Source of the DNA: Candidatus Rubrimentiphilum sp.
GTDB taxonomy: Bacteria > Vulcanimicrobiota > Vulcanimicrobiia > Vulcanimicrobiales > Vulcanimicrobiaceae
Assembly (NCBI GenBank): GCA_035710515.1
Contig: DASTDE010000004.1
Coordinates: 186,001 to 250,000, forward strand
Length of the DNA stretch: 64,000 nt
Direction: 5' to 3'
Below are positions 1 through 64,000 of this stretch, piece after piece. The notes under the pieces were generated by a model that was given only the letters and a program-made list of their open reading frames with translations, was not told where the DNA came from and made no database searches. Both the position numbers and the translations under genes were made by a program. Each line of letters starts with the position of its first letter. Position 1 is the first letter of the stretch.

Positions 1-1
1 G

Positions 2-796
2 ACCGCGGACAGCATCCGGAACGAACTGCGGCGCCGTCCGCACATCGTCTTCATTAATCTTTCGCGCAACTTCGGCCATCAGCTTGCCGCGACCGCGGGA
101 CTGGACGTTTCGCGCGGCGAGGCGATCGTGCTCATGGACGGCGACCTGCAAGATCCGCCCGAACTCATTCCGGAGTTCCTGGAACGGTGGCGCGCCGGCT
201 ACGACGTGATCTACGCAGTTCGCCGAAGCCGCAAAGGAGAGAGCGCGTTCAAGCTCGGGACAGCGCGCGCGTTTTACCGGATCATGCGCCGCCTCACCAA
301 CGTCTCGATACCGATGGATGCGGGAGATTTCCGGCTGATGAGCCGCAGAGTCGTTGAAGTGCTGAAACGGTCGCGCGAACGCCACCGGTTCTTGCGCGGA
401 ATGGTAAGCTGGGCCGGATTCGCGCAAACCGCCGTAGAGTACGACCGCGACGAACGCCGCGCCGGCGTCAGCAAGTATCCGCTTTCCAAGATGTTCAAAC
501 TGGCAATCGACGGCGTCACGTCGTTTTCCGACGTACCGCTGCGGTTCGCCTCGTATCTCGGTTTCGTGGTCAGCACCGCTGCGTTCATATACGCGATCCT
601 GATCATTTTCTTTCGCATCTTCCATTTGGGCATTCCGGAGTTCACGCGCGGATGGGCTTCCACGATGGTTGCTATTCTATTCTTGGGCGGAGTGCAGTTG
701 ATCGGAATCGGCATCCTCGGTGAGTATATCGGGCGCATTTACGATGAGGTAAAAGGCCGCCCGCTCTATCTTATTTCGGAGATCGAGCGATCGTGA
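2..796 (+). CDS. GtrB/ArnC-type family 2 glycosyltransferase (5' end cut off)
   Basis: The frame is open from base 2, so the start lies outside the window; about 264 C-terminal residues are visible, against roughly 310-330 for the family. The GT-A core shows INLSRNFGHQLAATAGL followed by LMDGDLQDPPE, the Asp motif of polyprenyl-phosphate glycosyltransferases (GtrB, ArnC, dolichol-phosphate mannose synthase), and AGDFRLMSRRVVE. Two membrane segments close the protein (FASYLGFVVSTAAFIYAILI and the FLGGVQLIGIGILGEYIG stretch), as in GtrB. By family knowledge it charges undecaprenyl phosphate with a sugar at the inner membrane face for later transfer outside. A GT-C enzyme that could use such a donor lies at 2964-4328, but this link is inference. 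Confidence 0.9.
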   Translation, partial: TADSIRNELRRRPHIVFINLSRNFGHQLAATAGLDVSRGEAIVLMDGDLQDPPELIPEFLERWRAGYDVIYAVRRSRKGESAFKLGTARAFYRIMRRLTNVSIPMDAGDFRLMSRRVVEVLKRSRERHRFLRGMVSWAGFAQTAVEYDRDERRAGVSKYPLSKMFKLAIDGVTSFSDVPLRFASYLGFVVSTAAFIYAILIIFFRIFHLGIPEFTRGWASTMVAILFLGGVQLIGIGILGEYIGRIYDEVKGRPLYLISEIERS

Positions 797-806
797 CGGC
801 GCCCTA

Positions 807-1592
807 GTGAACATCGAGCTGGTGCTGATTGGCCTCATCATCGGCATGTTCATCGGCATCTCCGGAGTGGGCGGCGGTTCGATCATGACGCCGGTCCTGA
901 TCCTCGTCCTCGGGATCAATCCGTTAGTTGCGGTCGGTACCGATTTGCTCTACAGCGTGCCCACGAAAATTCTGGCGGCATTCGTGCACGCGCGCCAGCG
1001 CACGATCGAATGGCGCATCGTTTGGGCGCTCCTGTGGGGCGGCATTCCCGGCGTGGTTGCCGGCGTGATACTTCTGATTGCGGCGCGCCACTATTTCGAT
1101 TTTGAGACCGTGACGAAATTGGTGAAGATGTGCGTCGGCATCGCGCTCTTCATTTGCGCTGCGGCCTTGCTCCTCAGTCTGCTCCTCAAACGCACGGCCG
1201 AAAGCAGCGCAGAGGACCCGGCGTTCCTGGTAGAGGCGCAGGGCACGCGCGCCAAGTTGATCGCGTCAGGCGCTGGCGTCGGATTTTTGGTGGCGGTGAC
1301 GTCGGTCGGAAGCGGCGCCATGACGCTGCCCCTCTTGTTTCTGATCGTGCCGTTCGTGGGCATTCGCAGACTCGTCGGTTCCGATATCGTCTTTGCCGCG
1401 TTCCTGATTCCGGCCGCGGCCCTCGGCCATGCGACGCTCGGCGACGTCAACTACCGCGTCGCATTGACGCTCTTGGCCGGGTCCCTGCCCGGTGCATACA
1501 TCGGTAGCAAGTTGTGCAACGTGCTCTCCGAGGTTTGGCTGCGGCCGATGGTTGCGGCCGTCCTGATTATTGCGGGAAGCCGGCTCGTCTAA
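807..1592 (+). CDS. TauE/SafE-family membrane permease (putative sulfite/anion exporter)
   Basis: A 261-residue polytopic protein with the two-half architecture of TauE/SafE (COG0730). Each half opens with a glycine-rich helix: ISGVGGGSIMTPVLIL near residue 18 and VTSVGSGAMTLPLLFL near 165. Seven or eight hydrophobic segments are visible, with a charged cytoplasmic loop (KRTAESSAEDPAF) in the middle. The family exports sulfite, sulfoacetate and other small anions; the substrate cannot be read here. The GTG start lies 10 bases after the glycosyltransferase stop, so the two are probably co-transcribed. Confidence 0.85.
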   Translation: MNIELVLIGLIIGMFIGISGVGGGSIMTPVLILVLGINPLVAVGTDLLYSVPTKILAAFVHARQRTIEWRIVWALLWGGIPGVVAGVILLIAARHYFDFETVTKLVKMCVGIALFICAAALLLSLLLKRTAESSAEDPAFLVEAQGTRAKLIASGAGVGFLVAVTSVGSGAMTLPLLFLIVPFVGIRRLVGSDIVFAAFLIPAAALGHATLGDVNYRVALTLLAGSLPGAYIGSKLCNVLSEVWLRPMVAAVLIIAGSRLV

Positions 1593-1595
1593 CGA

Positions 1596-2924
1596 TCACG
1601 CCGAATCTGCAGGCTTGATCACATCGTAAATCAGCGGCGGCGGTTCGGCCGGCGTCGCGGCGATTTTGAACGATGCTTCCAGGTTACGCACGTGTTCTTT
1701 GTCGGCGCCGTAGACGCGGGCGAGCGGCTGACCCGCTTCGACGCGGTCGCCGATTTGCGCGCAGATGAAAAGCCCGCCGAGTTTGTCGTGTTGGCAGAGC
1801 CGCCGGCCGGCATTGCCCAAGTGCACGACGTCCATCGCGTGCACGAAGCCGCTATGCGCCGCCTTGACCGTCAGCGGCTTGGCGTCGAGCTCCATGCCCT
1901 CGAGCGCGCTGCGCGAAGCGCCCTGAGCCTCGACCATCTCGAGAAGCTTGGCATAACCGCTGCCGTCGTTTAATGCTTGGCGCACGCGCTCTTGCCCGCC
2001 CGCGATTGCAGATGCATCCAAGAGTGCGGCAGTGATCTTGAGCGTCAGCTCTATTGCTCGCCCGCCCCTCGCCAAGCTCGGGGGTGGTTCGACAGAGCCT
2101 GTCCTGAGGGATTCGAAGGGCTCACCATGACACCTGAGCAGGTCGCGAGCTTCGACGATCTCGATGCCGGTGCCGACCGTTCGCCCGAGCGGCTGATGCA
2201 TGTCGGTAACAAATGCGATCGCCTCGCGTCCGAAGCCCTTGCAAATCTCGACGACCCAGCGCGCGAGTTCGCGGGCTTGCTCGGGTTGCGGCGTGAACGA
2301 CGCCGGGCCGGTCTTGACGTCGAAGACGATCGCGTGCGCTCCACATGCAATCTTCTTGGAGACGATCGACGCGGCGATCAGTCCCATTGAGGGCACCGTG
2401 CCGGTGCGGTCGCGCAAATTGTAGATCCGCTTATCCGCCGGGACAAGAGCTTGCGTCTGCGCCGCGATCGCGCAACCGACGCGCTCGACTTGCCGGACGA
2501 ACGCGTCCAACGACAGCGCGGCGTTAAACCCCGGAATCGCCTCGAGCTTATCGATCGTTCCGCCGGTGTGGCCGAGCGCGCGGCCGGAAAGTTTCGCAAC
2601 GCGCGCGCCGCACGCGGCGGCGAGCGGCACGGCCGCGAGCGAAACGATGTCGCTGACGCCGCCGCTGGAATGTTTGTCGACCACGATGCCCCGGCTGCGA
2701 TCGAAGGTGACCGTCTCACCGCTGCGCACCATTGCGTCGGTCAGCGCGTGCGCTTCCTCAAATGTCATGCCTCGCCAAACGCACGCCATGAAGAGTGCGG
2801 CCATCTGCGCTTCGTCGATGCGCCCTTCCATGAATCCGTCGACAATCGCGTCCCACTCGCTCGCCGAAAGCGGCTTGCCGTTACGTTTGCGTTCGATGCA
2901 GTGCCGCATCGCCGTCTCGTCCAT
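1596..2924 (-). CDS. deoA: Pyrimidine-nucleoside (thymidine) phosphorylase with an in-frame repeat insertion
   Basis: About 442 residues, matching the DeoA/Pdp family, which splits thymidine, uridine or deoxyuridine with phosphate. Conserved blocks are KHSSGGVSD (phosphate loop) and GRALGHTGGTIDKLE; the C-terminal domain has IGDRVEAGQPLARVYG. The start is set at the ATG at 2924 (MDETAMRHCIERKRNG), where homology begins; the frame stays open to 3038, but that would run into the divergent gene. A palindromic repeat at 2084-2133 adds about 20 unrelated residues (CHGEPFESLRTGSVEPP) between the catalytic half and the C-terminal domain without breaking the frame. With the purine phosphorylase at 18529 it would serve nucleoside salvage. 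Confidence 0.92.
   Translation of the reverse strand: MDETAMRHCIERKRNGKPLSASEWDAIVDGFMEGRIDEAQMAALFMACVWRGMTFEEAHALTDAMVRSGETVTFDRSRGIVVDKHSSGGVSDIVSLAAVPLAAACGARVAKLSGRALGHTGGTIDKLEAIPGFNAALSLDAFVRQVERVGCAIAAQTQALVPADKRIYNLRDRTGTVPSMGLIAASIVSKKIACGAHAIVFDVKTGPASFTPQPEQARELARWVVEICKGFGREAIAFVTDMHQPLGRTVGTGIEIVEARDLLRCHGEPFESLRTGSVEPPPSLARGGRAIELTLKITAALLDASAIAGGQERVRQALNDGSGYAKLLEMVEAQGASRSALEGMELDAKPLTVKAAHSGFVHAMDVVHLGNAGRRLCQHDKLGGLFICAQIGDRVEAGQPLARVYGADKEHVRNLEASFKIAATPAEPPPLIYDVIKPADSA
2084..2133. repeat. Palindromic repeat copy inside deoA
   Basis: A 50-base copy of the family whose complete form is at 29971-30100. It starts GTGGTTCGACAGAGCCTGTC and ends GGCTCACCATGACAC. It is translated in frame as part of the phosphorylase. 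Confidence 0.85.
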
Positions 2925-2963
2925 CCGCCCGGGTTTCGCGACGACGGCAGCGAAGCCCGCCGC

Positions 2964-4328
2964 TTGACGACGTACGCCTTTCTCGTTCCGACAGGATTTG
3001 CGGTAGGCGCGATTCTCTGCCGCCTGCTCCTTCGGCAAGCGCCCGCGGCATTTGCGATCGATCGCGCGCAGCCGCTCGTTGTCGTCACGTACTGGGGAAA
3101 CTTCGGTTCCCTCATGTTTCTCGCGCTATTGGCTGCAGTTGCGATTGCGAGTGTGGGATACGTGGCCGCACTTCGTCACCGCGGCACGCTCGTGATGACA
3201 GTTGTGTGGAGCATCCTCGCGTGCATTGCCGCGCTGTTTTTTCCGGTCGTATTCTCAAGCGACGCGTACGCTTATGCGGCCTACGGATGGATGGCACTGC
3301 ACGGATTGAATCCATACGCGCACGCGGCGGTTACGATGCGCGGACCTCTGCTGGATGCGGTGCTGTGGCAATGGGGAAACCCGCCGCCGGTGTGCGTGTA
3401 CGGCCCGGCGTTCGTGTGGTTCGCGCAAGCGGTTGTTGCGAGCTTCATGGGCTTCGGCCCCGACGCACCGCTGTGGGCGTTTCGCACCGCCGCATGCGCG
3501 GCATTGATACTCTGCGCGCCGCTGGCGTACGCTGCTTTTCCCGAAAATACCCGAGCTGCGGCCGCAACCGGCATCGTGCTGAATCCGGTCGCGATTTGGT
3601 GCTGCGCCGAAGGGCACAACGACGTTTACGTAATCGCGCTCGCATTGGCCGGCTTCGCCCTCATCAAACAGTCGCGGGCGTTCTCCGGTGCGGCGCTGCT
3701 TGCGCTGTCGGCTCTGCTGAAAATTCCGGGGCTGATAGCTGCCGCCGCCGCGCTTGTCGCCTACGCGCGCGACGGCCGGTTTTTACGCATAGGCGCGGGT
3801 GTAGTCGCGGGCGGCGCAGTGTGCGTGGCGGTCAGCCTGCCGGCCCTCGAACAACTTGCCGCCGGTTCATCCCAGCGCGGGCATTCTTATTTTCCGCAAT
3901 TCTCGTTGCAATACGTTCTCTCGCTGCCGTTCGGATCCACCGCGGCGATCGTGTTCGCCGCTGCGCTGGCCTCGGCGTGCTTCGTCACCGGAGCGATCGG
4001 GGCGTGGAAAGGCAATCGTATCGGCCTGGGAATGCTCGCGCTCGGACTCTGGATCGCGATCCCGAATCCCTACCCGTGGTACGCGCTGTGGATTTTGCCG
4101 CTCGCCTTCATTCTAAATGGTTCCGCGCGGTGGGCGTTAATCGCGTTAACGCTCGCTTCAATCGTCCGGTATCTGCCCGACAGCACCACCGACGTTTCAC
4201 AATCGACAGCTGTCGCTATCGCGCTCGCTCCGCTGGCAGCTGCTGCATTAGGCTTTTTTGCCGCCCGTCATCTAGCGCAGTACACGTTCGCATTCGGACC
4301 GCCCGGGAAACCGTACGCCGGTCCCTGA
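2964..4328 (+). CDS. Polytopic GT-C mannosyltransferase-like protein (MptB-type)
   Basis: About 454 residues with ten or more hydrophobic segments. SSDAYAYAAYGWMALHGLNP early in the chain is the periplasmic loop typical of polyprenol-phosphate-mannose-dependent mannosyltransferases (MptA/MptB and relatives). LNPVAIWCCAEGHNDVY and LLKIPGLIAA further on also fit. Such enzymes use a polyprenyl-phosphate sugar outside the membrane. I chose the TTG at 2964 because upstream sequence belongs to the divergent phosphorylase and the first membrane helix follows directly; there is no strong ribosome site, so the start is uncertain. The 3' end overlaps the convergent gene at 4268 by 61 bases. Confidence 0.75.
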   Translation: MTTYAFLVPTGFAVGAILCRLLLRQAPAAFAIDRAQPLVVVTYWGNFGSLMFLALLAAVAIASVGYVAALRHRGTLVMTVVWSILACIAALFFPVVFSSDAYAYAAYGWMALHGLNPYAHAAVTMRGPLLDAVLWQWGNPPPVCVYGPAFVWFAQAVVASFMGFGPDAPLWAFRTAACAALILCAPLAYAAFPENTRAAAATGIVLNPVAIWCCAEGHNDVYVIALALAGFALIKQSRAFSGAALLALSALLKIPGLIAAAAALVAYARDGRFLRIGAGVVAGGAVCVAVSLPALEQLAAGSSQRGHSYFPQFSLQYVLSLPFGSTAAIVFAAALASACFVTGAIGAWKGNRIGLGMLALGLWIAIPNPYPWYALWILPLAFILNGSARWALIALTLASIVRYLPDSTTDVSQSTAVAIALAPLAAAALGFFAARHLAQYTFAFGPPGKPYAGP

Positions 4329-4714
4329 TCTTGCGACCTCCCGTTCTCGGTGACCGAATCGTAAACTCGCACCTGCCGTTTGTATTCCACGTTGACGTCG
4401 TACGCCAGCGCGGCGATCGCTTTGGCGAGGTGCGCGCGGGCTTGCGCAGGCACGGTTCCAAGCGCTTGCACTTGCGACGCCTGCGCCAGGCGCTGCACGA
4501 TCGTAAAATACCCGTGCACGTGGGCGCGCAAGCCGGCGTCATCCGGAAGCTGCGCTTTCCTCACGCTCCGGACCGAAAAGCGGACGTGCGCGGCGGCTTG
4601 GTACGACGAACCTTGGCGGACAATCCGCAGCTGCGAGACGACAGGCACCATCTTCAATTCCGGGCGATAGGCGCACGGGGAGATCGCAACAGCGAGCGCG
4701 GCGGCTAAAAACAC
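4268..4714 (-). CDS. Small secreted protein, possibly DUF922-like
   Basis: 148 residues. GAGGAG lies six bases before the GTG start, which supports it. The N-terminus (MFLAAALAVAISPC) is a signal peptide. The mature part has RAHVHGYFTIVQRLA and later YDSVTENGRSQDQGPAYG. This order weakly resembles DUF922 putative metalloproteases (HEQGHF, then YDxxTxxG...Q), but the expected HExGH is replaced by HVHGY, so catalytic activity is doubtful. It is divergent from mfd and overlaps the GT-C gene tail. Function unknown. Confidence 0.65.
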   Translation of the reverse strand: MFLAAALAVAISPCAYRPELKMVPVVSQLRIVRQGSSYQAAAHVRFSVRSVRKAQLPDDAGLRAHVHGYFTIVQRLAQASQVQALGTVPAQARAHLAKAIAALAYDVNVEYKRQVRVYDSVTENGRSQDQGPAYGFPGGPNANVYCAR

Positions 4715-4781
4715 GACACGCTCCTCTTCCGGGCCCGGCGCGCCGAAACCGTCAGCGCAAGCCGCGGGTTAGCAACACCGG

Positions 4782-8381
<3,600 letters not shown>

Positions 8382-8404
8382 CCCCCGGCGCGAAACGGGC
8401 GGCG

Positions 8405-9340
8405 GTGATAAAATTTGTAGGAATCGCCGCCATCGTGTTAGCGGCTACATTAACGGCATGCGGCAGCGGTGGAACGGTCCTGACCGTCAACGGTCAGGCG
8501 ATCACGCGCGACCAGCTCGACAACAAACTCGAAAACAGCACGTCGCCGGTAACGGCGCGGCAAGTTTTGCAGCTGATGGTTACGGACGACCTGATCGACC
8601 AGTACGCGCAGAGCCACAAGATTACCGTCACTCAGGCCGAGATAGACAAGGTAGAAAACCAGTACAAAGCACAATATCCGGCCGCTCAGTGGGACCAGCT
8701 GCTCAAGACGCGCGGTCTGTCCGAGCAAGACGTTCAGGATTTGATCCGGCGTCAGATCGTTCTAGATAAAGCGGTCGGCGGCAACGTGAAGGTTCCGGCC
8801 AAACAGATTGCGGCTTACTTTGCGCTGAATCACGCGCAGCTCGACCAGCCGGCGCAAGCGCGCGCGCGGCACATTCTGGTGGCGGACGCGGCGACGGCGC
8901 AAAAAGTCGAGGCTGATCTCAAAGCGGGCAAAGATTTCGCGGCAGTGGCCAAACAGTATTCGCTCGATCCCGGCAGCAAAGACGCCGGCGGCGAATTGGG
9001 CTGGTTCCCGCGCGGCCGCATGGTACCGGCATTTGATACGTACGTCTTCACCGGCCCGGTCGGAAAGATCAGCGCGCCGGTTAAGTCGCCGCTGGGCTAT
9101 CACATCATTCAAATCGAGGAACGGAAGCCGGCGATGAAGGCGACGCTCGCAAACTCCAGCGCGAAGATCGCGACGATGCTGCGCCAACAGCAAGAGAGTC
9201 CGCTCATTCAGCAGTTCTTACAGCAACTCCAGATGACCGCAAAGATCGACGTGAACGATCAACGATTTGCGGGAATCTTCCCGACGCCGCTTCCGGCCGT
9301 GTCGGCAGCGCCGGCACCGACCACAGCGCCGACGAAGTAG
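8405..9340 (+). CDS. Parvulin-type peptidyl-prolyl isomerase lipoprotein (SurA/PrsA-like)
   Basis: 311 residues from the GTG at 8405. That start gives a lipoprotein signal VIKFVGIAAIVLAATLTAC with the modified Cys in LTAC|GSG; an earlier in-frame start lies inside mfd and would bury this signal. Residues 25-150 form a SurA-N/PrsA-like chaperone region (VNGQAITRDQLDNKLE). Residues 165-255 form a parvulin domain with ARARHILVAD, YSLDPGSKDAGGELGWFPRG and PLGYHIIQIEER. It should fold exported proteins outside the membrane. The tail is rich in Pro, Ala and Thr. Confidence 0.9.
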   Translation: MIKFVGIAAIVLAATLTACGSGGTVLTVNGQAITRDQLDNKLENSTSPVTARQVLQLMVTDDLIDQYAQSHKITVTQAEIDKVENQYKAQYPAAQWDQLLKTRGLSEQDVQDLIRRQIVLDKAVGGNVKVPAKQIAAYFALNHAQLDQPAQARARHILVADAATAQKVEADLKAGKDFAAVAKQYSLDPGSKDAGGELGWFPRGRMVPAFDTYVFTGPVGKISAPVKSPLGYHIIQIEERKPAMKATLANSSAKIATMLRQQQESPLIQQFLQQLQMTAKIDVNDQRFAGIFPTPLPAVSAAPAPTTAPTK

Positions 9341-9355
9341 CCGCATAGGCGCACC

Positions 9356-10579
9356 ATGCTCGTGCGCATCGTCGGGTTGGGGCCGGGCGATCCCGGACTG
9401 CTCACCTTGGGAAGTCTCGACGCGCTGCGCGCGTCGGATCGCGCCGTCGTCATGCTGGCGCCCGGCGAGCTGACGGCCTATCTGCAGGCGCAAGGCGTAA
9501 GGCTCGCCGAGGACCTTGCAATAGACCCGGCGCTATTCGTACGCGGCAGCTCTGAAGTCATTGAGAGCTTTGCGGAATCCCTTCGACTTCGCTCAGGGCC
9601 GCTCGCTGCCGCTCGCGGTCGTTCGATACCTCACGATGACAACATTGTGATCGGCGTGCCCGGTAATCCGCTCTCGGATTTTCCCGGCCTCCCGCAACTG
9701 CTGCGCGCGCTCGAAGCGCGCGGCGTGCAAACGGAGATCGTTCCCGGCATGCCGCGCGACACGCTCTCGGCGGCAATCGCGATGCCGCTCGTGCCGCTGC
9801 CGCCCGGCTCCGCGCATCACACGTGGAACGACTTGATCGAGATCATGGCGCGGTTGCGGCGTTCGTGCCCGTGGGACCGCGAGCAAACGCACCGCACGCT
9901 CGTGCCGTATTTAATTGAAGAGACCTACGAAGTGGTCGAGGCGATCGAGCTCGGCGACGAGACCGCGCTCGCCGAAGAGCTCGGAGACTTACTGCTGCAG
10001 ATCGTCTTTCACGCACAGGTCGCAAGTGAGACTGGACGTTTCACGAGCGCCGACGTCATCGACGCGCTCTCCAACAAGATGATCCGGCGCCACCCGCACG
10101 TCTTTGGCGAGGCTGTGATCGAAGACGTGGATGCGCAGTGGAAGAATTGGGAGCGGCTAAAAGCCGAAGAGTCCACCGGACGCAAACGCACCAGCCGCCT
10201 GGAGGGAATTCCGAAGCAACTCGGGGCGCTTCAGCGCGGTCAACGGATGCAAGAGAAAGCCGCGCGCGTCGGCTTCGACTGGCCGGCGGTCGAGCAGATT
10301 CTAGACAAACTAGTGGAAGAGCTGCGCGAGCTCGCCGATGCACGGCGCGCCAAGCAGGACGATCCGCACGTGCGCGAGGAGCTCGGCGACGTCTTCTTCA
10401 CGCTGGTCAATCTCTCGCGCGCGCTCGGCATCGACGCGGAGGCGGCCATGCGCGAGGCGAACGACAAGTTTTACAAGCGCTTCAGTTTTATGGAAGCGCG
10501 CGCCGCCAAAAATGGCAAAGCGCTGTCCGACATGACGCTGGACGAACTCGAGGAATTGTGGAAGCTGGCAAAGACCTAA
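9356..10579 (+). CDS. mazG: MazG nucleoside triphosphate pyrophosphohydrolase with N-terminal methylase-like domain (YabN type)
   Basis: 407 residues. The first 155 resemble the tetrapyrrole-methylase fold ([20 protein letters not shown], then VGVPGNPL-like [13 protein letters not shown]), shorter than in Bacillus YabN. Two MazG repeats follow. The first has [20 protein letters not shown] and [15 protein letters not shown], the Mg-binding EExxE/ExxD pattern; the second has [19 protein letters not shown]. MazG removes aberrant nucleotides. A repeat at 9579-9641 replaces part of the methylase-like domain with [20 protein letters not shown], which probably disables that half. The mfd...mazG...rqcP order recalls Bacillus mfd-yabN-yabO. 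Confidence 0.93.
9579..9641. repeat. Palindromic repeat copy inside mazG
   Basis: A 63-base copy from CCCTTCGACTTCGCTCAGG to CCTCACGATGACA, with an internal inverted GCTCGCTGCCGCTCGCGG stretch. It is read in frame in the methylase-like half of the protein. Confidence 0.75.
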
Positions 10580-10593
10580 AGAGCACCGTTCGC

Positions 10594-10956
10594 GTGCGGA
10601 TGTCCGCGCACGACGCGCATTACGGCGGCAACCTTGTCGACGGCGCACGCATTCTGCAGCTCTTCGGCGACGTCGCGACGGAACTGTTGATTCGCATGGA
10701 CGGCGATGAGGGACTTTTCGCCGGCTACGACAGCGTCGAGTTTCTTGAGCCGGTTCGAGCCGGCGATTATATCGAAGCCGAGGGACGAATCGTCAGCGTC
10801 GGCAACACGTCGCGCAAGATGGCGTTCGAAGCGCGCAAAGTGATAGCCGCACAGCCTGCTATTGGCGAAAGTGCTGCTGACTTTCTGGACAAACCAATCG
10901 TAGTGTGCCGGGCATCAGGCACGTGCGTCACGCCAAAGGGCAAGAAACGGAAATAG
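10594..10956 (+). CDS. 3-aminobutyryl-CoA ammonia-lyase-like hotdog protein (Kal family)
   Basis: About 120 residues. [20 protein letters not shown] followed by [20 protein letters not shown] is the signature of Kal, a hotdog-fold enzyme that deaminates 3-aminobutyryl-CoA in lysine fermentation. The GTG at 10594 has AAAGAG ten bases upstream; ATG 10600 and GTG 10558 (inside mazG) are alternatives. No other lysine-fermentation gene is in this window, so the native substrate may differ. It directly follows mazG by 14 bases and ends 4 bases before a convergent coiled-coil gene. Confidence 0.8.
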
Positions 10957-10960
10957 TACG

Positions 10961-11275
10961 TTAGGTTGGAAGGTGTTGTTGCAGCTGCTCTACGGCGGTT
11001 CCGATGTGCTCCATGTGGCCTTCCATTCGGCCAAAGCTCGTCTCTAGGTGCTCGACGCGCGTTTCAATGTGCCCGACCCGGTGATCGAGCGAGCTAACGC
11101 GAAATTTCAAGCTCTCAAGGCGCCCATCGATGACTTCGAATCGCTTGTCGTGTTCAACTAATTTCGCGTCAATCGCGTCGAAACGGCGGTAGACCTTCCC
11201 GAATTCGTCAACCATACCGTTCCGGAGATCCACCATGGCGTCCATGAGTTCGCGGTTATTCGGCTCGTGTTCCAT
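10961..11275 (-). CDS. Small coiled-coil protein
   Basis: 104 residues, almost entirely heptad repeat: pairs such as RFDAIDAKLVEHDKRFEVID and LDHRVGHIETRVEHLE spaced by seven. No signal peptide or membrane segment. Proteins of this sort are common and poorly characterised; it should form a helical bundle or dimer. Its stop lies 4 bases from that of the Kal-like gene. Function unknown. Confidence 0.6.
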   Translation of the reverse strand: MEHEPNNRELMDAMVDLRNGMVDEFGKVYRRFDAIDAKLVEHDKRFEVIDGRLESLKFRVSSLDHRVGHIETRVEHLETSFGRMEGHMEHIGTAVEQLQQHLPT

Positions 11276-11382
11276 GAAGAGATTAGGCGATACTCGCGTT
11301 GCCGGAAGTTCTCCTGGCCGTGTTCGGTTTGTTAAGGATTTGCCCCGCGGCCCTCGTCACGGGCGCCTTGAGCGCCCTGCTC

Positions 11383-11436
11383 GGTCATGGCTCGACAGAG
11401 CCTGTCCTGAGCTTGACGAAGGGCTCACCATGACAC
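11383..11436. repeat. Intergenic palindromic repeat copy
   Basis: A 54-base copy (GGTCATGGCTCGACAGAGCC to GGGCTCACCATGACAC) in the 198-base gap between the coiled-coil gene and the MATE gene. Just before it, at about 11361-11378, is a GGGCGC...GCGCCC hairpin. Nothing else is recognisable in this gap. Confidence 0.8.
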
Positions 11437-11473
11437 ATTATCGCCGCGCCATGACGCGGGACGCGCTGCGACA

Positions 11474-12868
11474 TTAAATCAGGCGTTCGTGCGTCTTCCG
11501 CTTCCAGAATAATTCGTAGTACGTGAACTGCAACAATACGACGACGACGTACGCGATCGGGTAGCCCATCCAGATGCCGTCGATACCGAATTTGTGCATC
11601 AGAATCCAAGCAGCCGGAACCTCAACGCCCCAAATCGCGAAAATACCATTTACGGTTGGCCAAAACACCGTGCCGCTGCTGCGCATTACGCCGCTAAGCA
11701 CCGACGAGTTGCCGAAGAGCAGATAACTCCACAGCGTGATCATCAACAGGCCGTGCGCGATATCGAGCGGATGTTTGGACGTAACAAACCATCCGAGAAT
11801 CTGCCACGCGAAGATATAGCATATGGTGATGATGATTCCGCCGATGATGTAATTGAGTCCCACGCCGGAACGGATAACGCTGTTGAGCTTGTCTTCGCGC
11901 CTTGCACCGATGCACTGCGCGCCGAAGATCGATGCAGCGATGCCGATGCTAATCGCCGGGAACTGGACGTAACCGACGATTTGGTTGACCGCGCCGTACG
12001 CCGCCGTCGCATCCGAGCCGAAACGGTTCACGAACGTGATGACGGCAATCTCGGCCAGTGCGACCATAATCACTTGTAAGCCGATCGGAACGCCGAGCCG
12101 TACGACTGTCTTGAATATCTTCCAGTCGACGCGCATGTCGCGAATCATCTCGAAATCGAACGAGAGCGGATCCTTGCGGCGGGCCAGCAACACCAGCAAG
12201 CCGACAAAAGCGACGGAGTTCCCGATGTAGCCGGCGATCGCAGCCGACGCCACGCCTAAGCGCGGAAGGTGCGCCCAGCCAAGAATGAAGGCCGGCGTTA
12301 ATATCGCGATGAGCGCGGTGCTCACGAACAGCACGTAAAACGGCGTCTGCGAGTCGCCCGTCCCGCGAATGAACGTCGTGTAGGCCAGATATGGAAAAAA
12401 CATCGGGCACGACGCAAACAGAATCTCCGCGTACACGGTTGCGCCGTCGAAGATGTCGTGCGGCGTGCCAATCAGGCGAAGGAGCTCCGGCGTGAGAAAG
12501 AACCCAATCAGCGCAACGATGATTCCCAATAACAGACTGATCGTGAGCGTCGTTCCGGCGACGCGTTTCATCGCAGCGACATTCCCGGAGCCGAAGGCTT
12601 GCCCGATCAACACGGTGCTGCCGCTCGAAAGACCGATCAAGAACGAGATCAGCAAAAAGATGATTGGGAAAATCCCTGAGACCGCGGCAAGCGCACGGAC
12701 GCCGATCAGTTGCCCCAGGTAAATACTCGCGACCGTTTGCGACGCGGCTTGAAGGATGTTGCTCAGCAGCAGCGGGACGAGAAAGATGAGAAAGAGCGAC
12801 CACATGGGCCGGCTCTCATCGAAGATGTTCACTTGGCCGCGACGAACGGCCGGGCGGGCTGCAGCCAT
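11474..12868 (-). CDS. MATE-family multidrug/sodium antiporter
   Basis: 464 residues from the ATG at 12868 (MAAARPAVRRGQVNIFDESR). Longer in-frame starts would overlap the divergent rqcP. Twelve hydrophobic helices are arranged as two related halves (PLLLSNILQAASQTVASIYL in the first, RLGVPIGLQVIMVALAEIAV in the second). MATE features include GLSSGSTVLIGQAFGSGN and FIRGTGDSQTPFYVLF. It should extrude drugs or metabolites with Na+ or H+ and may also resemble polysaccharide exporters of the same fold. It lies 55 bases from the divergent rqcP. Confidence 0.9.
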   Translation of the reverse strand: MAAARPAVRRGQVNIFDESRPMWSLFLIFLVPLLLSNILQAASQTVASIYLGQLIGVRALAAVSGIFPIIFLLISFLIGLSSGSTVLIGQAFGSGNVAAMKRVAGTTLTISLLLGIIVALIGFFLTPELLRLIGTPHDIFDGATVYAEILFASCPMFFPYLAYTTFIRGTGDSQTPFYVLFVSTALIAILTPAFILGWAHLPRLGVASAAIAGYIGNSVAFVGLLVLLARRKDPLSFDFEMIRDMRVDWKIFKTVVRLGVPIGLQVIMVALAEIAVITFVNRFGSDATAAYGAVNQIVGYVQFPAISIGIAASIFGAQCIGARREDKLNSVIRSGVGLNYIIGGIIITICYIFAWQILGWFVTSKHPLDIAHGLLMITLWSYLLFGNSSVLSGVMRSSGTVFWPTVNGIFAIWGVEVPAAWILMHKFGIDGIWMGYPIAYVVVVLLQFTYYELFWKRKTHERLI

Positions 12869-12923
12869 CGGCGCTCGGTTGGCGAGCAGGGTGCCAATCT
12901 CTTTCCCCGGGAAGTTGCATCGC

Positions 12924-13187
12924 GTGCGCCTCGATAAATTCATGAAAGTTTCGCGCCTCTCCAAACGGCGGAGTGAGGCGCACGAGGCGCTCGTGCACGG
13001 CCGCATCACCAAAGACGGCAGACCGCTCAAACCCGGCTACGACGTTCACCCGGGCGACGTGCTGGTAATTCATTACGCAACGAAGTTCTTGACCGTTCGT
13101 ATCCGCGAAGTGCCGCTACGCATGACGCCCGGCGTGAAAGCCGCGGCGCTCTACGAAATCCTCGAAGAACGCCCGTCCGATGAATAA
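12924..13187 (+). CDS. rqcP: S4-domain ribosome-quality-control factor RqcP (YabO)
   Basis: 87 residues from the GTG at 12924. The N-terminal S4 RNA-binding motif reads VRLDKFMKVSRLSKRRSEAH, then HGRITKDGRPLKPGYDVHPG, close to Bacillus RqcP/YabO in length and order. RqcP helps RqcH add Ala tails to stalled nascent chains on 50S subunits. The longer open frame upstream reads through the opposite MATE start and is not conserved-looking. The last 8 bases overlap whiA. Confidence 0.88.
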   Translation: MRLDKFMKVSRLSKRRSEAHEALVHGRITKDGRPLKPGYDVHPGDVLVIHYATKFLTVRIREVPLRMTPGVKAAALYEILEERPSDE

Positions 13188-14064
13188 TCTCTCCGCCGAC
13201 ACGAAGGACGCGCTGACTCGCAGCATACCCGCCGACGCGCACTGCCGAGAAGCGTTACTGGCCGGGCTCGCACTCTACGGCGCGCGCAAACATGTTTTCG
13301 TTACGCACCGCAATAGCGTGGCACGGTTGTTCATGCGCCTGGACCCTCGTCACGCTCGCTCCGCTCGCTACTCGGGCGTCCTTCGACAAGCTCAGGATGA
13401 CAAGAAAAAACTCACGCCAAAACAGCACCTATTCCGCGTTGCGATTCCCGATGATCTGCGCCAGTTGCCACGTAAGCCGCCGCGGCGCTGCGATCGCGTT
13501 ATGGAAGCGCGAGCAGCCTTTCTCGCGTGCGGTTCGCTCTCGGCGGGTGCGCAAGGCTATCACTTGGAGTTCGTGCCGCCCGATAACGAGCTGGGCGCAC
13601 GCCTCGAATGGATCTTGCGCGCGGTCGCCGCTCCGCCGAAACGCATGCGCCGCGCCGAACGCAGCGTACTTTATTACAAGGATTTCGAAGCTATCGTCGA
13701 GCTGCTCGGCGTCATCGGTGCGCACGCCGCGGTCTTGCATCTCGAAGACGTGCACGCGCTCAAAGAAACGAAGAACCGCATTCACCGCCTCGTCAACACG
13801 GAAGCGGCCAACCTCGAACGTGTGGCCGGCGCTGCGGCCGCCCAGCGCGAGACGATCGAGTTCATCAGCTCCGCACACGGCTTGAATCACCTTTCGCATC
13901 CGCTGCGCGAGATCGCCGAGATGCGGCTGCGCCATCCCGACGAAAGCCTGGCCGAACTCGGCCGCCGCTGTAACCCGCCGATCTCCAAACCTACCGTAAA
14001 CAGCCGCCTGGGCGCGCTCGCGCGCCTGGCACGCCGCCTTCGCGGGGAAACCGCCCCGCGATGA
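13180..14064 (+). CDS. whiA: WhiA-family regulator with an in-frame repeat insertion
   Basis: 294 residues. The homing-endonuclease-like N-terminal region is followed by the WhiA signature HALKETKNRIHRLVNTEAAN near residue 190 and a C-terminal helix-turn-helix (LAELGRRCNPPISKPTVNSR). WhiA regulates sporulation and division in Actinobacteria and chromosome segregation in Bacillus. The repeat at 13344-13402 places HARSARYSGVLRQAQDD near residue 58, inside the N-terminal domain, with the frame kept. The ATG overlaps rqcP and gap follows 16 bases later; whiA-gap-pgk-tpiA is the order seen in Actinobacteria. Confidence 0.92.
   Translation: MNNLSADTKDALTRSIPADAHCREALLAGLALYGARKHVFVTHRNSVARLFMRLDPRHARSARYSGVLRQAQDDKKKLTPKQHLFRVAIPDDLRQLPRKPPRRCDRVMEARAAFLACGSLSAGAQGYHLEFVPPDNELGARLEWILRAVAAPPKRMRRAERSVLYYKDFEAIVELLGVIGAHAAVLHLEDVHALKETKNRIHRLVNTEAANLERVAGAAAAQRETIEFISSAHGLNHLSHPLREIAEMRLRHPDESLAELGRRCNPPISKPTVNSRLGALARLARRLRGETAPR
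13344..13402. repeat. Palindromic repeat copy inside whiA
   Basis: A 59-base copy containing CTCGCTCCGCTCGC and CTTCGACAAGCTCAGGATGA, read in frame. Confidence 0.8.
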
Positions 14065-14080
14065 CTAACTGCGAGGCCTA

Positions 14081-15094
14081 ATGCGAATTGGGATCAACGG
14101 CTTCGGCCGCATCGGACGAAACTTTTCGAAAGCTTTGCTGGAACGCCATCCCGGCGTCGAGATCGCGGCGGTGAACGATCTCACGAGCGCCGCGGAATGC
14201 GCGCATCTCTTCAAGTACGATTCGAACTACGGTACATACGACGGCGAAGTCAGTGCCAAAGATGGCGCCCTGGTGATCGATGGGCGCACGATCAAAGTCT
14301 TGGCCGAGCGAGATCCGGCGAAGCTGCCGTGGAAGGATCTGGGCGTCGACGTCGTCATCGAGTCGACCGGACTCTTCACCGATGCGGACAAAGCTCGCGC
14401 TCACATGACCGGCGGCGGCGCAAAGAAAGTCCTCATCTCGGCGCCGGCCAAGGGCGAAGACATCACCGTCGTTTTGGGCGTGAACGAAGATCGCTACGAT
14501 CCGGCCAAGCACGACATTATCTCGAACGCGTCGTGCACGACCAACTGCTTGGCAACCGCGGTAAAACCGCTGGTCGACACGCTCGGCTGGGTCAAGGGCT
14601 TCATGTGCACGGTTCATTCGTATACGAACGACCAGAATATTCTGGACGCGCCGCACAAAGATTTACGGCGCGCGCGCAGCGCTGCCACCAATATCATTCC
14701 GACCTCGACCGGAGCCGCTAAAGCACTCTATCTGACGATCCCCGAAGTCAAAGGGACGTTCGACGGTTTCTCGCTGCGCGTACCCACGCCGACCGTGTCC
14801 ATGATCTATCTCGTCGCCCAGGTGAAACGCGAGACAACCAAAGATGAGGTCAACGAGATCCTCAAACGCGCGGCGGCGGGCGGCTTGAAAGAGTACGTCT
14901 ACTACTGCGACGAGGAACTCGTCTCGAGCGATTTCAAGCGGTCACCCTACAGTTCGATCGTGGACTCGCAGCTGACGAATGCCAACGGCGATCTCGTGCA
15001 GATTGCGGCGTGGTATGACAACGAGTGGGGCTATTCGTGCCGCCTCGCGGACTTGACCGCGATGGTGCTCGACAAAATACCCGCGCGCGCCTAG
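14081..15094 (+). CDS. gap: Glyceraldehyde-3-phosphate dehydrogenase, type I
   Basis: 337 residues, normal length. The Rossmann start is [15 protein letters not shown]; the catalytic cysteine lies in [17 protein letters not shown] near residue 152 with the partner His in the [11 protein letters not shown] loop; [12 protein letters not shown] closes the protein. It converts glyceraldehyde-3-phosphate to 1,3-bisphosphoglycerate. First gene of the glycolytic run; its TAG stop shares one base with the pgk GTG start, so translation is coupled. Confidence 0.98.
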
Positions 15095-16296
15095 TGCTGC
15101 GCACCCTCAAGGACGCGGACGTTCGCGGCAAGCGCGTGCTGCTGCGCGAGGACTTGAACGTTCCCCTTCGACAAGGCTCGGGGCAGGCTCCGGACTCGGT
15201 AGAGATTCTCGATCCGAAGCGTATCGACGCTGCGCTGCCGACAATACGCTACTTAGTGCAGCACAACGCGCGCGTGATCGTGGTGTCCCACCTTGGCCGT
15301 CCGGACGGCAAGCGCACTTCGAAGTATACGCTGAAACCCGTCGCGGCAGCTCTCGCGCAGCGTCTTGGGCGCGACATGATCTTCGTACCGGACGTCGTCG
15401 GGCCGGCGGCACAGGAGGCCGCCGGGTCACTGCGCGACGGACAGGTCGCCATGCTTGAAAACGTCCGGTTCGAACCGGGCGAGGAAACGAACGACCCTCA
15501 GTTTGCAAAACAGCTCGCATCGCTGGCCGACGTATACGTGGACGACGCGTTCGGAACCGCGCACCGCGCGCACGCCTCCACCGAAGGCGTCACGCACTAC
15601 CTGCCAAGCTTTGCGGGCCTGCTGATGGAGGCCGAGATCCGCGAGCTCTCCGCGCTCCTTGAAGATCCCGAGCAGCCGTATGTCTGCGTGATCGGCGGTG
15701 CAAAGATCAAAGACAAGGTCGGCGTTTTTACCAATCTCATGGAACGCGTGAATGCCTTTTGCATCGGCGGAGGAATGGCCAACACGTTTCTGGCCGCTCA
15801 AGGCGTAAACGTCGGCGGTTCACTTCGTGATGACGACCTTGGGCCTGCTACGGCCATGCTTGAGTTGGCGCGCACGCACGATGTTGCGATGCTGCTGCCG
15901 AGCGACGCGATCGTGTCGACGCGTTTCGATAATGATGCGGGCGCTCACGCCGTCGACATCGCCGGCGTCGGCAGCGAGATGATTCTGGATATTGGGCCGA
16001 AGACGGCCGCGGAATACGCGCAAGTCATCGAGCGCGCGCGCACGGTGGTGTTCAACGGCCCGATGGGCGTCTACGAAAAGGCGCCGTATCGCGAAGGCAC
16101 GCGCGTTGTCGGCGAAGCTATGGCGCGCGCTACACAACGCGGCGCACGCACGATCGTCGGCGGCGGCGACGCGGCTGCAGCCGCGGAGGAGCTGCAGTTC
16201 GCCGATAAAGTGACGCACCTGAGCACCGGCGGCGGCGCGACGCTCGAATTCTTGGAGGGCAAAGCGCTTCCGGGAATCAAGGCGCTCGAAGTATGA
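15094..16296 (+). CDS. pgk: Phosphoglycerate kinase with a repeat-derived insertion
   Basis: 400 residues from the GTG at 15094, which overlaps the gap stop. Conserved motifs are REDLNVPL (usual RVDFNVPL; Val to Glu is odd), SHLGRPDG, LLMEAEI, GGAKIKDKVGV, FNGPMGVYE and GGGDAAAAAEE of the ATP site. A repeat fragment at 15164-15195 inserts RQGSGQAPD right after NVPL, where most PGKs have only a few residues before the substrate-binding Arg helix, so it lies close to the active cleft. Overlaps tpiA by 4 bases. Confidence 0.97.
   Translation: MLRTLKDADVRGKRVLLREDLNVPLRQGSGQAPDSVEILDPKRIDAALPTIRYLVQHNARVIVVSHLGRPDGKRTSKYTLKPVAAALAQRLGRDMIFVPDVVGPAAQEAAGSLRDGQVAMLENVRFEPGEETNDPQFAKQLASLADVYVDDAFGTAHRAHASTEGVTHYLPSFAGLLMEAEIRELSALLEDPEQPYVCVIGGAKIKDKVGVFTNLMERVNAFCIGGGMANTFLAAQGVNVGGSLRDDDLGPATAMLELARTHDVAMLLPSDAIVSTRFDNDAGAHAVDIAGVGSEMILDIGPKTAAEYAQVIERARTVVFNGPMGVYEKAPYREGTRVVGEAMARATQRGARTIVGGGDAAAAAEELQFADKVTHLSTGGGATLEFLEGKALPGIKALEV
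15164..15195. repeat. Palindromic repeat fragment inside pgk
   Basis: CCCTTCGACAAGGCTCGGGG and the following CAGGCTCCGGAC match half of the repeat family (TTCGACAAGCTC... core). It is read in frame near the N-terminus of PGK. Confidence 0.65.
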
Positions 16297-17036
16297 GACG
16301 GCAGATCTGCGCCGGCAACTGGAAGATGCACAAGACCGCCCACGAAGCGAGCGATTTTGTCGCTGCATTTTTACCGCTGGCCGCGCGCATTCCGGATCGA
16401 ATCGAAATCGTACTCTGTCCGCCGTTCACCGCAATCGCGGCCGTCGCACACGGGCTTCGCAATGACACCCGCGTGCAGGTGGGGGCGCAGGACATGCACT
16501 GGGAGCAGAGCGGCGCCTTCACCGGCGCGATCTCCGGCCCCATGTTGCGCGATCTTGGCGTTACATACGTCATCGTCGGACATTCCGAACGGCGCGAATA
16601 TTTCGGCGAAACCGATGAAACCGTGCGTTTGAAAACCGCGGCCGCGCTGCAAAACGGTTTGACCCCGATCGTGGCCGTCGGCGAGACGCTCGCGACCCGC
16701 GAAACGGGCAAGACGCTCGAGCACGTGGTCGCCCAGACGCGGGCGGCGCTGCGCGGGCTTGGCAAAGAGCAGATTGCGCGCATCGTGATGGCGTACGAAC
16801 CGATCTGGGCAATCGGCACCGGGCAAAACTGCGATGCCGTCGAGGCAAACGCGGTGATGGGCGCAATGCGGGCGAGTGTCGACGGGCTGCAAGACGTTCC
16901 GATTCTCTACGGCGGCAGCGTCAAACCGGAAAACATCGCCGAGTACAAGGCGCAAGCCAACATCAACGGCGGACTCGTCGGCGGCGCCTCCTTGGATCCG
17001 GCGGCGTTTGCGGCGCTCTGCGCGGCCGCTGCTTGA
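16293..17036 (+). CDS. tpiA: Triosephosphate isomerase
   Basis: 247 residues, standard for the family. Asn/Lys of the substrate site are in GNWKMHKT, the catalytic His in VIVGHSERR, the catalytic Glu in AYEPIWAIGTG and the phosphate loop in ILYGGSVKPEN. It interconverts dihydroxyacetone phosphate and glyceraldehyde-3-phosphate. Overlaps pgk (ATGA) and gpmI (TTGA) by 4 bases each. Confidence 0.98.
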   Translation: MRRQICAGNWKMHKTAHEASDFVAAFLPLAARIPDRIEIVLCPPFTAIAAVAHGLRNDTRVQVGAQDMHWEQSGAFTGAISGPMLRDLGVTYVIVGHSERREYFGETDETVRLKTAAALQNGLTPIVAVGETLATRETGKTLEHVVAQTRAALRGLGKEQIARIVMAYEPIWAIGTGQNCDAVEANAVMGAMRASVDGLQDVPILYGGSVKPENIAEYKAQANINGGLVGGASLDPAAFAALCAAAA

Positions 17037-18532
17037 AATACAGACCGCTCGTTCTTTGCGTCTTGGACGGCTGGGGATGCCGCGACGAAACGCACGGCAA
17101 CGCAATCGCGGCAGCCGCGCTGCCGAATTGGGACGGGTTCCTGGCGCGCTATCCGTGGACGATGCTGGAAGCTAGCGGCGAAGCGGTGGGCCTGCCCAAA
17201 GGCATCATGGGAAACAGTGAAGTCGGCCACACCAACATGGGCAGCGGCCGTGTCGTGCCGCAAGGCGTGACCATTATCGATGAAGACATCCGCTCCGGAG
17301 ACTTTGCGACCAACGCAACGTTGCAGACATGCATCGACCACGTCAAGCGCACCGGCGGAACGCTCCATCTCATGGGTTTGGTTTCCGATGGCAAGGTGCA
17401 CAGCTCTCTGGATCACTTGTTTGCATTGATCGACGCCGTTGCCAAAGCGAAAGCGCCGCCGGCAATACATGCGTTCCTGGATGGCCGCGACACGCCGCCG
17501 CGCTCGGCGCAGCAATTCCTCAGTCAGTTGTTAGAGAAACTGTACGAATGCGGATTGCCGGAGGCAATCAAGACAGTAACCGGCCGCTTCTACGCAATGG
17601 ATCGCGACAATCGTTGGGAGCGCACCGACGCCGCGTTCGACGCAATTGCCAAAGCCCAAGGCGAATACGACGCAGCTACGCCGTTGGACGCGCTGTTGGC
17701 GGGCTATGCGCGCGGCGAAGACGACGAGTTCGTCAAGCCCACCACGATCGCCGGCGGACTGCCGGTACGCGACGGCGATGCGTGCATCTTCTTCAACTTT
17801 CGTCCCGACCGCGCGCGCCAATTGACGGTCGCCTTCAATCGGGCGGGATTCGCGGACTTCATCTTCGCCACGATGACAAAGTATGACGAAACGTTTGAAA
17901 ACTCAGTGCTCTTCGGCCCGCGGCCGCAGTTCGACACGTTCGGTGAGATCGTGTCGCGCGAAGGACTCCGCCAGTTGCGCCTCGCCGAAACGGAGAAATA
18001 CGCCCACGTCACTTATTTTTTTAACGGCGGACGCGAGGATGTTTTCCCTAATGAGGATCGCAAGCTCATTCCATCGGATCGCAGCGTACCTACCTACGAT
18101 CTTGCGCCGGCCATGCGCGCAAACGAGATCACCGATTACGCCGTCGAGTGCATCCGCGCCGGCACATATGACGTCATCGTCATGAACTATGCCAACGCGG
18201 ACATGGTCGGCCACACGGGCAAATATCAGCCCACGATCGAAGCCGTCGAGATACTGGATCGCTGCCTGGGGCGGTTAGCGAACGCCGTGCTCGACGCGGG
18301 CGGCTTGCTGGCGATAACGGCCGATCACGGAAACGCCGAAGACAAAATCGATCCGCAGGGAAGTCCCTTGACGGCGCACACGACCAATCCGGTGCCATTC
18401 GTTTTGATTGCCAACCGTTTCGCCGGCACACTTCGGTCAGGCGGAAAACTCGGCGACGTCGCGCCGACGCTCTTACATTTAGAGGGGCTACCGGTTCCGG
18501 CGGCAATGACTGGAAGCGACTTGACAGTATGA
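17033..18532 (+). CDS. gpmI: 2,3-bisphosphoglycerate-independent phosphoglycerate mutase
   Basis: 499 residues from a TTG start overlapping the tpiA stop. The alkaline-phosphatase-type metal site is complete: LDGWGCRDE at the start, catalytic Ser in MGNSEVGHTNMGSGR near residue 62, DGRDTPPRSA, NYANADMVGHTG and ITADHGNAEDK. It converts 3- to 2-phosphoglycerate with Mn ions. Enolase, the next step, is at 54328. Overlaps the purine phosphorylase gene by 4 bases. Confidence 0.98.
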   Translation: MKYRPLVLCVLDGWGCRDETHGNAIAAAALPNWDGFLARYPWTMLEASGEAVGLPKGIMGNSEVGHTNMGSGRVVPQGVTIIDEDIRSGDFATNATLQTCIDHVKRTGGTLHLMGLVSDGKVHSSLDHLFALIDAVAKAKAPPAIHAFLDGRDTPPRSAQQFLSQLLEKLYECGLPEAIKTVTGRFYAMDRDNRWERTDAAFDAIAKAQGEYDAATPLDALLAGYARGEDDEFVKPTTIAGGLPVRDGDACIFFNFRPDRARQLTVAFNRAGFADFIFATMTKYDETFENSVLFGPRPQFDTFGEIVSREGLRQLRLAETEKYAHVTYFFNGGREDVFPNEDRKLIPSDRSVPTYDLAPAMRANEITDYAVECIRAGTYDVIVMNYANADMVGHTGKYQPTIEAVEILDRCLGRLANAVLDAGGLLAITADHGNAEDKIDPQGSPLTAHTTNPVPFVLIANRFAGTLRSGGKLGDVAPTLLHLEGLPVPAAMTGSDLTV

Positions 18533-19269
18533 AAAAGATCGGGACAATCGATATCGCATTGGTTTTGGGGAGCGGCCTCTCGCAGGTGTTGGCGGAGCGC
18601 GCGGACTTCAAACGGATTCCATTCGCCAAACTCAAACTTCCGGTCGCGAAGCTCGCCGGGCATTCCGGCGAAGCGCTCGTCGGCGAGTGGCACGGCAAAC
18701 GCGTTCTGGCTTTTGCTGGACGCGTTCATGGCTACCAAGGTTTTTCGGCCAAAGATATCACCCGCTCCGTCGCGCTGGCGCACGAACACGGCGCCAAGCA
18801 GCTCTTGCTCACGAACGCAGCGGGCGCGATCAACGAACGGTTCAAGGCCGGCGATCTCATGCTCATCTCCGATCACATCAACCTCACAGGTCTCAACCCG
18901 CTTATCGGCACGAAGCTCGACGATCCGTTCGTGAACATGACCGGCGCGTACAGCGAGCGCTTGCGCGCGGCTGCGCGGCATGTCGACGGGAATCTGCGCG
19001 AGGGCGTCTACGTGGGACTCCTCGGACCGACATACGAGACTCCCGCCGAAGCGCGCTACTTGCGGATGATCGGCGCCGACGCCGTGGGAATGTCGACCGT
19101 TCTCGAGACGATCGCGGCGCGCGCGGCCGGCATCGAGGTCTTCGGCGTGAGCTTGATCACCAATTCGGTGGCCGCCGCCGACACGTCGCACGCCGAAGTA
19201 CAAGAGATTGCAAAAAGCGCCGCCGTCCGGCTGGCCGCACTATTGGACGGCGTAATAGCTGCCGCTTGA
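18529..19269 (+). CDS. punA: Purine-nucleoside phosphorylase (PNP/MTAP family)
   Basis: 246 residues. Motifs are LVLGSGLSQ (phosphate), GHSGEALVGEWHGKRVLAFA, GRVHGYQG, LTNAAGAINE, GPTYETPAEARYL and GMSTVLETIAA, the trimeric PNP pattern. It releases the base from (deoxy)inosine and guanosine as ribose-1-phosphate. Last gene of the glycolytic operon. The 3' end overlaps an opposite-strand small gene by 30 bases. Confidence 0.95.
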   Translation: MKKIGTIDIALVLGSGLSQVLAERADFKRIPFAKLKLPVAKLAGHSGEALVGEWHGKRVLAFAGRVHGYQGFSAKDITRSVALAHEHGAKQLLLTNAAGAINERFKAGDLMLISDHINLTGLNPLIGTKLDDPFVNMTGAYSERLRAAARHVDGNLREGVYVGLLGPTYETPAEARYLRMIGADAVGMSTVLETIAARAAGIEVFGVSLITNSVAAADTSHAEVQEIAKSAAVRLAALLDGVIAAA

Positions 19270-19518
19270 ATCAACGCCGAGGCGTTGCCCGCCAATCGTA
19301 ACGCCGCGCGTTTGATGATCCCAAAACGTCATGACCCGTATCGCTGCCGGGCGCAGCTGCGCGAACAGCTTGCGCGCGCGTTGCGAAACCGCCAGCGCGT
19401 CCTTGACCCAGCGCGGATGTTCGCGAGGGAGAACCGGCGTTTCGAGTTCGTCGTCGGGCACCAGTGCGAACGGCCCTGCCGCCGTGACGCCGGACGGTTC
19501 AACCCAGGGCCGCAGCAT
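19240..19518 (-). CDS. Small protein of unknown function after the sigma factor
   Basis: 92 residues, starting 20 bases inside the end of the sigma-factor gene and ending inside the opposite punA tail. No motif is recognised. The C-terminus (RVMTFWDHQTRGVTIGGQRL then GVDSSGSYY) looks like a small beta-sheet protein, and the overlap suggests coupling to the sigma factor. An antisense artefact is possible because it lies between convergent genes. Confidence 0.45.
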   Translation of the reverse strand: MLRPWVEPSGVTAAGPFALVPDDELETPVLPREHPRWVKDALAVSQRARKLFAQLRPAAIRVMTFWDHQTRGVTIGGQRLGVDSSGSYYAVQ

Positions 19519-20170
19519 CCAAGACCTTTCGCAGATTCCGTAGAGCGGTTACATGGAGTTGCGATGCGCGCTGCGGCGAGATCGAAAGCGCACGCCCGAT
19601 CTCATACAGCGTCTTGTCGTAAAAATAGTACATCGCCACAACGGTGCGCTGGCGTGGCGTCAGTGCACTGAGCGAGCCCCGTATAAACGCGCGATCGAGC
19701 CGGTTGCCCGCCAGCAGCGCCGGATCGGCAGTCCAATCTCCCGAAAGCGATTCTTCGACGGGCAGCGGAGAGTCGAGCGAAAGCGGCGTGTACCGGTAGG
19801 CATGCAGCGCTGCGCGGCGCAGCGCCGGACGCCGCACCTCCATCTCGCGTTGCGTCGGCAGCTCGCCGGATTGGACCGCCAGCTCATACCGCGCGCGGTC
19901 GGCTTCGCGAACCTCGCGCCGGACGCGCTCCGAAACCGGATCGAGGCGACGCAAACCGTTCAGCATCGTGCCCGCCACAACGCGCGACACGTAGGCTTGC
20001 AGTGTAGGGCCGCGCGCCGGATCGAACGCATCGATGGCACGAATCAAGCCGACGCATCCGTCGCCTATGAGATCGTCTATGTCGCTGCCGGGCACCATTC
20101 GCCGCACGCGCCGCGCGAGGCGTCTGACCAGCGGAAGAAACGACCGGATGAGCGCTTCGCGCCGGCTCAC
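19499..20170 (-). CDS. Sigma-28 (FliA/WhiG) family sigma factor
   Basis: About 223 residues from the GTG at 20170, which overlaps the preceding stop as GTGA; the frame is open further to 20203. Region 2 reads DIDDLIGDGCVGLIRAIDAF, followed by RLDPVSERVRREVREADRAR, typical of FliA. Region 4 has LTPRQRTVVAMYYFYDKTLY and SISPQRASQLH. Sigma-28 directs late flagellar genes, or, as WhiG, sporulation genes. Its place directly after two FlgG-type genes favours the flagellar role. Confidence 0.88.
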   Translation of the reverse strand: MSRREALIRSFLPLVRRLARRVRRMVPGSDIDDLIGDGCVGLIRAIDAFDPARGPTLQAYVSRVVAGTMLNGLRRLDPVSERVRREVREADRARYELAVQSGELPTQREMEVRRPALRRAALHAYRYTPLSLDSPLPVEESLSGDWTADPALLAGNRLDRAFIRGSLSALTPRQRTVVAMYYFYDKTLYEIGRALSISPQRASQLHVTALRNLRKVLDAAALG

Positions 20171-20325
20171 TTCGACAAGCCGGCGGCGATCGATCGCGCG
20201 CACATCTCGGCAACCAAACTCCCGAATTCGCCCATCGCATCCGCCAACGGCGCCAGCATCGGTTCGAGCAGCGGCTCGATGATCAGCGCTTCGAGCTGAA
20301 CGCCCGGTTTCGGGACGTCAATCAC
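20167..20325 (-). CDS. 52-residue protein between flgG and the sigma factor; candidate miniature FlgJ rod-binding domain
   Basis: GTG at 20325 overlaps the flgG-like stop by 8 bases, and its TGA overlaps the sigma-factor GTG by 4, so it is flanked by coupling on both sides. Its residues include QLEALIIEPLLEPMLAPL and EMCARSIAAGLSK. This matches in spacing the short rod-binding domain of FlgJ (FEALFxxxLLKxM... then LAxxIAxxGG), but lacks much of the middle. FlgJ normally caps the growing flagellar rod and is often encoded after flgG, so the position fits. Homology is inference. Confidence 0.55.
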   Translation of the reverse strand: MIDVPKPGVQLEALIIEPLLEPMLAPLADAMGEFGSLVAEMCARSIAAGLSK

Positions 20326-21046
20326 GGCTCAAGTTGTCGGCGATGCGCATCATTTCGTCCGCAGCTTGCACACCTTTGGCATTGGCTTCATACGCTCGCT
20401 GCGCCGCGAGGATCTGCATCATCGCCTCGACGATCGTGACGTTTGAGCGTTCGAGCATCCCGAACCTTATCGCCGGACCGCCGGTCTTGCCGGCGTCAAC
20501 GAATCGCGCGCGGCCTGACGCTTTCGTTTCGAAGAAGAGCGTGCCGCCGGCGGACTCTAGGTATTCCGGCGACGCAAACTGCGCCAAGCGGATGCGTCCG
20601 CACGCCTTTTTTCCGCTTGCGGTCTGTGCGGTGACGACGCCGTCCGCGCTTACTGTCGCAGCAATCGCGTCGGCCGGGATGCGAACGCCCGCGAGTTGCC
20701 GGCCTTCCACGCTTCGCAACGTGCCGTCCGCGGCTCGCGCGAACTCGCCGTCGCGCGTGAATCCGCGCCGGCCTTTTGCATCCGTAACCGCGAAAAACCC
20801 CAGGCCGTCGATGGCGAGATCGAACGGGCCGCCGCTGCGCTCGAGTTTGCCCTGCGTGAACATCACGTGCGTTCCGGCTGCGGCGGTGCCGAGCGTTCCG
20901 CCGCCGGGCGACGCAATGTCGGTGAACGTCGCGCTCGCGCCTTTGAAGCCGGCCACGTCCGAGTTGGCCAGATTGTCTGCAATGATCTCCAGATTTGTCT
21001 GCTGCGCGGCCATCCCGGTCGCGGCGGCGTAGAGGGCGCGATTCAC
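20318..21046 (-). CDS. flgG: Flagellar distal rod protein FlgG-type
   Basis: 242 residues, near the usual 260. The N-terminal rod motif is MNRALYAAATGMAAQQTNLE then NLANSDVAGFKG. The C-terminal D0 helix is LERSNVTIVEAMMQILAAQR followed by AYEANAKGVQAADEM. GFTRDGEFARAADGTLRS is the middle motif of the FlgE/F/G family. The GTG start overlaps the previous stop (GTGA). It polymerises as the rod linking basal body to hook. Whether a whole flagellum is encoded elsewhere cannot be seen. Confidence 0.88.
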   Translation of the reverse strand: MNRALYAAATGMAAQQTNLEIIADNLANSDVAGFKGASATFTDIASPGGGTLGTAAAGTHVMFTQGKLERSGGPFDLAIDGLGFFAVTDAKGRRGFTRDGEFARAADGTLRSVEGRQLAGVRIPADAIAATVSADGVVTAQTASGKKACGRIRLAQFASPEYLESAGGTLFFETKASGRARFVDAGKTGGPAIRFGMLERSNVTIVEAMMQILAAQRAYEANAKGVQAADEMMRIADNLSRD

Positions 21047-21561
21047 TTGAATTCCGCCATCTTGGCGTTGGCGCGCTCGCGCGTTTGGTCGATGGCGGTC
21101 AAGACTTTTTGCGCCGCTTCGAACGAGCGCTCGGCCTCCAGAACGTTGACCATTTCACCGACGGAGTCCACGTTGGAGCTCTCCAAGAATCCGGATCGAA
21201 CGGACGAACCTTTGGCAAGCGACGTCTTGACGAGCACCCGGCCGAGATCGTCGCGCAAGTGCCCGAAGCGATCCCGCGTGAAAGCGCCGTTGCGCGTCTC
21301 GACGATCCGGCCGGCAGAGTCGCGCAGCACGAACGTGCCGCGGCCTGCAATCGCGCGATCGAACTGCCGGCCCGTGCGCCGCAGCGCGCCCTGTTCGTCG
21401 TCGCGGCCGGGCGACACACGCACGCCGTCGCGCTGCAGCGATCCGCGCGCGACGCTTCGTCGAAAGCCGTCGCTCGATCCGTTTGCCAAGTTTCCGGCTG
21501 CGATCTCGAGCCGCGTCTGCGCCGCCGACATTGCGCTCGCCGCCCATGCGATACCATCCAT
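21043..21561 (-). CDS. flgF: Short FlgF/FlgG-family flagellar rod protein
   Basis: 172 residues, clearly shorter than typical FlgF (about 250). It keeps both ends: SAAQTRLEIAAGNLANGSSD at the N-terminus and SGFLESSNVDSVGEMVNVLE then AERSFEA at the C-terminus, plus a remnant of RNGAFTRDRFGHL. The central D1 domain is reduced. A TACCAT hexamer six bases before the ATG could be a -10 box. First gene of the four- or five-gene minus-strand run. Confidence 0.8.
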   Translation of the reverse strand: MDGIAWAASAMSAAQTRLEIAAGNLANGSSDGFRRSVARGSLQRDGVRVSPGRDDEQGALRRTGRQFDRAIAGRGTFVLRDSAGRIVETRNGAFTRDRFGHLRDDLGRVLVKTSLAKGSSVRSGFLESSNVDSVGEMVNVLEAERSFEAAQKVLTAIDQTRERANAKMAEFK

Positions 21562-21605
21562 GGGCGCATGGTAGAGGGCGTTCGTGACCGAAAGATGGCC
21601 GCAGT

Positions 21606-21965
21606 ATGAAAGCAGCTCGCTTCTTGCTGGCCGCCGCGTTTCTGGCCGGATGCTCGCAGTCCGCCCCTCAGAGCGCCGACGAGGCGCTGGCCGCGCGCGA
21701 AAACCAAGCCCTCGCGCCGTTCAAAGCGAAATACAAGCCCGTCATTACGGGCATTGACGTCAAAGGCGCGACGCTGGATCTTTTCGTTGACGCCGATCAG
21801 CTGAATTCCATGGACGAGCCGGTTGAAGATTACATGAAAACCGAAGCGCTTCAACGCTGGCAGGCGTTATGGAAATCCAACCATCCCGGCAAGCATGCGA
21901 CGCTACGCGTCCGGTTGCGCGACTATTTCGGCGAAGAAGTCTTCAGCGAATCAGCAAAAGTCTAG
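21606..21965 (+). CDS. Small lipoprotein of unknown function
   Basis: 119 residues with the lipoprotein signal MKAARFLLAAAFLAGC. The mature part (FKAKYKPVITGIDVKGATLD) looks like a compact alpha/beta protein, and a helix (YMKTEALQRWQALWKSNHPG) follows. It is divergent from flgF and overlaps the leuB 3' end by 15 bases. No family is recognised. Confidence 0.75.
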   Translation: MKAARFLLAAAFLAGCSQSAPQSADEALAARENQALAPFKAKYKPVITGIDVKGATLDLFVDADQLNSMDEPVEDYMKTEALQRWQALWKSNHPGKHATLRVRLRDYFGEEVFSESAKV

Positions 21966-23075
21966 TACGCGATCGGTAAACTCGGTCGTGGAGAGGGCTT
22001 TCTCTCCGGCCTTCACGAGGTCGTTCGTCCGCGCCCCGCTCGCGAACGTCCGCTCGATGGCGCTTTCGATCTTGGCCGCGCCGTTTTCGTCTGCCAAACT
22101 CAGCCGCAGCAGCATCGCCGCCGAGAGAATTGCGGCGGTCGGGTTTGCCACGCCGCGCCCCGCGATATCAGGCGCGCTGCCGCTGATCGGCTCGTAGAGC
22201 CCGAACTGCTTCCCGGGCGAGCCCTTCGCGCCGAGGCTCGCGCTCGGCAGATTTCCGATCGAGCCCGTCAGCATCGCCGCTTCGTCCGAAAGAATGTCGC
22301 CGAACATGTTCTCGGTCAGGAGCACGTCGAAATCGCCCGGGCGCCGCACCAGTTGCATCGCCGCGTTATCGACGAGCAAGTGCGCGACGCGCACGTCGGG
22401 ATACTCTGCCGCGATTCGATCGACGACGCGCCGCCACAAGCGCGACGTTTCGAGGATGTTTTGCTTGTCGACCGACGTCACCAGCTTGCGCCGCGCGCGC
22501 GCGAGTTCGAATGCGACGCGCGCGATCCGCTCGATCTCGGGTGCGCGGTAAAACATCGTGTCGACAGCTTCTTCTATGCCGTCGGCTCCCGTGCGCTGTT
22601 CTTTGGGTGTGCCGAAATAAATGCCGCCGGTCAATTCGCGCACGACGATTAAATCGAGCCCTTTCACGAGCTCCGGTAACAGACTCGACGCCGGCTCCAA
22701 TCCGCCAAAGACACGTACCGGCCGGATGTTGGCGTACAATTCGTAGTCGCGCCGCAATAAGAACAGCGCGTATTCCGGACGATCCGACAGCTGCTTACCA
22801 TCGTATTCCGGCAGGCCGACCGAACCGAAGAGGATCGCCGCCGATCGATCGCAGAGCGCGCGCGTCTCGTCGGGAAGCGCGGATTTGCCGCTGCGTAGCG
22901 CCGCGCCGCCAACTTCTGCTTCGATGCATTCAACGTCGGGACGCACGGCGTTCAGCACGCGCACCGCGGCGCGCGTCACTTCGGGCCCGATGCCGTCACC
23001 GGGCAAGACCGCGATCGTGCTAATAAACGGTGATGCGGTTGGTGTCGCTGAGGTCGGCCTGCGGCTCGGCCGCAA
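21951..23075 (-). CDS. leuB: 3-isopropylmalate dehydrogenase
   Basis: About 374 residues if the TTG at 23075 is used; homology begins with ISTIAVLPGDGIGPEV about 17 residues later, and no better start is visible in the overlap with divIVA. Features are LYANIRPVRVFGG, VRELTGGIYFG (catalytic Tyr in the YFG motif), the Lys region VTSVDKQNILETSRLW and the metal Asps in ENMFGDILSDEAAM. It oxidatively decarboxylates 3-isopropylmalate in leucine synthesis. No other leu gene is nearby; it is last in the lgt-yggS-sepF-divIVA run. Confidence 0.95.
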   Translation of the reverse strand: MRPSRRPTSATPTASPFISTIAVLPGDGIGPEVTRAAVRVLNAVRPDVECIEAEVGGAALRSGKSALPDETRALCDRSAAILFGSVGLPEYDGKQLSDRPEYALFLLRRDYELYANIRPVRVFGGLEPASSLLPELVKGLDLIVVRELTGGIYFGTPKEQRTGADGIEEAVDTMFYRAPEIERIARVAFELARARRKLVTSVDKQNILETSRLWRRVVDRIAAEYPDVRVAHLLVDNAAMQLVRRPGDFDVLLTENMFGDILSDEAAMLTGSIGNLPSASLGAKGSPGKQFGLYEPISGSAPDIAGRGVANPTAAILSAAMLLRLSLADENGAAKIESAIERTFASGARTNDLVKAGEKALSTTEFTDRVLDFC

Positions 23076-23577
23076 CCGGCTCCGCAGCCGCGGCTGCGGC
23101 TTGCGCCGGCTCGCCGTTGGCCTGCGGAGGAGTCTTCTCGAGCAGCGACAGGTGCGTCATGAGCAAGCTTCGCAGTTCGCTCTTGGCCTTCTCGGCGGCC
23201 TCATTGGCGCGCTGGTGCTCGCGCCGCGCATCCGCGGCGGCTTCCGTAAACGTTGCAATCTCGCGCTCGGCTGCGATGCGCGCCTGCTCTTTGATCAAAT
23301 CCGCTTCTTTATGCGCCGACGCCTTGACTTCGTCGGCCGTGCGCTGAGCCAGCACCAGCGTGTTTTGCAGCGACTCTTCCATCGCTTTGAAATGGCTGAT
23401 GCGTTCCTTGAGATCGGCGATCTCCGCTTCGAGCGCGGCGCGATGCTGCGCGTCGTCCTCCAGCGTTTCGATGATCTCGTCGAGAAACTGATCCACTTCC
23501 GCGCGGTCGTACCCCTGCAGCGCCTTCTTGAAGGTCTTGTGCTGGATGTCGACTGGCGTAATTCTTTGCATGCTCAT
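23020..23577 (-). CDS. divIVA: DivIVA-domain cell-pole/division protein
   Basis: 185 residues. The N-terminal membrane-curvature domain is ITPVDIQHKTFKKALQGYDR then EVDQFLDEIIETLE, followed by a long coiled coil (residues 40-140) and an Ala/Pro/Glu-rich tail. DivIVA marks curved membrane at poles and septa and recruits division or wall-growth factors. The start overlaps sepF by 4 bases; sepF-divIVA adjacency is usual in Firmicutes and Actinobacteria. Confidence 0.93.
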   Translation of the reverse strand: MSMQRITPVDIQHKTFKKALQGYDRAEVDQFLDEIIETLEDDAQHRAALEAEIADLKERISHFKAMEESLQNTLVLAQRTADEVKASAHKEADLIKEQARIAAEREIATFTEAAADARREHQRANEAAEKAKSELRSLLMTHLSLLEKTPPQANGEPAQAAAAAAEPVAAEPQADLSDTNRITVY

Positions 23578-23984
23578 CCTCTATTGGAAAGAAAGTCGAG
23601 CGAACCGTCGGCCATCATGGATTCGCGCAAGCCCTGCGAATTGACGACGACGCCCGCCGGCACGATGAGATAAATCGCTTCCGCGAGTTTTTGAATCTTG
23701 CCGTCAATCGTATAGGCCGTGCCGGACGTGAAGTCAACGACCCGCTGAAGCAGCGAGCGATCCGCGTTTTGCAAATTGACGATAACGACTTGGCGGTTCC
23801 GCAGCGCGTCCGCGATCTCGGTGACGTCGCCGAAAGAGCGGGGCGCGTAGACGCTGACTTCCGTGCCGCCGCGCCGGGAGACGCCGCTCAGCGGAACGAC
23901 GTTGCGCGAACCTTCCTCCGCGTACAGATCGTCTTCTTCGTCACTCATCGAAAAGAACGATCCGATCTTGGTAAACATGCTCAT
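23574..23984 (-). CDS. sepF: Cell division protein SepF
   Basis: 136 residues from the ATG at 23984, supported by TGAGGA seven bases upstream; the open frame further up lacks homology. MSMFTKIGSFFSMSDEEDD is the membrane-binding amphipathic start. The SepF core reads YAPRSFGDVTEIADALRNRQ, VVIVNLQNADRSLLQRVVDF and SGTAYTIDGKIQKLAEAIY. SepF anchors and bundles FtsZ and can replace FtsA. Confidence 0.94.
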   Translation of the reverse strand: MSMFTKIGSFFSMSDEEDDLYAEEGSRNVVPLSGVSRRGGTEVSVYAPRSFGDVTEIADALRNRQVVIVNLQNADRSLLQRVVDFTSGTAYTIDGKIQKLAEAIYLIVPAGVVVNSQGLRESMMADGSLDFLSNRG

Positions 23985-24042
23985 GCCGGTCCTCACAATG
24001 GCGCTCGGCGCCTTTGACGCTAGCAGTTCGACAAGGTGGCGA

Positions 24043-24693
24043 CTAGACCCGCGAAGGCGCGGGCCGCGCTCCGAAAATGGCGCTCCCCAGCCGCACCATC
24101 GTCGAGCCCGCGCGCAAGGCCTCGCTCCAGTCGTCCGACATCCCGAGCGAGAGCGTCGTCCCGCCGACAACGCCGAAGACGCTGGCGGCGAGTTCGAATG
24201 CTCGGGCGGTCTCGCTGCGCGATGCGCCGAGCGGCCCGATCGCCATGACGCCGTCCACCAGCAGGCTCGGCTCGCGGCGCAGCGCGTCGGCGAGCTCGGG
24301 CGCGTCCTCCGGCCGCACGCCGAAGCGCTCGGACGGTGAAATGTTCAGCTGAATGAGCACTGGAAGGCGCTTGCCGGCGGCGGCCGCCGCTTTCGCCAGC
24401 GCACGGCCCGCTTCGATGCGATCGACGCTCTGCACGACGTCAAACGTTTCGACGATCGCTTTGGCCTTGTTGCTTTGGACGTGGCCGATAAAATGCTTCG
24501 CGTAGTCTGCCGCAATCGCAACAAACTTGGCTTTAGCTTCCTGTAGATAATTTTCGCCGATCTCCGTCACCCCGGCCGCCAGCGCCGCCTCAATGGCCAG
24601 AGCGGGTTGCGATTTGGTCACTGCGACGATCCGGACGTGTGCCGGAATCGCCGATCGCAGCTCCGCGTAACGAGTTGCGATCTCGTTTGTCAC
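24043..24693 (-). CDS. yggS: PLP homeostasis protein (YggS/YlmE/PLPBP)
   Basis: 216 residues. The PLP lysine is in VRIVAVTKSQP near residue 26. Other motifs are IGENYLQEAKAKF, HFIGHVQSNKAK, LSLGMSDDWSEALRAGSTMV and RLGSAIFG. The family has no known enzymatic activity; it buffers pyridoxal phosphate and affects amino-acid balance. Its place before sepF is conserved. The start overlaps lgt by 4 bases. Confidence 0.94.
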   Translation of the reverse strand: MTNEIATRYAELRSAIPAHVRIVAVTKSQPALAIEAALAAGVTEIGENYLQEAKAKFVAIAADYAKHFIGHVQSNKAKAIVETFDVVQSVDRIEAGRALAKAAAAAGKRLPVLIQLNISPSERFGVRPEDAPELADALRREPSLLVDGVMAIGPLGASRSETARAFELAASVFGVVGGTTLSLGMSDDWSEALRAGSTMVRLGSAIFGARPAPSRV

Positions 24694-25520
24694 GACGCCG
24701 GCGCGGCGTCGGTGCGGACCGGTTTACGCAGACACAGATAGAGGCCGATCAATCCGATGACGATCATCGGCAGCGAGTACAACTGACCGCCGGTAATGCC
24801 GTGCCACGAGAAGTCGGCTTGCCGCCAGATCTCGGCGATCGAGCGGGTGACGCCGTAGATCGTGAACCAGCTCCACGCCACGACGCCGTCGGGCGGACGG
24901 CGCTTGTAAATCAAGAGCAGGATCGGCAGCGTCAGGATATCGAGAATCGCCTCGTAAAGCTGCGACGGATGACGGTACGCCAAGCCCAAATTCGAGGAGC
25001 TGCCCGGTATCATGCACCAGGGCCGGTCCGGTTTGCAGACGTCTCCCCACAGCTCGTCGTTGATGAAGTTCACGCACCGCGTAAGCGCGATGCCCAGCGG
25101 CAAGAGCACGACAAGCTCGTCGCCCAGCACGTTGAACGTCAGGCCCGGATGTTTGCGCAGGAAGAGCAGGATCGCGAGAATGGTCACGATCATGGCGCCG
25201 TGGAAAGCCATGCCGCCGTTCCACACCGCGATGAAATTGATCGGGTTGCTAAGGTAGGACGAGAGATCGTGCTTGCTGATGATGTCGTTGACGACGAAGA
25301 ACAGTCTTCCGCCAACCAAGACGCCGACCAGCGCATACACCAGGAAGTCCTGTATTTGATCGCGCGTCAAGCCGAGCCGCCGCCTGCCCTCCGGCCGGCT
25401 CATCCATAGATAGACCGCGATGAACCCGATCAGATATGAAATGCCGTACCAGTGAATGTTGAACCAGCCGAGATGTACGGCGATCGGATCGATGTTGGGA
25501 TACGTGAACCAATGATTCAA
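24690..25520 (-). CDS. lgt: Prolipoprotein diacylglyceryl transferase
   Basis: About 276 residues from the TTG at 25520, which has AGGA six bases upstream; an in-frame TTG at 25535 is possible. Seven membrane helices are visible. The Lgt signature is GRLFFVVND with NGGMAFHGAMIV, then LPLGIALTRCVNFINDELWG and YRHPSQLYEA. It attaches diacylglycerol to lipobox Cys residues, so it serves the several lipoproteins here (8405, 21606, 29474, 38960). Diverges from ccdA by 26 bases. Confidence 0.94.
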   Translation of the reverse strand: MNHWFTYPNIDPIAVHLGWFNIHWYGISYLIGFIAVYLWMSRPEGRRRLGLTRDQIQDFLVYALVGVLVGGRLFFVVNDIISKHDLSSYLSNPINFIAVWNGGMAFHGAMIVTILAILLFLRKHPGLTFNVLGDELVVLLPLGIALTRCVNFINDELWGDVCKPDRPWCMIPGSSSNLGLAYRHPSQLYEAILDILTLPILLLIYKRRPPDGVVAWSWFTIYGVTRSIAEIWRQADFSWHGITGGQLYSLPMIVIGLIGLYLCLRKPVRTDAAPAS

Positions 25521-25546
25521 GAGCGGTCCTGTCAAAAGAAGCTCGC

Positions 25547-26275
25547 GTGACCCCGCACCTTAGCGCCGGGATTGCGTTCCTGGCGGGCCTCGTTTCCTTC
25601 GTTTCCCCCTGCGTCCTCCCGTTGGTTCCGGCATATCTGTCGTTTCTGACCGGATCCAGCTTGGAGGAACTGCGCGGCGAGCTCGCGGCGCCCGCACGCG
25701 CGCGCGTCATCGCGCATGCCGTTGCATTTATCATTGGTTTTACGATCGTTTTCGTCGCGCTCGGAGCATCAGCCAGTGCGCTCGGCGGCTTGCTCAAAAC
25801 CAACCGTCATCTGATCGCGCAGATCGGCGGGGTCATCATCATCATTCTTGGGCTGCAAATGACTGGGGTCTTCCGTCTGAAATTCTTGGCGATGGACGCG
25901 CGCCTGCATCTGCAGCAGGCAAACCGGTCGCTGCTCGGCTCCGGAGTCGTCGGACTGGCGTTCGCCGCGGGCTGGTCGCCCTGCATCGGTCCCATTCTGG
26001 CCGCGATTCTCGCGCTGGCGTCGCAAGCCGGGGGAGTGGCTCAGGGCGCGCTGCTGCTGTTCATTTATTCTATGGGTCTGGCAGTGCCGTTTCTCGCACT
26101 CGCAGTCGCGTTCGGCGCGGTTTTGCCGGCGCTCAATCGCATGAAACAGTTTCTACCGGCGGTCGAAATTGCTTCAGGAGTTTTTATGATCGCCGTTGGA
26201 GTCGTCTTGGTTACCGATTCTTTCCTTCGCATCTCCGGCTGGTTCTATCAATATGTACCGACGCCAAAGATCTGA
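25547..26275 (+). CDS. ccdA: CcdA-type thiol-disulfide transporter
   Basis: 242 residues, six membrane helices. The two redox cysteines lie in VSPCVLPLVPAY near residue 24 and AGWSPCIGPILAA near 143, the pseudosymmetric CcdA/DsbD pattern. It passes reducing power across the membrane, mainly for cytochrome c maturation, which fits the c-type cytochromes at 29474 and 41269. GTG start. Overlaps lspA by 23 bases. Confidence 0.92.
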   Translation: MTPHLSAGIAFLAGLVSFVSPCVLPLVPAYLSFLTGSSLEELRGELAAPARARVIAHAVAFIIGFTIVFVALGASASALGGLLKTNRHLIAQIGGVIIIILGLQMTGVFRLKFLAMDARLHLQQANRSLLGSGVVGLAFAAGWSPCIGPILAAILALASQAGGVAQGALLLFIYSMGLAVPFLALAVAFGAVLPALNRMKQFLPAVEIASGVFMIAVGVVLVTDSFLRISGWFYQYVPTPKI

Positions 26276-26726
26276 CGCCCTCCAGTTCCTGGGCGTTGCC
26301 GCATTGGTGGTGGCAGCCGATCAGCTCAGCAAGAATTATATTGCCACGCACTTCTTGCCGGGTGAAAGCCGTCTAGTCATCCCGGGCTTGCTGCGCTGGA
26401 CGTACGAGCAAAACCAGCACGGAGCGTTCGGGCTCTTCGGAGATTCCCCGGCGCTCTTGATCGTCATGGCCGTGATCGTGCTCGCGGTTTTTTGGCTGTC
26501 GTTTCGCGATCAGGCCAAACAATCGGTCGTCGTCCGCATCGCCTTCGGCATGATCCTGGGCGGCGCCATCGGCAACATCATCGACCGGCTGCACTATCGC
26601 TTCGTGATCGACTTCATCGATTTTTACAAGATCTGGCCCAACATCTTCGACGTCGCCGACTCGTGCATTACGGCCGGCGTGATTCTTCTGATCATTTCCA
26701 GTCTTGCGACTCGCCGTCGCGCCTGA
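26253..26726 (+). CDS. lspA: Signal peptidase II (lipoprotein signal peptidase)
   Basis: 157 residues from the ATG at 26253 (MYRRQRSDALQFLG); longer starts fall deep in ccdA. Four membrane helices. Catalytic aspartates are in IIDRLHYRFVIDFIDFYK and FDVADSCITAG; YEQNQHGAFGLFGDS is the usual NxGaaFG loop. It cleaves the signal of lipid-modified prolipoproteins. Overlaps rluD by 23 bases. Confidence 0.94.
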   Translation: MYRRQRSDALQFLGVAALVVAADQLSKNYIATHFLPGESRLVIPGLLRWTYEQNQHGAFGLFGDSPALLIVMAVIVLAVFWLSFRDQAKQSVVVRIAFGMILGGAIGNIIDRLHYRFVIDFIDFYKIWPNIFDVADSCITAGVILLIISSLATRRRA

Positions 26727-27597
26727 CGATGCCGGCAAGCGCGCCGACTTGGTCGTCGCGCACCGCGCCGGGATCTCGCGTTCGCTTATAGCGGAAGCTT
26801 CCGCCGGCGGAAAGCTGCGCGTGAACGGCGAGGCGGTCAAGGGCAGTTACGTGCTCAGCGAGGGCGACGTCATCGAGTACGAAGTTCGAGAGCGCGCCCC
26901 GCTCGTCGTCGAGCCCGAAGCGATCGACATTCCGATCGTCTATGAAGACGAAGACATCATCGTCATCGACAAGCCGGCCGGTATGGTCACCCATCCTGCG
27001 CACGGCGCCACGAGCGGAACGCTGGTCAACGCGATCCTCGGACACGTTGGAACGCTGCCCGGCGATAGCGTTCGTCCGGGGTTAGTGCACCGGCTCGACC
27101 GCGACACGTCCGGACTTCTCGTCGTTGCGAAAAACGCCGAGGCGCTGAGTTTCTTGTCCAAGGGGATGAAAGGGCGGCACATTGCGCGCGAGTATCTCGG
27201 GCTGGTGGCCGGCATTCCGGCTCAACCCAAAGGCACGATCGACGGCGCGATCGGACGCGATGAGCACAATCGTCTGAAATACGCCATCACCGCGGGCGGA
27301 AAGCATGCGATCACGCACTACGAAATACGCGAGCGGCTCGTGAAAGCCGCGGAACTTCTCTTTCGCCTGGAGACCGGTCGCACGCATCAGATTCGCGTGC
27401 ACATGGCGGCGCTGGGACATCCGCTGATCAACGATCCGGTATACGGCCGCACCGATCCTCGTTTCGAGCTGCCTGGACAGGCATTGCACGCGTGGCGGTT
27501 GAGCTTCATGCATCCGCGCACGCGCGAGCACATGACTTTTGAAACCGATCCGCCGCCGGAATATCTCGCGGCGAAAAAACTCCTCGCGTCGCCGTGA
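26704..27597 (+). CDS. rluD: RluD-family 23S rRNA pseudouridine synthase
   Basis: 297 residues from TTG 26704. An N-terminal S4 domain (ADLVVAHRAGISRSLIAEAS) precedes the catalytic HRLDRDTSGLLVVAK containing the nucleophilic Asp near residue 138. ETGRTHQIRVHMAALGHPLI completes the RluA/RluD pattern. lspA followed by rluD is a very common pairing. GTGA overlap with tgt. Confidence 0.94.
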   Translation: MRLAVAPDDAGKRADLVVAHRAGISRSLIAEASAGGKLRVNGEAVKGSYVLSEGDVIEYEVRERAPLVVEPEAIDIPIVYEDEDIIVIDKPAGMVTHPAHGATSGTLVNAILGHVGTLPGDSVRPGLVHRLDRDTSGLLVVAKNAEALSFLSKGMKGRHIAREYLGLVAGIPAQPKGTIDGAIGRDEHNRLKYAITAGGKHAITHYEIRERLVKAAELLFRLETGRTHQIRVHMAALGHPLINDPVYGRTDPRFELPGQALHAWRLSFMHPRTREHMTFETDPPPEYLAAKKLLASP

Positions 27598-28685
27598 GCA
27601 TCTTTGCGCTAACCAAGTCTGACGGCGACGTGCGCCGCGGCACGCTGCACCTGGCGCATGGCGACGTTGAAACGCCGGCTTTCATGCCCGTCGGCACGGC
27701 CGCGACCGTCAAGGGATTAACGCCCGACGACCTGCGCGCGGCGCACGCGCAGATCATCCTCGCGAATACGTATCACTTGTGGCTGCGCCCAGGGCTGGAC
27801 GTGCTCGTTCAAGCCGGCGGACTGCACCGTTTCATGGGATGGAGCGGACCGATTCTTACGGACAGCGGCGGCTTCCAGGTCTTCAGCCTGCAAGCCCGGC
27901 GCGAACTGGACGATGACGGCGTGACCTTTGCTTCACATCTCGACGGCAGCCGGCATCGCTTTACCCCCGAGAACGTGATCGCATTTCAAGAAGCAATCGG
28001 CGTTGACATCGCGATGGTGCTCGACGTCTGCGTGCAGTTGCCCGCCGATTCGCAAACGATCGAACGTGCGGTACATCTGACGACCGAATGGGCTAAACGC
28101 AGCGCGGCGGCGCGCACCCGCAAAGATACTGCCGTCTTTGCGATCATGCAAGGCGGAACGGACCCGCACGCTCGCGAGCGCAGCGCGCGCGAGATCGTGG
28201 CACTCGATTTCCCCGGTTACGCGATTGGCGGGCTCTCGGTCGGCGAATCGCGCGAGGAGATGCACCGCCTCTCGCGCTTTGCAGCGGAGCTGCTGCCGCG
28301 CGAGAAGCCGCGGTACCTCATGGGTGTCGGAACCGTGCGGGACATTGTGACCGCCGTTGATTGCGGCATCGACATGTTCGATTGCGTCTATCCGACGCGC
28401 TGCGGCCGCACCGGGCGTGCGATGACGCGCGGTGGCGAGTTTGCAATTAAGAACGCCGCGTACGTTCGCGATTTCTCGCCGCTCGATTCGAGCTGCTCCT
28501 GCTTCGTCTGCACGACGTTCACGCGTGCATATCTCGCGCATCTCTTCCGCTCGAACGAGATGCTGGGCCCTCGCTTGCTTTCATATCACAACGTCTACCT
28601 GCTCAACGACCTCATGCGCGAGGCCAGGGCTGCGATCGAAGAAGGGAGTTGGCAAAAGTTTCGCGATAGCGTTCTGCTCACATGA
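27594..28685 (+). CDS. tgt: Queuine tRNA-ribosyltransferase
   Basis: 363 residues. The preQ1 pocket is ILTDSGGFQVFSL near residue 85; GGLSVGESREEMH and the nucleophile region FDCVYPTR follow; zinc ligands are in CSCFVCTTFTRAYLAHLF. It exchanges the wobble guanine of GUN tRNAs for preQ1. GTG start overlapping rluD; ATGA overlap with the next gene. Confidence 0.96.
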   Translation: MSIFALTKSDGDVRRGTLHLAHGDVETPAFMPVGTAATVKGLTPDDLRAAHAQIILANTYHLWLRPGLDVLVQAGGLHRFMGWSGPILTDSGGFQVFSLQARRELDDDGVTFASHLDGSRHRFTPENVIAFQEAIGVDIAMVLDVCVQLPADSQTIERAVHLTTEWAKRSAAARTRKDTAVFAIMQGGTDPHARERSAREIVALDFPGYAIGGLSVGESREEMHRLSRFAAELLPREKPRYLMGVGTVRDIVTAVDCGIDMFDCVYPTRCGRTGRAMTRGGEFAIKNAAYVRDFSPLDSSCSCFVCTTFTRAYLAHLFRSNEMLGPRLLSYHNVYLLNDLMREARAAIEEGSWQKFRDSVLLT

Positions 28686-29455
28686 GAATGCCGGCAATCT
28701 TCTTCGGCCACGGAAACCCGATGAATGCGCTGGCGCAAAACGACTACACGAAGGCGTGGAACGCAATCGGCGCCCAGATTCCGCGGCCCAAAGCAATTCT
28801 TGCGATCTCCGCCCACTGGTACGTGCCGAACACGGCCGTCACCGTTATGAACGCACCGCGCACGATTCACGATTTCGGCGGTTTTCCGCGCGAACTGTTT
28901 GAATTTTCGTACCCGGCGCCCGGCAGCCCGGAACTGGCGGCGCGCGTACGCGATCTGCTCGAGCCGTCCGACGTCGAGATGGATCGCCAGTGGGGACTCG
29001 ATCACGGCACGTGGTCGGTTCTTTGCCATGTGTTTCCACAAGCGGACGTGCCCGTCGTGCAGTTGAGCATCGACGAAACGCAGCCGCCGGCGTTTCACTA
29101 CCGCGTTGGCAAGTCGCTCGCGCCGCTGCGCGACGAAAACGTGCTCGTGATCGGCAGCGGCAACGTCGTGCACAACCTTCACGCCTACGCGTGGGGACGG
29201 CATCCGGCCGAGCCGTTCGATTGGGCGGTGCGCTTCGACCAGCGCGTCCGGGAGTTGTTGACGGCGGGCAACATCGAGCCGCTGGTCGACTACGAGTCGC
29301 TCGGACGCGACGCGCTGCTCTCGGCGCCGACGCCCGATCATTATCTGCCGCTGCTCTACATTGCAGGCATGCGCGATGCGGCCGATCCGGTCTCGTTCCC
29401 CGTTACGGGAATGGACGGCGGCTCCATCTCCATGCTCAGCGTTCGGTTTGGCTGA
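28682..29455 (+). CDS. LigB-superfamily dioxygenase (4,5-DOPA/YgiD type)
   Basis: 257 residues. Iron-binding histidines are suggested by IFFGHGNPMNAL near residue 10, ISAHWYVPNT near 45, LDHGTWSVLCHVFPQADVPV and GSGNVVHNLHAY. This is the class III extradiol dioxygenase fold as in YgiD/DODA, which opens catechol rings such as DOPA. Physiological substrate unknown. Co-directional with tgt by a 4-base overlap, so likely part of the same transcript. Confidence 0.88.
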   Translation: MRMPAIFFGHGNPMNALAQNDYTKAWNAIGAQIPRPKAILAISAHWYVPNTAVTVMNAPRTIHDFGGFPRELFEFSYPAPGSPELAARVRDLLEPSDVEMDRQWGLDHGTWSVLCHVFPQADVPVVQLSIDETQPPAFHYRVGKSLAPLRDENVLVIGSGNVVHNLHAYAWGRHPAEPFDWAVRFDQRVRELLTAGNIEPLVDYESLGRDALLSAPTPDHYLPLLYIAGMRDAADPVSFPVTGMDGGSISMLSVRFG

Positions 29456-29460
29456 GCGGG

Positions 29461-29474
29461 TATAATGGTGCCTA
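29461..29474 (+). promoter_or_regulatory. -10 box (TATAAT) immediately before the cytochrome c gene
   Basis: A perfect TATAAT at 29461-29466 ends seven bases before the ATG at 29474. A start there would give a leaderless mRNA. No good -35 is seen. Confidence 0.45.
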
Positions 29475-29911
29475 TGCGAAGTTTGATTCTCGTGTGCGCG
29501 GCCGCATTTGCAATAGCCGGATGCGCGCAACCGGCCGCACCCAACAAGGCCGAAGCGTTGACGGCCGCGGCCGCTTTAAAAAACGGCAAGTCGATTTTCC
29601 TCACCGGCAAGGATAGCGCCGGCTTCCGCATCTTGGCACAGCAGGCGCCGCTGCGAGCATCCTGCGCCGCATGCCATCGCGCTAACGGCTCCGGAGGCGT
29701 GCATTTGCCCGGCGGCGCAATCAGCGCCGACTTGCGCCAAAAAGCGCTTGTCACCGATCAAAATCCGCCGTACACGCTCACCACTTTGGAACGCGCTATC
29801 TCCACCGGCGTCGACAATCTCGACAAGCCGCTCGATCCCGTCATGCCGCGCTGGAAGATGACGCCGCGCGATCTGCACGACGTCGCAATGTACGTTTTAA
29901 CGCTCAAATAA
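29474..29911 (+). CDS. Monohaem cytochrome c lipoprotein
   Basis: 145 residues from the ATG at 29474; an ATG nine bases earlier overlaps a TATAAT box. Signal MRSLILVCAAAFAIAGC has a lipobox. One haem site, CAACHRANG near residue 64, with a likely axial Met in PRWKMTPRDLHD near 130. The family carries electrons at the outer face of the membrane. It ends in a 22-base tandem duplication. Confidence 0.88.
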   Translation: MRSLILVCAAAFAIAGCAQPAAPNKAEALTAAAALKNGKSIFLTGKDSAGFRILAQQAPLRASCAACHRANGSGGVHLPGGAISADLRQKALVTDQNPPYTLTTLERAISTGVDNLDKPLDPVMPRWKMTPRDLHDVAMYVLTLK

Positions 29912-29940
29912 GGGCGCGTTAACGCTCAAATAAGGGCGCG
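29897..29940 (+). repeat. Perfect 22-base tandem duplication at the cytochrome c gene end
   Basis: TTAACGCTCAAATAAGGGCG plus CG occurs twice in a row. The first copy contains the stop codon of the cytochrome gene; the second is untranslated. Confidence 0.9.
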
Positions 29941-29970
29941 CACTTCGCGTTGCTGCAGCGTGAGGCTTAG

Positions 29971-30118
29971 AGTGTCATGGTGAGCCTGTCGAACCACGGC
30001 TGAGCAGCGAGCGAAGCGAGCGTAGACGAAGCCCGCACGAGCTGAACTCACGCGGGCCTCGACAGGCTCGGCCGTGGTTCGACAGGCTCACCATGACACT
30101 AATCTCACCATGACACCA
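29971..30118. repeat. Complete palindromic (MITE-like) element plus partial copy
   Basis: Bases 29971-30000 and 30071-30100 are exact 30-base inverted repeats, beginning AGTGTCATGGTGAGCCTGTC. The 70-base centre carries a further GCCCGC...GCGGGC inverted pair. No open frame fits a transposase. A second partial end (CTCACCATGACACC) follows at about 30105-30118. The element fills the gap between the cytochrome gene and ileS; the rest of this 226-base gap shows only the tandem duplication. Confidence 0.9.
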
Positions 30119-30137
30119 TAGGGCCGTCGCCCGTCTC

Positions 30138-32933
30138 CTACAACGCGGACACGATGGCAGCGCAGGGTGCGCACAACAGCGGATGCTTCGGGTCCGTGCC
30201 GAGCGGCAAATACTTCCAGCAGCGTTTGCATTTCGCGCCCTTCGCAGGTTTCAGCTCCACGCGCCGCTCGGCGTCCTTGCCTTCGACCCGATCCACAACG
30301 GAGACGACCAGCGCTTCGCGCAATCCGTCTCCGAGCGCTTGCACGTCGTGCAGCATCGCGGCCGGAACGACCACGAGCGCCGCATCAGTCTCAAAGTCCC
30401 GCGGCGATTCATTCGCTGCGACTTGCCCGCGCAGCTCCTTGAGCAACTCCCATAGCGCAACGGATTTTTCGGATGCGGCGTGTCCTTCGGGCGAGAGATC
30501 GAAGACGCTCGCACGCTCGCCTCGCAGATCCTCGCGGAGCGCTTGCCATGCTTCTTCCGCGGTGAACGAGAGCAGCGGCGCCAGCACCGCCAGCATCTGC
30601 GTGAAGATATAAAGGAGCGCGCTCTGCGCACTGCGCCGGCGCGGCGCGGTTGCGGCGCTCGAATAAAGCCGGTCCTTCAACGCATCGAGATAAAAACTTG
30701 ACAGGTCCTCGCCTTCAAACCGCACTGTCTCCAAGTACGCGCCATGCAAATCGTATGCGGCCAACAAGTCGCGAACGCGCGCGATAAACCGATCGGTCAG
30801 CTCGCACGCCAATGCATCGAACGGCTCCATCTCCTTGCGCGGCACCAGCTCGGCGGGCGTTACGTCGTCGAGATTGCTCACCATGAAACGCAGCCGGTTG
30901 CGAATGTTGCGATAGACCCGGCCGACTTGCTCGATAACGTGAGGACCGAAGCGCACGTCGTCGACGAACTCCACCGACGCAGCCCAAAGGCGGAGCACGT
31001 CCGCGCCCCACTTGTGCATCGCCTGTTGCGCGTCGATGCCGGTGCCGAGCGACTTGCTCATCGGCCGCCCGCTCTCGTCGTTGACCCAGCCGTTTTTCAC
31101 CACGCTCTTGTAAGGCGCCGCGCCTTTCACGGCGGTCGCCGTTACGATCGAACTGCGAAACCAGCCGCGGTATTGATCGCCGCCTTCAAGCACGAGATCC
31201 GATGGCCACGGTAATCCGTTCTTGCCGAGCACCGCCAGATGCGTGACGCCCGACTCAAACCAAATGTCGACGATGTTCTTTTCTTTCTCAAAGACCGTGC
31301 CGCGGCACTTGGGGCAAGCGAAGTTCTCGGGAAGAAAGGTTTCGACCGGCTCTTGCCACCACGTGTTGGCGCCGCGCTCGCGAAAACGCTGGGCCGTGAT
31401 TCGCGCGATTTGCGGATCGAGAATCGACTCGCCGCACGCCGCGCAGACGACGGCGGGGATTGGCGTTCCCCACGTACGCTGGCGTGAGATGCACCACTCG
31501 GGGTGCGTCTCCATCATCTGCGTGATGCGTTCTTGTCCCCACGCGGGCGTCCACCGCACTTCGCGAATGTTTTCGATCGTGCGTGCCCGCAGCCGGTTCT
31601 GATCCATAGCGATGAACCATTGCGCTGTTGCGCGAAAGATAACGGGGTTATGGCAGCGCCAGCAATGCGGGTAACTGTGCTCGAGCTCCGATGCGTTCCA
31701 GAGCGCGCCGCTCGCGCGCAGATCCTCGACAATCTTGGGATTCGCTTTCCAAATGTGCAGGCCGGCATACGGTCCGGCCTCATCGGTAAACACGCCGCGC
31801 GCATTTACCGGGTTCACGATCGGCAGGTTGTACTTCACGCCGGTTTCGAAATCGTCGGCGCCGTGTCCGGGCGCAGTGTGCACCGCACCGGTTCCGGTTT
31901 CCATGTCGACGTAACCTGCGAGCACGATCGGCGCGTCGCGATCCATGAACGGATGGCGAACCGCAAGTCCCTCCAGCGCGCTGCCTTGCGCGCTTCCGAG
32001 TTTTTGCGCGCTCGCGAAACGTTCGCCTAGCGCTTTCTCCGCCAGCGCCTCGGCCACAATCACCGCTTCATTCCCAACGCGATACAAGCCGTACTCCGCA
32101 TCGGCGCGCAGCGCTATTGCTTCATTTGCCGGCAGCGTCCATGGTGTCGTGGTCCAGATGAGAATTGATACCTTCGACGGCGCCTCGACTGCGCTCGGCG
32201 GTGGTTCGACAGGCTCACCATGACACCGTAGAAAGACGCCGAGGAGTGCTTCTCGTTGTTCGGTGTTCGCGGTGAAGCGCACGTAGATCGACGGCGAGAC
32301 TCGCGGTTTGTACTCGATCTCCGCTTCCGCCAGCGCGGTTTCGTCGTGAATGCACCACAGTGTCGAGCGCAGCCCTTTGTAGATTTGATCTTTGTCCGCG
32401 AGTTCACCGAGCGTTTCGACGATCGTCGCTTCAAACTCAGGATCGATCGTCCGGTAGGGATGCTCCCAGCCGCCGAAGTTTCCCATGCGCATGCGATCGG
32501 TACGCTGGCGATCGAGCCAATAGAGCGCACGCTCTTTGCACTTCTCGCGCAGCTCGATCGGATCGACGTCGTGGAAATCTTTGATCTTCAGATGCTTGAG
32601 CGTCTCGAGTTCGATCGGTAAACCGTGCATGTCCCAGCCCGGGACGAACTTCGCCCACTTGCCGTCGAGCAGTGCGATCTTTACGAAGATATCCTTGAGC
32701 ACCATGTTGAGAAAATGGCCCATGTGCAGCTCGCCGTTGGCATACGGCGGCCCGTCGTGCAAAATCCACGGCTCGCTGGACTTGTTGCGCTCTAGTCTGC
32801 GCTCGTAGACGCGGTGCTCTTCCCACCAAGCAACGCGATCCGGCTCCCGCTTGGGCAGATCGGCCTTCATCGGAAAGCTCGTCGTCGGAAGATTCAGCGT
32901 GTCGCGATAGTCGCGCTCCGTCACATCGCTCAT
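30138..32933 (-). CDS. ileS: Isoleucyl-tRNA synthetase with a repeat-derived insertion
   Basis: 931 residues, typical bacterial length. The HIGH motif is ELHMGHF near residue 70; the editing domain has LIWTTTPWTLPANEAI; the KMSKS loop reads GRPMSKSLGTG, with Pro for the usual first Lys. A C-terminal zinc finger has CKRCWKYLPLGTD and LLCAPCA. A repeat copy at 32181-32226 encodes LRCHGEPVEPPPSAVEA just before the editing-domain WTTTPWT motif. Overlaps csaB by 4 bases; DUF5693-csaB-ileS form one minus-strand unit. No T-box leader was found. Confidence 0.97.
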   Translation of the reverse strand: MSDVTERDYRDTLNLPTTSFPMKADLPKREPDRVAWWEEHRVYERRLERNKSSEPWILHDGPPYANGELHMGHFLNMVLKDIFVKIALLDGKWAKFVPGWDMHGLPIELETLKHLKIKDFHDVDPIELREKCKERALYWLDRQRTDRMRMGNFGGWEHPYRTIDPEFEATIVETLGELADKDQIYKGLRSTLWCIHDETALAEAEIEYKPRVSPSIYVRFTANTEQREALLGVFLRCHGEPVEPPPSAVEAPSKVSILIWTTTPWTLPANEAIALRADAEYGLYRVGNEAVIVAEALAEKALGERFASAQKLGSAQGSALEGLAVRHPFMDRDAPIVLAGYVDMETGTGAVHTAPGHGADDFETGVKYNLPIVNPVNARGVFTDEAGPYAGLHIWKANPKIVEDLRASGALWNASELEHSYPHCWRCHNPVIFRATAQWFIAMDQNRLRARTIENIREVRWTPAWGQERITQMMETHPEWCISRQRTWGTPIPAVVCAACGESILDPQIARITAQRFRERGANTWWQEPVETFLPENFACPKCRGTVFEKEKNIVDIWFESGVTHLAVLGKNGLPWPSDLVLEGGDQYRGWFRSSIVTATAVKGAAPYKSVVKNGWVNDESGRPMSKSLGTGIDAQQAMHKWGADVLRLWAASVEFVDDVRFGPHVIEQVGRVYRNIRNRLRFMVSNLDDVTPAELVPRKEMEPFDALACELTDRFIARVRDLLAAYDLHGAYLETVRFEGEDLSSFYLDALKDRLYSSAATAPRRRSAQSALLYIFTQMLAVLAPLLSFTAEEAWQALREDLRGERASVFDLSPEGHAASEKSVALWELLKELRGQVAANESPRDFETDAALVVVPAAMLHDVQALGDGLREALVVSVVDRVEGKDAERRVELKPAKGAKCKRCWKYLPLGTDPKHPLLCAPCAAIVSAL
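32181..32226. repeat. Palindromic repeat copy inside ileS
   Basis: Contains GTGGTTCGACAGGCTCACCA then TGACAC, identical to the right end of the element at 29971-30100. Read in frame at the entry to the editing domain. Confidence 0.85.
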
Positions 32934-34033
32934 CCGGATTGCTTTTCGGCGATAAGTTCGTCCAGAACTTCGAAATTGCGCAACGCCAGACGTTCGAGCG
33001 GTTCCCGCGCCGCGATCAAATACTCATGCAGCGCTTCGCGCTGGGTCCACAGGCTATCTATCGCCGCATCGATGGCTTCGGGCGCCGGTTTCGCCGCGGG
33101 CGATTCGAGCGAAAACAGCGGCTCGAGCGGGTAGGCAAGATCGCTGCAGAACGACGTCACCTTTGGATCGTATGGGATCGCAATAAACGGCACGCCTTGA
33201 CGCGCCGCTAAAATCAGCGCGTGCAGGCGCATTCCGATCACCAGTTTGGCGCGCCCGATGATGTTTGCCGTGCGGCTTAGCGAGGCTTCGGGCAGCAGCA
33301 TCGGCGCCGTTCGGCACTTGCGGATCACCGTCGTCGAGACTTCCGCATCCGAGGCGCCGCCAAGCGGCACGAATGCGACGCGCAAGCCATACTGCTCGCT
33401 TAGCCGGTCTGCCGCGCGCGCAATCAGATCGATGCGGTCCTTCATGCCGTCGGCTTTGCGCACGCTAATGACTGCGAACGGATCGCTCTGTGGCCCGAGT
33501 CCTTCGGCTGAGAGATCGACTGTTTCTTCCGCCGCATCGAAGAGGAAGGCGGGATCGGCGGTGCGTTCGACGCGCACGGACGGCAGCAGCGAAGCGAGCA
33601 GCGCCTGCGACCGATCGTCGCGCACGGTTGCGCCGGCGATGCCTTTGCAGGTTTCGCGCACGACGGTCTTTCCCCAAAAATCCAACGGCCCGATCGACTG
33701 CGCAAAGATCATCGTTTTCCGGCGCGCGCGCACTGCCGCTCGGATGATGCCCGTATAGTAGATGAGGCTGCGCAGGCTCGTCGCGTTCTGCAGCAAGCCG
33801 CCGCCGCCGGAAAGAACGACGTCGGCTCTTTCAATCGCAGTGCGCACGGCTCTGGAGTCCCAACGCGGCGTGGCGTCCACGCGCAGCTCGTGCGCCGTGA
33901 TCTCCGGTTTGGCACTCAGGACATCGATCTCGGCATACGGATGGCGCGTCCGCACCTGTGAAACGATCACCTGGAGCAGCGCTTCATCGCCGAGGTTGCC
34001 GAAACCATAATACCCGCTCAACAACAGCCGCAC
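32930..34033 (-). CDS. csaB: Polysaccharide pyruvyl transferase CsaB
   Basis: 367 residues. YYGFGNLGDEALLQVIV at the N-terminus, SGGGGLLQNATSLRSLIYYT, IFAQSIGPLDFWG and GMRLHALILAARQGVPFIA near 275 are CsaB hallmarks. CsaB adds ketal pyruvate to secondary wall polysaccharide, creating the anchor for SLH domains of S-layer proteins. The adjacent DUF5693 protein is its usual partner, which supports a pyruvylated cell-surface polymer here. Confidence 0.92.
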   Translation of the reverse strand: MRLLLSGYYGFGNLGDEALLQVIVSQVRTRHPYAEIDVLSAKPEITAHELRVDATPRWDSRAVRTAIERADVVLSGGGGLLQNATSLRSLIYYTGIIRAAVRARRKTMIFAQSIGPLDFWGKTVVRETCKGIAGATVRDDRSQALLASLLPSVRVERTADPAFLFDAAEETVDLSAEGLGPQSDPFAVISVRKADGMKDRIDLIARAADRLSEQYGLRVAFVPLGGASDAEVSTTVIRKCRTAPMLLPEASLSRTANIIGRAKLVIGMRLHALILAARQGVPFIAIPYDPKVTSFCSDLAYPLEPLFSLESPAAKPAPEAIDAAIDSLWTQREALHEYLIAAREPLERLALRNFEVLDELIAEKQSG

Positions 34034-34038
34034 GAGCG

Positions 34039-36039
34039 TTAGCGGCGGAATGCAAACGCGCGATAGATGAGGATGGCGGCGATGCCTACGATCGCGCCGA
34101 TGACGAATCCGTTAAAGACGCGCAGCACCGAGACGAGCAGCTCCGTATGCAGATGCGAAAACGTGTCGATGACGTCGCCAAGCCCAATACCGATCGCCAG
34201 CACGAGCAGTACGCCCAGCCAGCGGCGGTGAGGCAAACGCAACGCGGGCAGCAGCATGAGCGCCGGAAACCCGATCAAGAACTCTTTGAAACGCGGCCGC
34301 ACGGTCAAGATCGACGTGAGGTTGTGACGTAACGCCAGCTCGAACGACGACGGCGAAATGTCGCTCGTGTTACCGCTGCGCAGCAGCACGAGTGCGCCGG
34401 CGCCCAAGACGATCGCCGCCGCGATCAACTGAAAGATGCGCACGGGTTCGGCCAGCGTTTCGCGCGCGCTGCGCGGCTGCGGGTCGAACCGGTCGGTGAA
34501 AAGATAGAGGGCCAGCGCAATCAACGGCGGCAGGGCGAGCAGCAACTTGACGCCGCGGAACGGCTCGACTTCCTCCATAACCAGCGGCGAACTCATGATG
34601 CCGACAACCACCAGCGCTCCGAGCAGCGCGACGCCCGTTGCAATCAGCGTCCAACCCAAACTGCGGCGGATCTGACGTCCGGCGGTGGTCGCGGGCGGCT
34701 GCATAAACGCGCGGCTGAGCGCACTGAACGCAGCGGTCGCAAAGAGCAGCGCTCCCGCGAGCGCGACGATCGATCGTGCCAGCAGATCGTGGTGCGACAC
34801 AATGCCGCCTAAGTAGAGCAACACGGTGCCGGCATAGGCCAAAACTGCCCACAACGGACGGTACCAGCCGTAGAAACCCAGGAGCAGCAAGAAGATCGAA
34901 GGCACCGCGAGGATTGCGATGCCGATCAGGATAGGACTGTTGCCGCGATACTGCGGAATCGGCGCGGCACGACCTAGCCTGAAACCGCGCGCTTTAAGAT
35001 CGTCCGCCAGCTCGCGCACCATCTCGACATTGCTTTTTTCGATCGAGAGGCCGTTGTATTGATGCCCGAACGGCCGCAGATAGATGACGCGCACGTTGCG
35101 CTCGCGCACCCCGAGTTCGTAACGCGCAACGACCTCCGGCAAACTGAGCTTGTCGAGTTCGACCTTGCTGATCGCTTCGACCCGCACCGTGCGTCCGGGA
35201 ATCAGCGACGCTAGCTCGGCGTTGCCTTTTTGTACCTGGGTCGGATCGTACGTTTCGATTTCGCCGAAATTCAGCTCGCCGAACGGCGGCTCGTTAAAGA
35301 GCTGCGCCATGTCTTTGATGTGATCCGGAAATCCCATCACCTGATTGCGCAAGCCGAAAAAGATGACCGTCGCCAAGCGGTTGCCCGCGCCCGTATATTG
35401 AAACTCGCGTCGAATCTGCGGCAGAGCGAAACGCTCGTCGTTTTGAAAGCGCGGATCGATAAAGAGCGCCAAGTGGCGCGCGAGGGCGATCTGATCCGAT
35501 GGAATTCCAAGCCCCGTCGTATTGAAGTAATCGATCTGCGAGCGAAGCGCGATCACGTACGGCTTGGTGGCGTGGAGAACGCGAATACTTTTCGTTTCAA
35601 AGTGCAGCGGCAGCTGCGCGCGATACCGCGCGTACGTCGCGTCGTCGTACACGAGCAGGTACACTTCGTCGGCGCTGACCTTGTTTGCGTGGACCAGCGA
35701 CAACAGCGTCGGATCCGTAAGGCCGCCCAAATGCGCCTGCGCCAAAAGCGCGGCGCCGTCGATCGCCAGGGCCTTGTTCGAACCGCCGACGTTGGAGCCG
35801 AGCTCTTCGGTCAGCGCCAGCGACGTAAGCCCTGCGCGGCGCAGCTCGACCAAGAACGCGGCCGGATTATAGTCGTACGATTGCGCCAACGAAAGGAAAT
35901 CGTTGTAGTCCATCGCGATCTCGACGCGGCGCGTCCCGTTCTCGATGCGCAGGCGCGCCACAAAGACGACCGCGCATGCGAGCAGACCAATCAAAAGGAT
36001 GAACGCGGCAAAACGCGTCCGCGGGTCGAGACGATTCAC
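34039..36039 (-). CDS. DUF5693 polytopic membrane protein next to csaB
   Basis: 666 residues from a GTG start. One N-terminal helix (FAAFILLIGLLACAVVFVA) anchors a large external domain (residues 35-360, including RRAGLTSLALTEELGSN and NVRVIYLRPFGHQYNG), followed by eight or nine membrane helices to the C-terminus. This layout and the csaB neighbour define DUF5693. Its role is unknown; by association it may flip or assemble the polymer that CsaB pyruvylates. Confidence 0.85.
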   Translation of the reverse strand: MNRLDPRTRFAAFILLIGLLACAVVFVARLRIENGTRRVEIAMDYNDFLSLAQSYDYNPAAFLVELRRAGLTSLALTEELGSNVGGSNKALAIDGAALLAQAHLGGLTDPTLLSLVHANKVSADEVYLLVYDDATYARYRAQLPLHFETKSIRVLHATKPYVIALRSQIDYFNTTGLGIPSDQIALARHLALFIDPRFQNDERFALPQIRREFQYTGAGNRLATVIFFGLRNQVMGFPDHIKDMAQLFNEPPFGELNFGEIETYDPTQVQKGNAELASLIPGRTVRVEAISKVELDKLSLPEVVARYELGVRERNVRVIYLRPFGHQYNGLSIEKSNVEMVRELADDLKARGFRLGRAAPIPQYRGNSPILIGIAILAVPSIFLLLLGFYGWYRPLWAVLAYAGTVLLYLGGIVSHHDLLARSIVALAGALLFATAAFSALSRAFMQPPATTAGRQIRRSLGWTLIATGVALLGALVVVGIMSSPLVMEEVEPFRGVKLLLALPPLIALALYLFTDRFDPQPRSARETLAEPVRIFQLIAAAIVLGAGALVLLRSGNTSDISPSSFELALRHNLTSILTVRPRFKEFLIGFPALMLLPALRLPHRRWLGVLLVLAIGIGLGDVIDTFSHLHTELLVSVLRVFNGFVIGAIVGIAAILIYRAFAFRR

Positions 36040-36059
36040 TTCTCGGGCGCTTTCGCGTC

Positions 36060-36140
36060 AAAAAACAGGAAGGCCCGCCAGAAGCGAGCCCTCACTGTCG
36101 TCGCGTATGCGGTTGCCCGCATACCGGGTGTGGGCGACGC
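36060..36140 (-). ncRNA. Structured leader ending in a rho-independent terminator, upstream of DUF5693-csaB-ileS
   Basis: Read on the minus strand, 36140-36099 folds into an outer GCGTCG/CGACGC-type stem enclosing a perfect 8-base helix (GTATGCGG, loop GCAA, CCGCATAC). It is followed at 36090-36072 by a 7-base GC hairpin and at 36065-36060 by six T. The terminator ends 20 bases before the GTG of the DUF5693 gene, a classic attenuator or riboswitch geometry. More GC-rich pairing extends to about 36240. I could not match it to a known riboswitch class. Confidence 0.55.
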
Positions 36141-36247
36141 TTTGTGTTGCTACACCGCCGGGGCCCACTGCCCGTGCGGGAGAGGAATCACGTTTCCGCG
36201 TTTTCGGCATCCCCCCTGCCGCCATCCACAGAATTTTTTTGGCCGCG

Positions 36248-37027
36248 CTACGTGCGCCAGTTCGGGCGCCGCCGCTCCAGGAAGGCGGCCATCCCCTCCT
36301 GCGCGTCCTCGGCCAGCGCGTTCATCGTCATGACTTCCTTGGCGTAGCCGTACGCATCGTGCTGTTCCAAACCGTTCTGCGCGTAGAAAGCCTTCTTGCC
36401 CAATCCGACCACCATGCGGCTGGACTCGGCGACTTTTCGCGCGAGCGCCAGCGTCTCCGCACGCAGCTGCTCGGGCGCGACAACCCGGTTCACGAGTCCC
36501 CATTCTGCGGCCGTGGGAGCATCGATGAATTCGCCCGTCAGGAGCATCTCCATCGCCCGCTTGCGGCCAATGGCCCGCGTGAGCGCTACCATCGGCGTCG
36601 TACAGAAGAGTCCGATGCGAACGCCTGGCGTCGCGAAGGTTGCCTCGGTCGATGCAACCGCCAGATCGCAGGACGCCACGAGCTGACAGCCGGCCGCCGT
36701 CGCGATCGTCGCGACCTCCGCAATCACGGGCTGCGGAATCTGCTGAATCGTCTCCATCAGCTCGACGCAAACGTCGAAAATTTCTCGGTACGCCGCCACA
36801 TCGCGATCGCGCAGCTCGCGTAGGTCGTGTCCGGCACTGAACGCCGGCCCATCGCCGCACAGAATTGCGACGCGGACATCCGCATCCTCACCAATCGCAT
36901 TAAACGCGCGAACGAGTTCGCGCATCACGCCTAATGAAAGCGCGTTGCGTTTCTCGGGACGGCGCATGGTAACGATCGCGATGCCATCCGCGATCTCGGT
37001 CGTAACGAACTGTTTTGTATCTAACAT
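36248..37027 (-). CDS. Enoyl-CoA hydratase/isomerase family protein (ECHDC3-like)
   Basis: 259 residues from the ATG at 37027 (MLDTKQFVTTEI). Crotonase-fold oxyanion motifs are GPAFSAGHDLREL near residue 60 and TAAGCQLVASCDLAVAS near 110. The second block reads TFATPGVRIGLFCTTPMVAL, where classical hydratases carry a catalytic Glu; ECHDC3-type paralogues share this pattern, so hydratase activity is uncertain. The start lies only 9 bases after the tRNA-Val 3' end, so its mRNA 5' end may be made by tRNA processing. Confidence 0.88.
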   Translation of the reverse strand: MLDTKQFVTTEIADGIAIVTMRRPEKRNALSLGVMRELVRAFNAIGEDADVRVAILCGDGPAFSAGHDLRELRDRDVAAYREIFDVCVELMETIQQIPQPVIAEVATIATAAGCQLVASCDLAVASTEATFATPGVRIGLFCTTPMVALTRAIGRKRAMEMLLTGEFIDAPTAAEWGLVNRVVAPEQLRAETLALARKVAESSRMVVGLGKKAFYAQNGLEQHDAYGYAKEVMTMNALAEDAQEGMAAFLERRRPNWRT

Positions 37028-37036
37028 AATCTCATT

Positions 37037-37109
37037 TGGGCGATGACGGGCTCGAACCGCCGACATCTTGCGTGTAAAGCAAGCGCTCTACCAGCTGAGC
37101 TAATCGCCC
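37037..37109 (-). tRNA. tRNA-Val (UAC)
   Basis: 73 nt, full cloverleaf: acceptor GGGCGAT/ATCGCCC, D-arm GCTCAGCTGGTAGAGC, anticodon loop TTTACAC (anticodon TAC), T-arm GGCGGTTCGAGCCCG. The CCA end is not encoded. Confidence 0.97.
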
Positions 37110-37128
37110 GAGTTTGCTTCTGTATTCG

Positions 37129-37292
37129 AGCCGACCGCTAACCCGCCTCGTTCCACCGAGGGCGTCTGAATTCGACCGCGGAGCCATGGAGGGCGAGAGC
37201 GGTGCCAAGAAGCAGGGCGCGCGAAGGCGGGATGCCGGAGCACGACCGGGCCCGAGGTGGAATGAGGCGGGTTAGCGGTCGGCTATTTTTTT
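37129..37292 (+). ncRNA. Candidate structured RNA: 29-bp inverted repeat closed by a T7 tract
   Basis: Arms 37129-37157 and 37256-37284 are complementary over 29 positions; the one non-Watson-Crick position is a G.U pair in plus-strand RNA but C.A in the opposite strand. The right arm is followed by ATTTTTTT at 37285-37292. The 98-base centre is GC-rich with no open frame. This looks like a plus-strand RNA of about 160 nt ending at a terminator. The right arm includes the last codons and stop of the opposite ctp gene. No known RNA family was recognised. Confidence 0.45.
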
Positions 37293-38591
37293 GGTGAGGA
37301 TCGAGATCGCGGCTTGCAGCTGTGCGTCGTTGGTTGCATCGCCGAAACGCGCGTTCTTGTTTTCCGTCACCGCAAAATCCGGCTCGATGCCTTTGAGATT
37401 GATGTCGCGATGCTTCGGCGTCAGGTAATGCGCCGTCGTGATCTTGATCGCCGCGCCGTCCGGTAACTGCGTGAGTGATTGCATGACGCCTTTGCCGTAC
37501 GTTTTCTCGCCGACCAGCACGCCGATGCCGTTATCTTGCAGAGCGCCCGCCGTGATTTCAGACGCTGAAGCCGTGTAGCGATTGACGAGAATGGTCATCG
37601 GCTTGGCGGGCAGCGCGTCTTGCGGAGCCTGCACGGTGTAAACGTGTGAGCCGCGCTCTTCGACGGTCAGCAGCGGATTGTTGTTGATGAACTTCGAGCT
37701 GATGTCGAGCGCCGAGTTGACGTAACCGCCGCCGTTGTTGCGCAGGTCGAGAATGTAGCCGCGCACGCCTTGATCTTCAAGGCGGTTCAGCGCCGCGCCG
37801 AACTGGTCGGGAGTTTCGCGGCCGAACGTCAAGATCGCGACGTAGCCGATCTTGCCGGGCAGCATCTTGTAGATGACGGTAGGAGGCTGAACGTCCGTGC
37901 GTGTCATCGCGAGCGTTCCGACCGGATTGCCGTCGCGCACAACTTGCAGATGCACTGTAGTGCCGGCCTCGCCGCGCAAGAGTTTCACGGCGTCTTCTTG
38001 TTTCAGCCCCTTGGTAGACGTGCCGTTCACGCTGATGAAATCGTCACCCGCGAGAATGCCCGCCTGATCGGCCGGGGTTCCGGGCACCACGTAGTATGCG
38101 CGGATGTACTGGGTTGCCGGATCGGGCTCGATGAGCACGCCGATGCCCGAGATCTTTTGCGGATCGAGGGCGTCGTTGAATTTCTGATACTCTTCGGGCG
38201 TGAAAAAGCTGGTGTATTGGTCGCCGAGCGCTTTAGCCATGCCGCCGATCGCGACGTAGGTGAGCACTGTCTCGGACTCATGCGTGGCGGTCTCGGTGCG
38301 CGCGATCTCAGCGGCGATCTGCGCGACGTTTTCGCCGCTGCTCGCGCGAGCGCGCATAACGGGCAGCGTCACAACGACGCCGCGGTGCGCGGCCTCGGCG
38401 GCAAGCGCCTTGCGGGCTCCGTCGAGCACGCCTTGAACGTCAACTTTTGAATAGTAGGTCGTCGTCAGAAGTTCGTAGCTCTGGAACAGGTCGCCCGAGG
38501 CCAGCCCCTGCGGGGCTGCCGGCAGGGCGGCCTGGAGTGCGAAAAGGATGGTTGCGGCAAAGGCCGCCCGTCGAAAGAGCCCGTGTATCAT
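37272..38591 (-). CDS. ctp: Carboxyl-terminal processing protease (S41)
   Basis: 439 residues. Signal peptide at the N-terminus (AAFAATILFALQAALPAAP). A PDZ domain covers about 145-230 (GIGVLIEPDPATQYIRAYYV). The S41 core has YILDLRNNGGGYVN, the nucleophile in NRYTASASEITAGALQD near residue 340 and the Lys in GEKTYGKGVMQ. It trims exported proteins. The 3' end lies in the inverted repeat at 37256-37284. Confidence 0.93.
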   Translation of the reverse strand: MIHGLFRRAAFAATILFALQAALPAAPQGLASGDLFQSYELLTTTYYSKVDVQGVLDGARKALAAEAAHRGVVVTLPVMRARASSGENVAQIAAEIARTETATHESETVLTYVAIGGMAKALGDQYTSFFTPEEYQKFNDALDPQKISGIGVLIEPDPATQYIRAYYVVPGTPADQAGILAGDDFISVNGTSTKGLKQEDAVKLLRGEAGTTVHLQVVRDGNPVGTLAMTRTDVQPPTVIYKMLPGKIGYVAILTFGRETPDQFGAALNRLEDQGVRGYILDLRNNGGGYVNSALDISSKFINNNPLLTVEERGSHVYTVQAPQDALPAKPMTILVNRYTASASEITAGALQDNGIGVLVGEKTYGKGVMQSLTQLPDGAAIKITTAHYLTPKHRDINLKGIEPDFAVTENKNARFGDATNDAQLQAAISILTKKIADR

Positions 38592-38678
38592 GTCATCCTA
38601 ACGTTCGGCGGCCCGGGAGCGTTTGCATTGGCGGGCAGCCCTGCAACGCCGCACCGCCGAGGTAAGGTTATCGTTAAC

Positions 38679-38963
38679 GTGGCTACAATCCAGCGCATCG
38701 AAAGTCAGATCGCCCGGGTGGAGGGCTTTAACGCCGTCTTCGTGACCGAAGACAAGCGCGACCTCAGGGGCGACCGTACCGGCATCCCCGGCTACTCCAA
38801 CCGCTTTGCAAAAAAGGCGCCCGGCCGCATGACGGTCGAGGGCTGGAAGCAGCGGCGCTTTCGCGCGATCTATCCCGGTTTTGACGCCGACGTTCTCATG
38901 GCCAACGGCCAACCTGCGCGCGGCAATACGTTTCTGGAAACCGTCCGCAACTCATATCATTAG
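38679..38963 (+). CDS. Small protein of unknown function
   Basis: 94 residues from the GTG at 38679; the frame is open upstream across the divergent ctp start, so the start is uncertain. The sequence is basic (KDKR..., GRMTVEGWKQRRFRAIYPGF) with no signal or membrane segment and ends four bases into the opposite lipoprotein gene. Codon use matches neighbours. No family recognised. Confidence 0.6.
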   Translation: MATIQRIESQIARVEGFNAVFVTEDKRDLRGDRTGIPGYSNRFAKKAPGRMTVEGWKQRRFRAIYPGFDADVLMANGQPARGNTFLETVRNSYH

Positions 38964-39412
38964 ATGTTGGCGACCAGTTTGGACGCCAGCTCTTTTTTCA
39001 GCTTGTCCTCGCGCGCCGCAGATTTAGCAACGGGTTCGCGGAAGTCGCCGGTGACCGTGAGATTGACCAAGATACCGTTGCCGCCTTTGCGCACCAAAAG
39101 CCCCGACGGACTCATGTACGCTTCGTCCCCGATTCCGGCGACGGCCGGCCCTTTGGCCGTGTGCGAATACCATCCCCAGCTGCCCGCTTCCACTGAAACG
39201 GTGTTCAGGCCGTTACGATATTCGCACGTCGTAACGTAGTCGCTGAGCTTCTCCGAGCTGGTTTGTTTTGCTTGGGCGCCGATGACGCTTTGAGCCAGCG
39301 GTGCGGTGAGCAGGGCACATGCCGTCGGGCCCGTGTAGGAGGCGCCAAACGGGCATCCTGTCAGCGTGGCGACTGCGGCGGCGCCCAAGATAAGAGCCAT
39401 CGATCTCTTCAT
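38960..39412 (-). CDS. Lipoprotein, DUF3558-like
   Basis: 150 residues from the ATG at 39412, preceded by AAGGAGTG at good spacing. Signal MKRSMALILGAAAVATLTGC with lipobox. The mature start (PTACALLTAPLAQSVIGAQA) and later TTCEYRNGLNTVSVEAGSWG give the CxLLT...vlG...C.Y pattern seen in DUF3558 and related small lipoproteins. Function unknown. Confidence 0.8.
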   Translation of the reverse strand: MKRSMALILGAAAVATLTGCPFGASYTGPTACALLTAPLAQSVIGAQAKQTSSEKLSDYVTTCEYRNGLNTVSVEAGSWGWYSHTAKGPAVAGIGDEAYMSPSGLLVRKGGNGILVNLTVTGDFREPVAKSAAREDKLKKELASKLVANI

Positions 39413-39462
39413 AAAGAGCACTCCTTTGAAGCACTGCCTTACTCCCGGCAAAGTCCGGACAC

Positions 39463-39972
39463 CTACATCGTCTTCAGGTGCTCGACGAGATGATCGAGCG
39501 TCTGTCCCCATCCGATTAGGGCACCGTTAGGCTCGGCAACGGAGAGCGGAATCGACTGCGTGACCGTGAGCTTTGTTCTCTTGCCGCCGTCGAGCGGTTC
39601 GAGCGTTACCGTCATCACCATCTCGTCGGGGAAATCTTCGCTTAACCCGCACTCCGCCGGTTTGAGGAAGTTTCCGTGCTCGTCTGAAAAATGCACCAGC
39701 GAGACCGTGCGCTTGGGAATCTCGACTTCTTGAAACGTGGCCTTGGAATAGACGGCGCGCCCTTCCCGCCACTGCGGCGACTGCATGCTGAACAACATCG
39801 TGCCGCCGGGGCGCAGGTCGATCTCGCAATGCGGAATCGTAAAGCCGTCGGGCGCGAACCACTGTTTCAGGTGCTCGGGTTCGTACCAGGCTTTGAACAC
39901 GACATCCGGCGCGGCATCGAGCACGCGCGTAAGCGTTAGGATCGGTTCGGAGGTCTTATCGTTTGCGGCCAC
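39463..39972 (-). CDS. AHSA1/SRPBCC-fold protein paired with the ArsR regulator
   Basis: 169 residues from the GTG at 39972, which overlaps the ArsR gene end by 17 bases. Typical AHSA1 start: LTLTRVLDAAPDVVFKAWYE then PEHLKQWFAPDGF, and an end helix GWGQTLDHLVEHLKTM. The fold binds hydrophobic ligands. ArsR-AHSA1 pairs are widespread; the AHSA1 member's ligand is rarely known. Confidence 0.9.
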   Translation of the reverse strand: MAANDKTSEPILTLTRVLDAAPDVVFKAWYEPEHLKQWFAPDGFTIPHCEIDLRPGGTMLFSMQSPQWREGRAVYSKATFQEVEIPKRTVSLVHFSDEHGNFLKPAECGLSEDFPDEMVMTVTLEPLDGGKRTKLTVTQSIPLSVAEPNGALIGWGQTLDHLVEHLKTM

Positions 39973-40306
39973 GGCTCTTCTCTTTTCCGTGCAGTTGCTG
40001 CACATAGGTTTCCAGGCGATCGAGGCGCTGCGCCCAGGCGCGCTCGTGTTGCCGCAGCCATGCGGCCAATGGCTCGAGCCCGCGCGGCTCGGCGCGATAA
40101 TACGTGTTGCGGCCCTCACGCCGCGGTGAAACGAGCCGCGCTTCGTACAGGACTTTCAAGTGCTGGGAAACGGCCGGCTGCGAAACGCGGGCGTACGCTG
40201 TCAGCGCCCCCACACTGGCTTCTTTCTGGGCGGCAATGCGCTCGAAAATCGCGCGGCGCGTCGGGTCCGAGAGCGTACGCATGACCAGGTCCGGCGCGGC
40301 AGGCAT
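39956..40306 (-). CDS. ArsR-family transcriptional repressor
   Basis: 116 residues. Winged helix: LSDPTRRAIFERIAAQKEAS then GALTAYARVSQPAVSQHLKV, with a wing VSPRREGRNTYYRAEP. No cysteine-rich metal site is present, so it probably senses something other than arsenite-type metals. Expected to repress its own operon through the palindrome at 40316-40331. Confidence 0.93.
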   Translation of the reverse strand: MPAAPDLVMRTLSDPTRRAIFERIAAQKEASVGALTAYARVSQPAVSQHLKVLYEARLVSPRREGRNTYYRAEPRGLEPLAAWLRQHERAWAQRLDRLETYVQQLHGKEKSRGRKR

Positions 40307-40312
40307 GGCTTA

Positions 40313-40342
40313 ATCATAAGCAATCACTTATATGTTTGTCAA
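40313..40342 (-). promoter_or_regulatory. ArsR operon promoter with internal operator palindrome
   Basis: On the minus strand, TTGACA (40342-40337) and TATGAT (40318-40313) are 18 bases apart. The spacer and -10 contain the palindrome ATAAGTGATTGCTTAT (40331-40316). A transcript from this promoter would begin at or next to the ATG at 40306, so the mRNA is probably leaderless. Confidence 0.75.
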
Positions 40343-40406
40343 CCATTTCGCGCTATGTGCCCCAAGCTAACTCCGTACAAGACCGCGATGCTTCGTTCGC
40401 ACTACG

Positions 40407-41264
40407 ATGAAAGGAGTGACCTGGACAACCTCGGCGATCCGCATGCTCCTGATTTTAATCACGGTTCTGGCAGCCCGGGCTGTGCCGGGTCCCGCCGCGC
40501 CGCTAGGAGCCTCAGAGACTTTTCATATTCGCTTCGAGGCTACGGTCGGTGCGCGGCCGTTTCAGTGCGGCCTGGCATATTCATTGGGCCGTGACGGCGC
40601 GACCGCGACTCCCCAATACTTTCGTTTTTATCTATCCCAGGTCGCCTTGATTGCAGCCGGCGGAAAACGCGTGCCGCTGACGCTGCAGCAGGACGGCGTC
40701 TGGCAACGCCGCGACGTCGCGTTCCTGAGCTTCGAAGATCCGCACAGCGGCTGCGCCAACGGATCGCCGCAGTTGCACACGCAAATCGTGGGGTCCGCGC
40801 CGCGACAGCGCTACACCGGCATCGAGTTCGTGCTGGGAGTTCCCGACGATCTGGATCACGCCGACGCCACGATCGCTCTCTCTCCTTTGAATCTGTCCGA
40901 CATGTTTTGGAGCTGGCAGGACGGTTACAAGTTCCTGCGGTTCGACGCCCGGGTCGCGTCGTCGGGCCGCTCCGCATCATACATTCTTCACGTAGGGAGC
41001 ACCGGGTGCGTCCTGAGCGCTAAAATCGCGCACTGCGCGAGTCCGAATCGCGCCACCGTCGACCTGGACGGCTTCGATCCGGCCAAGAACGTCATTGTGG
41101 CGGACGTTGCGGATCTGTTCGCAGATGCAGACCTGATGCAGCTCGCCCAAAAGGGCGGGTGCATGTCGGGGCGCGGCGACGCGTGCCAGCCGGTCATGCG
41201 CGATCTCGGCGTGACCTTTGAAGGCGAACCGGCAGCCAAACAGCGGCTTTTTCGGATTCGTTAA
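40407..41264 (+). CDS. MbnP-like copper-binding protein (four-Cys 'metallo-mystery pair' protein)
   Basis: 285 residues with a signal peptide (MLLILITVLAARAV region). The MbnP pattern is FHIRFEATVGARPFQCG, then FRFYLSQVALI, EDPHSGCANG, GIEFVLGVPDDLDHAD, MFWSWQDGYKFLRFD and a GSTGC...C late pair. Cysteines recur in GGCMSGRGDACQP. In methanotrophs MbnP binds copper and a Trp is oxidised to kynurenine by the partner MbnH. The dihaem gene 4 bases downstream matches MbnH. No methanobactin precursor is nearby. Confidence 0.88.
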   Translation: MKGVTWTTSAIRMLLILITVLAARAVPGPAAPLGASETFHIRFEATVGARPFQCGLAYSLGRDGATATPQYFRFYLSQVALIAAGGKRVPLTLQQDGVWQRRDVAFLSFEDPHSGCANGSPQLHTQIVGSAPRQRYTGIEFVLGVPDDLDHADATIALSPLNLSDMFWSWQDGYKFLRFDARVASSGRSASYILHVGSTGCVLSAKIAHCASPNRATVDLDGFDPAKNVIVADVADLFADADLMQLAQKGGCMSGRGDACQPVMRDLGVTFEGEPAAKQRLFRIR

Positions 41265-41268
41265 CGCT

Positions 41269-42405
41269 ATGCGTTTTTTCGGAACTTTGGCTGCAACGTG
41301 GATTGCAGCCACCATTGCGATTGCGTCGGCCGGTCCCGCTGCCCATTATCGTTGGAACCTGCCACCATGGGCGGCTCCGCCGATCGTACCGAGCGATAAT
41401 CCGATGACGCAAGAAAAAGTGACGCTCGGCAGATACTTGTTTTATGACAAACGCCTTTCGCTCAATCAGACATTCTCGTGCGCGACATGTCACCAGCAGC
41501 GGTTTGGTTTTACCGATAACAAGCCGACCGCAATTGGAAGTACCGGCCAGCATCATCCTCGCCGCGCATCGAACCTAACGAATGTCGGCTACAACACGGC
41601 GCTGACGTGGGCAAACCCAACGCAGCATTCGCTCGAGCGGCAGATGCTGTTGCCGATGTTCGGCGAGCATCCCGTCGAGCTCGGCCTTGCGGGTCACGAG
41701 AAAGTACTTGTCGCCCGGTTGCAGGCGCAGGCGTTGTATCGCAAACTGTTCGGCGAAGCATTCCCCGCCATCGCTCAGCCCATTTCGCTCGGAACGATCA
41801 CAAAAGCGATCGCTTCATTCGAACGAACGCTTGTCTCGTTCTCCTCGCCGTACGACCTCTACCGGTATGGCGGCAAGCCGTCCGCGATTAGCGCTTCGGC
41901 AAAACGCGGCGAGGCGTTATTCTTCGGAGAAAAGCTGGAGTGCTTTCATTGCCACGGCGGCATCAATTTCAGCGATTCGTCGGCCGACATCCGGACGCGC
42001 ATCTTTCGCACCGCCTACCACAACACGGGATTGTATAACATCGGCCCGGACGGAGCATACCCGGTCAATAATCCCGGACTGTATGAGTTCACGCGCCGGC
42101 CGAAAGACATGGGCGCGTTTAAGGCGCCGACGCTGCGGAACGTCGCCGTTCGCGCGCCCTACATGCACGATGGAAGCGTGAAGGACCTCGACGCTGCCCT
42201 CGACCATTACAGCGCGGGCGGGAGGACGATTACCGGCGGCCCCTACCGGGGCATCGGCCGCCTCAATCCCCACAAAGACCTGGTGATTCGAGGGTTTGCG
42301 TTAACCGCCCAAGAGCGCCGCGACCTCATGGCGTTCCTGAATTCGCTAACAGACCAAACGTTCTTAACGAATCCTGCGCTTTCAGACCCCTTTTTGAAGC
42401 ACTAG
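41269..42405 (+). CDS. Dihaem cytochrome c peroxidase-like protein (MbnH type)
   Basis: 378 residues from the ATG at 41269. A signal peptide (WIAATIAIASAGPAA) is followed by two haem sites, CATCHQQRFGF near residue 76 and CFHCHGGINF near 226. FRTAYHNTGLYNIGPDGAYP, APTLRNVAVRAPYMHDGSV and Met/His ligands fit the MauG/MbnH group. Predicted to build a high-valent bis-haem iron state and oxidise its MbnP partner. Needs cytochrome c maturation; ccdA is at 25547. Confidence 0.9.
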   Translation: MRFFGTLAATWIAATIAIASAGPAAHYRWNLPPWAAPPIVPSDNPMTQEKVTLGRYLFYDKRLSLNQTFSCATCHQQRFGFTDNKPTAIGSTGQHHPRRASNLTNVGYNTALTWANPTQHSLERQMLLPMFGEHPVELGLAGHEKVLVARLQAQALYRKLFGEAFPAIAQPISLGTITKAIASFERTLVSFSSPYDLYRYGGKPSAISASAKRGEALFFGEKLECFHCHGGINFSDSSADIRTRIFRTAYHNTGLYNIGPDGAYPVNNPGLYEFTRRPKDMGAFKAPTLRNVAVRAPYMHDGSVKDLDAALDHYSAGGRTITGGPYRGIGRLNPHKDLVIRGFALTAQERRDLMAFLNSLTDQTFLTNPALSDPFLKH

Positions 42406-42456
42406 AGACTGTATCTCGCGGACGCCCTGCCGATAGAGTATTTGGGAGGGACTCTC

Positions 42457-42480
42457 ATGCGGAAACCGGCTCTTTTATGA
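42457..42480 (+). CDS. Seven-codon upstream peptide MRKPALL
   Basis: GGGAGGG lies six bases before the ATG at 42457, and the TGA overlaps the ATG of the next gene (ATGA). The downstream start has no ribosome site of its own, so this mini-frame may deliver ribosomes to it. It may equally be a misread. Confidence 0.35.
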   Translation: MRKPALL

Positions 42481-43247
42481 GCCTTATTGGCCGTGCATTT
42501 GGTGCGCGTAGCAAACCACGCGGCGATGCGCCGCAGCAGCTCGAGAAGGTGCTGGGCGATTTGCAGGTCAGCGAACTGGAGAACGAGGACCGCTACGCCT
42601 TCAAAGCGCCGGCCGCGGCTGAAACCGTCACGGCTAAGCCGATCGAACCCACGGCGCCTCCCCCCAGCGCCGAAGATCATCGCGAGCGGCTCGAAAAGCT
42701 CCTGAACGACGCGCGGCAGATCTCGCAACTGCTCGAAAAAGAAGCGGCCGAAGCGGAGCTCGCTCAGAGTCTGCGGCTCGACGAAAAACGCGCCGCGGTC
42801 GCGAAACTTGCTGAGGCGGAGCGCGACGCTGAAGCGCAGGCAAGAGCGCTCACGGAACAGCGCGAGAACGCGGAACAGCATCGCGCTCAGATAGATGCTG
42901 AAGTAAACGCGGCACAGCACGCGGTTAGCGCTGCCGAAGATTCCGTTAAACACCTCGAGGCGCTCCTTGCAGAAGCTCGGGACGTCGTTATTCAGACCAA
43001 GTCCAATTTAACAAAAACCGAAGCCGGCGCTCGCGATGCCGCAGCGCAATTAGAGGCGGGCGCGGCGAAGATTCATGAAGCGGACGCCGCTATCGCGAAA
43101 TGCCGCGAAGCTCGCCTGGCAGCGGAGTCGGAAGTTCACGAAGCCGAGGCGATAGCACTTGGCATCCGGCAAACGGCGGCTACGCTCAAGCAGCTGCGCG
43201 AGGGGCCAAAGCTGGTGGCGCCTACGGGAATCGAATCGGTCGATTAG
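42477..43247 (+). CDS. Long coiled-coil protein
   Basis: 256 residues. A short basic N-terminus (MSLIGRAFGARSKPRGD) precedes a Pro-rich linker (EPTAPPPSAEDH, about residue 57) and a continuous Ala/Glu/Arg coiled coil to about residue 240. No signal peptide or membrane segment. Such proteins can organise polar or cytoskeletal structures, but nothing specific is recognised. Confidence 0.7.
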   Translation: MSLIGRAFGARSKPRGDAPQQLEKVLGDLQVSELENEDRYAFKAPAAAETVTAKPIEPTAPPPSAEDHRERLEKLLNDARQISQLLEKEAAEAELAQSLRLDEKRAAVAKLAEAERDAEAQARALTEQRENAEQHRAQIDAEVNAAQHAVSAAEDSVKHLEALLAEARDVVIQTKSNLTKTEAGARDAAAQLEAGAAKIHEADAAIAKCREARLAAESEVHEAEAIALGIRQTAATLKQLREGPKLVAPTGIESVD

Positions 43248-43337
43248 CGGTTACTGAGGACCACCGGGCAAAAACGCCGCACGCGAGGACGATCGCCGCA
43301 GGCCGGATAACCGCTTAACGGCGGAGACCGGAATGCC

Positions 43338-44621
43338 ATGATAACAGGCTTGCTCCTTGGCGTTTTGCTGGCGCAGACGCAAACGTACCCGTACGTGAGT
43401 GCGACGGTCACCGTTACCGTCACCGATGAAACCGGGGCGCCCATCCCCGAACGCGCCGTCACGATGTATTACTCCCTGCCCGCATTCGATCCCAACACGA
43501 CCGGGCGCATCACCGCCGTAACCGACGCGAGCGGCGTTGCGACGCTCGCCGGAAATCTCTTCACGGGCACATGGCGCCTGCGCGTCAACGGTGGAAGCCA
43601 ATTCGACAACGCCTTGACGGAAGTGGTCATCTCGCCGGACCAGCACTCCTACCAGCAGGCGATCACGTTACATCGCAGACGCGGCGGCCGATTCTCGGAA
43701 CAGCGGTCGATCGTGATCGACGTCTTTGGTGTCGCGCCCGACGGCTCGCGCGTCCCGATAGCGGGAGCGACGGTTAGCGACGCGAGCGGAAATACGGCGG
43801 TAACGGGATCCGGCGGACGAGCGACGATGACGCATAACGGTGTGATCGGAGATCTGCGCGCCTTCACAGCCACGCCTCCCGACGGGGCAATGTGGAAGCC
43901 TAACTCCAATACGGCCGTTATCGGCCGGGGCGCCGGAAACACGACCGGGGTCAGCGACTATCTCCTGATCGAGCTGCAGCCTGGGCCTGCGTACCACGCA
44001 CCAAACGGCAATACAGAGAAAACGCTCACGATATCGGTCTTGGATCACGACACAGATCAGCCCGTCAGCGGCGCCGTCGTGAATCTGATCGGCACGGCGG
44101 GCCAAACGCTCACTACCGGTACAACTGCTGCGCAGGGCGAGCTTTATTTCGCGAGGCTCAACGGCTATACGGATGCGCTTCGCGTCCAGGTGCTCGCGAA
44201 CGGCTACCGCGGGGCCTTACAGAACGTACCTGCCGAGCTCTTCGACAATGGTAACGCAGTGTACACGGTCTATCTGTACAAGGCGGCGGTCTGGCAGGGC
44301 CGGTGGGTGGGCACCGATACAACGTTCACCATCGGACCGACCGACATGTCCGGCGTCTTCTTTATCACCTACGAACGCACGGTACAGAACCTCAACGAGA
44401 CCGGCACCTTCGGCTGCCGTGTCGACCCTTCGCAGTACGGCACCGCCTCCTGCAACTGGCAAGGCCGCGGTGTTTATCACTACGACTCGGGAGACGTGAC
44501 GGGCAACACCTCGGGTACGGCCACGCTCATCATGCAAGGCGACAATACGATCACCATGACGATCACACGCACTAATCCGAATCCAGCGACCTACAGCTTC
44601 TCGATCACGCGCAGTCCCTAA
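43338..44621 (+). CDS. Secreted protein with carboxypeptidase-regulatory/Ig-like repeats
   Basis: 427 residues. Short signal (MITGLLLGVLLAQTQT). Three beta-sandwich modules with the pattern V.DETGAPIPERAVTMYYS, V.PDGSRVPIAGATVSDASG and LDHDTDQPVSGAVVNLIGTA, at about residues 22-110, 125-215 and 230-320. A C-terminal module with one Cys pair (GCRVDPSQYGTASC) and Thr-rich strands follows. Likely surface or extracellular; function unknown. Confidence 0.75.
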   Translation: MITGLLLGVLLAQTQTYPYVSATVTVTVTDETGAPIPERAVTMYYSLPAFDPNTTGRITAVTDASGVATLAGNLFTGTWRLRVNGGSQFDNALTEVVISPDQHSYQQAITLHRRRGGRFSEQRSIVIDVFGVAPDGSRVPIAGATVSDASGNTAVTGSGGRATMTHNGVIGDLRAFTATPPDGAMWKPNSNTAVIGRGAGNTTGVSDYLLIELQPGPAYHAPNGNTEKTLTISVLDHDTDQPVSGAVVNLIGTAGQTLTTGTTAAQGELYFARLNGYTDALRVQVLANGYRGALQNVPAELFDNGNAVYTVYLYKAAVWQGRWVGTDTTFTIGPTDMSGVFFITYERTVQNLNETGTFGCRVDPSQYGTASCNWQGRGVYHYDSGDVTGNTSGTATLIMQGDNTITMTITRTNPNPATYSFSITRSP

Positions 44622-44727
44622 GATAGACTCCCGTCATCGCCGGCAAACATTAAACATTCGTTAGGTCCGTCGACAAGCCGGTTTTGCGGCGGGACTGGCA
44701 TTCCTGAAATCCGAATGCGAACACGAA

Positions 44728-45870
44728 TTGAAACGTGACTCCCGGTCGACTCGACCGCCGCTCATTGTTACGGGAATGCATCGATCCGGAACCTCATTCG
44801 TTTCGTCGCTTCTGCGCGAAGCCGGCCTCGATGTGGGCACTCGGCTTATGGCCGCCTCGAGGGGAAATGAGCGCGGCCACTTCGAGAATTTGGATTTCGT
44901 AGAATTCCACAGGCGCTGGCTTCGCCTTACCGGTCATGATGATTCGGGCTTGGCGGCATCCGGTGCGCTGACCTTACCTGCAGACGCCGTCGCGGAGGCC
45001 CGCGACATCCTTGCAGCTAACGCGCGCAACTCCGGTTGGGGCTGGAAGGATCCGCGCACGACGATTTTTCTTGACTTTTGGGCGAACCTGGCGCCCGAGG
45101 CATGCTACGTGTTCGTCTACCGCGAGCCGAGCGAAGTTGTTGATTCCGTTTTCCGCCGCAAAGATGAATCTATCCGGCTTTCACCGGAGCTCGCGGCCCA
45201 GGCGTACCTCAAACATAACAAAATAATTTTGCAATTTGCCCGAGCAAATCGCAGTCGCTGTGTAATCGCAAATGTGTCCGAAGTGGCTCGAAACCCGGAT
45301 CGGTTCCTCGCCATGGTTGCGCAAAGATCCGGTCTTCATCTGAATCTTCACGCTTCATCGCCATTTGATCCCGAGCTTCTGCAGGTAATTGAGCCCGGTT
45401 CACTACGGCCGGCACTTCTGCGATATGTCTTGCCGCAAATCGAAAGCGTTTACAGCAGCCTCGAACGCGAAGCAGATCTTCCTGGAGGATTACCCCAAGC
45501 CAAGCGGCCATCGGCGAAGAGCCTTAGGGAAGCGTTCCTCAGCGAGTGGTGTCTTTACAGCGGGTGGATTGCATCGCGTGATGCCGGGTTGGCTTCGCGT
45601 CAATCGCAAATCGACGAGATGCGAACCTACTTCGCCGAAGCGGAGGCGAGGAATGCAGCGCGTGATGCCGAGTTGGCGTTGCGCCAATCGCAAATCGACC
45701 AGGTGCGCGCCTACCTCGCCGAAGCCGAGGCGGGAACTGCAGCGCGTGATGCCGAGTTGGCGTTGCGCCAATCGCAAATCGACGAACTGCGCATCTACCC
45801 CAAGATCCAGCGTGGGCTTGCGCGCGTTCTTGATTTTTTTCACCTCACGAAGGTTAGCGTCAGGCAATAA
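44728..45870 (+). CDS. PAPS-type sulfotransferase with C-terminal 28-residue repeats
   Basis: 380 residues from TTG 44728. The 5'-PAPS loop is VTGMHRSGTSFVSSLLREAG near residue 16, and the phosphate-binding region is YVFVYREPSEVVDSVFRRKD near 130, both typical of sulfotransferases acting on sugars or lipids. Residues from about 284 form nearly three copies of a 28-residue helical repeat (ARDAELALRQSQIDQVRAYL), probably a coiled-coil oligomerisation arm. It is 8 bases before the UbiA gene. Confidence 0.82.
   Translation: MKRDSRSTRPPLIVTGMHRSGTSFVSSLLREAGLDVGTRLMAASRGNERGHFENLDFVEFHRRWLRLTGHDDSGLAASGALTLPADAVAEARDILAANARNSGWGWKDPRTTIFLDFWANLAPEACYVFVYREPSEVVDSVFRRKDESIRLSPELAAQAYLKHNKIILQFARANRSRCVIANVSEVARNPDRFLAMVAQRSGLHLNLHASSPFDPELLQVIEPGSLRPALLRYVLPQIESVYSSLEREADLPGGLPQAKRPSAKSLREAFLSEWCLYSGWIASRDAGLASRQSQIDEMRTYFAEAEARNAARDAELALRQSQIDQVRAYLAEAEAGTAARDAELALRQSQIDELRIYPKIQRGLARVLDFFHLTKVSVRQ
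45577..45798 (+). repeat. 84-base tandem repeat inside the sulfotransferase gene
   Basis: Units begin with CGTGATGCC at 45577, 45661 and 45745, an exact 84-base (28-codon) period. The second and third are nearly identical over about 40 bases, so duplication is recent. Confidence 0.85.
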
Positions 45871-45878
45871 TTCGCCCA

Positions 45879-46865
45879 ATGTCATGGCTGTTTGTGCGGC
45901 AGCGAGCGTGGTGGTACAACAAAATACCCCTGTCTTTCATGCTCGTGCTCTTGCTCGCGGATGGAAAGCCACTCGACATCGCGGTCGGTGTGCTGTTCCT
46001 GACCGTGGTTCTGGCTGTGAGCGGCGCGGCGAACTACGGCTACGCGATCAACGAGCTTTTCGACGTCGAAGAAGATGCCCTGATCGGGCGTGGCAACGCG
46101 GCTGCTCGACTCGGCAGGCCGCGGATGTGGCTGGTCGCAGTAGTGTCGGCGTCGCTATCGCTCGCATGTGCTGCGATCGGGGGCGGAGTGCAGGCGATGG
46201 CGCTCACCGTTCTCGAGCTGTGTCTGCCGCTAGCGTATTCTGTGCCGCCGGTTCGCGTGAAAGAGCGGAAATGGTTGGGTGTCGCATCCGACGCGCTGGC
46301 CGCCCACGTCTATCCCGCCGTACTGGCGCTCATCGTGGCGCAGCATCTCGGGATTCGTTCCGTCACGCCTGCGCTTGTCGCATTTGCCGTCGCGTGGGCG
46401 CTGTCCGCGGGCGTGCGCGGTATCCTTTCGCATCAGCTTCACACAGCCGATCAAGATCGCGCAGCCGGGCTGCGTACCGTCGTTTCGGATATTGGCGCGC
46501 CTCGGCTTGAGCGCGGAATCGTTGCGCTGCTCGTACCGCTGGAGGCTGTCTCATTTGCAGGTACCGTCTTTTTGTGCTCGCCTGGGATCATTGCGTGGCT
46601 CTTCCTTGCAGCATATGCACTCTATGAAGGATACAAAACGGCGGCCGGAAGGTTCGAGGTCATGGCCTTTCGCAGGCAGGGTCAGCCATATATTCCAATG
46701 CTCGAGGAGAGTCTTTACAAGGCGTGGGGACCGCTTGTGTTTGCGTTCGATGCAGCACGCGTCGACGTGCGCTACCTGGTCTTCGTGCCGCTCTATATTG
46801 GGCTCTTCATGCCGCACATGCGCATCGAGTGGCACCGCATGCGCGTGCTTTTCGGCGCGAAGTAG
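45879..46865 (+). CDS. UbiA-superfamily membrane prenyltransferase
   Basis: 328 residues, seven to nine helices. The first Asp-rich motif is NELFDVEED at residues 58-66 (usual NDxxDxxxD with Asn-Glu), the second is ADQDRAAGLRT near 190. UbiA enzymes move isoprenoid chains onto acceptors or cyclise them. The acceptor is unknown; the convergent neighbour at 47679 is a terpene-cyclase-like protein, and a sulfotransferase is immediately upstream. One base separates its stop from the convergent glycosyltransferase. Confidence 0.82.
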   Translation: MSWLFVRQRAWWYNKIPLSFMLVLLLADGKPLDIAVGVLFLTVVLAVSGAANYGYAINELFDVEEDALIGRGNAAARLGRPRMWLVAVVSASLSLACAAIGGGVQAMALTVLELCLPLAYSVPPVRVKERKWLGVASDALAAHVYPAVLALIVAQHLGIRSVTPALVAFAVAWALSAGVRGILSHQLHTADQDRAAGLRTVVSDIGAPRLERGIVALLVPLEAVSFAGTVFLCSPGIIAWLFLAAYALYEGYKTAAGRFEVMAFRRQGQPYIPMLEESLYKAWGPLVFAFDAARVDVRYLVFVPLYIGLFMPHMRIEWHRMRVLFGAK

Positions 46866-46866
46866 C

Positions 46867-47679
46867 TTAGGCGTTCCAGGGAACGGGGCGCCCGTTCCAA
46901 TGCACGATGCCGACGTCGGGGAGCGCTTCGCGCAGTCTTGCTGCAAGTTGGTCGTCCCATTGCAAAAGGTCTGGTGCGCCGTTGACGTGATCGACGCAGA
47001 GGTTCCAACGCGCATCGCCAAGCACCCGGTCTTCGAGGCCGAGCGACTGAATCGCCCAAATCAGCGCGCCCTGATCGTGCCACCGAAGTGCCGCGAGGAT
47101 TCGCGCGTCGCGCGCTCCGGCTGCAATGGGCGCGATGTACGCGGCCAGCGCGGCGTCGTCACGGCCGCGGCGCCAGCCCGATACGCCGCCATTCACCGTT
47201 GGCGCGTTGCGGTCGAACGACCGTGCGATCGGCATAAGATCGTACAGCTCCGGCGAATTTGCGGTGAGATGCGGTGCCTTGTTCTCCGGCGTAAAGACCG
47301 GCCCGCCGTCAAGTTTTGCGAATAACTCGCCGAGCGAGCGCAAGACGAGCATGTCGCAATCGAGCCAGAAGACGTCGTTGCATGGGGCCGCGCGAATCAG
47401 GAGCGGACAGATCCACAACGGCCAAATACGCTTTGTCGGTTTTTTTAGCGGCGTTGCGCCGGCAGTTGCGATCTGCAGCTCTTCGATGAGCGGATCGTCG
47501 GGCAGGTCGAGCACATGGAGGTTGTCCAGCCCGGCGGCGTGAGTCAACTGTTCAGTCGTAAGGCCGATGTCGTAGCACATGACCGGATACGGCTGCATTT
47601 GTTGAATCGAGCGATGAAGCGCGAGAAGACCGGGGAAATAGGCCGCATCGCTAAGCGTTACGATGCCGCGTTCGAGCAT
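46867..47679 (-). CDS. Glycosyltransferase family 8-like protein
   Basis: 270 residues from the ATG at 47679, overlapping the preceding stop as TAATG. IVTLSDAAYFPGLLALHRSI opens a GT-A fold, the DxD is DVFWLDCDMLVLRSL, and NGGVSGWRRGRDD then HDQGALIWAIQSLG follow, as in GT8-type retaining enzymes. Sugar and acceptor unknown. Last gene of the three-gene minus-strand run. Confidence 0.75.
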   Translation of the reverse strand: MLERGIVTLSDAAYFPGLLALHRSIQQMQPYPVMCYDIGLTTEQLTHAAGLDNLHVLDLPDDPLIEELQIATAGATPLKKPTKRIWPLWICPLLIRAAPCNDVFWLDCDMLVLRSLGELFAKLDGGPVFTPENKAPHLTANSPELYDLMPIARSFDRNAPTVNGGVSGWRRGRDDAALAAYIAPIAAGARDARILAALRWHDQGALIWAIQSLGLEDRVLGDARWNLCVDHVNGAPDLLQWDDQLAARLREALPDVGIVHWNGRPVPWNA

Positions 47680-48662
47680 TACGAGACTACCGAAAGCGCA
47701 CCGGTGGATCGACGCAACGCAGTTAAACAACGCGCCGTAACATAAACGCGGTGCACGTCAAAGGCGCGCCACACGTCGCCTTCGCCGGCCTGAAATTCCC
47801 ACACGCACGCTTGCGACGCCCACGAGCCATCGGGGGCCATGGAAGACAGCAAATAGTCGACGCCTGCATCCATCGCGGTTTTGTGCTCGGGGCGCCCAGC
47901 CAACGCGGCAACCGCCAGCGCGGCCTCGTACGGATCGCTCTGCGTGCCCCACGAGCCATCGGCGTTTTGTGTCTGCACGATGAACGAAAGCGCACGTGCA
48001 ACCGGACCCGCGAACTCGGCCTTCGCATGAAAGACGTCGAGCGCAAGCTGCGTTCCGAACAGCGGGCTCGGGTAGAAGTACGACGGCCAAAAACCGTTCT
48101 CGTGCTGTGATTGCAGCAACACGTCGTAGTTAACGAACTCTTCAAGGTGTGTTCCCTGAAGCGCAAGGAATATGTTTGCGTTGACCTCGGGGTGTGCCAG
48201 TAAGTTGTGCGCGACCGAAACGTCTGTAGTCAACGAGGGCGGAGCCGGCGAATCGAAGGTCACGAACATCCGCTCCGGTTTGCGATAAAAACTCAACAAG
48301 CGCGTTGGCGGCCGATTGATCCCGAGGCGCTGCAACGTGCGCAAGGCGTAGGCGGAATCATCGGAATCGACATGGAGCATAAGGGATTGTTCGCGGTGGC
48401 AGCGCTCCGGAGGCGAGTATCCCCAGAGTCCCTCATTTTCTTCGGAAAGAATCCTGACCAAAATAAGGCTGCGGTCGATCTCATCCAACAGGCCCGTCAT
48501 TGCTTCGGCAATAAAGGCCGCCGCAAAAATGTGACCGCTGTTGTCTGAGGCCCGAGCGGTGTCTCGACCGACGACCGATAATCCGTACACGCCCGATCTC
48601 AGGCGCTTTCGAAGAAACGCTGCGCCCTTGGCAACCACGGCGTCAATTTCCACTGCGCTCAC
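47679..48662 (-). CDS. Short terpene-cyclase/prenyltransferase-repeat protein with a DxDD motif
   Basis: 327 residues from the GTG at 48662, which overlaps the previous stop as GTGA. The alpha-alpha barrel repeats read QTQNADGSWGTQSDPYEAAL and SSMAPDGSWASQACVWEFQA, the QW-like motif of the class II cyclase/protein-prenyltransferase fold. HVDSDDSAYALRTLQRLG at about residues 97-114 carries DSDD, matching the catalytic DxDD(T/S)A of class II terpene cyclases. It is far shorter than squalene-hopene cyclase (about 630 residues) or diterpene cyclases (about 500), so activity is a hypothesis. Confidence 0.65.
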   Translation of the reverse strand: MSAVEIDAVVAKGAAFLRKRLRSGVYGLSVVGRDTARASDNSGHIFAAAFIAEAMTGLLDEIDRSLILVRILSEENEGLWGYSPPERCHREQSLMLHVDSDDSAYALRTLQRLGINRPPTRLLSFYRKPERMFVTFDSPAPPSLTTDVSVAHNLLAHPEVNANIFLALQGTHLEEFVNYDVLLQSQHENGFWPSYFYPSPLFGTQLALDVFHAKAEFAGPVARALSFIVQTQNADGSWGTQSDPYEAALAVAALAGRPEHKTAMDAGVDYLLSSMAPDGSWASQACVWEFQAGEGDVWRAFDVHRVYVTARCLTALRRSTGALSVVS

Positions 48663-49495
48663 TTGTGGGCAACGGCGGTATCTAATGCCCGCATCAGACG
48701 CTCGTCCCGCACGAGCGTCCCAAGTGCTAAGCCTGCGGCGACATCCGATTCCGACAAGCATTCGCGCTCCCATACGCGTTGAAAGTCGCCGTTTTTGCAG
48801 CATTCATAGAGCTGACGCCACGTGCGGCCAATCTCCGGCGGAAGTTCGTGATTGTTTGCGAGCGCTTGTGCGCCATTGACAATTTTGTTCTCGTACTGAC
48901 GTCGCGTGCGCACCGGGAAGTGCAAGATATCGATTTCGGCCTGATGACTCTCCGGCTGCACGCCGCCAAACGTCGCAGCATGATTCCCGAAAGCGACCTC
49001 GACATCGTCCCGGCCGCGGTGCGCCGCCTTCGGCGGCAGCGGGTCGCCAAGCGCGTTACACGACGAAACCCAGCGCACGTCCATTCGCTTCCAGAACGGT
49101 TCGCCGTGCTCGTGTCGTGGGACGAAATTGCTGCGCTCAGCGGTCACAACATCGATGCCCGCCGGAACGTCGGAGAGCACATCCTTGAGCGAACCGTGGC
49201 GGGGTAGCCAGAATTCATCGGCGTCGCTGTTTATGACCCAATCCGCGCCGAACTCGGTATAGGCACGGCGAGCCATTGCGGTGACCCACCGGCTCTGCGC
49301 GTAAATGTCATTGGGCTGGAACTCGTAATGAGCGTGCCCGGAGCGCACGTACCGGTTGGCAATCTCCGCCGTCGCGTCAGTCGACAGGTTGTCCAAAATG
49401 AGAATGTAGTCGACGCCGTTGGCAAGATGAAAACGAATGTTCTCGTCGAGAATGTCGGCTTCGTCTCGAACGAGCATCGTCATAAGGAGCCTCAT
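48659..49495 (-). CDS. Family 2-like glycosyltransferase (GT92-type)
   Basis: 278 residues from the ATG at 49495. MRLLMTMLVRDEADILDENI then HLANGVDYILILDNLSTDAT and DWVINSDADEFWLPRHGSL form the GT-A core; the metal motif is DADEF. The C-terminal part keeps HFPVRTRRQYENKIVNGAQA, as in GT92/Glyco_tranf_2_4 proteins. First gene of the run with the DxDD protein and the GT8-like gene. Confidence 0.8.
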   Translation of the reverse strand: MRLLMTMLVRDEADILDENIRFHLANGVDYILILDNLSTDATAEIANRYVRSGHAHYEFQPNDIYAQSRWVTAMARRAYTEFGADWVINSDADEFWLPRHGSLKDVLSDVPAGIDVVTAERSNFVPRHEHGEPFWKRMDVRWVSSCNALGDPLPPKAAHRGRDDVEVAFGNHAATFGGVQPESHQAEIDILHFPVRTRRQYENKIVNGAQALANNHELPPEIGRTWRQLYECCKNGDFQRVWERECLSESDVAAGLALGTLVRDERLMRALDTAVAHK

Positions 49496-49541
49496 CTTGG
49501 TAACTGGGTTTCGGGAATCGCCGGTGCTTCTCCCAGAACGC

Positions 49542-49574
49542 AAAAAAAAGCCCGTAAAATCGAGAAATCGGGCT
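49542..49574 (-). terminator. Rho-independent terminator, minus strand
   Basis: On the minus strand, AGCCCG (49574-49569) pairs with CGGGCT (49554-49549) around an AT-rich loop, then eight T. It lies about 50 bases upstream of the glycosyltransferase start, so it either shields or attenuates that operon. A related GGGCCCGTAAAATCGAGCCC hairpin is at 50402-50421. Confidence 0.65.
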
Positions 49575-49662
49575 CTTCCCGGCTACCGAATAGAGAGGGT
49601 TCGGATAGCTCTTCTCCAAGCACCGAAATGCGGCGCTTCGGCGCCCGTAAGGAGGCTGATTT

Positions 49663-49995
49663 ATGAAAAAGGCCCTTATTGCATTCCTCGCCCTGATGTT
49701 GCTAACGAGTCCTGCCACGCAGGCCGCAACCAGACAAGGCGACCACTACACAGTCACGGTTTATATTACGGGTGCTCAACACTTGGAAGAAGTCTTCGCG
49801 ACTCTTTCAATCGGCCGTGGCCCTGTCAGCGACAGAGTCAGTAGCCAAACTCTTCGCCATTTTGAGTTCTTTGTAGTGGAGGGCTACTCCGCAGACTTTA
49901 CGTTTTGGGGCGATAAGTGCCGGAGTTGCAAAATCAAGCGGCACTTCGATGCATCAGAACGGGTTCCTAAGAGGCTAACAATTGCGCTTCGATAG
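49663..49995 (+). CDS. Small secreted protein of unknown function
   Basis: 110 residues with a textbook ribosome site (AAGGAGG, 7 bases before ATG) and signal MKKALIAFLALMLLTSPATQ. The mature part ends with a CRSC pair (WGDKCRSCKIKRHFD). Its leader (49575-49655) contains two hairpins, GCTACCGAA.../TTCGGATAGC and GGCGCTTCGGCGCC just before the ribosome site. No family is recognised. Confidence 0.7.
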   Translation: MKKALIAFLALMLLTSPATQAATRQGDHYTVTVYITGAQHLEEVFATLSIGRGPVSDRVSSQTLRHFEFFVVEGYSADFTFWGDKCRSCKIKRHFDASERVPKRLTIALR

Positions 49996-50401
49996 ACGCC
50001 CTAATTTCAATTTGGAAACACTCGCTATGACAATGGCTGTCTTGGCCATTGGCGCAGTACCGTTCGTGCCCGCATCCGCACAGGAAGAGTACGCTGTCAA
50101 GGTTGTTCCGATGCAGCTTCGCCTAAAGGTCGGCGAAACGCGCAACATTCACGCTGAAGCAAAAGGCGATTGGCGGAAAATCGAGACTGTTGATCACTGC
50201 AGTACGTCGTTTTTCGAACCAGAGACCAAACACTACATCACGATTGACCGCGCGATTCCGAAACATTCGCCTGAGAGCGTCGCGCTGACGCTTGTTGTCA
50301 CCGGAAAAACGGCAGGAGAATGCCTCATGATTTTTCGCGTGGTCGATCGCCGGGGTGACTCGGGTGGTCAAACGCACGTCTACATCACTATCAGAAAATA
50401 A
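49982..50401 (+). CDS. Secreted beta-rich protein of unknown function
   Basis: 139 residues if TTG 49982 is used (AGAGG lies seven bases upstream and the start overlaps the previous gene); ATG 50027 is also possible. The export signal is MTMAVLAIGAVPFVPASAQ. MQLRLKVGETRNIHAEAKGD and VALTLVVTGKTAGECLMIFR suggest an Ig-like module. It probably forms a pair with the preceding gene. Confidence 0.65.
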   Translation: MRFDRRPNFNLETLAMTMAVLAIGAVPFVPASAQEEYAVKVVPMQLRLKVGETRNIHAEAKGDWRKIETVDHCSTSFFEPETKHYITIDRAIPKHSPESVALTLVVTGKTAGECLMIFRVVDRRGDSGGQTHVYITIRK

Positions 50402-50425
50402 GGGCCCGTAAAATCGAGCCCAGGT

Positions 50426-50500
50426 TGGTAGCGCCAACGGGAATCGAACCCGTCTTTCCGCCTTGAAAGGGCGATGTCCTAACCGATAGACGATGGCGCC
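50426..50500 (-). tRNA. tRNA-Glu (UUC), CCA encoded
   Basis: Cloverleaf with acceptor GGCGCCA/TGGCGCT, anticodon loop CTTTCAA (TTC), T-arm GACGGGTTCGATTCCCGT and an encoded CCA end. Confidence 0.96.
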
Positions 50501-50518
50501 ACGGACGCGGCCTTCGTT

Positions 50519-50590
50519 TGGGCCCGGGAGGATTCGAACCTCCGCGCAACCAGTTATGAGCCGGCCGCTCTACCGCTGAGCTACGGGCCC
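50519..50590 (-). tRNA. tRNA with CAU anticodon (Met elongator or Ile2)
   Basis: 72 nt: acceptor GGGCCCG/CGGGCCC, D-arm GCTCAGCGGTAGAGC, anticodon loop CTCATAA, T-arm GGAGGTTCGAATCCTCC. CAT can read Met, or Ile after TilS modification; the sequence alone does not decide. No CCA encoded. Confidence 0.93.
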
Positions 50591-50694
50591 CCCGAACAAA
50601 AGCGCCCGCTCGCTCGTTCCCATGCTAGGTGCGGCCCGCCTGCCAAAAGCAACCATGCAAAGTCGGGGCCGGCCTTGCCGAATAACTCTATACG

Positions 50695-51123
50695 ATGCTT
50701 CATACCATTGTGCTTGGCCTAGCTCTGCAGAGTGTGCCGATATCCGTATCGGCCGAGCAGCGCATGCTTGCCGACCTCAACGCGACGCGCGCTCGCGCCG
50801 GCCTACCGATGCTGAAATTGGACAGCCGGCTGACGCAGGTGGCGCGCCAGCATGCCAGCGACATGGCCCTGCACAACTATTTCGCGCACGCATCCCTCAA
50901 TGGTCAGTCGCCTTTCGATCGTATGAAGAGCTACCGGATCTCGTTCAGTTGGGCCGGCGAAAATCTCGCCATGAGCCCTGACGAACCAACGGCTTACCAA
51001 GCTCTTCTGCAAAGCCCCGAACATCGGGCAAACATCATGCAGCGACACTTTTCAAAAGTCGGTATCGCGGCGGTGCAAGAGCCGGACGGCGAAATGCTGT
51101 TCGTGCAAGACTTCACGGATTAA
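50695..51123 (+). CDS. CAP/SCP-domain secreted protein
   Basis: 142 residues. Signal (MLHTIVLGLALQSVPISVSA) then a CAP domain: LADLNATRARAGLPMLKLDS, VARQHASDMALHNYFAHASL with the two His, AGENLAMSP and SPEHRANIMQRHFSKVGIA. CAP proteins of bacteria (YkwD group) are extracytoplasmic; activity is unresolved. The gene ends at a strong bidirectional terminator. Confidence 0.93.
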   Translation: MLHTIVLGLALQSVPISVSAEQRMLADLNATRARAGLPMLKLDSRLTQVARQHASDMALHNYFAHASLNGQSPFDRMKSYRISFSWAGENLAMSPDEPTAYQALLQSPEHRANIMQRHFSKVGIAAVQEPDGEMLFVQDFTD

Positions 51124-51152
51124 AAAAGAGGCCGGCAAAAAGCCGGCCTCTT
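51122..51152. terminator. Bidirectional rho-independent terminator
   Basis: GAGGCCGGC (51128-51136) pairs perfectly with GCCGGCCTC (51142-51150) around AAAAA. Six A before the stem give six T on the minus strand, so it stops the 51170-54172 gene best, and the CAP gene from the other side. Confidence 0.9.
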
Positions 51153-51169
51153 CGCTTTCGCGATTTAGG

Positions 51170-54100
51170 TCATCGACCCGATCGCGCCGGTGATTTCGAG
51201 GATGTGCGCGCCATCCGCACCTTTAGCGTGGTTGCAACCGCACACTGCACCTGGAACGCAGGCGACAGGATCGGTTTGTATCCAACGCGTGTGGCTTGCA
51301 GCCGGTATGTGCCCGCGGGTACGTGGGCAAATATGACGGCTCCGGAACGGGTGACCGCCCAGTCGGACCGGCCGCTGCCGATCAAATGCAGCTTCGCGCC
51401 GGCGATGCGCTTGGCCGAAGCGATGTCTGCGACAGACACAATAACGCGTCCATCATTGCCGCACGCCGCCACGAGTCCGGTGTATGCAGCCGTGGCCGTT
51501 CCATTGTTTCCATTGGGTGCGGTCAGGGCGGCGCCATTCACCACGACGACGGAGCCGCCGGTCTGATCGGAGATGCCGGGACCACCGTGGCCGCGGCCAC
51601 TTCCGGGACCGCCGGTGCCATTGCCGCCGTTGCCGTTGCCGGCGTTACCGCCGATTACCGACGATGCTGCTTGGCAAGCTCCGGCGTTGATCGACACGCA
51701 ACCGCCGCCTCCATTGCGATTCCCGCCTGCATTCACGGCCGCGTCGTTGCCGGCCGCGGATCGGCTTTGGCTGGCGAGGTTGTTCGAAGGTCCGTTTCCA
51801 ACGGACGCGGTGACTTTGCCCGACTGCGTCATGCTTCCCGAAGAAGTCACGCACGGTCCGGCATTGACTGAAACGCAACCCGCGGCCGAGCTCTGATTCG
51901 CGCCGGCAGTCGCGAGCGCATCATTGCCCGCCGCCGACCGCTGCGTATTCGCCAAGTTGTTGGGCGGTGTTCCGTTGCCTATGGCGATACCGGCCTTCGT
52001 TGCAGGGACCGTCGTATTGAGCGGGGTCGCCGAGCCGCACGCTCCGGCGTTGATCGCGACGCAACCCGCGGCCGCGTTGCGATTCGCGCCCGCCGTCGCC
52101 ACCACGCCGTTGCCGGCCACGCTTCTATTCGCATTCGCCAGATTGTTAGCCGGCGTGCCGTTTCCGACAGCGGCGCTGACTCTTCCCGACTGCAGGGTGC
52201 TGCCTGACGAGGTTACGCAAGGTCCCGCGTTAATCGAAACGCATCCCGCAGCCGCGTTTTGATTCGCGCCGGCCGTTGCAAGCGCATTATTGCCCGCCGC
52301 CGTTCTTTGCGTGTTCGCCAGATTGTTCGGCGGCGTACCGTTGCCGATGCCGGCGCTGACTTTAGTTGCCGGCACGGGGACCGTGTTGGGACTCCCGGAA
52401 GATGCGCACGATCCAGAGTTGACGGAGGCGCAGCCAACGGCCGCGCTGCGATTCGCGCCGGCGACGGCGATTGCGTTATTGCGACCCGCCGACCGGTTCA
52501 CGTTCGCAAGGTTGCTTGCGGGCGCGTTGTTCCCAACGGACCCGTTCACTCTTGCGCGCGCCACCGGGAGCGTACCCGTTCCGGCACCTCCTGACGGAGA
52601 CGCGCAAGAGCCCGCATTGATCTGCACGCATGCCGCCGCGCCGGGATCGATCTTCTTACCCGCCGCTACCGACATGTGGTTGCCCGCCACCGTTCTGTTC
52701 TGGTGCGCAAGATTATTCCGGGGTGTGCTGTCGCCGGCGCTCGCGTTCACCGCGGTCGCAGGCGCCGTCGTAACATTCCCGGTGCATCCTGAATTGATCG
52801 TGCTGCAAGCGCTGGCGCGTACGACGTTCGCGACGCGCGAGCCCGACGTAACGCGGGCCAGCGTCTTGTCCAACGGTGTTACCGTTATCGGACTGCCCCG
52901 CGTCAGCCCAAGACTTGCAATCTTACCGAACAGGGTCGAAACGTCGCCATTTCCCATGCGAACCGACAGCGATTCGGGCCCCACCGTTACGACGTGGCCC
53001 TGCATGCTGCTCTTGCAGCTCGAGTTGGCCGTCGCGCATACATTTGCGTCGGCGAGCGTCGCCGCGTGCGTTCCCGATTGAACCCGGAAGTGCGCGCGAT
53101 CGAGCGGTGTAATGACAATCGGCACGCTCGACGACGCGTGCAGCGACCCAACATTTCCTGAAAGCGTTTGGAGATCGCCGTTGGGAAGCTGTGCGGTCAG
53201 TCTGCCGTTTCCAACCGCCGTTACGGCGGCGCTGATCCCGTTGGTGGCAACCGCGGTTCCGCGCGCAACGGCCGCCAAATGCAGCAGTGTGGCACCGGAG
53301 AGTAACGATTTTACGTTGAGGCCGTCGGGCGAATCAACCGCGACGGTCTGGCCTGCGTGAGCTGCCGCCAGACGCACCATCGCTGAATCGGCTGCAAAGC
53401 TTTGTAGTTGATTGCCCATGCGCAGCGTGACCGTGTTTCCGCTTGCGCCGGAGACTTTTCCTAAATACGCGTCAGCCAAGGCTGATATCGGCGACAGCTG
53501 CACCGTTCTGCCGAAATCATGCGATACCGCAACGACGCGTGCGCCGACGCCGAAACGCGGCCTTTGATTCGCAGCCAGTGAGATGACGAACGTCTCGCCG
53601 TTTGGCGAAACCATCGTCACGTTGTTGTCATCGATCGCGATAACTGTTCCGCGGACCGCGTCATTCTGACCGACGATGCCGGTAAGATGGGTGCCGTCGA
53701 CCGAACGCAGCATCACCGTTTTTCCAACGTACGCGCGCAGCGCAGCCGCAAGGCCGCGAGTCAGCGCGAGCGTGCGCGTGGATCCGTCGCGCAAACGAAC
53801 GCGCGCCGATGTTGGCGTAACCGAAAGAACTTGCGCGACGAACTGTTGATGAGCCATCACTCCGATAGCGGACGCAACCGAAGATCTGAGCGAGGGCGAC
53901 GAACCGGGGCCTTCCGGACGGGAAGGCGAGCTGCTCATCGTGCCGGGGCTAACTCCGCTGACGGTGCCGGCCGGTCCGCTCGGCAGCACACCGCCGCCGC
54001 GCGCTCCTCCCAGCGTACCTGAAACAGCGCCGCCGAGCGTTCCCGAAACAACGCCGCCGACAGTGCCTGAAATCGTGTTAAGTAAATCCGCGCGTGCGGG

Positions 54101-54172
54101 GATGCAAAGAGCGCATGAAAAGATGAACGAGAGAACCAGACCCGCCTGGGCTCGGCTGGATATGCTGCGCAT
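51170..54172 (-). CDS. Large secreted repeat protein with cysteine-pair cassettes
   Basis: 1000 residues. Signal peptide near the N-terminus (AGLVLSFIFSCALCIPARAD); then a Gly/Thr/Val stretch of SGTLGGAVSGTLGG type; then about five beta-rich repeats of near 60 residues (for example GNTVTLRMGNQLQSF), residues 110-440; then seven or eight cassettes of about 60 residues, residues 380-840, each with GNGTPPNNLANTQRSAAGN and a close Cys pair such as CVSINAGPC; then a Gly/Asn linker and a carboxypeptidase-regulatory-like module near 880-990 (PAGTYRLQATRVGYK). No catalytic site is seen. Likely a surface or matrix protein; the family is not recognised. Confidence 0.8.
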   Translation of the reverse strand: MRSISSRAQAGLVLSFIFSCALCIPARADLLNTISGTVGGVVSGTLGGAVSGTLGGARGGGVLPSGPAGTVSGVSPGTMSSSPSRPEGPGSSPSLRSSVASAIGVMAHQQFVAQVLSVTPTSARVRLRDGSTRTLALTRGLAAALRAYVGKTVMLRSVDGTHLTGIVGQNDAVRGTVIAIDDNNVTMVSPNGETFVISLAANQRPRFGVGARVVAVSHDFGRTVQLSPISALADAYLGKVSGASGNTVTLRMGNQLQSFAADSAMVRLAAAHAGQTVAVDSPDGLNVKSLLSGATLLHLAAVARGTAVATNGISAAVTAVGNGRLTAQLPNGDLQTLSGNVGSLHASSSVPIVITPLDRAHFRVQSGTHAATLADANVCATANSSCKSSMQGHVVTVGPESLSVRMGNGDVSTLFGKIASLGLTRGSPITVTPLDKTLARVTSGSRVANVVRASACSTINSGCTGNVTTAPATAVNASAGDSTPRNNLAHQNRTVAGNHMSVAAGKKIDPGAAACVQINAGSCASPSGGAGTGTLPVARARVNGSVGNNAPASNLANVNRSAGRNNAIAVAGANRSAAVGCASVNSGSCASSGSPNTVPVPATKVSAGIGNGTPPNNLANTQRTAAGNNALATAGANQNAAAGCVSINAGPCVTSSGSTLQSGRVSAAVGNGTPANNLANANRSVAGNGVVATAGANRNAAAGCVAINAGACGSATPLNTTVPATKAGIAIGNGTPPNNLANTQRSAAGNDALATAGANQSSAAGCVSVNAGPCVTSSGSMTQSGKVTASVGNGPSNNLASQSRSAAGNDAAVNAGGNRNGGGGCVSINAGACQAASSVIGGNAGNGNGGNGTGGPGSGRGHGGPGISDQTGGSVVVVNGAALTAPNGNNGTATAAYTGLVAACGNDGRVIVSVADIASAKRIAGAKLHLIGSGRSDWAVTRSGAVIFAHVPAGTYRLQATRVGYKPILSPAFQVQCAVATTLKVRMARTSSKSPARSGR
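51670..52810 (-). repeat. Tandem ~180-base repeats encoding the cysteine cassettes
   Basis: Units of about 60 codons recur, each ending in the Cys-pair codons. Alternate units are most alike (GPCVTSSGS...QSG in every second one), so a two-unit block was duplicated. Confidence 0.8.
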
Positions 54173-54327
54173 AGGGCTGCTCGCTTTCGATGTTGTGACT
54201 CGAGTGAAGCGCCTTTATTGTTCCCAAAACGCATAGCCCATAGGCACTATAAGCAAGATTTAATCCACGCAGCAATCAGGCGCTTTACGACATTGGCTGA
54301 GAACGACGGCGGCTAGCCGCTTGAACG

Positions 54328-56098
<1,771 letters not shown>

Positions 56099-56140
56099 AG
56101 GATGGCGGGAGTACGGCCAATGGGCGCTGGGCGCCTCTCA

Positions 56141-56240
56141 TGTGTCATGGTGAGCTTGTCGGGATGTCATCCTGAGCTTGTCGAAGGGCACCCCAGAGCG
56201 AGCGCTCCGCGTCCAGCGGAGCGCGCAGTCGAAGGGCGAA
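56141..56240. repeat. Intergenic palindromic repeat copies upstream of birA
   Basis: TGTGTCATGGTGAGCTTGTC is followed by GGGATGTCATCCTGAGCTTG, TCGAAGGGCACC and later CAGTCGAAGGGCGAACC. At least two copies are nested. They separate the ndk and birA starts, and could carry their promoters. Confidence 0.85.
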
Positions 56241-56251
56241 CCGCGCCCCCT

Positions 56252-56989
56252 GTGACCCGCTTCGAGAAAATCCGCTACGTCGAATCGACCGGCAGCACCA
56301 ACGACGATATCGCCAAATTGCTGGGCGAGGGCGAGGCGCGCGGACTGACGCTGGTTGCGGATTTTCAGACGAAGGGCGCCGGGCGCAAGGGCCGGAGTTG
56401 GATCGCGCCGCCGGGGAGCGCACTGCTGTTTACGACCGCATTGCCGGAGCCCGTTCCGTCGGGCGATCTGTGGATCGTGCCGTTCTGGATCGGACTCGCC
56501 GTTTACGAAGCGCTGGCGAACTTCGGCGTGCGTGCGCAGCTCCAGTGGCCGAACGACGTGCTCCTGAACGGCGCGAAGCTGGCCGGCATCCTGTGCGTGT
56601 CGCGCGTCGCCGGTGATGAGGCCTGGGCCGCATGCGGCGTCGGCATAAACGTGCGCCGCCCCGAAGATTCGAACGATATCGCCGGCATCGACCCGCCCCC
56701 GGCGTTTCTTTCCGACGTGCGCGAGCTCGAGCGCAACGAACTGTTGCAAGCGATTCTGCGTCGTGCCGGCGAGTCGTACGGAAGCTTGCAGTCGCCGCAA
56801 TCGATCGCGCGTGAGTGGGAAAAAGCCGCGCTGATTCCCGGCGCGCGCTACCGGCTGCTGTTGGACGGCGCGCCCGCGCCCTTTGACGCTACCGCGCTGG
56901 CGTTAGGAAAGACCGGCGAACTCCTGGTAGATGCGGCCGGCTCGCGGCGCTGCGTGACGATGGCGCAGGCGCGCGTCCTGCGCGACTAG
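56252..56989 (+). CDS. birA: Biotin-[acetyl-CoA-carboxylase] ligase
   Basis: 245 residues from the GTG at 56252. The upstream open frame only translates repeat DNA. STGSTNDDIAKLL, the adenylate loop KGAGRKGRSWIAPPGSALLF and QWPNDVLLNGAKLAGIL are complete; there is no N-terminal helix-turn-helix, so it lacks the repressor function of E. coli BirA. It attaches biotin to carboxylases. The tail overlaps the archaemetzincin gene by 4 bases. Confidence 0.94.
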   Translation: MTRFEKIRYVESTGSTNDDIAKLLGEGEARGLTLVADFQTKGAGRKGRSWIAPPGSALLFTTALPEPVPSGDLWIVPFWIGLAVYEALANFGVRAQLQWPNDVLLNGAKLAGILCVSRVAGDEAWAACGVGINVRRPEDSNDIAGIDPPPAFLSDVRELERNELLQAILRRAGESYGSLQSPQSIAREWEKAALIPGARYRLLLDGAPAPFDATALALGKTGELLVDAAGSRRCVTMAQARVLRD

Positions 56990-57522
56990 CTCCGCGCGCG
57001 GCTTCGCTTCTCGCAAACCTCGCAAAAGTGCGGCATCTTATTGTCGGTTTCGAAGATTGAGTTAGAATAGTGCATCGCGCAGCGCGCGTTGTAGCAATGC
57101 TTCAATCCCAACGAGTGCCCGAGTTCGTGAACGCATTCTTTGAGCGTGCGCTGGAAGAGCATGTTCTCATCCGCGTCTTCGCCATAGAATTCGTTGCGCA
57201 AGCGATGGATGGAAACGGCCGCGACCCGGCGCTGCTCGTCGGCGTCGCCGAAGACGAAGCGCTGCGAGGTCTTGTAGAGATCGAAATCGGTGATTCCCAG
57301 CAGCAGACCGCCGCCACTGCCGTACTCGCGCAAGATCTTCGTGGTCAGGGTCGGCAGAAAGAGCTGCCGCCGTGTGCTGTTCAGGCAGCTGCGTGAGAGC
57401 GCGAGCGGCCGTTCGACGACGACGTCATAGAGAAAACGCTCCGCCAAACAGAGTCCCAGACGAGAGAGAAAGGCGGGCTCGATCCCATTGACGGGAACGA
57501 TACGCAATTGCATCTCCATCAC
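56986..57522 (-). CDS. amzA: Archaemetzincin-type zinc protease
   Basis: 178 residues. The active site reads KECVHELGHSLGLKHC, that is HExxHxxGxxHC, followed by CAMHYSNS (Met-turn) and a CEVC pair, giving the second, structural zinc site of archaemetzincins. The N-terminus is MQLRIVPVNGI. Archaemetzincins are common in archaea and vertebrates and scattered in bacteria; substrates are poorly known. Convergent with birA, divergent from acpS by 40 bases. Confidence 0.9.
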   Translation of the reverse strand: MMEMQLRIVPVNGIEPAFLSRLGLCLAERFLYDVVVERPLALSRSCLNSTRRQLFLPTLTTKILREYGSGGGLLLGITDFDLYKTSQRFVFGDADEQRRVAAVSIHRLRNEFYGEDADENMLFQRTLKECVHELGHSLGLKHCYNARCAMHYSNSIFETDNKMPHFCEVCEKRSRARS

Positions 57523-57562
57523 TGGGGCGGTTTATTTCGACGCCCCCGCGAAAACGCCCGCC

Positions 57563-57928
57563 ATGATCGTGGGCATCGGCACGGACCTCGCCGAGGTTGC
57601 GCGCTACCGCTTCAATGAAGACGAGCTCGCGTGGTTCGCCAGAAAGATTTACACGGACGAAGAGATGGCGTACGCACTGCGCAAGCGCGAACCCGCTCAG
57701 CGCTTAGCCGGATTTTACGCAGCAAAAGAAGCCACCCGTAAGGCGTTCGGCCACGCGATCCCCTGGCGCAGCGTCGGCGTAACGCACGAGCGCAGCGGCA
57801 AGCCTGCCATCCGGCTCTTCGGCTCCGCCGGCGCGCTACTCGAACAGCGCGGGGTCACGGCAATTCACCTGTCGATCACTCACACCGACTCCATCGCGGC
57901 CGCCACCGTTATTCTCGAGGGACGCTGA
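57563..57928 (+). CDS. acpS: Holo-[acyl-carrier-protein] synthase
   Basis: 121 residues from the ATG at 57563. IVGIGTDLAEVARYRF with the metal Asp, RLAGFYAAKEATRKAFG with the catalytic Glu/Lys, and HLSITHTDSIAAATVIL. It transfers 4'-phosphopantetheine from CoA to ACP. Its stop overlaps nnr by one base; acpS-nnr is a common pair. Confidence 0.96.
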   Translation: MIVGIGTDLAEVARYRFNEDELAWFARKIYTDEEMAYALRKREPAQRLAGFYAAKEATRKAFGHAIPWRSVGVTHERSGKPAIRLFGSAGALLEQRGVTAIHLSITHTDSIAAATVILEGR

Positions 57929-59446
57929 TGCGCGTCTTCACCCCGCAGCAGATGCGCGAGATTGACCGCGCGGCGTTTTCGGAAGTCAGCGAAGACGCAC
58001 TGATGCGCGCCGCAGGCAAACGCGTCGCCGAACGTGCCTTTGGCTTTGTGGGGGAAGGGCGCATCGTGGCGTTCGCGGGCAAAGGCAATAACGGCGGCGA
58101 CGCATTCGCGGCGCTCGCTACGCTCCCGAAGAACTGCGCGCGCACCATCTATGCGGAAAAAAGCGAGGCGCCTTCCGCGGCACGGCGCGCGGCCGAACGC
58201 CGGGCGCGCGATCGCGGCGTCAGCGTGAAAGCATTTCCGCGCGACTTGACCGAGGCGCGGAAAGCCTTGAAGGGCTGCGTGCTGGTCATCGACGGTCTGC
58301 TCGGCACCGGTTCACGGTTGCCTATCCCCGCGCATTACGTGCCGGTGATAACCGCGATAAACGAAAGCGGCATCTCCGTGCTCTCGATCGATATTCCGAG
58401 CGGAACGGACGCGGAATCGGGCGCCGCCGGCGAACCGGCGATTCGCGCCAGGTACACGGTGACGCTCGGCGCGCTAAAAATTGGATTGCTGCTGGAGCCG
58501 GCTCGCTCGTACGCCGGAGCGCTCTTCCTTGGCGAGATTGGGTTGCCCCAAGCGGCGCTCGATTCGCAAACCGCTCAATACGAAGCGCTGAACGACACGG
58601 AGTTCGTCGCGCTCTTGCCGCACCGCGCCGCCGACGCGGACAAACGAAAGGCGGGCGCGCCGCTGATCGTAGCCGGATCCGAACAGTTTCCGGGCGCCGC
58701 GGTACTGTGCGCGCTCGGCGCCGCTCGCGCCGGAGCGGGATACGTCACGGTCGCTACGCCGCAAAGCGCGGCAACTGCCCTTCGATCGCATTTAATCGAA
58801 CAAGTCGTGGTGACGATCGGCGACGGGAGCGCGGCCGAGGTAGTTGACGACCTGCTCGACGTCGCGAAGCGCTGCTCGTCGATAGGAATCGGTCCCGGGT
58901 TAGGATTGGACGACCGGACCGGCGAGATCGTGCGCGGCTTGGTGCAGCGCTGCGAGCTTCCGATGGTAGCGGATGCAAGCGCGCTCTTTCATTTTGCGAA
59001 GAATCTAGAACTTTTGCGCGACAAACCTATCGTGCTCACCCCGCATGAGGGCGAGTTTGCGCGGCTGTCCGGCAAAGGCACGATACTGCCGGGCGAACGC
59101 ATCGCACGTTTGCGCGAGTTCGTCGAACGCACCGGGATTACGACGCTGTTAAAAGGCGAATCGACGCTGATCTACGACGGCAAGATGATGCACGTCAACA
59201 CGACGGGCACGCCCGCGTTGGCGACCGCCGGCACCGGCGACGTGCTCACCGGAATGATCGCCACGCTGCTCTCGCAGGGGCTCGCGCCGGTCGATGCCGC
59301 ACGCACCGCAGCCTATTGGCATGGACTTGCCGGCAAGCTCGCCCACAGGTGGCACCCAGTCGGCGTTATCGCGCGCGACGTTGCTGACGCGCTCGGTGCC
59401 GCGATTCCGCACGAACCGCCTGCGTCACCGCTGCTGCGTATCTTCT

Positions 59447-59448
<2 letters not shown>
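57928..59448 (+). CDS. nnr: Bifunctional NAD(P)H-hydrate epimerase/dehydratase
   Basis: 506 residues. N-terminal epimerase (residues 1-210): FTPQQMREIDRAAFS, FAGKGNNGGDAFAALA and IDGLLGTGSRLPI. C-terminal ADP/ATP-dependent dehydratase (220-506): AGSEQFPGAAVLCALGAARA, LTPHEGEFARL and GTGDVLTGMIATLLSQG. It repairs hydrated NADH and NADPH. Its TAG stop overlaps the start of a palindromic repeat at 59447. Confidence 0.96.
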
Positions 59449-62007
<2,559 letters not shown>

Positions 62008-62015
62008 GAGCCTCC

Positions 62016-64000
<1,985 letters not shown>

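Follow-up and report, generated by a model that had tools for sequence, protein, structure and literature searches.

A 327-residue protein encoded on the minus strand (47679..48662) of the 64,000-nucleotide stretch of DNA analysed here, hereafter the window, is a single-domain homologue of class II terpene cyclases, its activity being predicted from sequence comparisons and a structural model. Within Eremiobacterota, it stands for a family of its own among MstE-like monodomain class II cyclase homologues, with a UbiA-family prenyltransferase and glycosyltransferases for partners. UbiA, cyclase and glycosyltransferase constitute a conserved module, and the cluster probably makes an undescribed, sugar-decorated cyclic terpenoid.

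Layout of the gene cluster

The window comes from a genome of 2.54 Mb that is 96% complete, and a check of the open reading frames found all five genes of the cluster in place. On the plus strand, a gene for a sulfotransferase with C-terminal coiled-coil repeats (44728..45870; PF13469, 34.2 bits against a cut-off of 27), a neighbour lying outside the conserved module, is followed after a gap of 8 nt by the UbiA gene (45879..46865; PF01040, 51.7 bits, cut-off 34.2). A single base (46866) then separates UbiA from the converging minus-strand run, which begins with a GT2-type glycosyltransferase gene (49495-48659; PF13704, 54.9 bits, cut-off 27.5) and proceeds through the cyclase gene (48662-47679) to that of a GT8-like glycosyltransferase (47679-46867). 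Start and stop codons overlap throughout this run: direct reading of the sequence gives GTGA at 48659..48662, a 4-nt overlap uniting the GT2 stop with the GTG start of the cyclase gene, and TAATG around 47679, where the cyclase stop and the ATG of the GT8-like gene share one nucleotide. The five genes, the overlapping three-gene run and the one-base convergent gap described in the first-pass annotation are all confirmed by this reading. The gene starts are backed by orthologues, and the length of 327 residues counted from the GTG at 48662 agrees with the cyclase orthologues, whose starts almost coincide with this GTG.

Genes farther around the cluster are housekeeping or unrelated. Elsewhere in the window, an MbnP gene (PF20243) and a MauG-type di-haem peroxidase gene that follows it (40407-42405) resemble the MbnP/MbnH pair. 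A minus-strand gene at 51170-54172, adjoining a CAP gene, encodes a protein of 1000 aa whose N-terminus is signal-like and which has repeat units of the GNGTPPNNLAN type.

A predicted class II cyclase fold in a single domain

Both Pfam and NCBIfam put the C-terminal part of the protein with squalene-hopene cyclases. It passes the SQHop_cyclase_C profile (PF13243) with 29.0 bits against a cut-off of 26.1, and scores 32.2 bits versus the 431.1 required by the squalene-hopene cyclase equivalog TIGR01507. Its matches in a phmmer search of the PDB, with E-values of 1e-10 to 1e-6, are to terpene cyclases, the best being the ent-copalyl diphosphate synthase PtmT2 (5BP8; E 1.7e-10); drimenyl diphosphate synthases are also near. 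The acid motif proposed in the first-pass annotation is borne out by these alignments. Residues 97-251 align with 5bp8 so that the DSDD at residues 99-102 (48357..48368, minus strand) falls on the DSDD of the synthase, and it likewise matches the catalytic motif of Tpn2 (7XKX), in which the central aspartate of DxDD is the essential acid (PMC9814783). D101 is the predicted acid here. A MAFFT alignment with the squalene-hopene-cyclase (SHC)-type protein of the same genome, a separate 684-aa frame at C1:511818, sets DSDD on DIDD. Orthologues devoid of the motif, which would have spoken against the assignment, did not turn up: D99, D101 and D102 are invariant across the family, five of whose six members carry DSDD and one DADD, and such retention argues that DSDD is no chance match. 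QW-type repeats (QNADGSWG) are kept in all six as well.

The predicted fold points the same way. An AlphaFold2 model built from the six sequences is good in its C-terminal half and weak around the active-site half, pLDDT falling below 50 in residues 57-164. Compared by VIA-align, with rows within 1 Z unit counted as tied, the model is closest to 8PAJ from Archangium gephyra (Z 25.6) and 8PAK from Cystobacter fuscus (Z 25.1), both squalene-hopene-cyclase-like monodomain proteins of about 20% identity, and to MstE, the merosterolic acid synthase of the cyanobacterium Scytonema (PDB 6SBB-6SBG; Z 24.4). These three align with residues 1-324 of the model and form, together with 6ij1, a monodomain tier at Z 23-26, above didomain and full-length class II enzymes at about 18-23. 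The suggested comparison with squalene-hopene and diterpene cyclases returned a predicted class II cyclase fold, best matched by monodomain members.

Is a protein of 327 residues too short for a cyclase, as the first-pass annotation hinted? The doubt is dispelled by the existence of monodomain class II cyclases, of which MstE was described as the first (PMC9401909), and by the fold matches. We took an MstE-type monodomain protein to have one domain, no gamma domain and about 330-370 residues; the cyclase is single-domain, devoid of a gamma domain, and its five orthologues are close to it in length. With MstE and the two myxobacterial proteins as precedents, a short length is expected for this kind of enzyme, and the impression of an anomaly is thereby corrected. 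The likeness to MstE extends to size, the single beta-type domain and a DxDD-type acid motif, with 274 residues aligned at only about 15% identity; conserved glycosyltransferase partners, in contrast, belong to the Eremiobacterota cyclase.

We dropped the notion that the protein is what remains of a hopene cyclase after truncation or decay, since conservation in the six genomes runs over its full length and the host has a full-length SHC of its own. Weaker matches in the phylum were likewise dropped as family members, those inspected belonging to canonical SHC, to fusion proteins or to a different short family. Two proteins of about 690 aa (L009 in G101, a genome of the window's own genus, and L010 in G109) combine a beta-domain-like C-terminal half with an N-terminal half whose sequence suggests an all-helical class I-type domain; L009 has DADD aligned with DxDD. 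Another short protein resembling the cyclase (305 aa; PF13243), with DADS replacing DxDD, occurs with radical SAM and JmjC-type proteins and PhyH dioxygenases at 6645-16236 of locus L073 (G125:C8:7000-24000), possibly a terpenoid-peptide hybrid pathway.

What could be the substrate? In class II diterpene synthases that act on diphosphates, the gamma domain bears a D-xxxx-E metal motif, and a lysine is conserved, K383 in Tpn2 (PMC9814783). PtmT2 and Tpn2 are beta-gamma didomain proteins possessing both, whereas the 327-aa cyclase has none of the three features: the gamma domain with its metal motif is absent, and the position of the diphosphate-binding lysine (DKW in 5bp8) is a tyrosine in all six family members (GFW[PR]SYF), as it is in 8paj and 8pak (GFWxxYWW). 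The single domain and the shared lysine-to-tyrosine change favour, if indirectly, a substrate that is not a free diphosphate, for instance the UbiA product. MstE itself cyclises a prenylated aromatic acid (PMC9401909). An enzyme of the MstE type would take such a substrate and hold its head group by polar residues (R337 in MstE).

Conservation and linkage of the module

Of the three UbiA-family proteins encoded in the genome, the one in the cluster diverges most (52 bits vs 220 and 164); it falls far under every NCBIfam equivalog cut-off, reaching 43 bits at best against 205. Its first Asp-rich motif, NxxxDxxxD (N58, D62, D66; 46050..46076, plus strand), is invariant in five sequences. The second Asp region reads HTADQDRxxG in four of them and DRANDETAG in genome G124, with one aspartate (D193) invariant. 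The profile of the alignment reaches chlorophyll synthase and DGGGP synthase, the nearest solved relatives, which share NxxxDxxxD; this places the protein at the family level and does not tell the acceptor.

No useful PDB match was returned by phmmer for UbiA, the GT8-like protein or the sulfotransferase. The GT8-like protein has no Pfam match of its own, and its AF2 model has a pLDDT of 39. Three of the four members of its alignment touch Glyco_transf_8 (PF01501) weakly (best E 0.02), and all four share WLDCD, with a DxD motif (DCD, residues 107-109; 47353..47361, minus strand), and HWNG..PW. We call it 'GT8-like' only, after these motifs and weak matches.

Among 149 genomes of the phylum, the cyclase family is present in six, UbiA in five of these and the GT8-like protein in four. 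The five cyclase orthologues (60-64% identity) all belong to a second genus of the same taxonomic family. UbiA, whose relatives show 54-56% identity in G119, G123 and G128 and about 30% for a distant one in G124, was seen only in cyclase-bearing genomes; other matches (G060, G095, G118) are weak, with E-values of 1e-9 to 1e-6. Naive overlap probabilities for this co-occurrence, 1e-8 and 8e-7, are inflated because five of the six genomes share a genus, and physical linkage is the stronger evidence. UbiA adjoins the cyclase gene in four genomes, in varying gene order. G119 and G128 have GT2-cyclase-UbiA facing GT8-like-GT2, their GT2 proteins being 42-55% identical to ours, and G124 has PAP2-UbiA-GT4-cyclase on one strand. 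The GT8-like gene accompanies UbiA in four genomes, and GT4 takes its place in the fifth. In G123, the end of one contig holds both UbiA and the GT8-like gene, and the cyclase is without them on a different contig; in G122, the cyclase likewise lacks these partners and lies near a gene that reads like a transposase.

UbiA, cyclase and glycosyltransferase genes recur together elsewhere, in G119, G128 and G124, so that the refuting case of genes never found together does not apply to them. The sulfotransferase stands outside this module: the related clusters do without it, and its nearest relatives (48% identity in G033, 43% in G099) belong to genomes without this UbiA or cyclase. Around the G033 relative, the 18 kb that were read hold two more sulfotransferases, AMP-binding enzymes and a glycosyltransferase, and neither UbiA nor cyclase. 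The C-terminal ends of the window's sulfotransferase and of the G124 GT4 (L033 7018-9150) are unusual for enzymes of these kinds, consisting of charged coiled-coil repeats (ARDAELALRQSQID... and EKEAELAAIHEVAEERKALADKLH..., respectively).

In five further genomes of the window's genus, CAP and enolase genes (80-86% identical) are retained, and the adjacent DNA that was read has none of the cluster's genes; in G104, the coiled-coil gene and CAP are separated by other genes. The stretch that houses the cluster is variable, and this, together with the cluster's patchy distribution, points to an accessory, probably horizontally moved pathway. A tblastn search of PLSDB plasmids with the cyclase gave no match. 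A contig scan with two exact peptide patterns found four Eremiobacterota loci; the exactness of the patterns means that absence elsewhere is not implied.

Proposed pathway and its alternatives

We consider it somewhat probable that the module encodes a small meroterpenoid-type pathway, in which UbiA prenylates an acceptor, the cyclase closes the chain into rings and the glycosyltransferases decorate the product. The membrane-bound UbiA would use polyprenyl diphosphate as the donor of a polyprenyl group. Its acceptor would probably be an aromatic or phenolic compound supplied by central metabolism, since the cluster contains no acceptor-making gene; neighbouring genes give no pointer to the acceptor or the prenyl chain. 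Protonated by D101 of the cyclase at its terminal double bond, the UbiA product would then be cyclised, and sugars would be added by the GT8-like and GT2 enzymes. Earlier reasoning had extended this sequence to sulfation, which is its weakest step: the first three gene types are linked, the sulfotransferase is not conserved with them, and it may act on the product in this lineage only. Counting against the pathway as a whole are the separation of the cyclase from UbiA in G122 and G123, the weakness of the AF2 model around the active-site half, the silence of neighbouring genes on acceptor and chain, the inflation of co-occurrence by relatedness, and a GT8 assignment drawn from motifs and weak matches.

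The order of the first two steps could be reversed, the cyclase acting on a free polyprenyl diphosphate or polyprenol in the manner of drimenyl and copalyl diphosphate synthases, and UbiA then attaching the cyclised terpenyl group to the acceptor. UbiA enzymes use prenyl diphosphates as donors, and the closest sequence match in the PDB is itself a copalyl diphosphate synthase, but the folds of equal size are those of the MstE group, and the lack of both the D-xxxx-E motif and the lysine makes the reversed order unlikely. A more radical departure would discard terpenoids altogether: the barrel protein would be a sugar-active or prenyl-binding (alpha/alpha)6-barrel of a glycan pathway, and UbiA would, like DPPR synthase, transfer a sugar to polyprenyl phosphate. 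In its favour, glycosyltransferases abound in the cluster, the same barrel is found in GH88/GH105, epimerases and AprG, and the UbiA superfamily includes members with non-aromatic acceptors. DxDD in register and the QW-type repeats in every family member nevertheless tell against it, as do the sequence matches to terpene cyclases and the gap between Z 23-26 to monodomain cyclases and at most 17.6 to sugar-active barrels, and we regard this reading as very improbable.

The five genes might also be a chance or loosely joined accessory island, with cyclase and glycosyltransferases serving separate pathways. The occurrence of the CAP and enolase genes without the cluster in related genomes, the different surroundings of the G033 sulfotransferase and the genomes in which cyclase and UbiA lie apart speak for such an island. 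It is, however, hard to reconcile with the overlapping codons that tie GT2, cyclase and GT8-like genes, or with the linkage of UbiA, cyclase and glycosyltransferase, which has survived rearrangement in another genus and, in G124, persists with another glycosyltransferase family; we hold it to be quite improbable. The surface lipid once proposed as the product finds no direct support. A related and decidedly doubtful idea is that the meroterpenoid-type pathway yields a membrane glycolipid whose ring-closed prenyl anchor, built by UbiA and the monodomain cyclase, would replace a fatty acid or linear polyprenol, dedicated glycosyltransferases (here perhaps with the sulfotransferase) building the head group.

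Few monodomain class II cyclases exist, and their use in making polycyclic terpenoids is attractive. The family described here, about 14-24% identical to the solved monodomain proteins, comes from an uncultured phylum (Candidatus Eremiobacterota), and its UbiA, cyclase and glycosyltransferase genes provide a testable gene set for what would be a glycosylated cyclic meroterpenoid.
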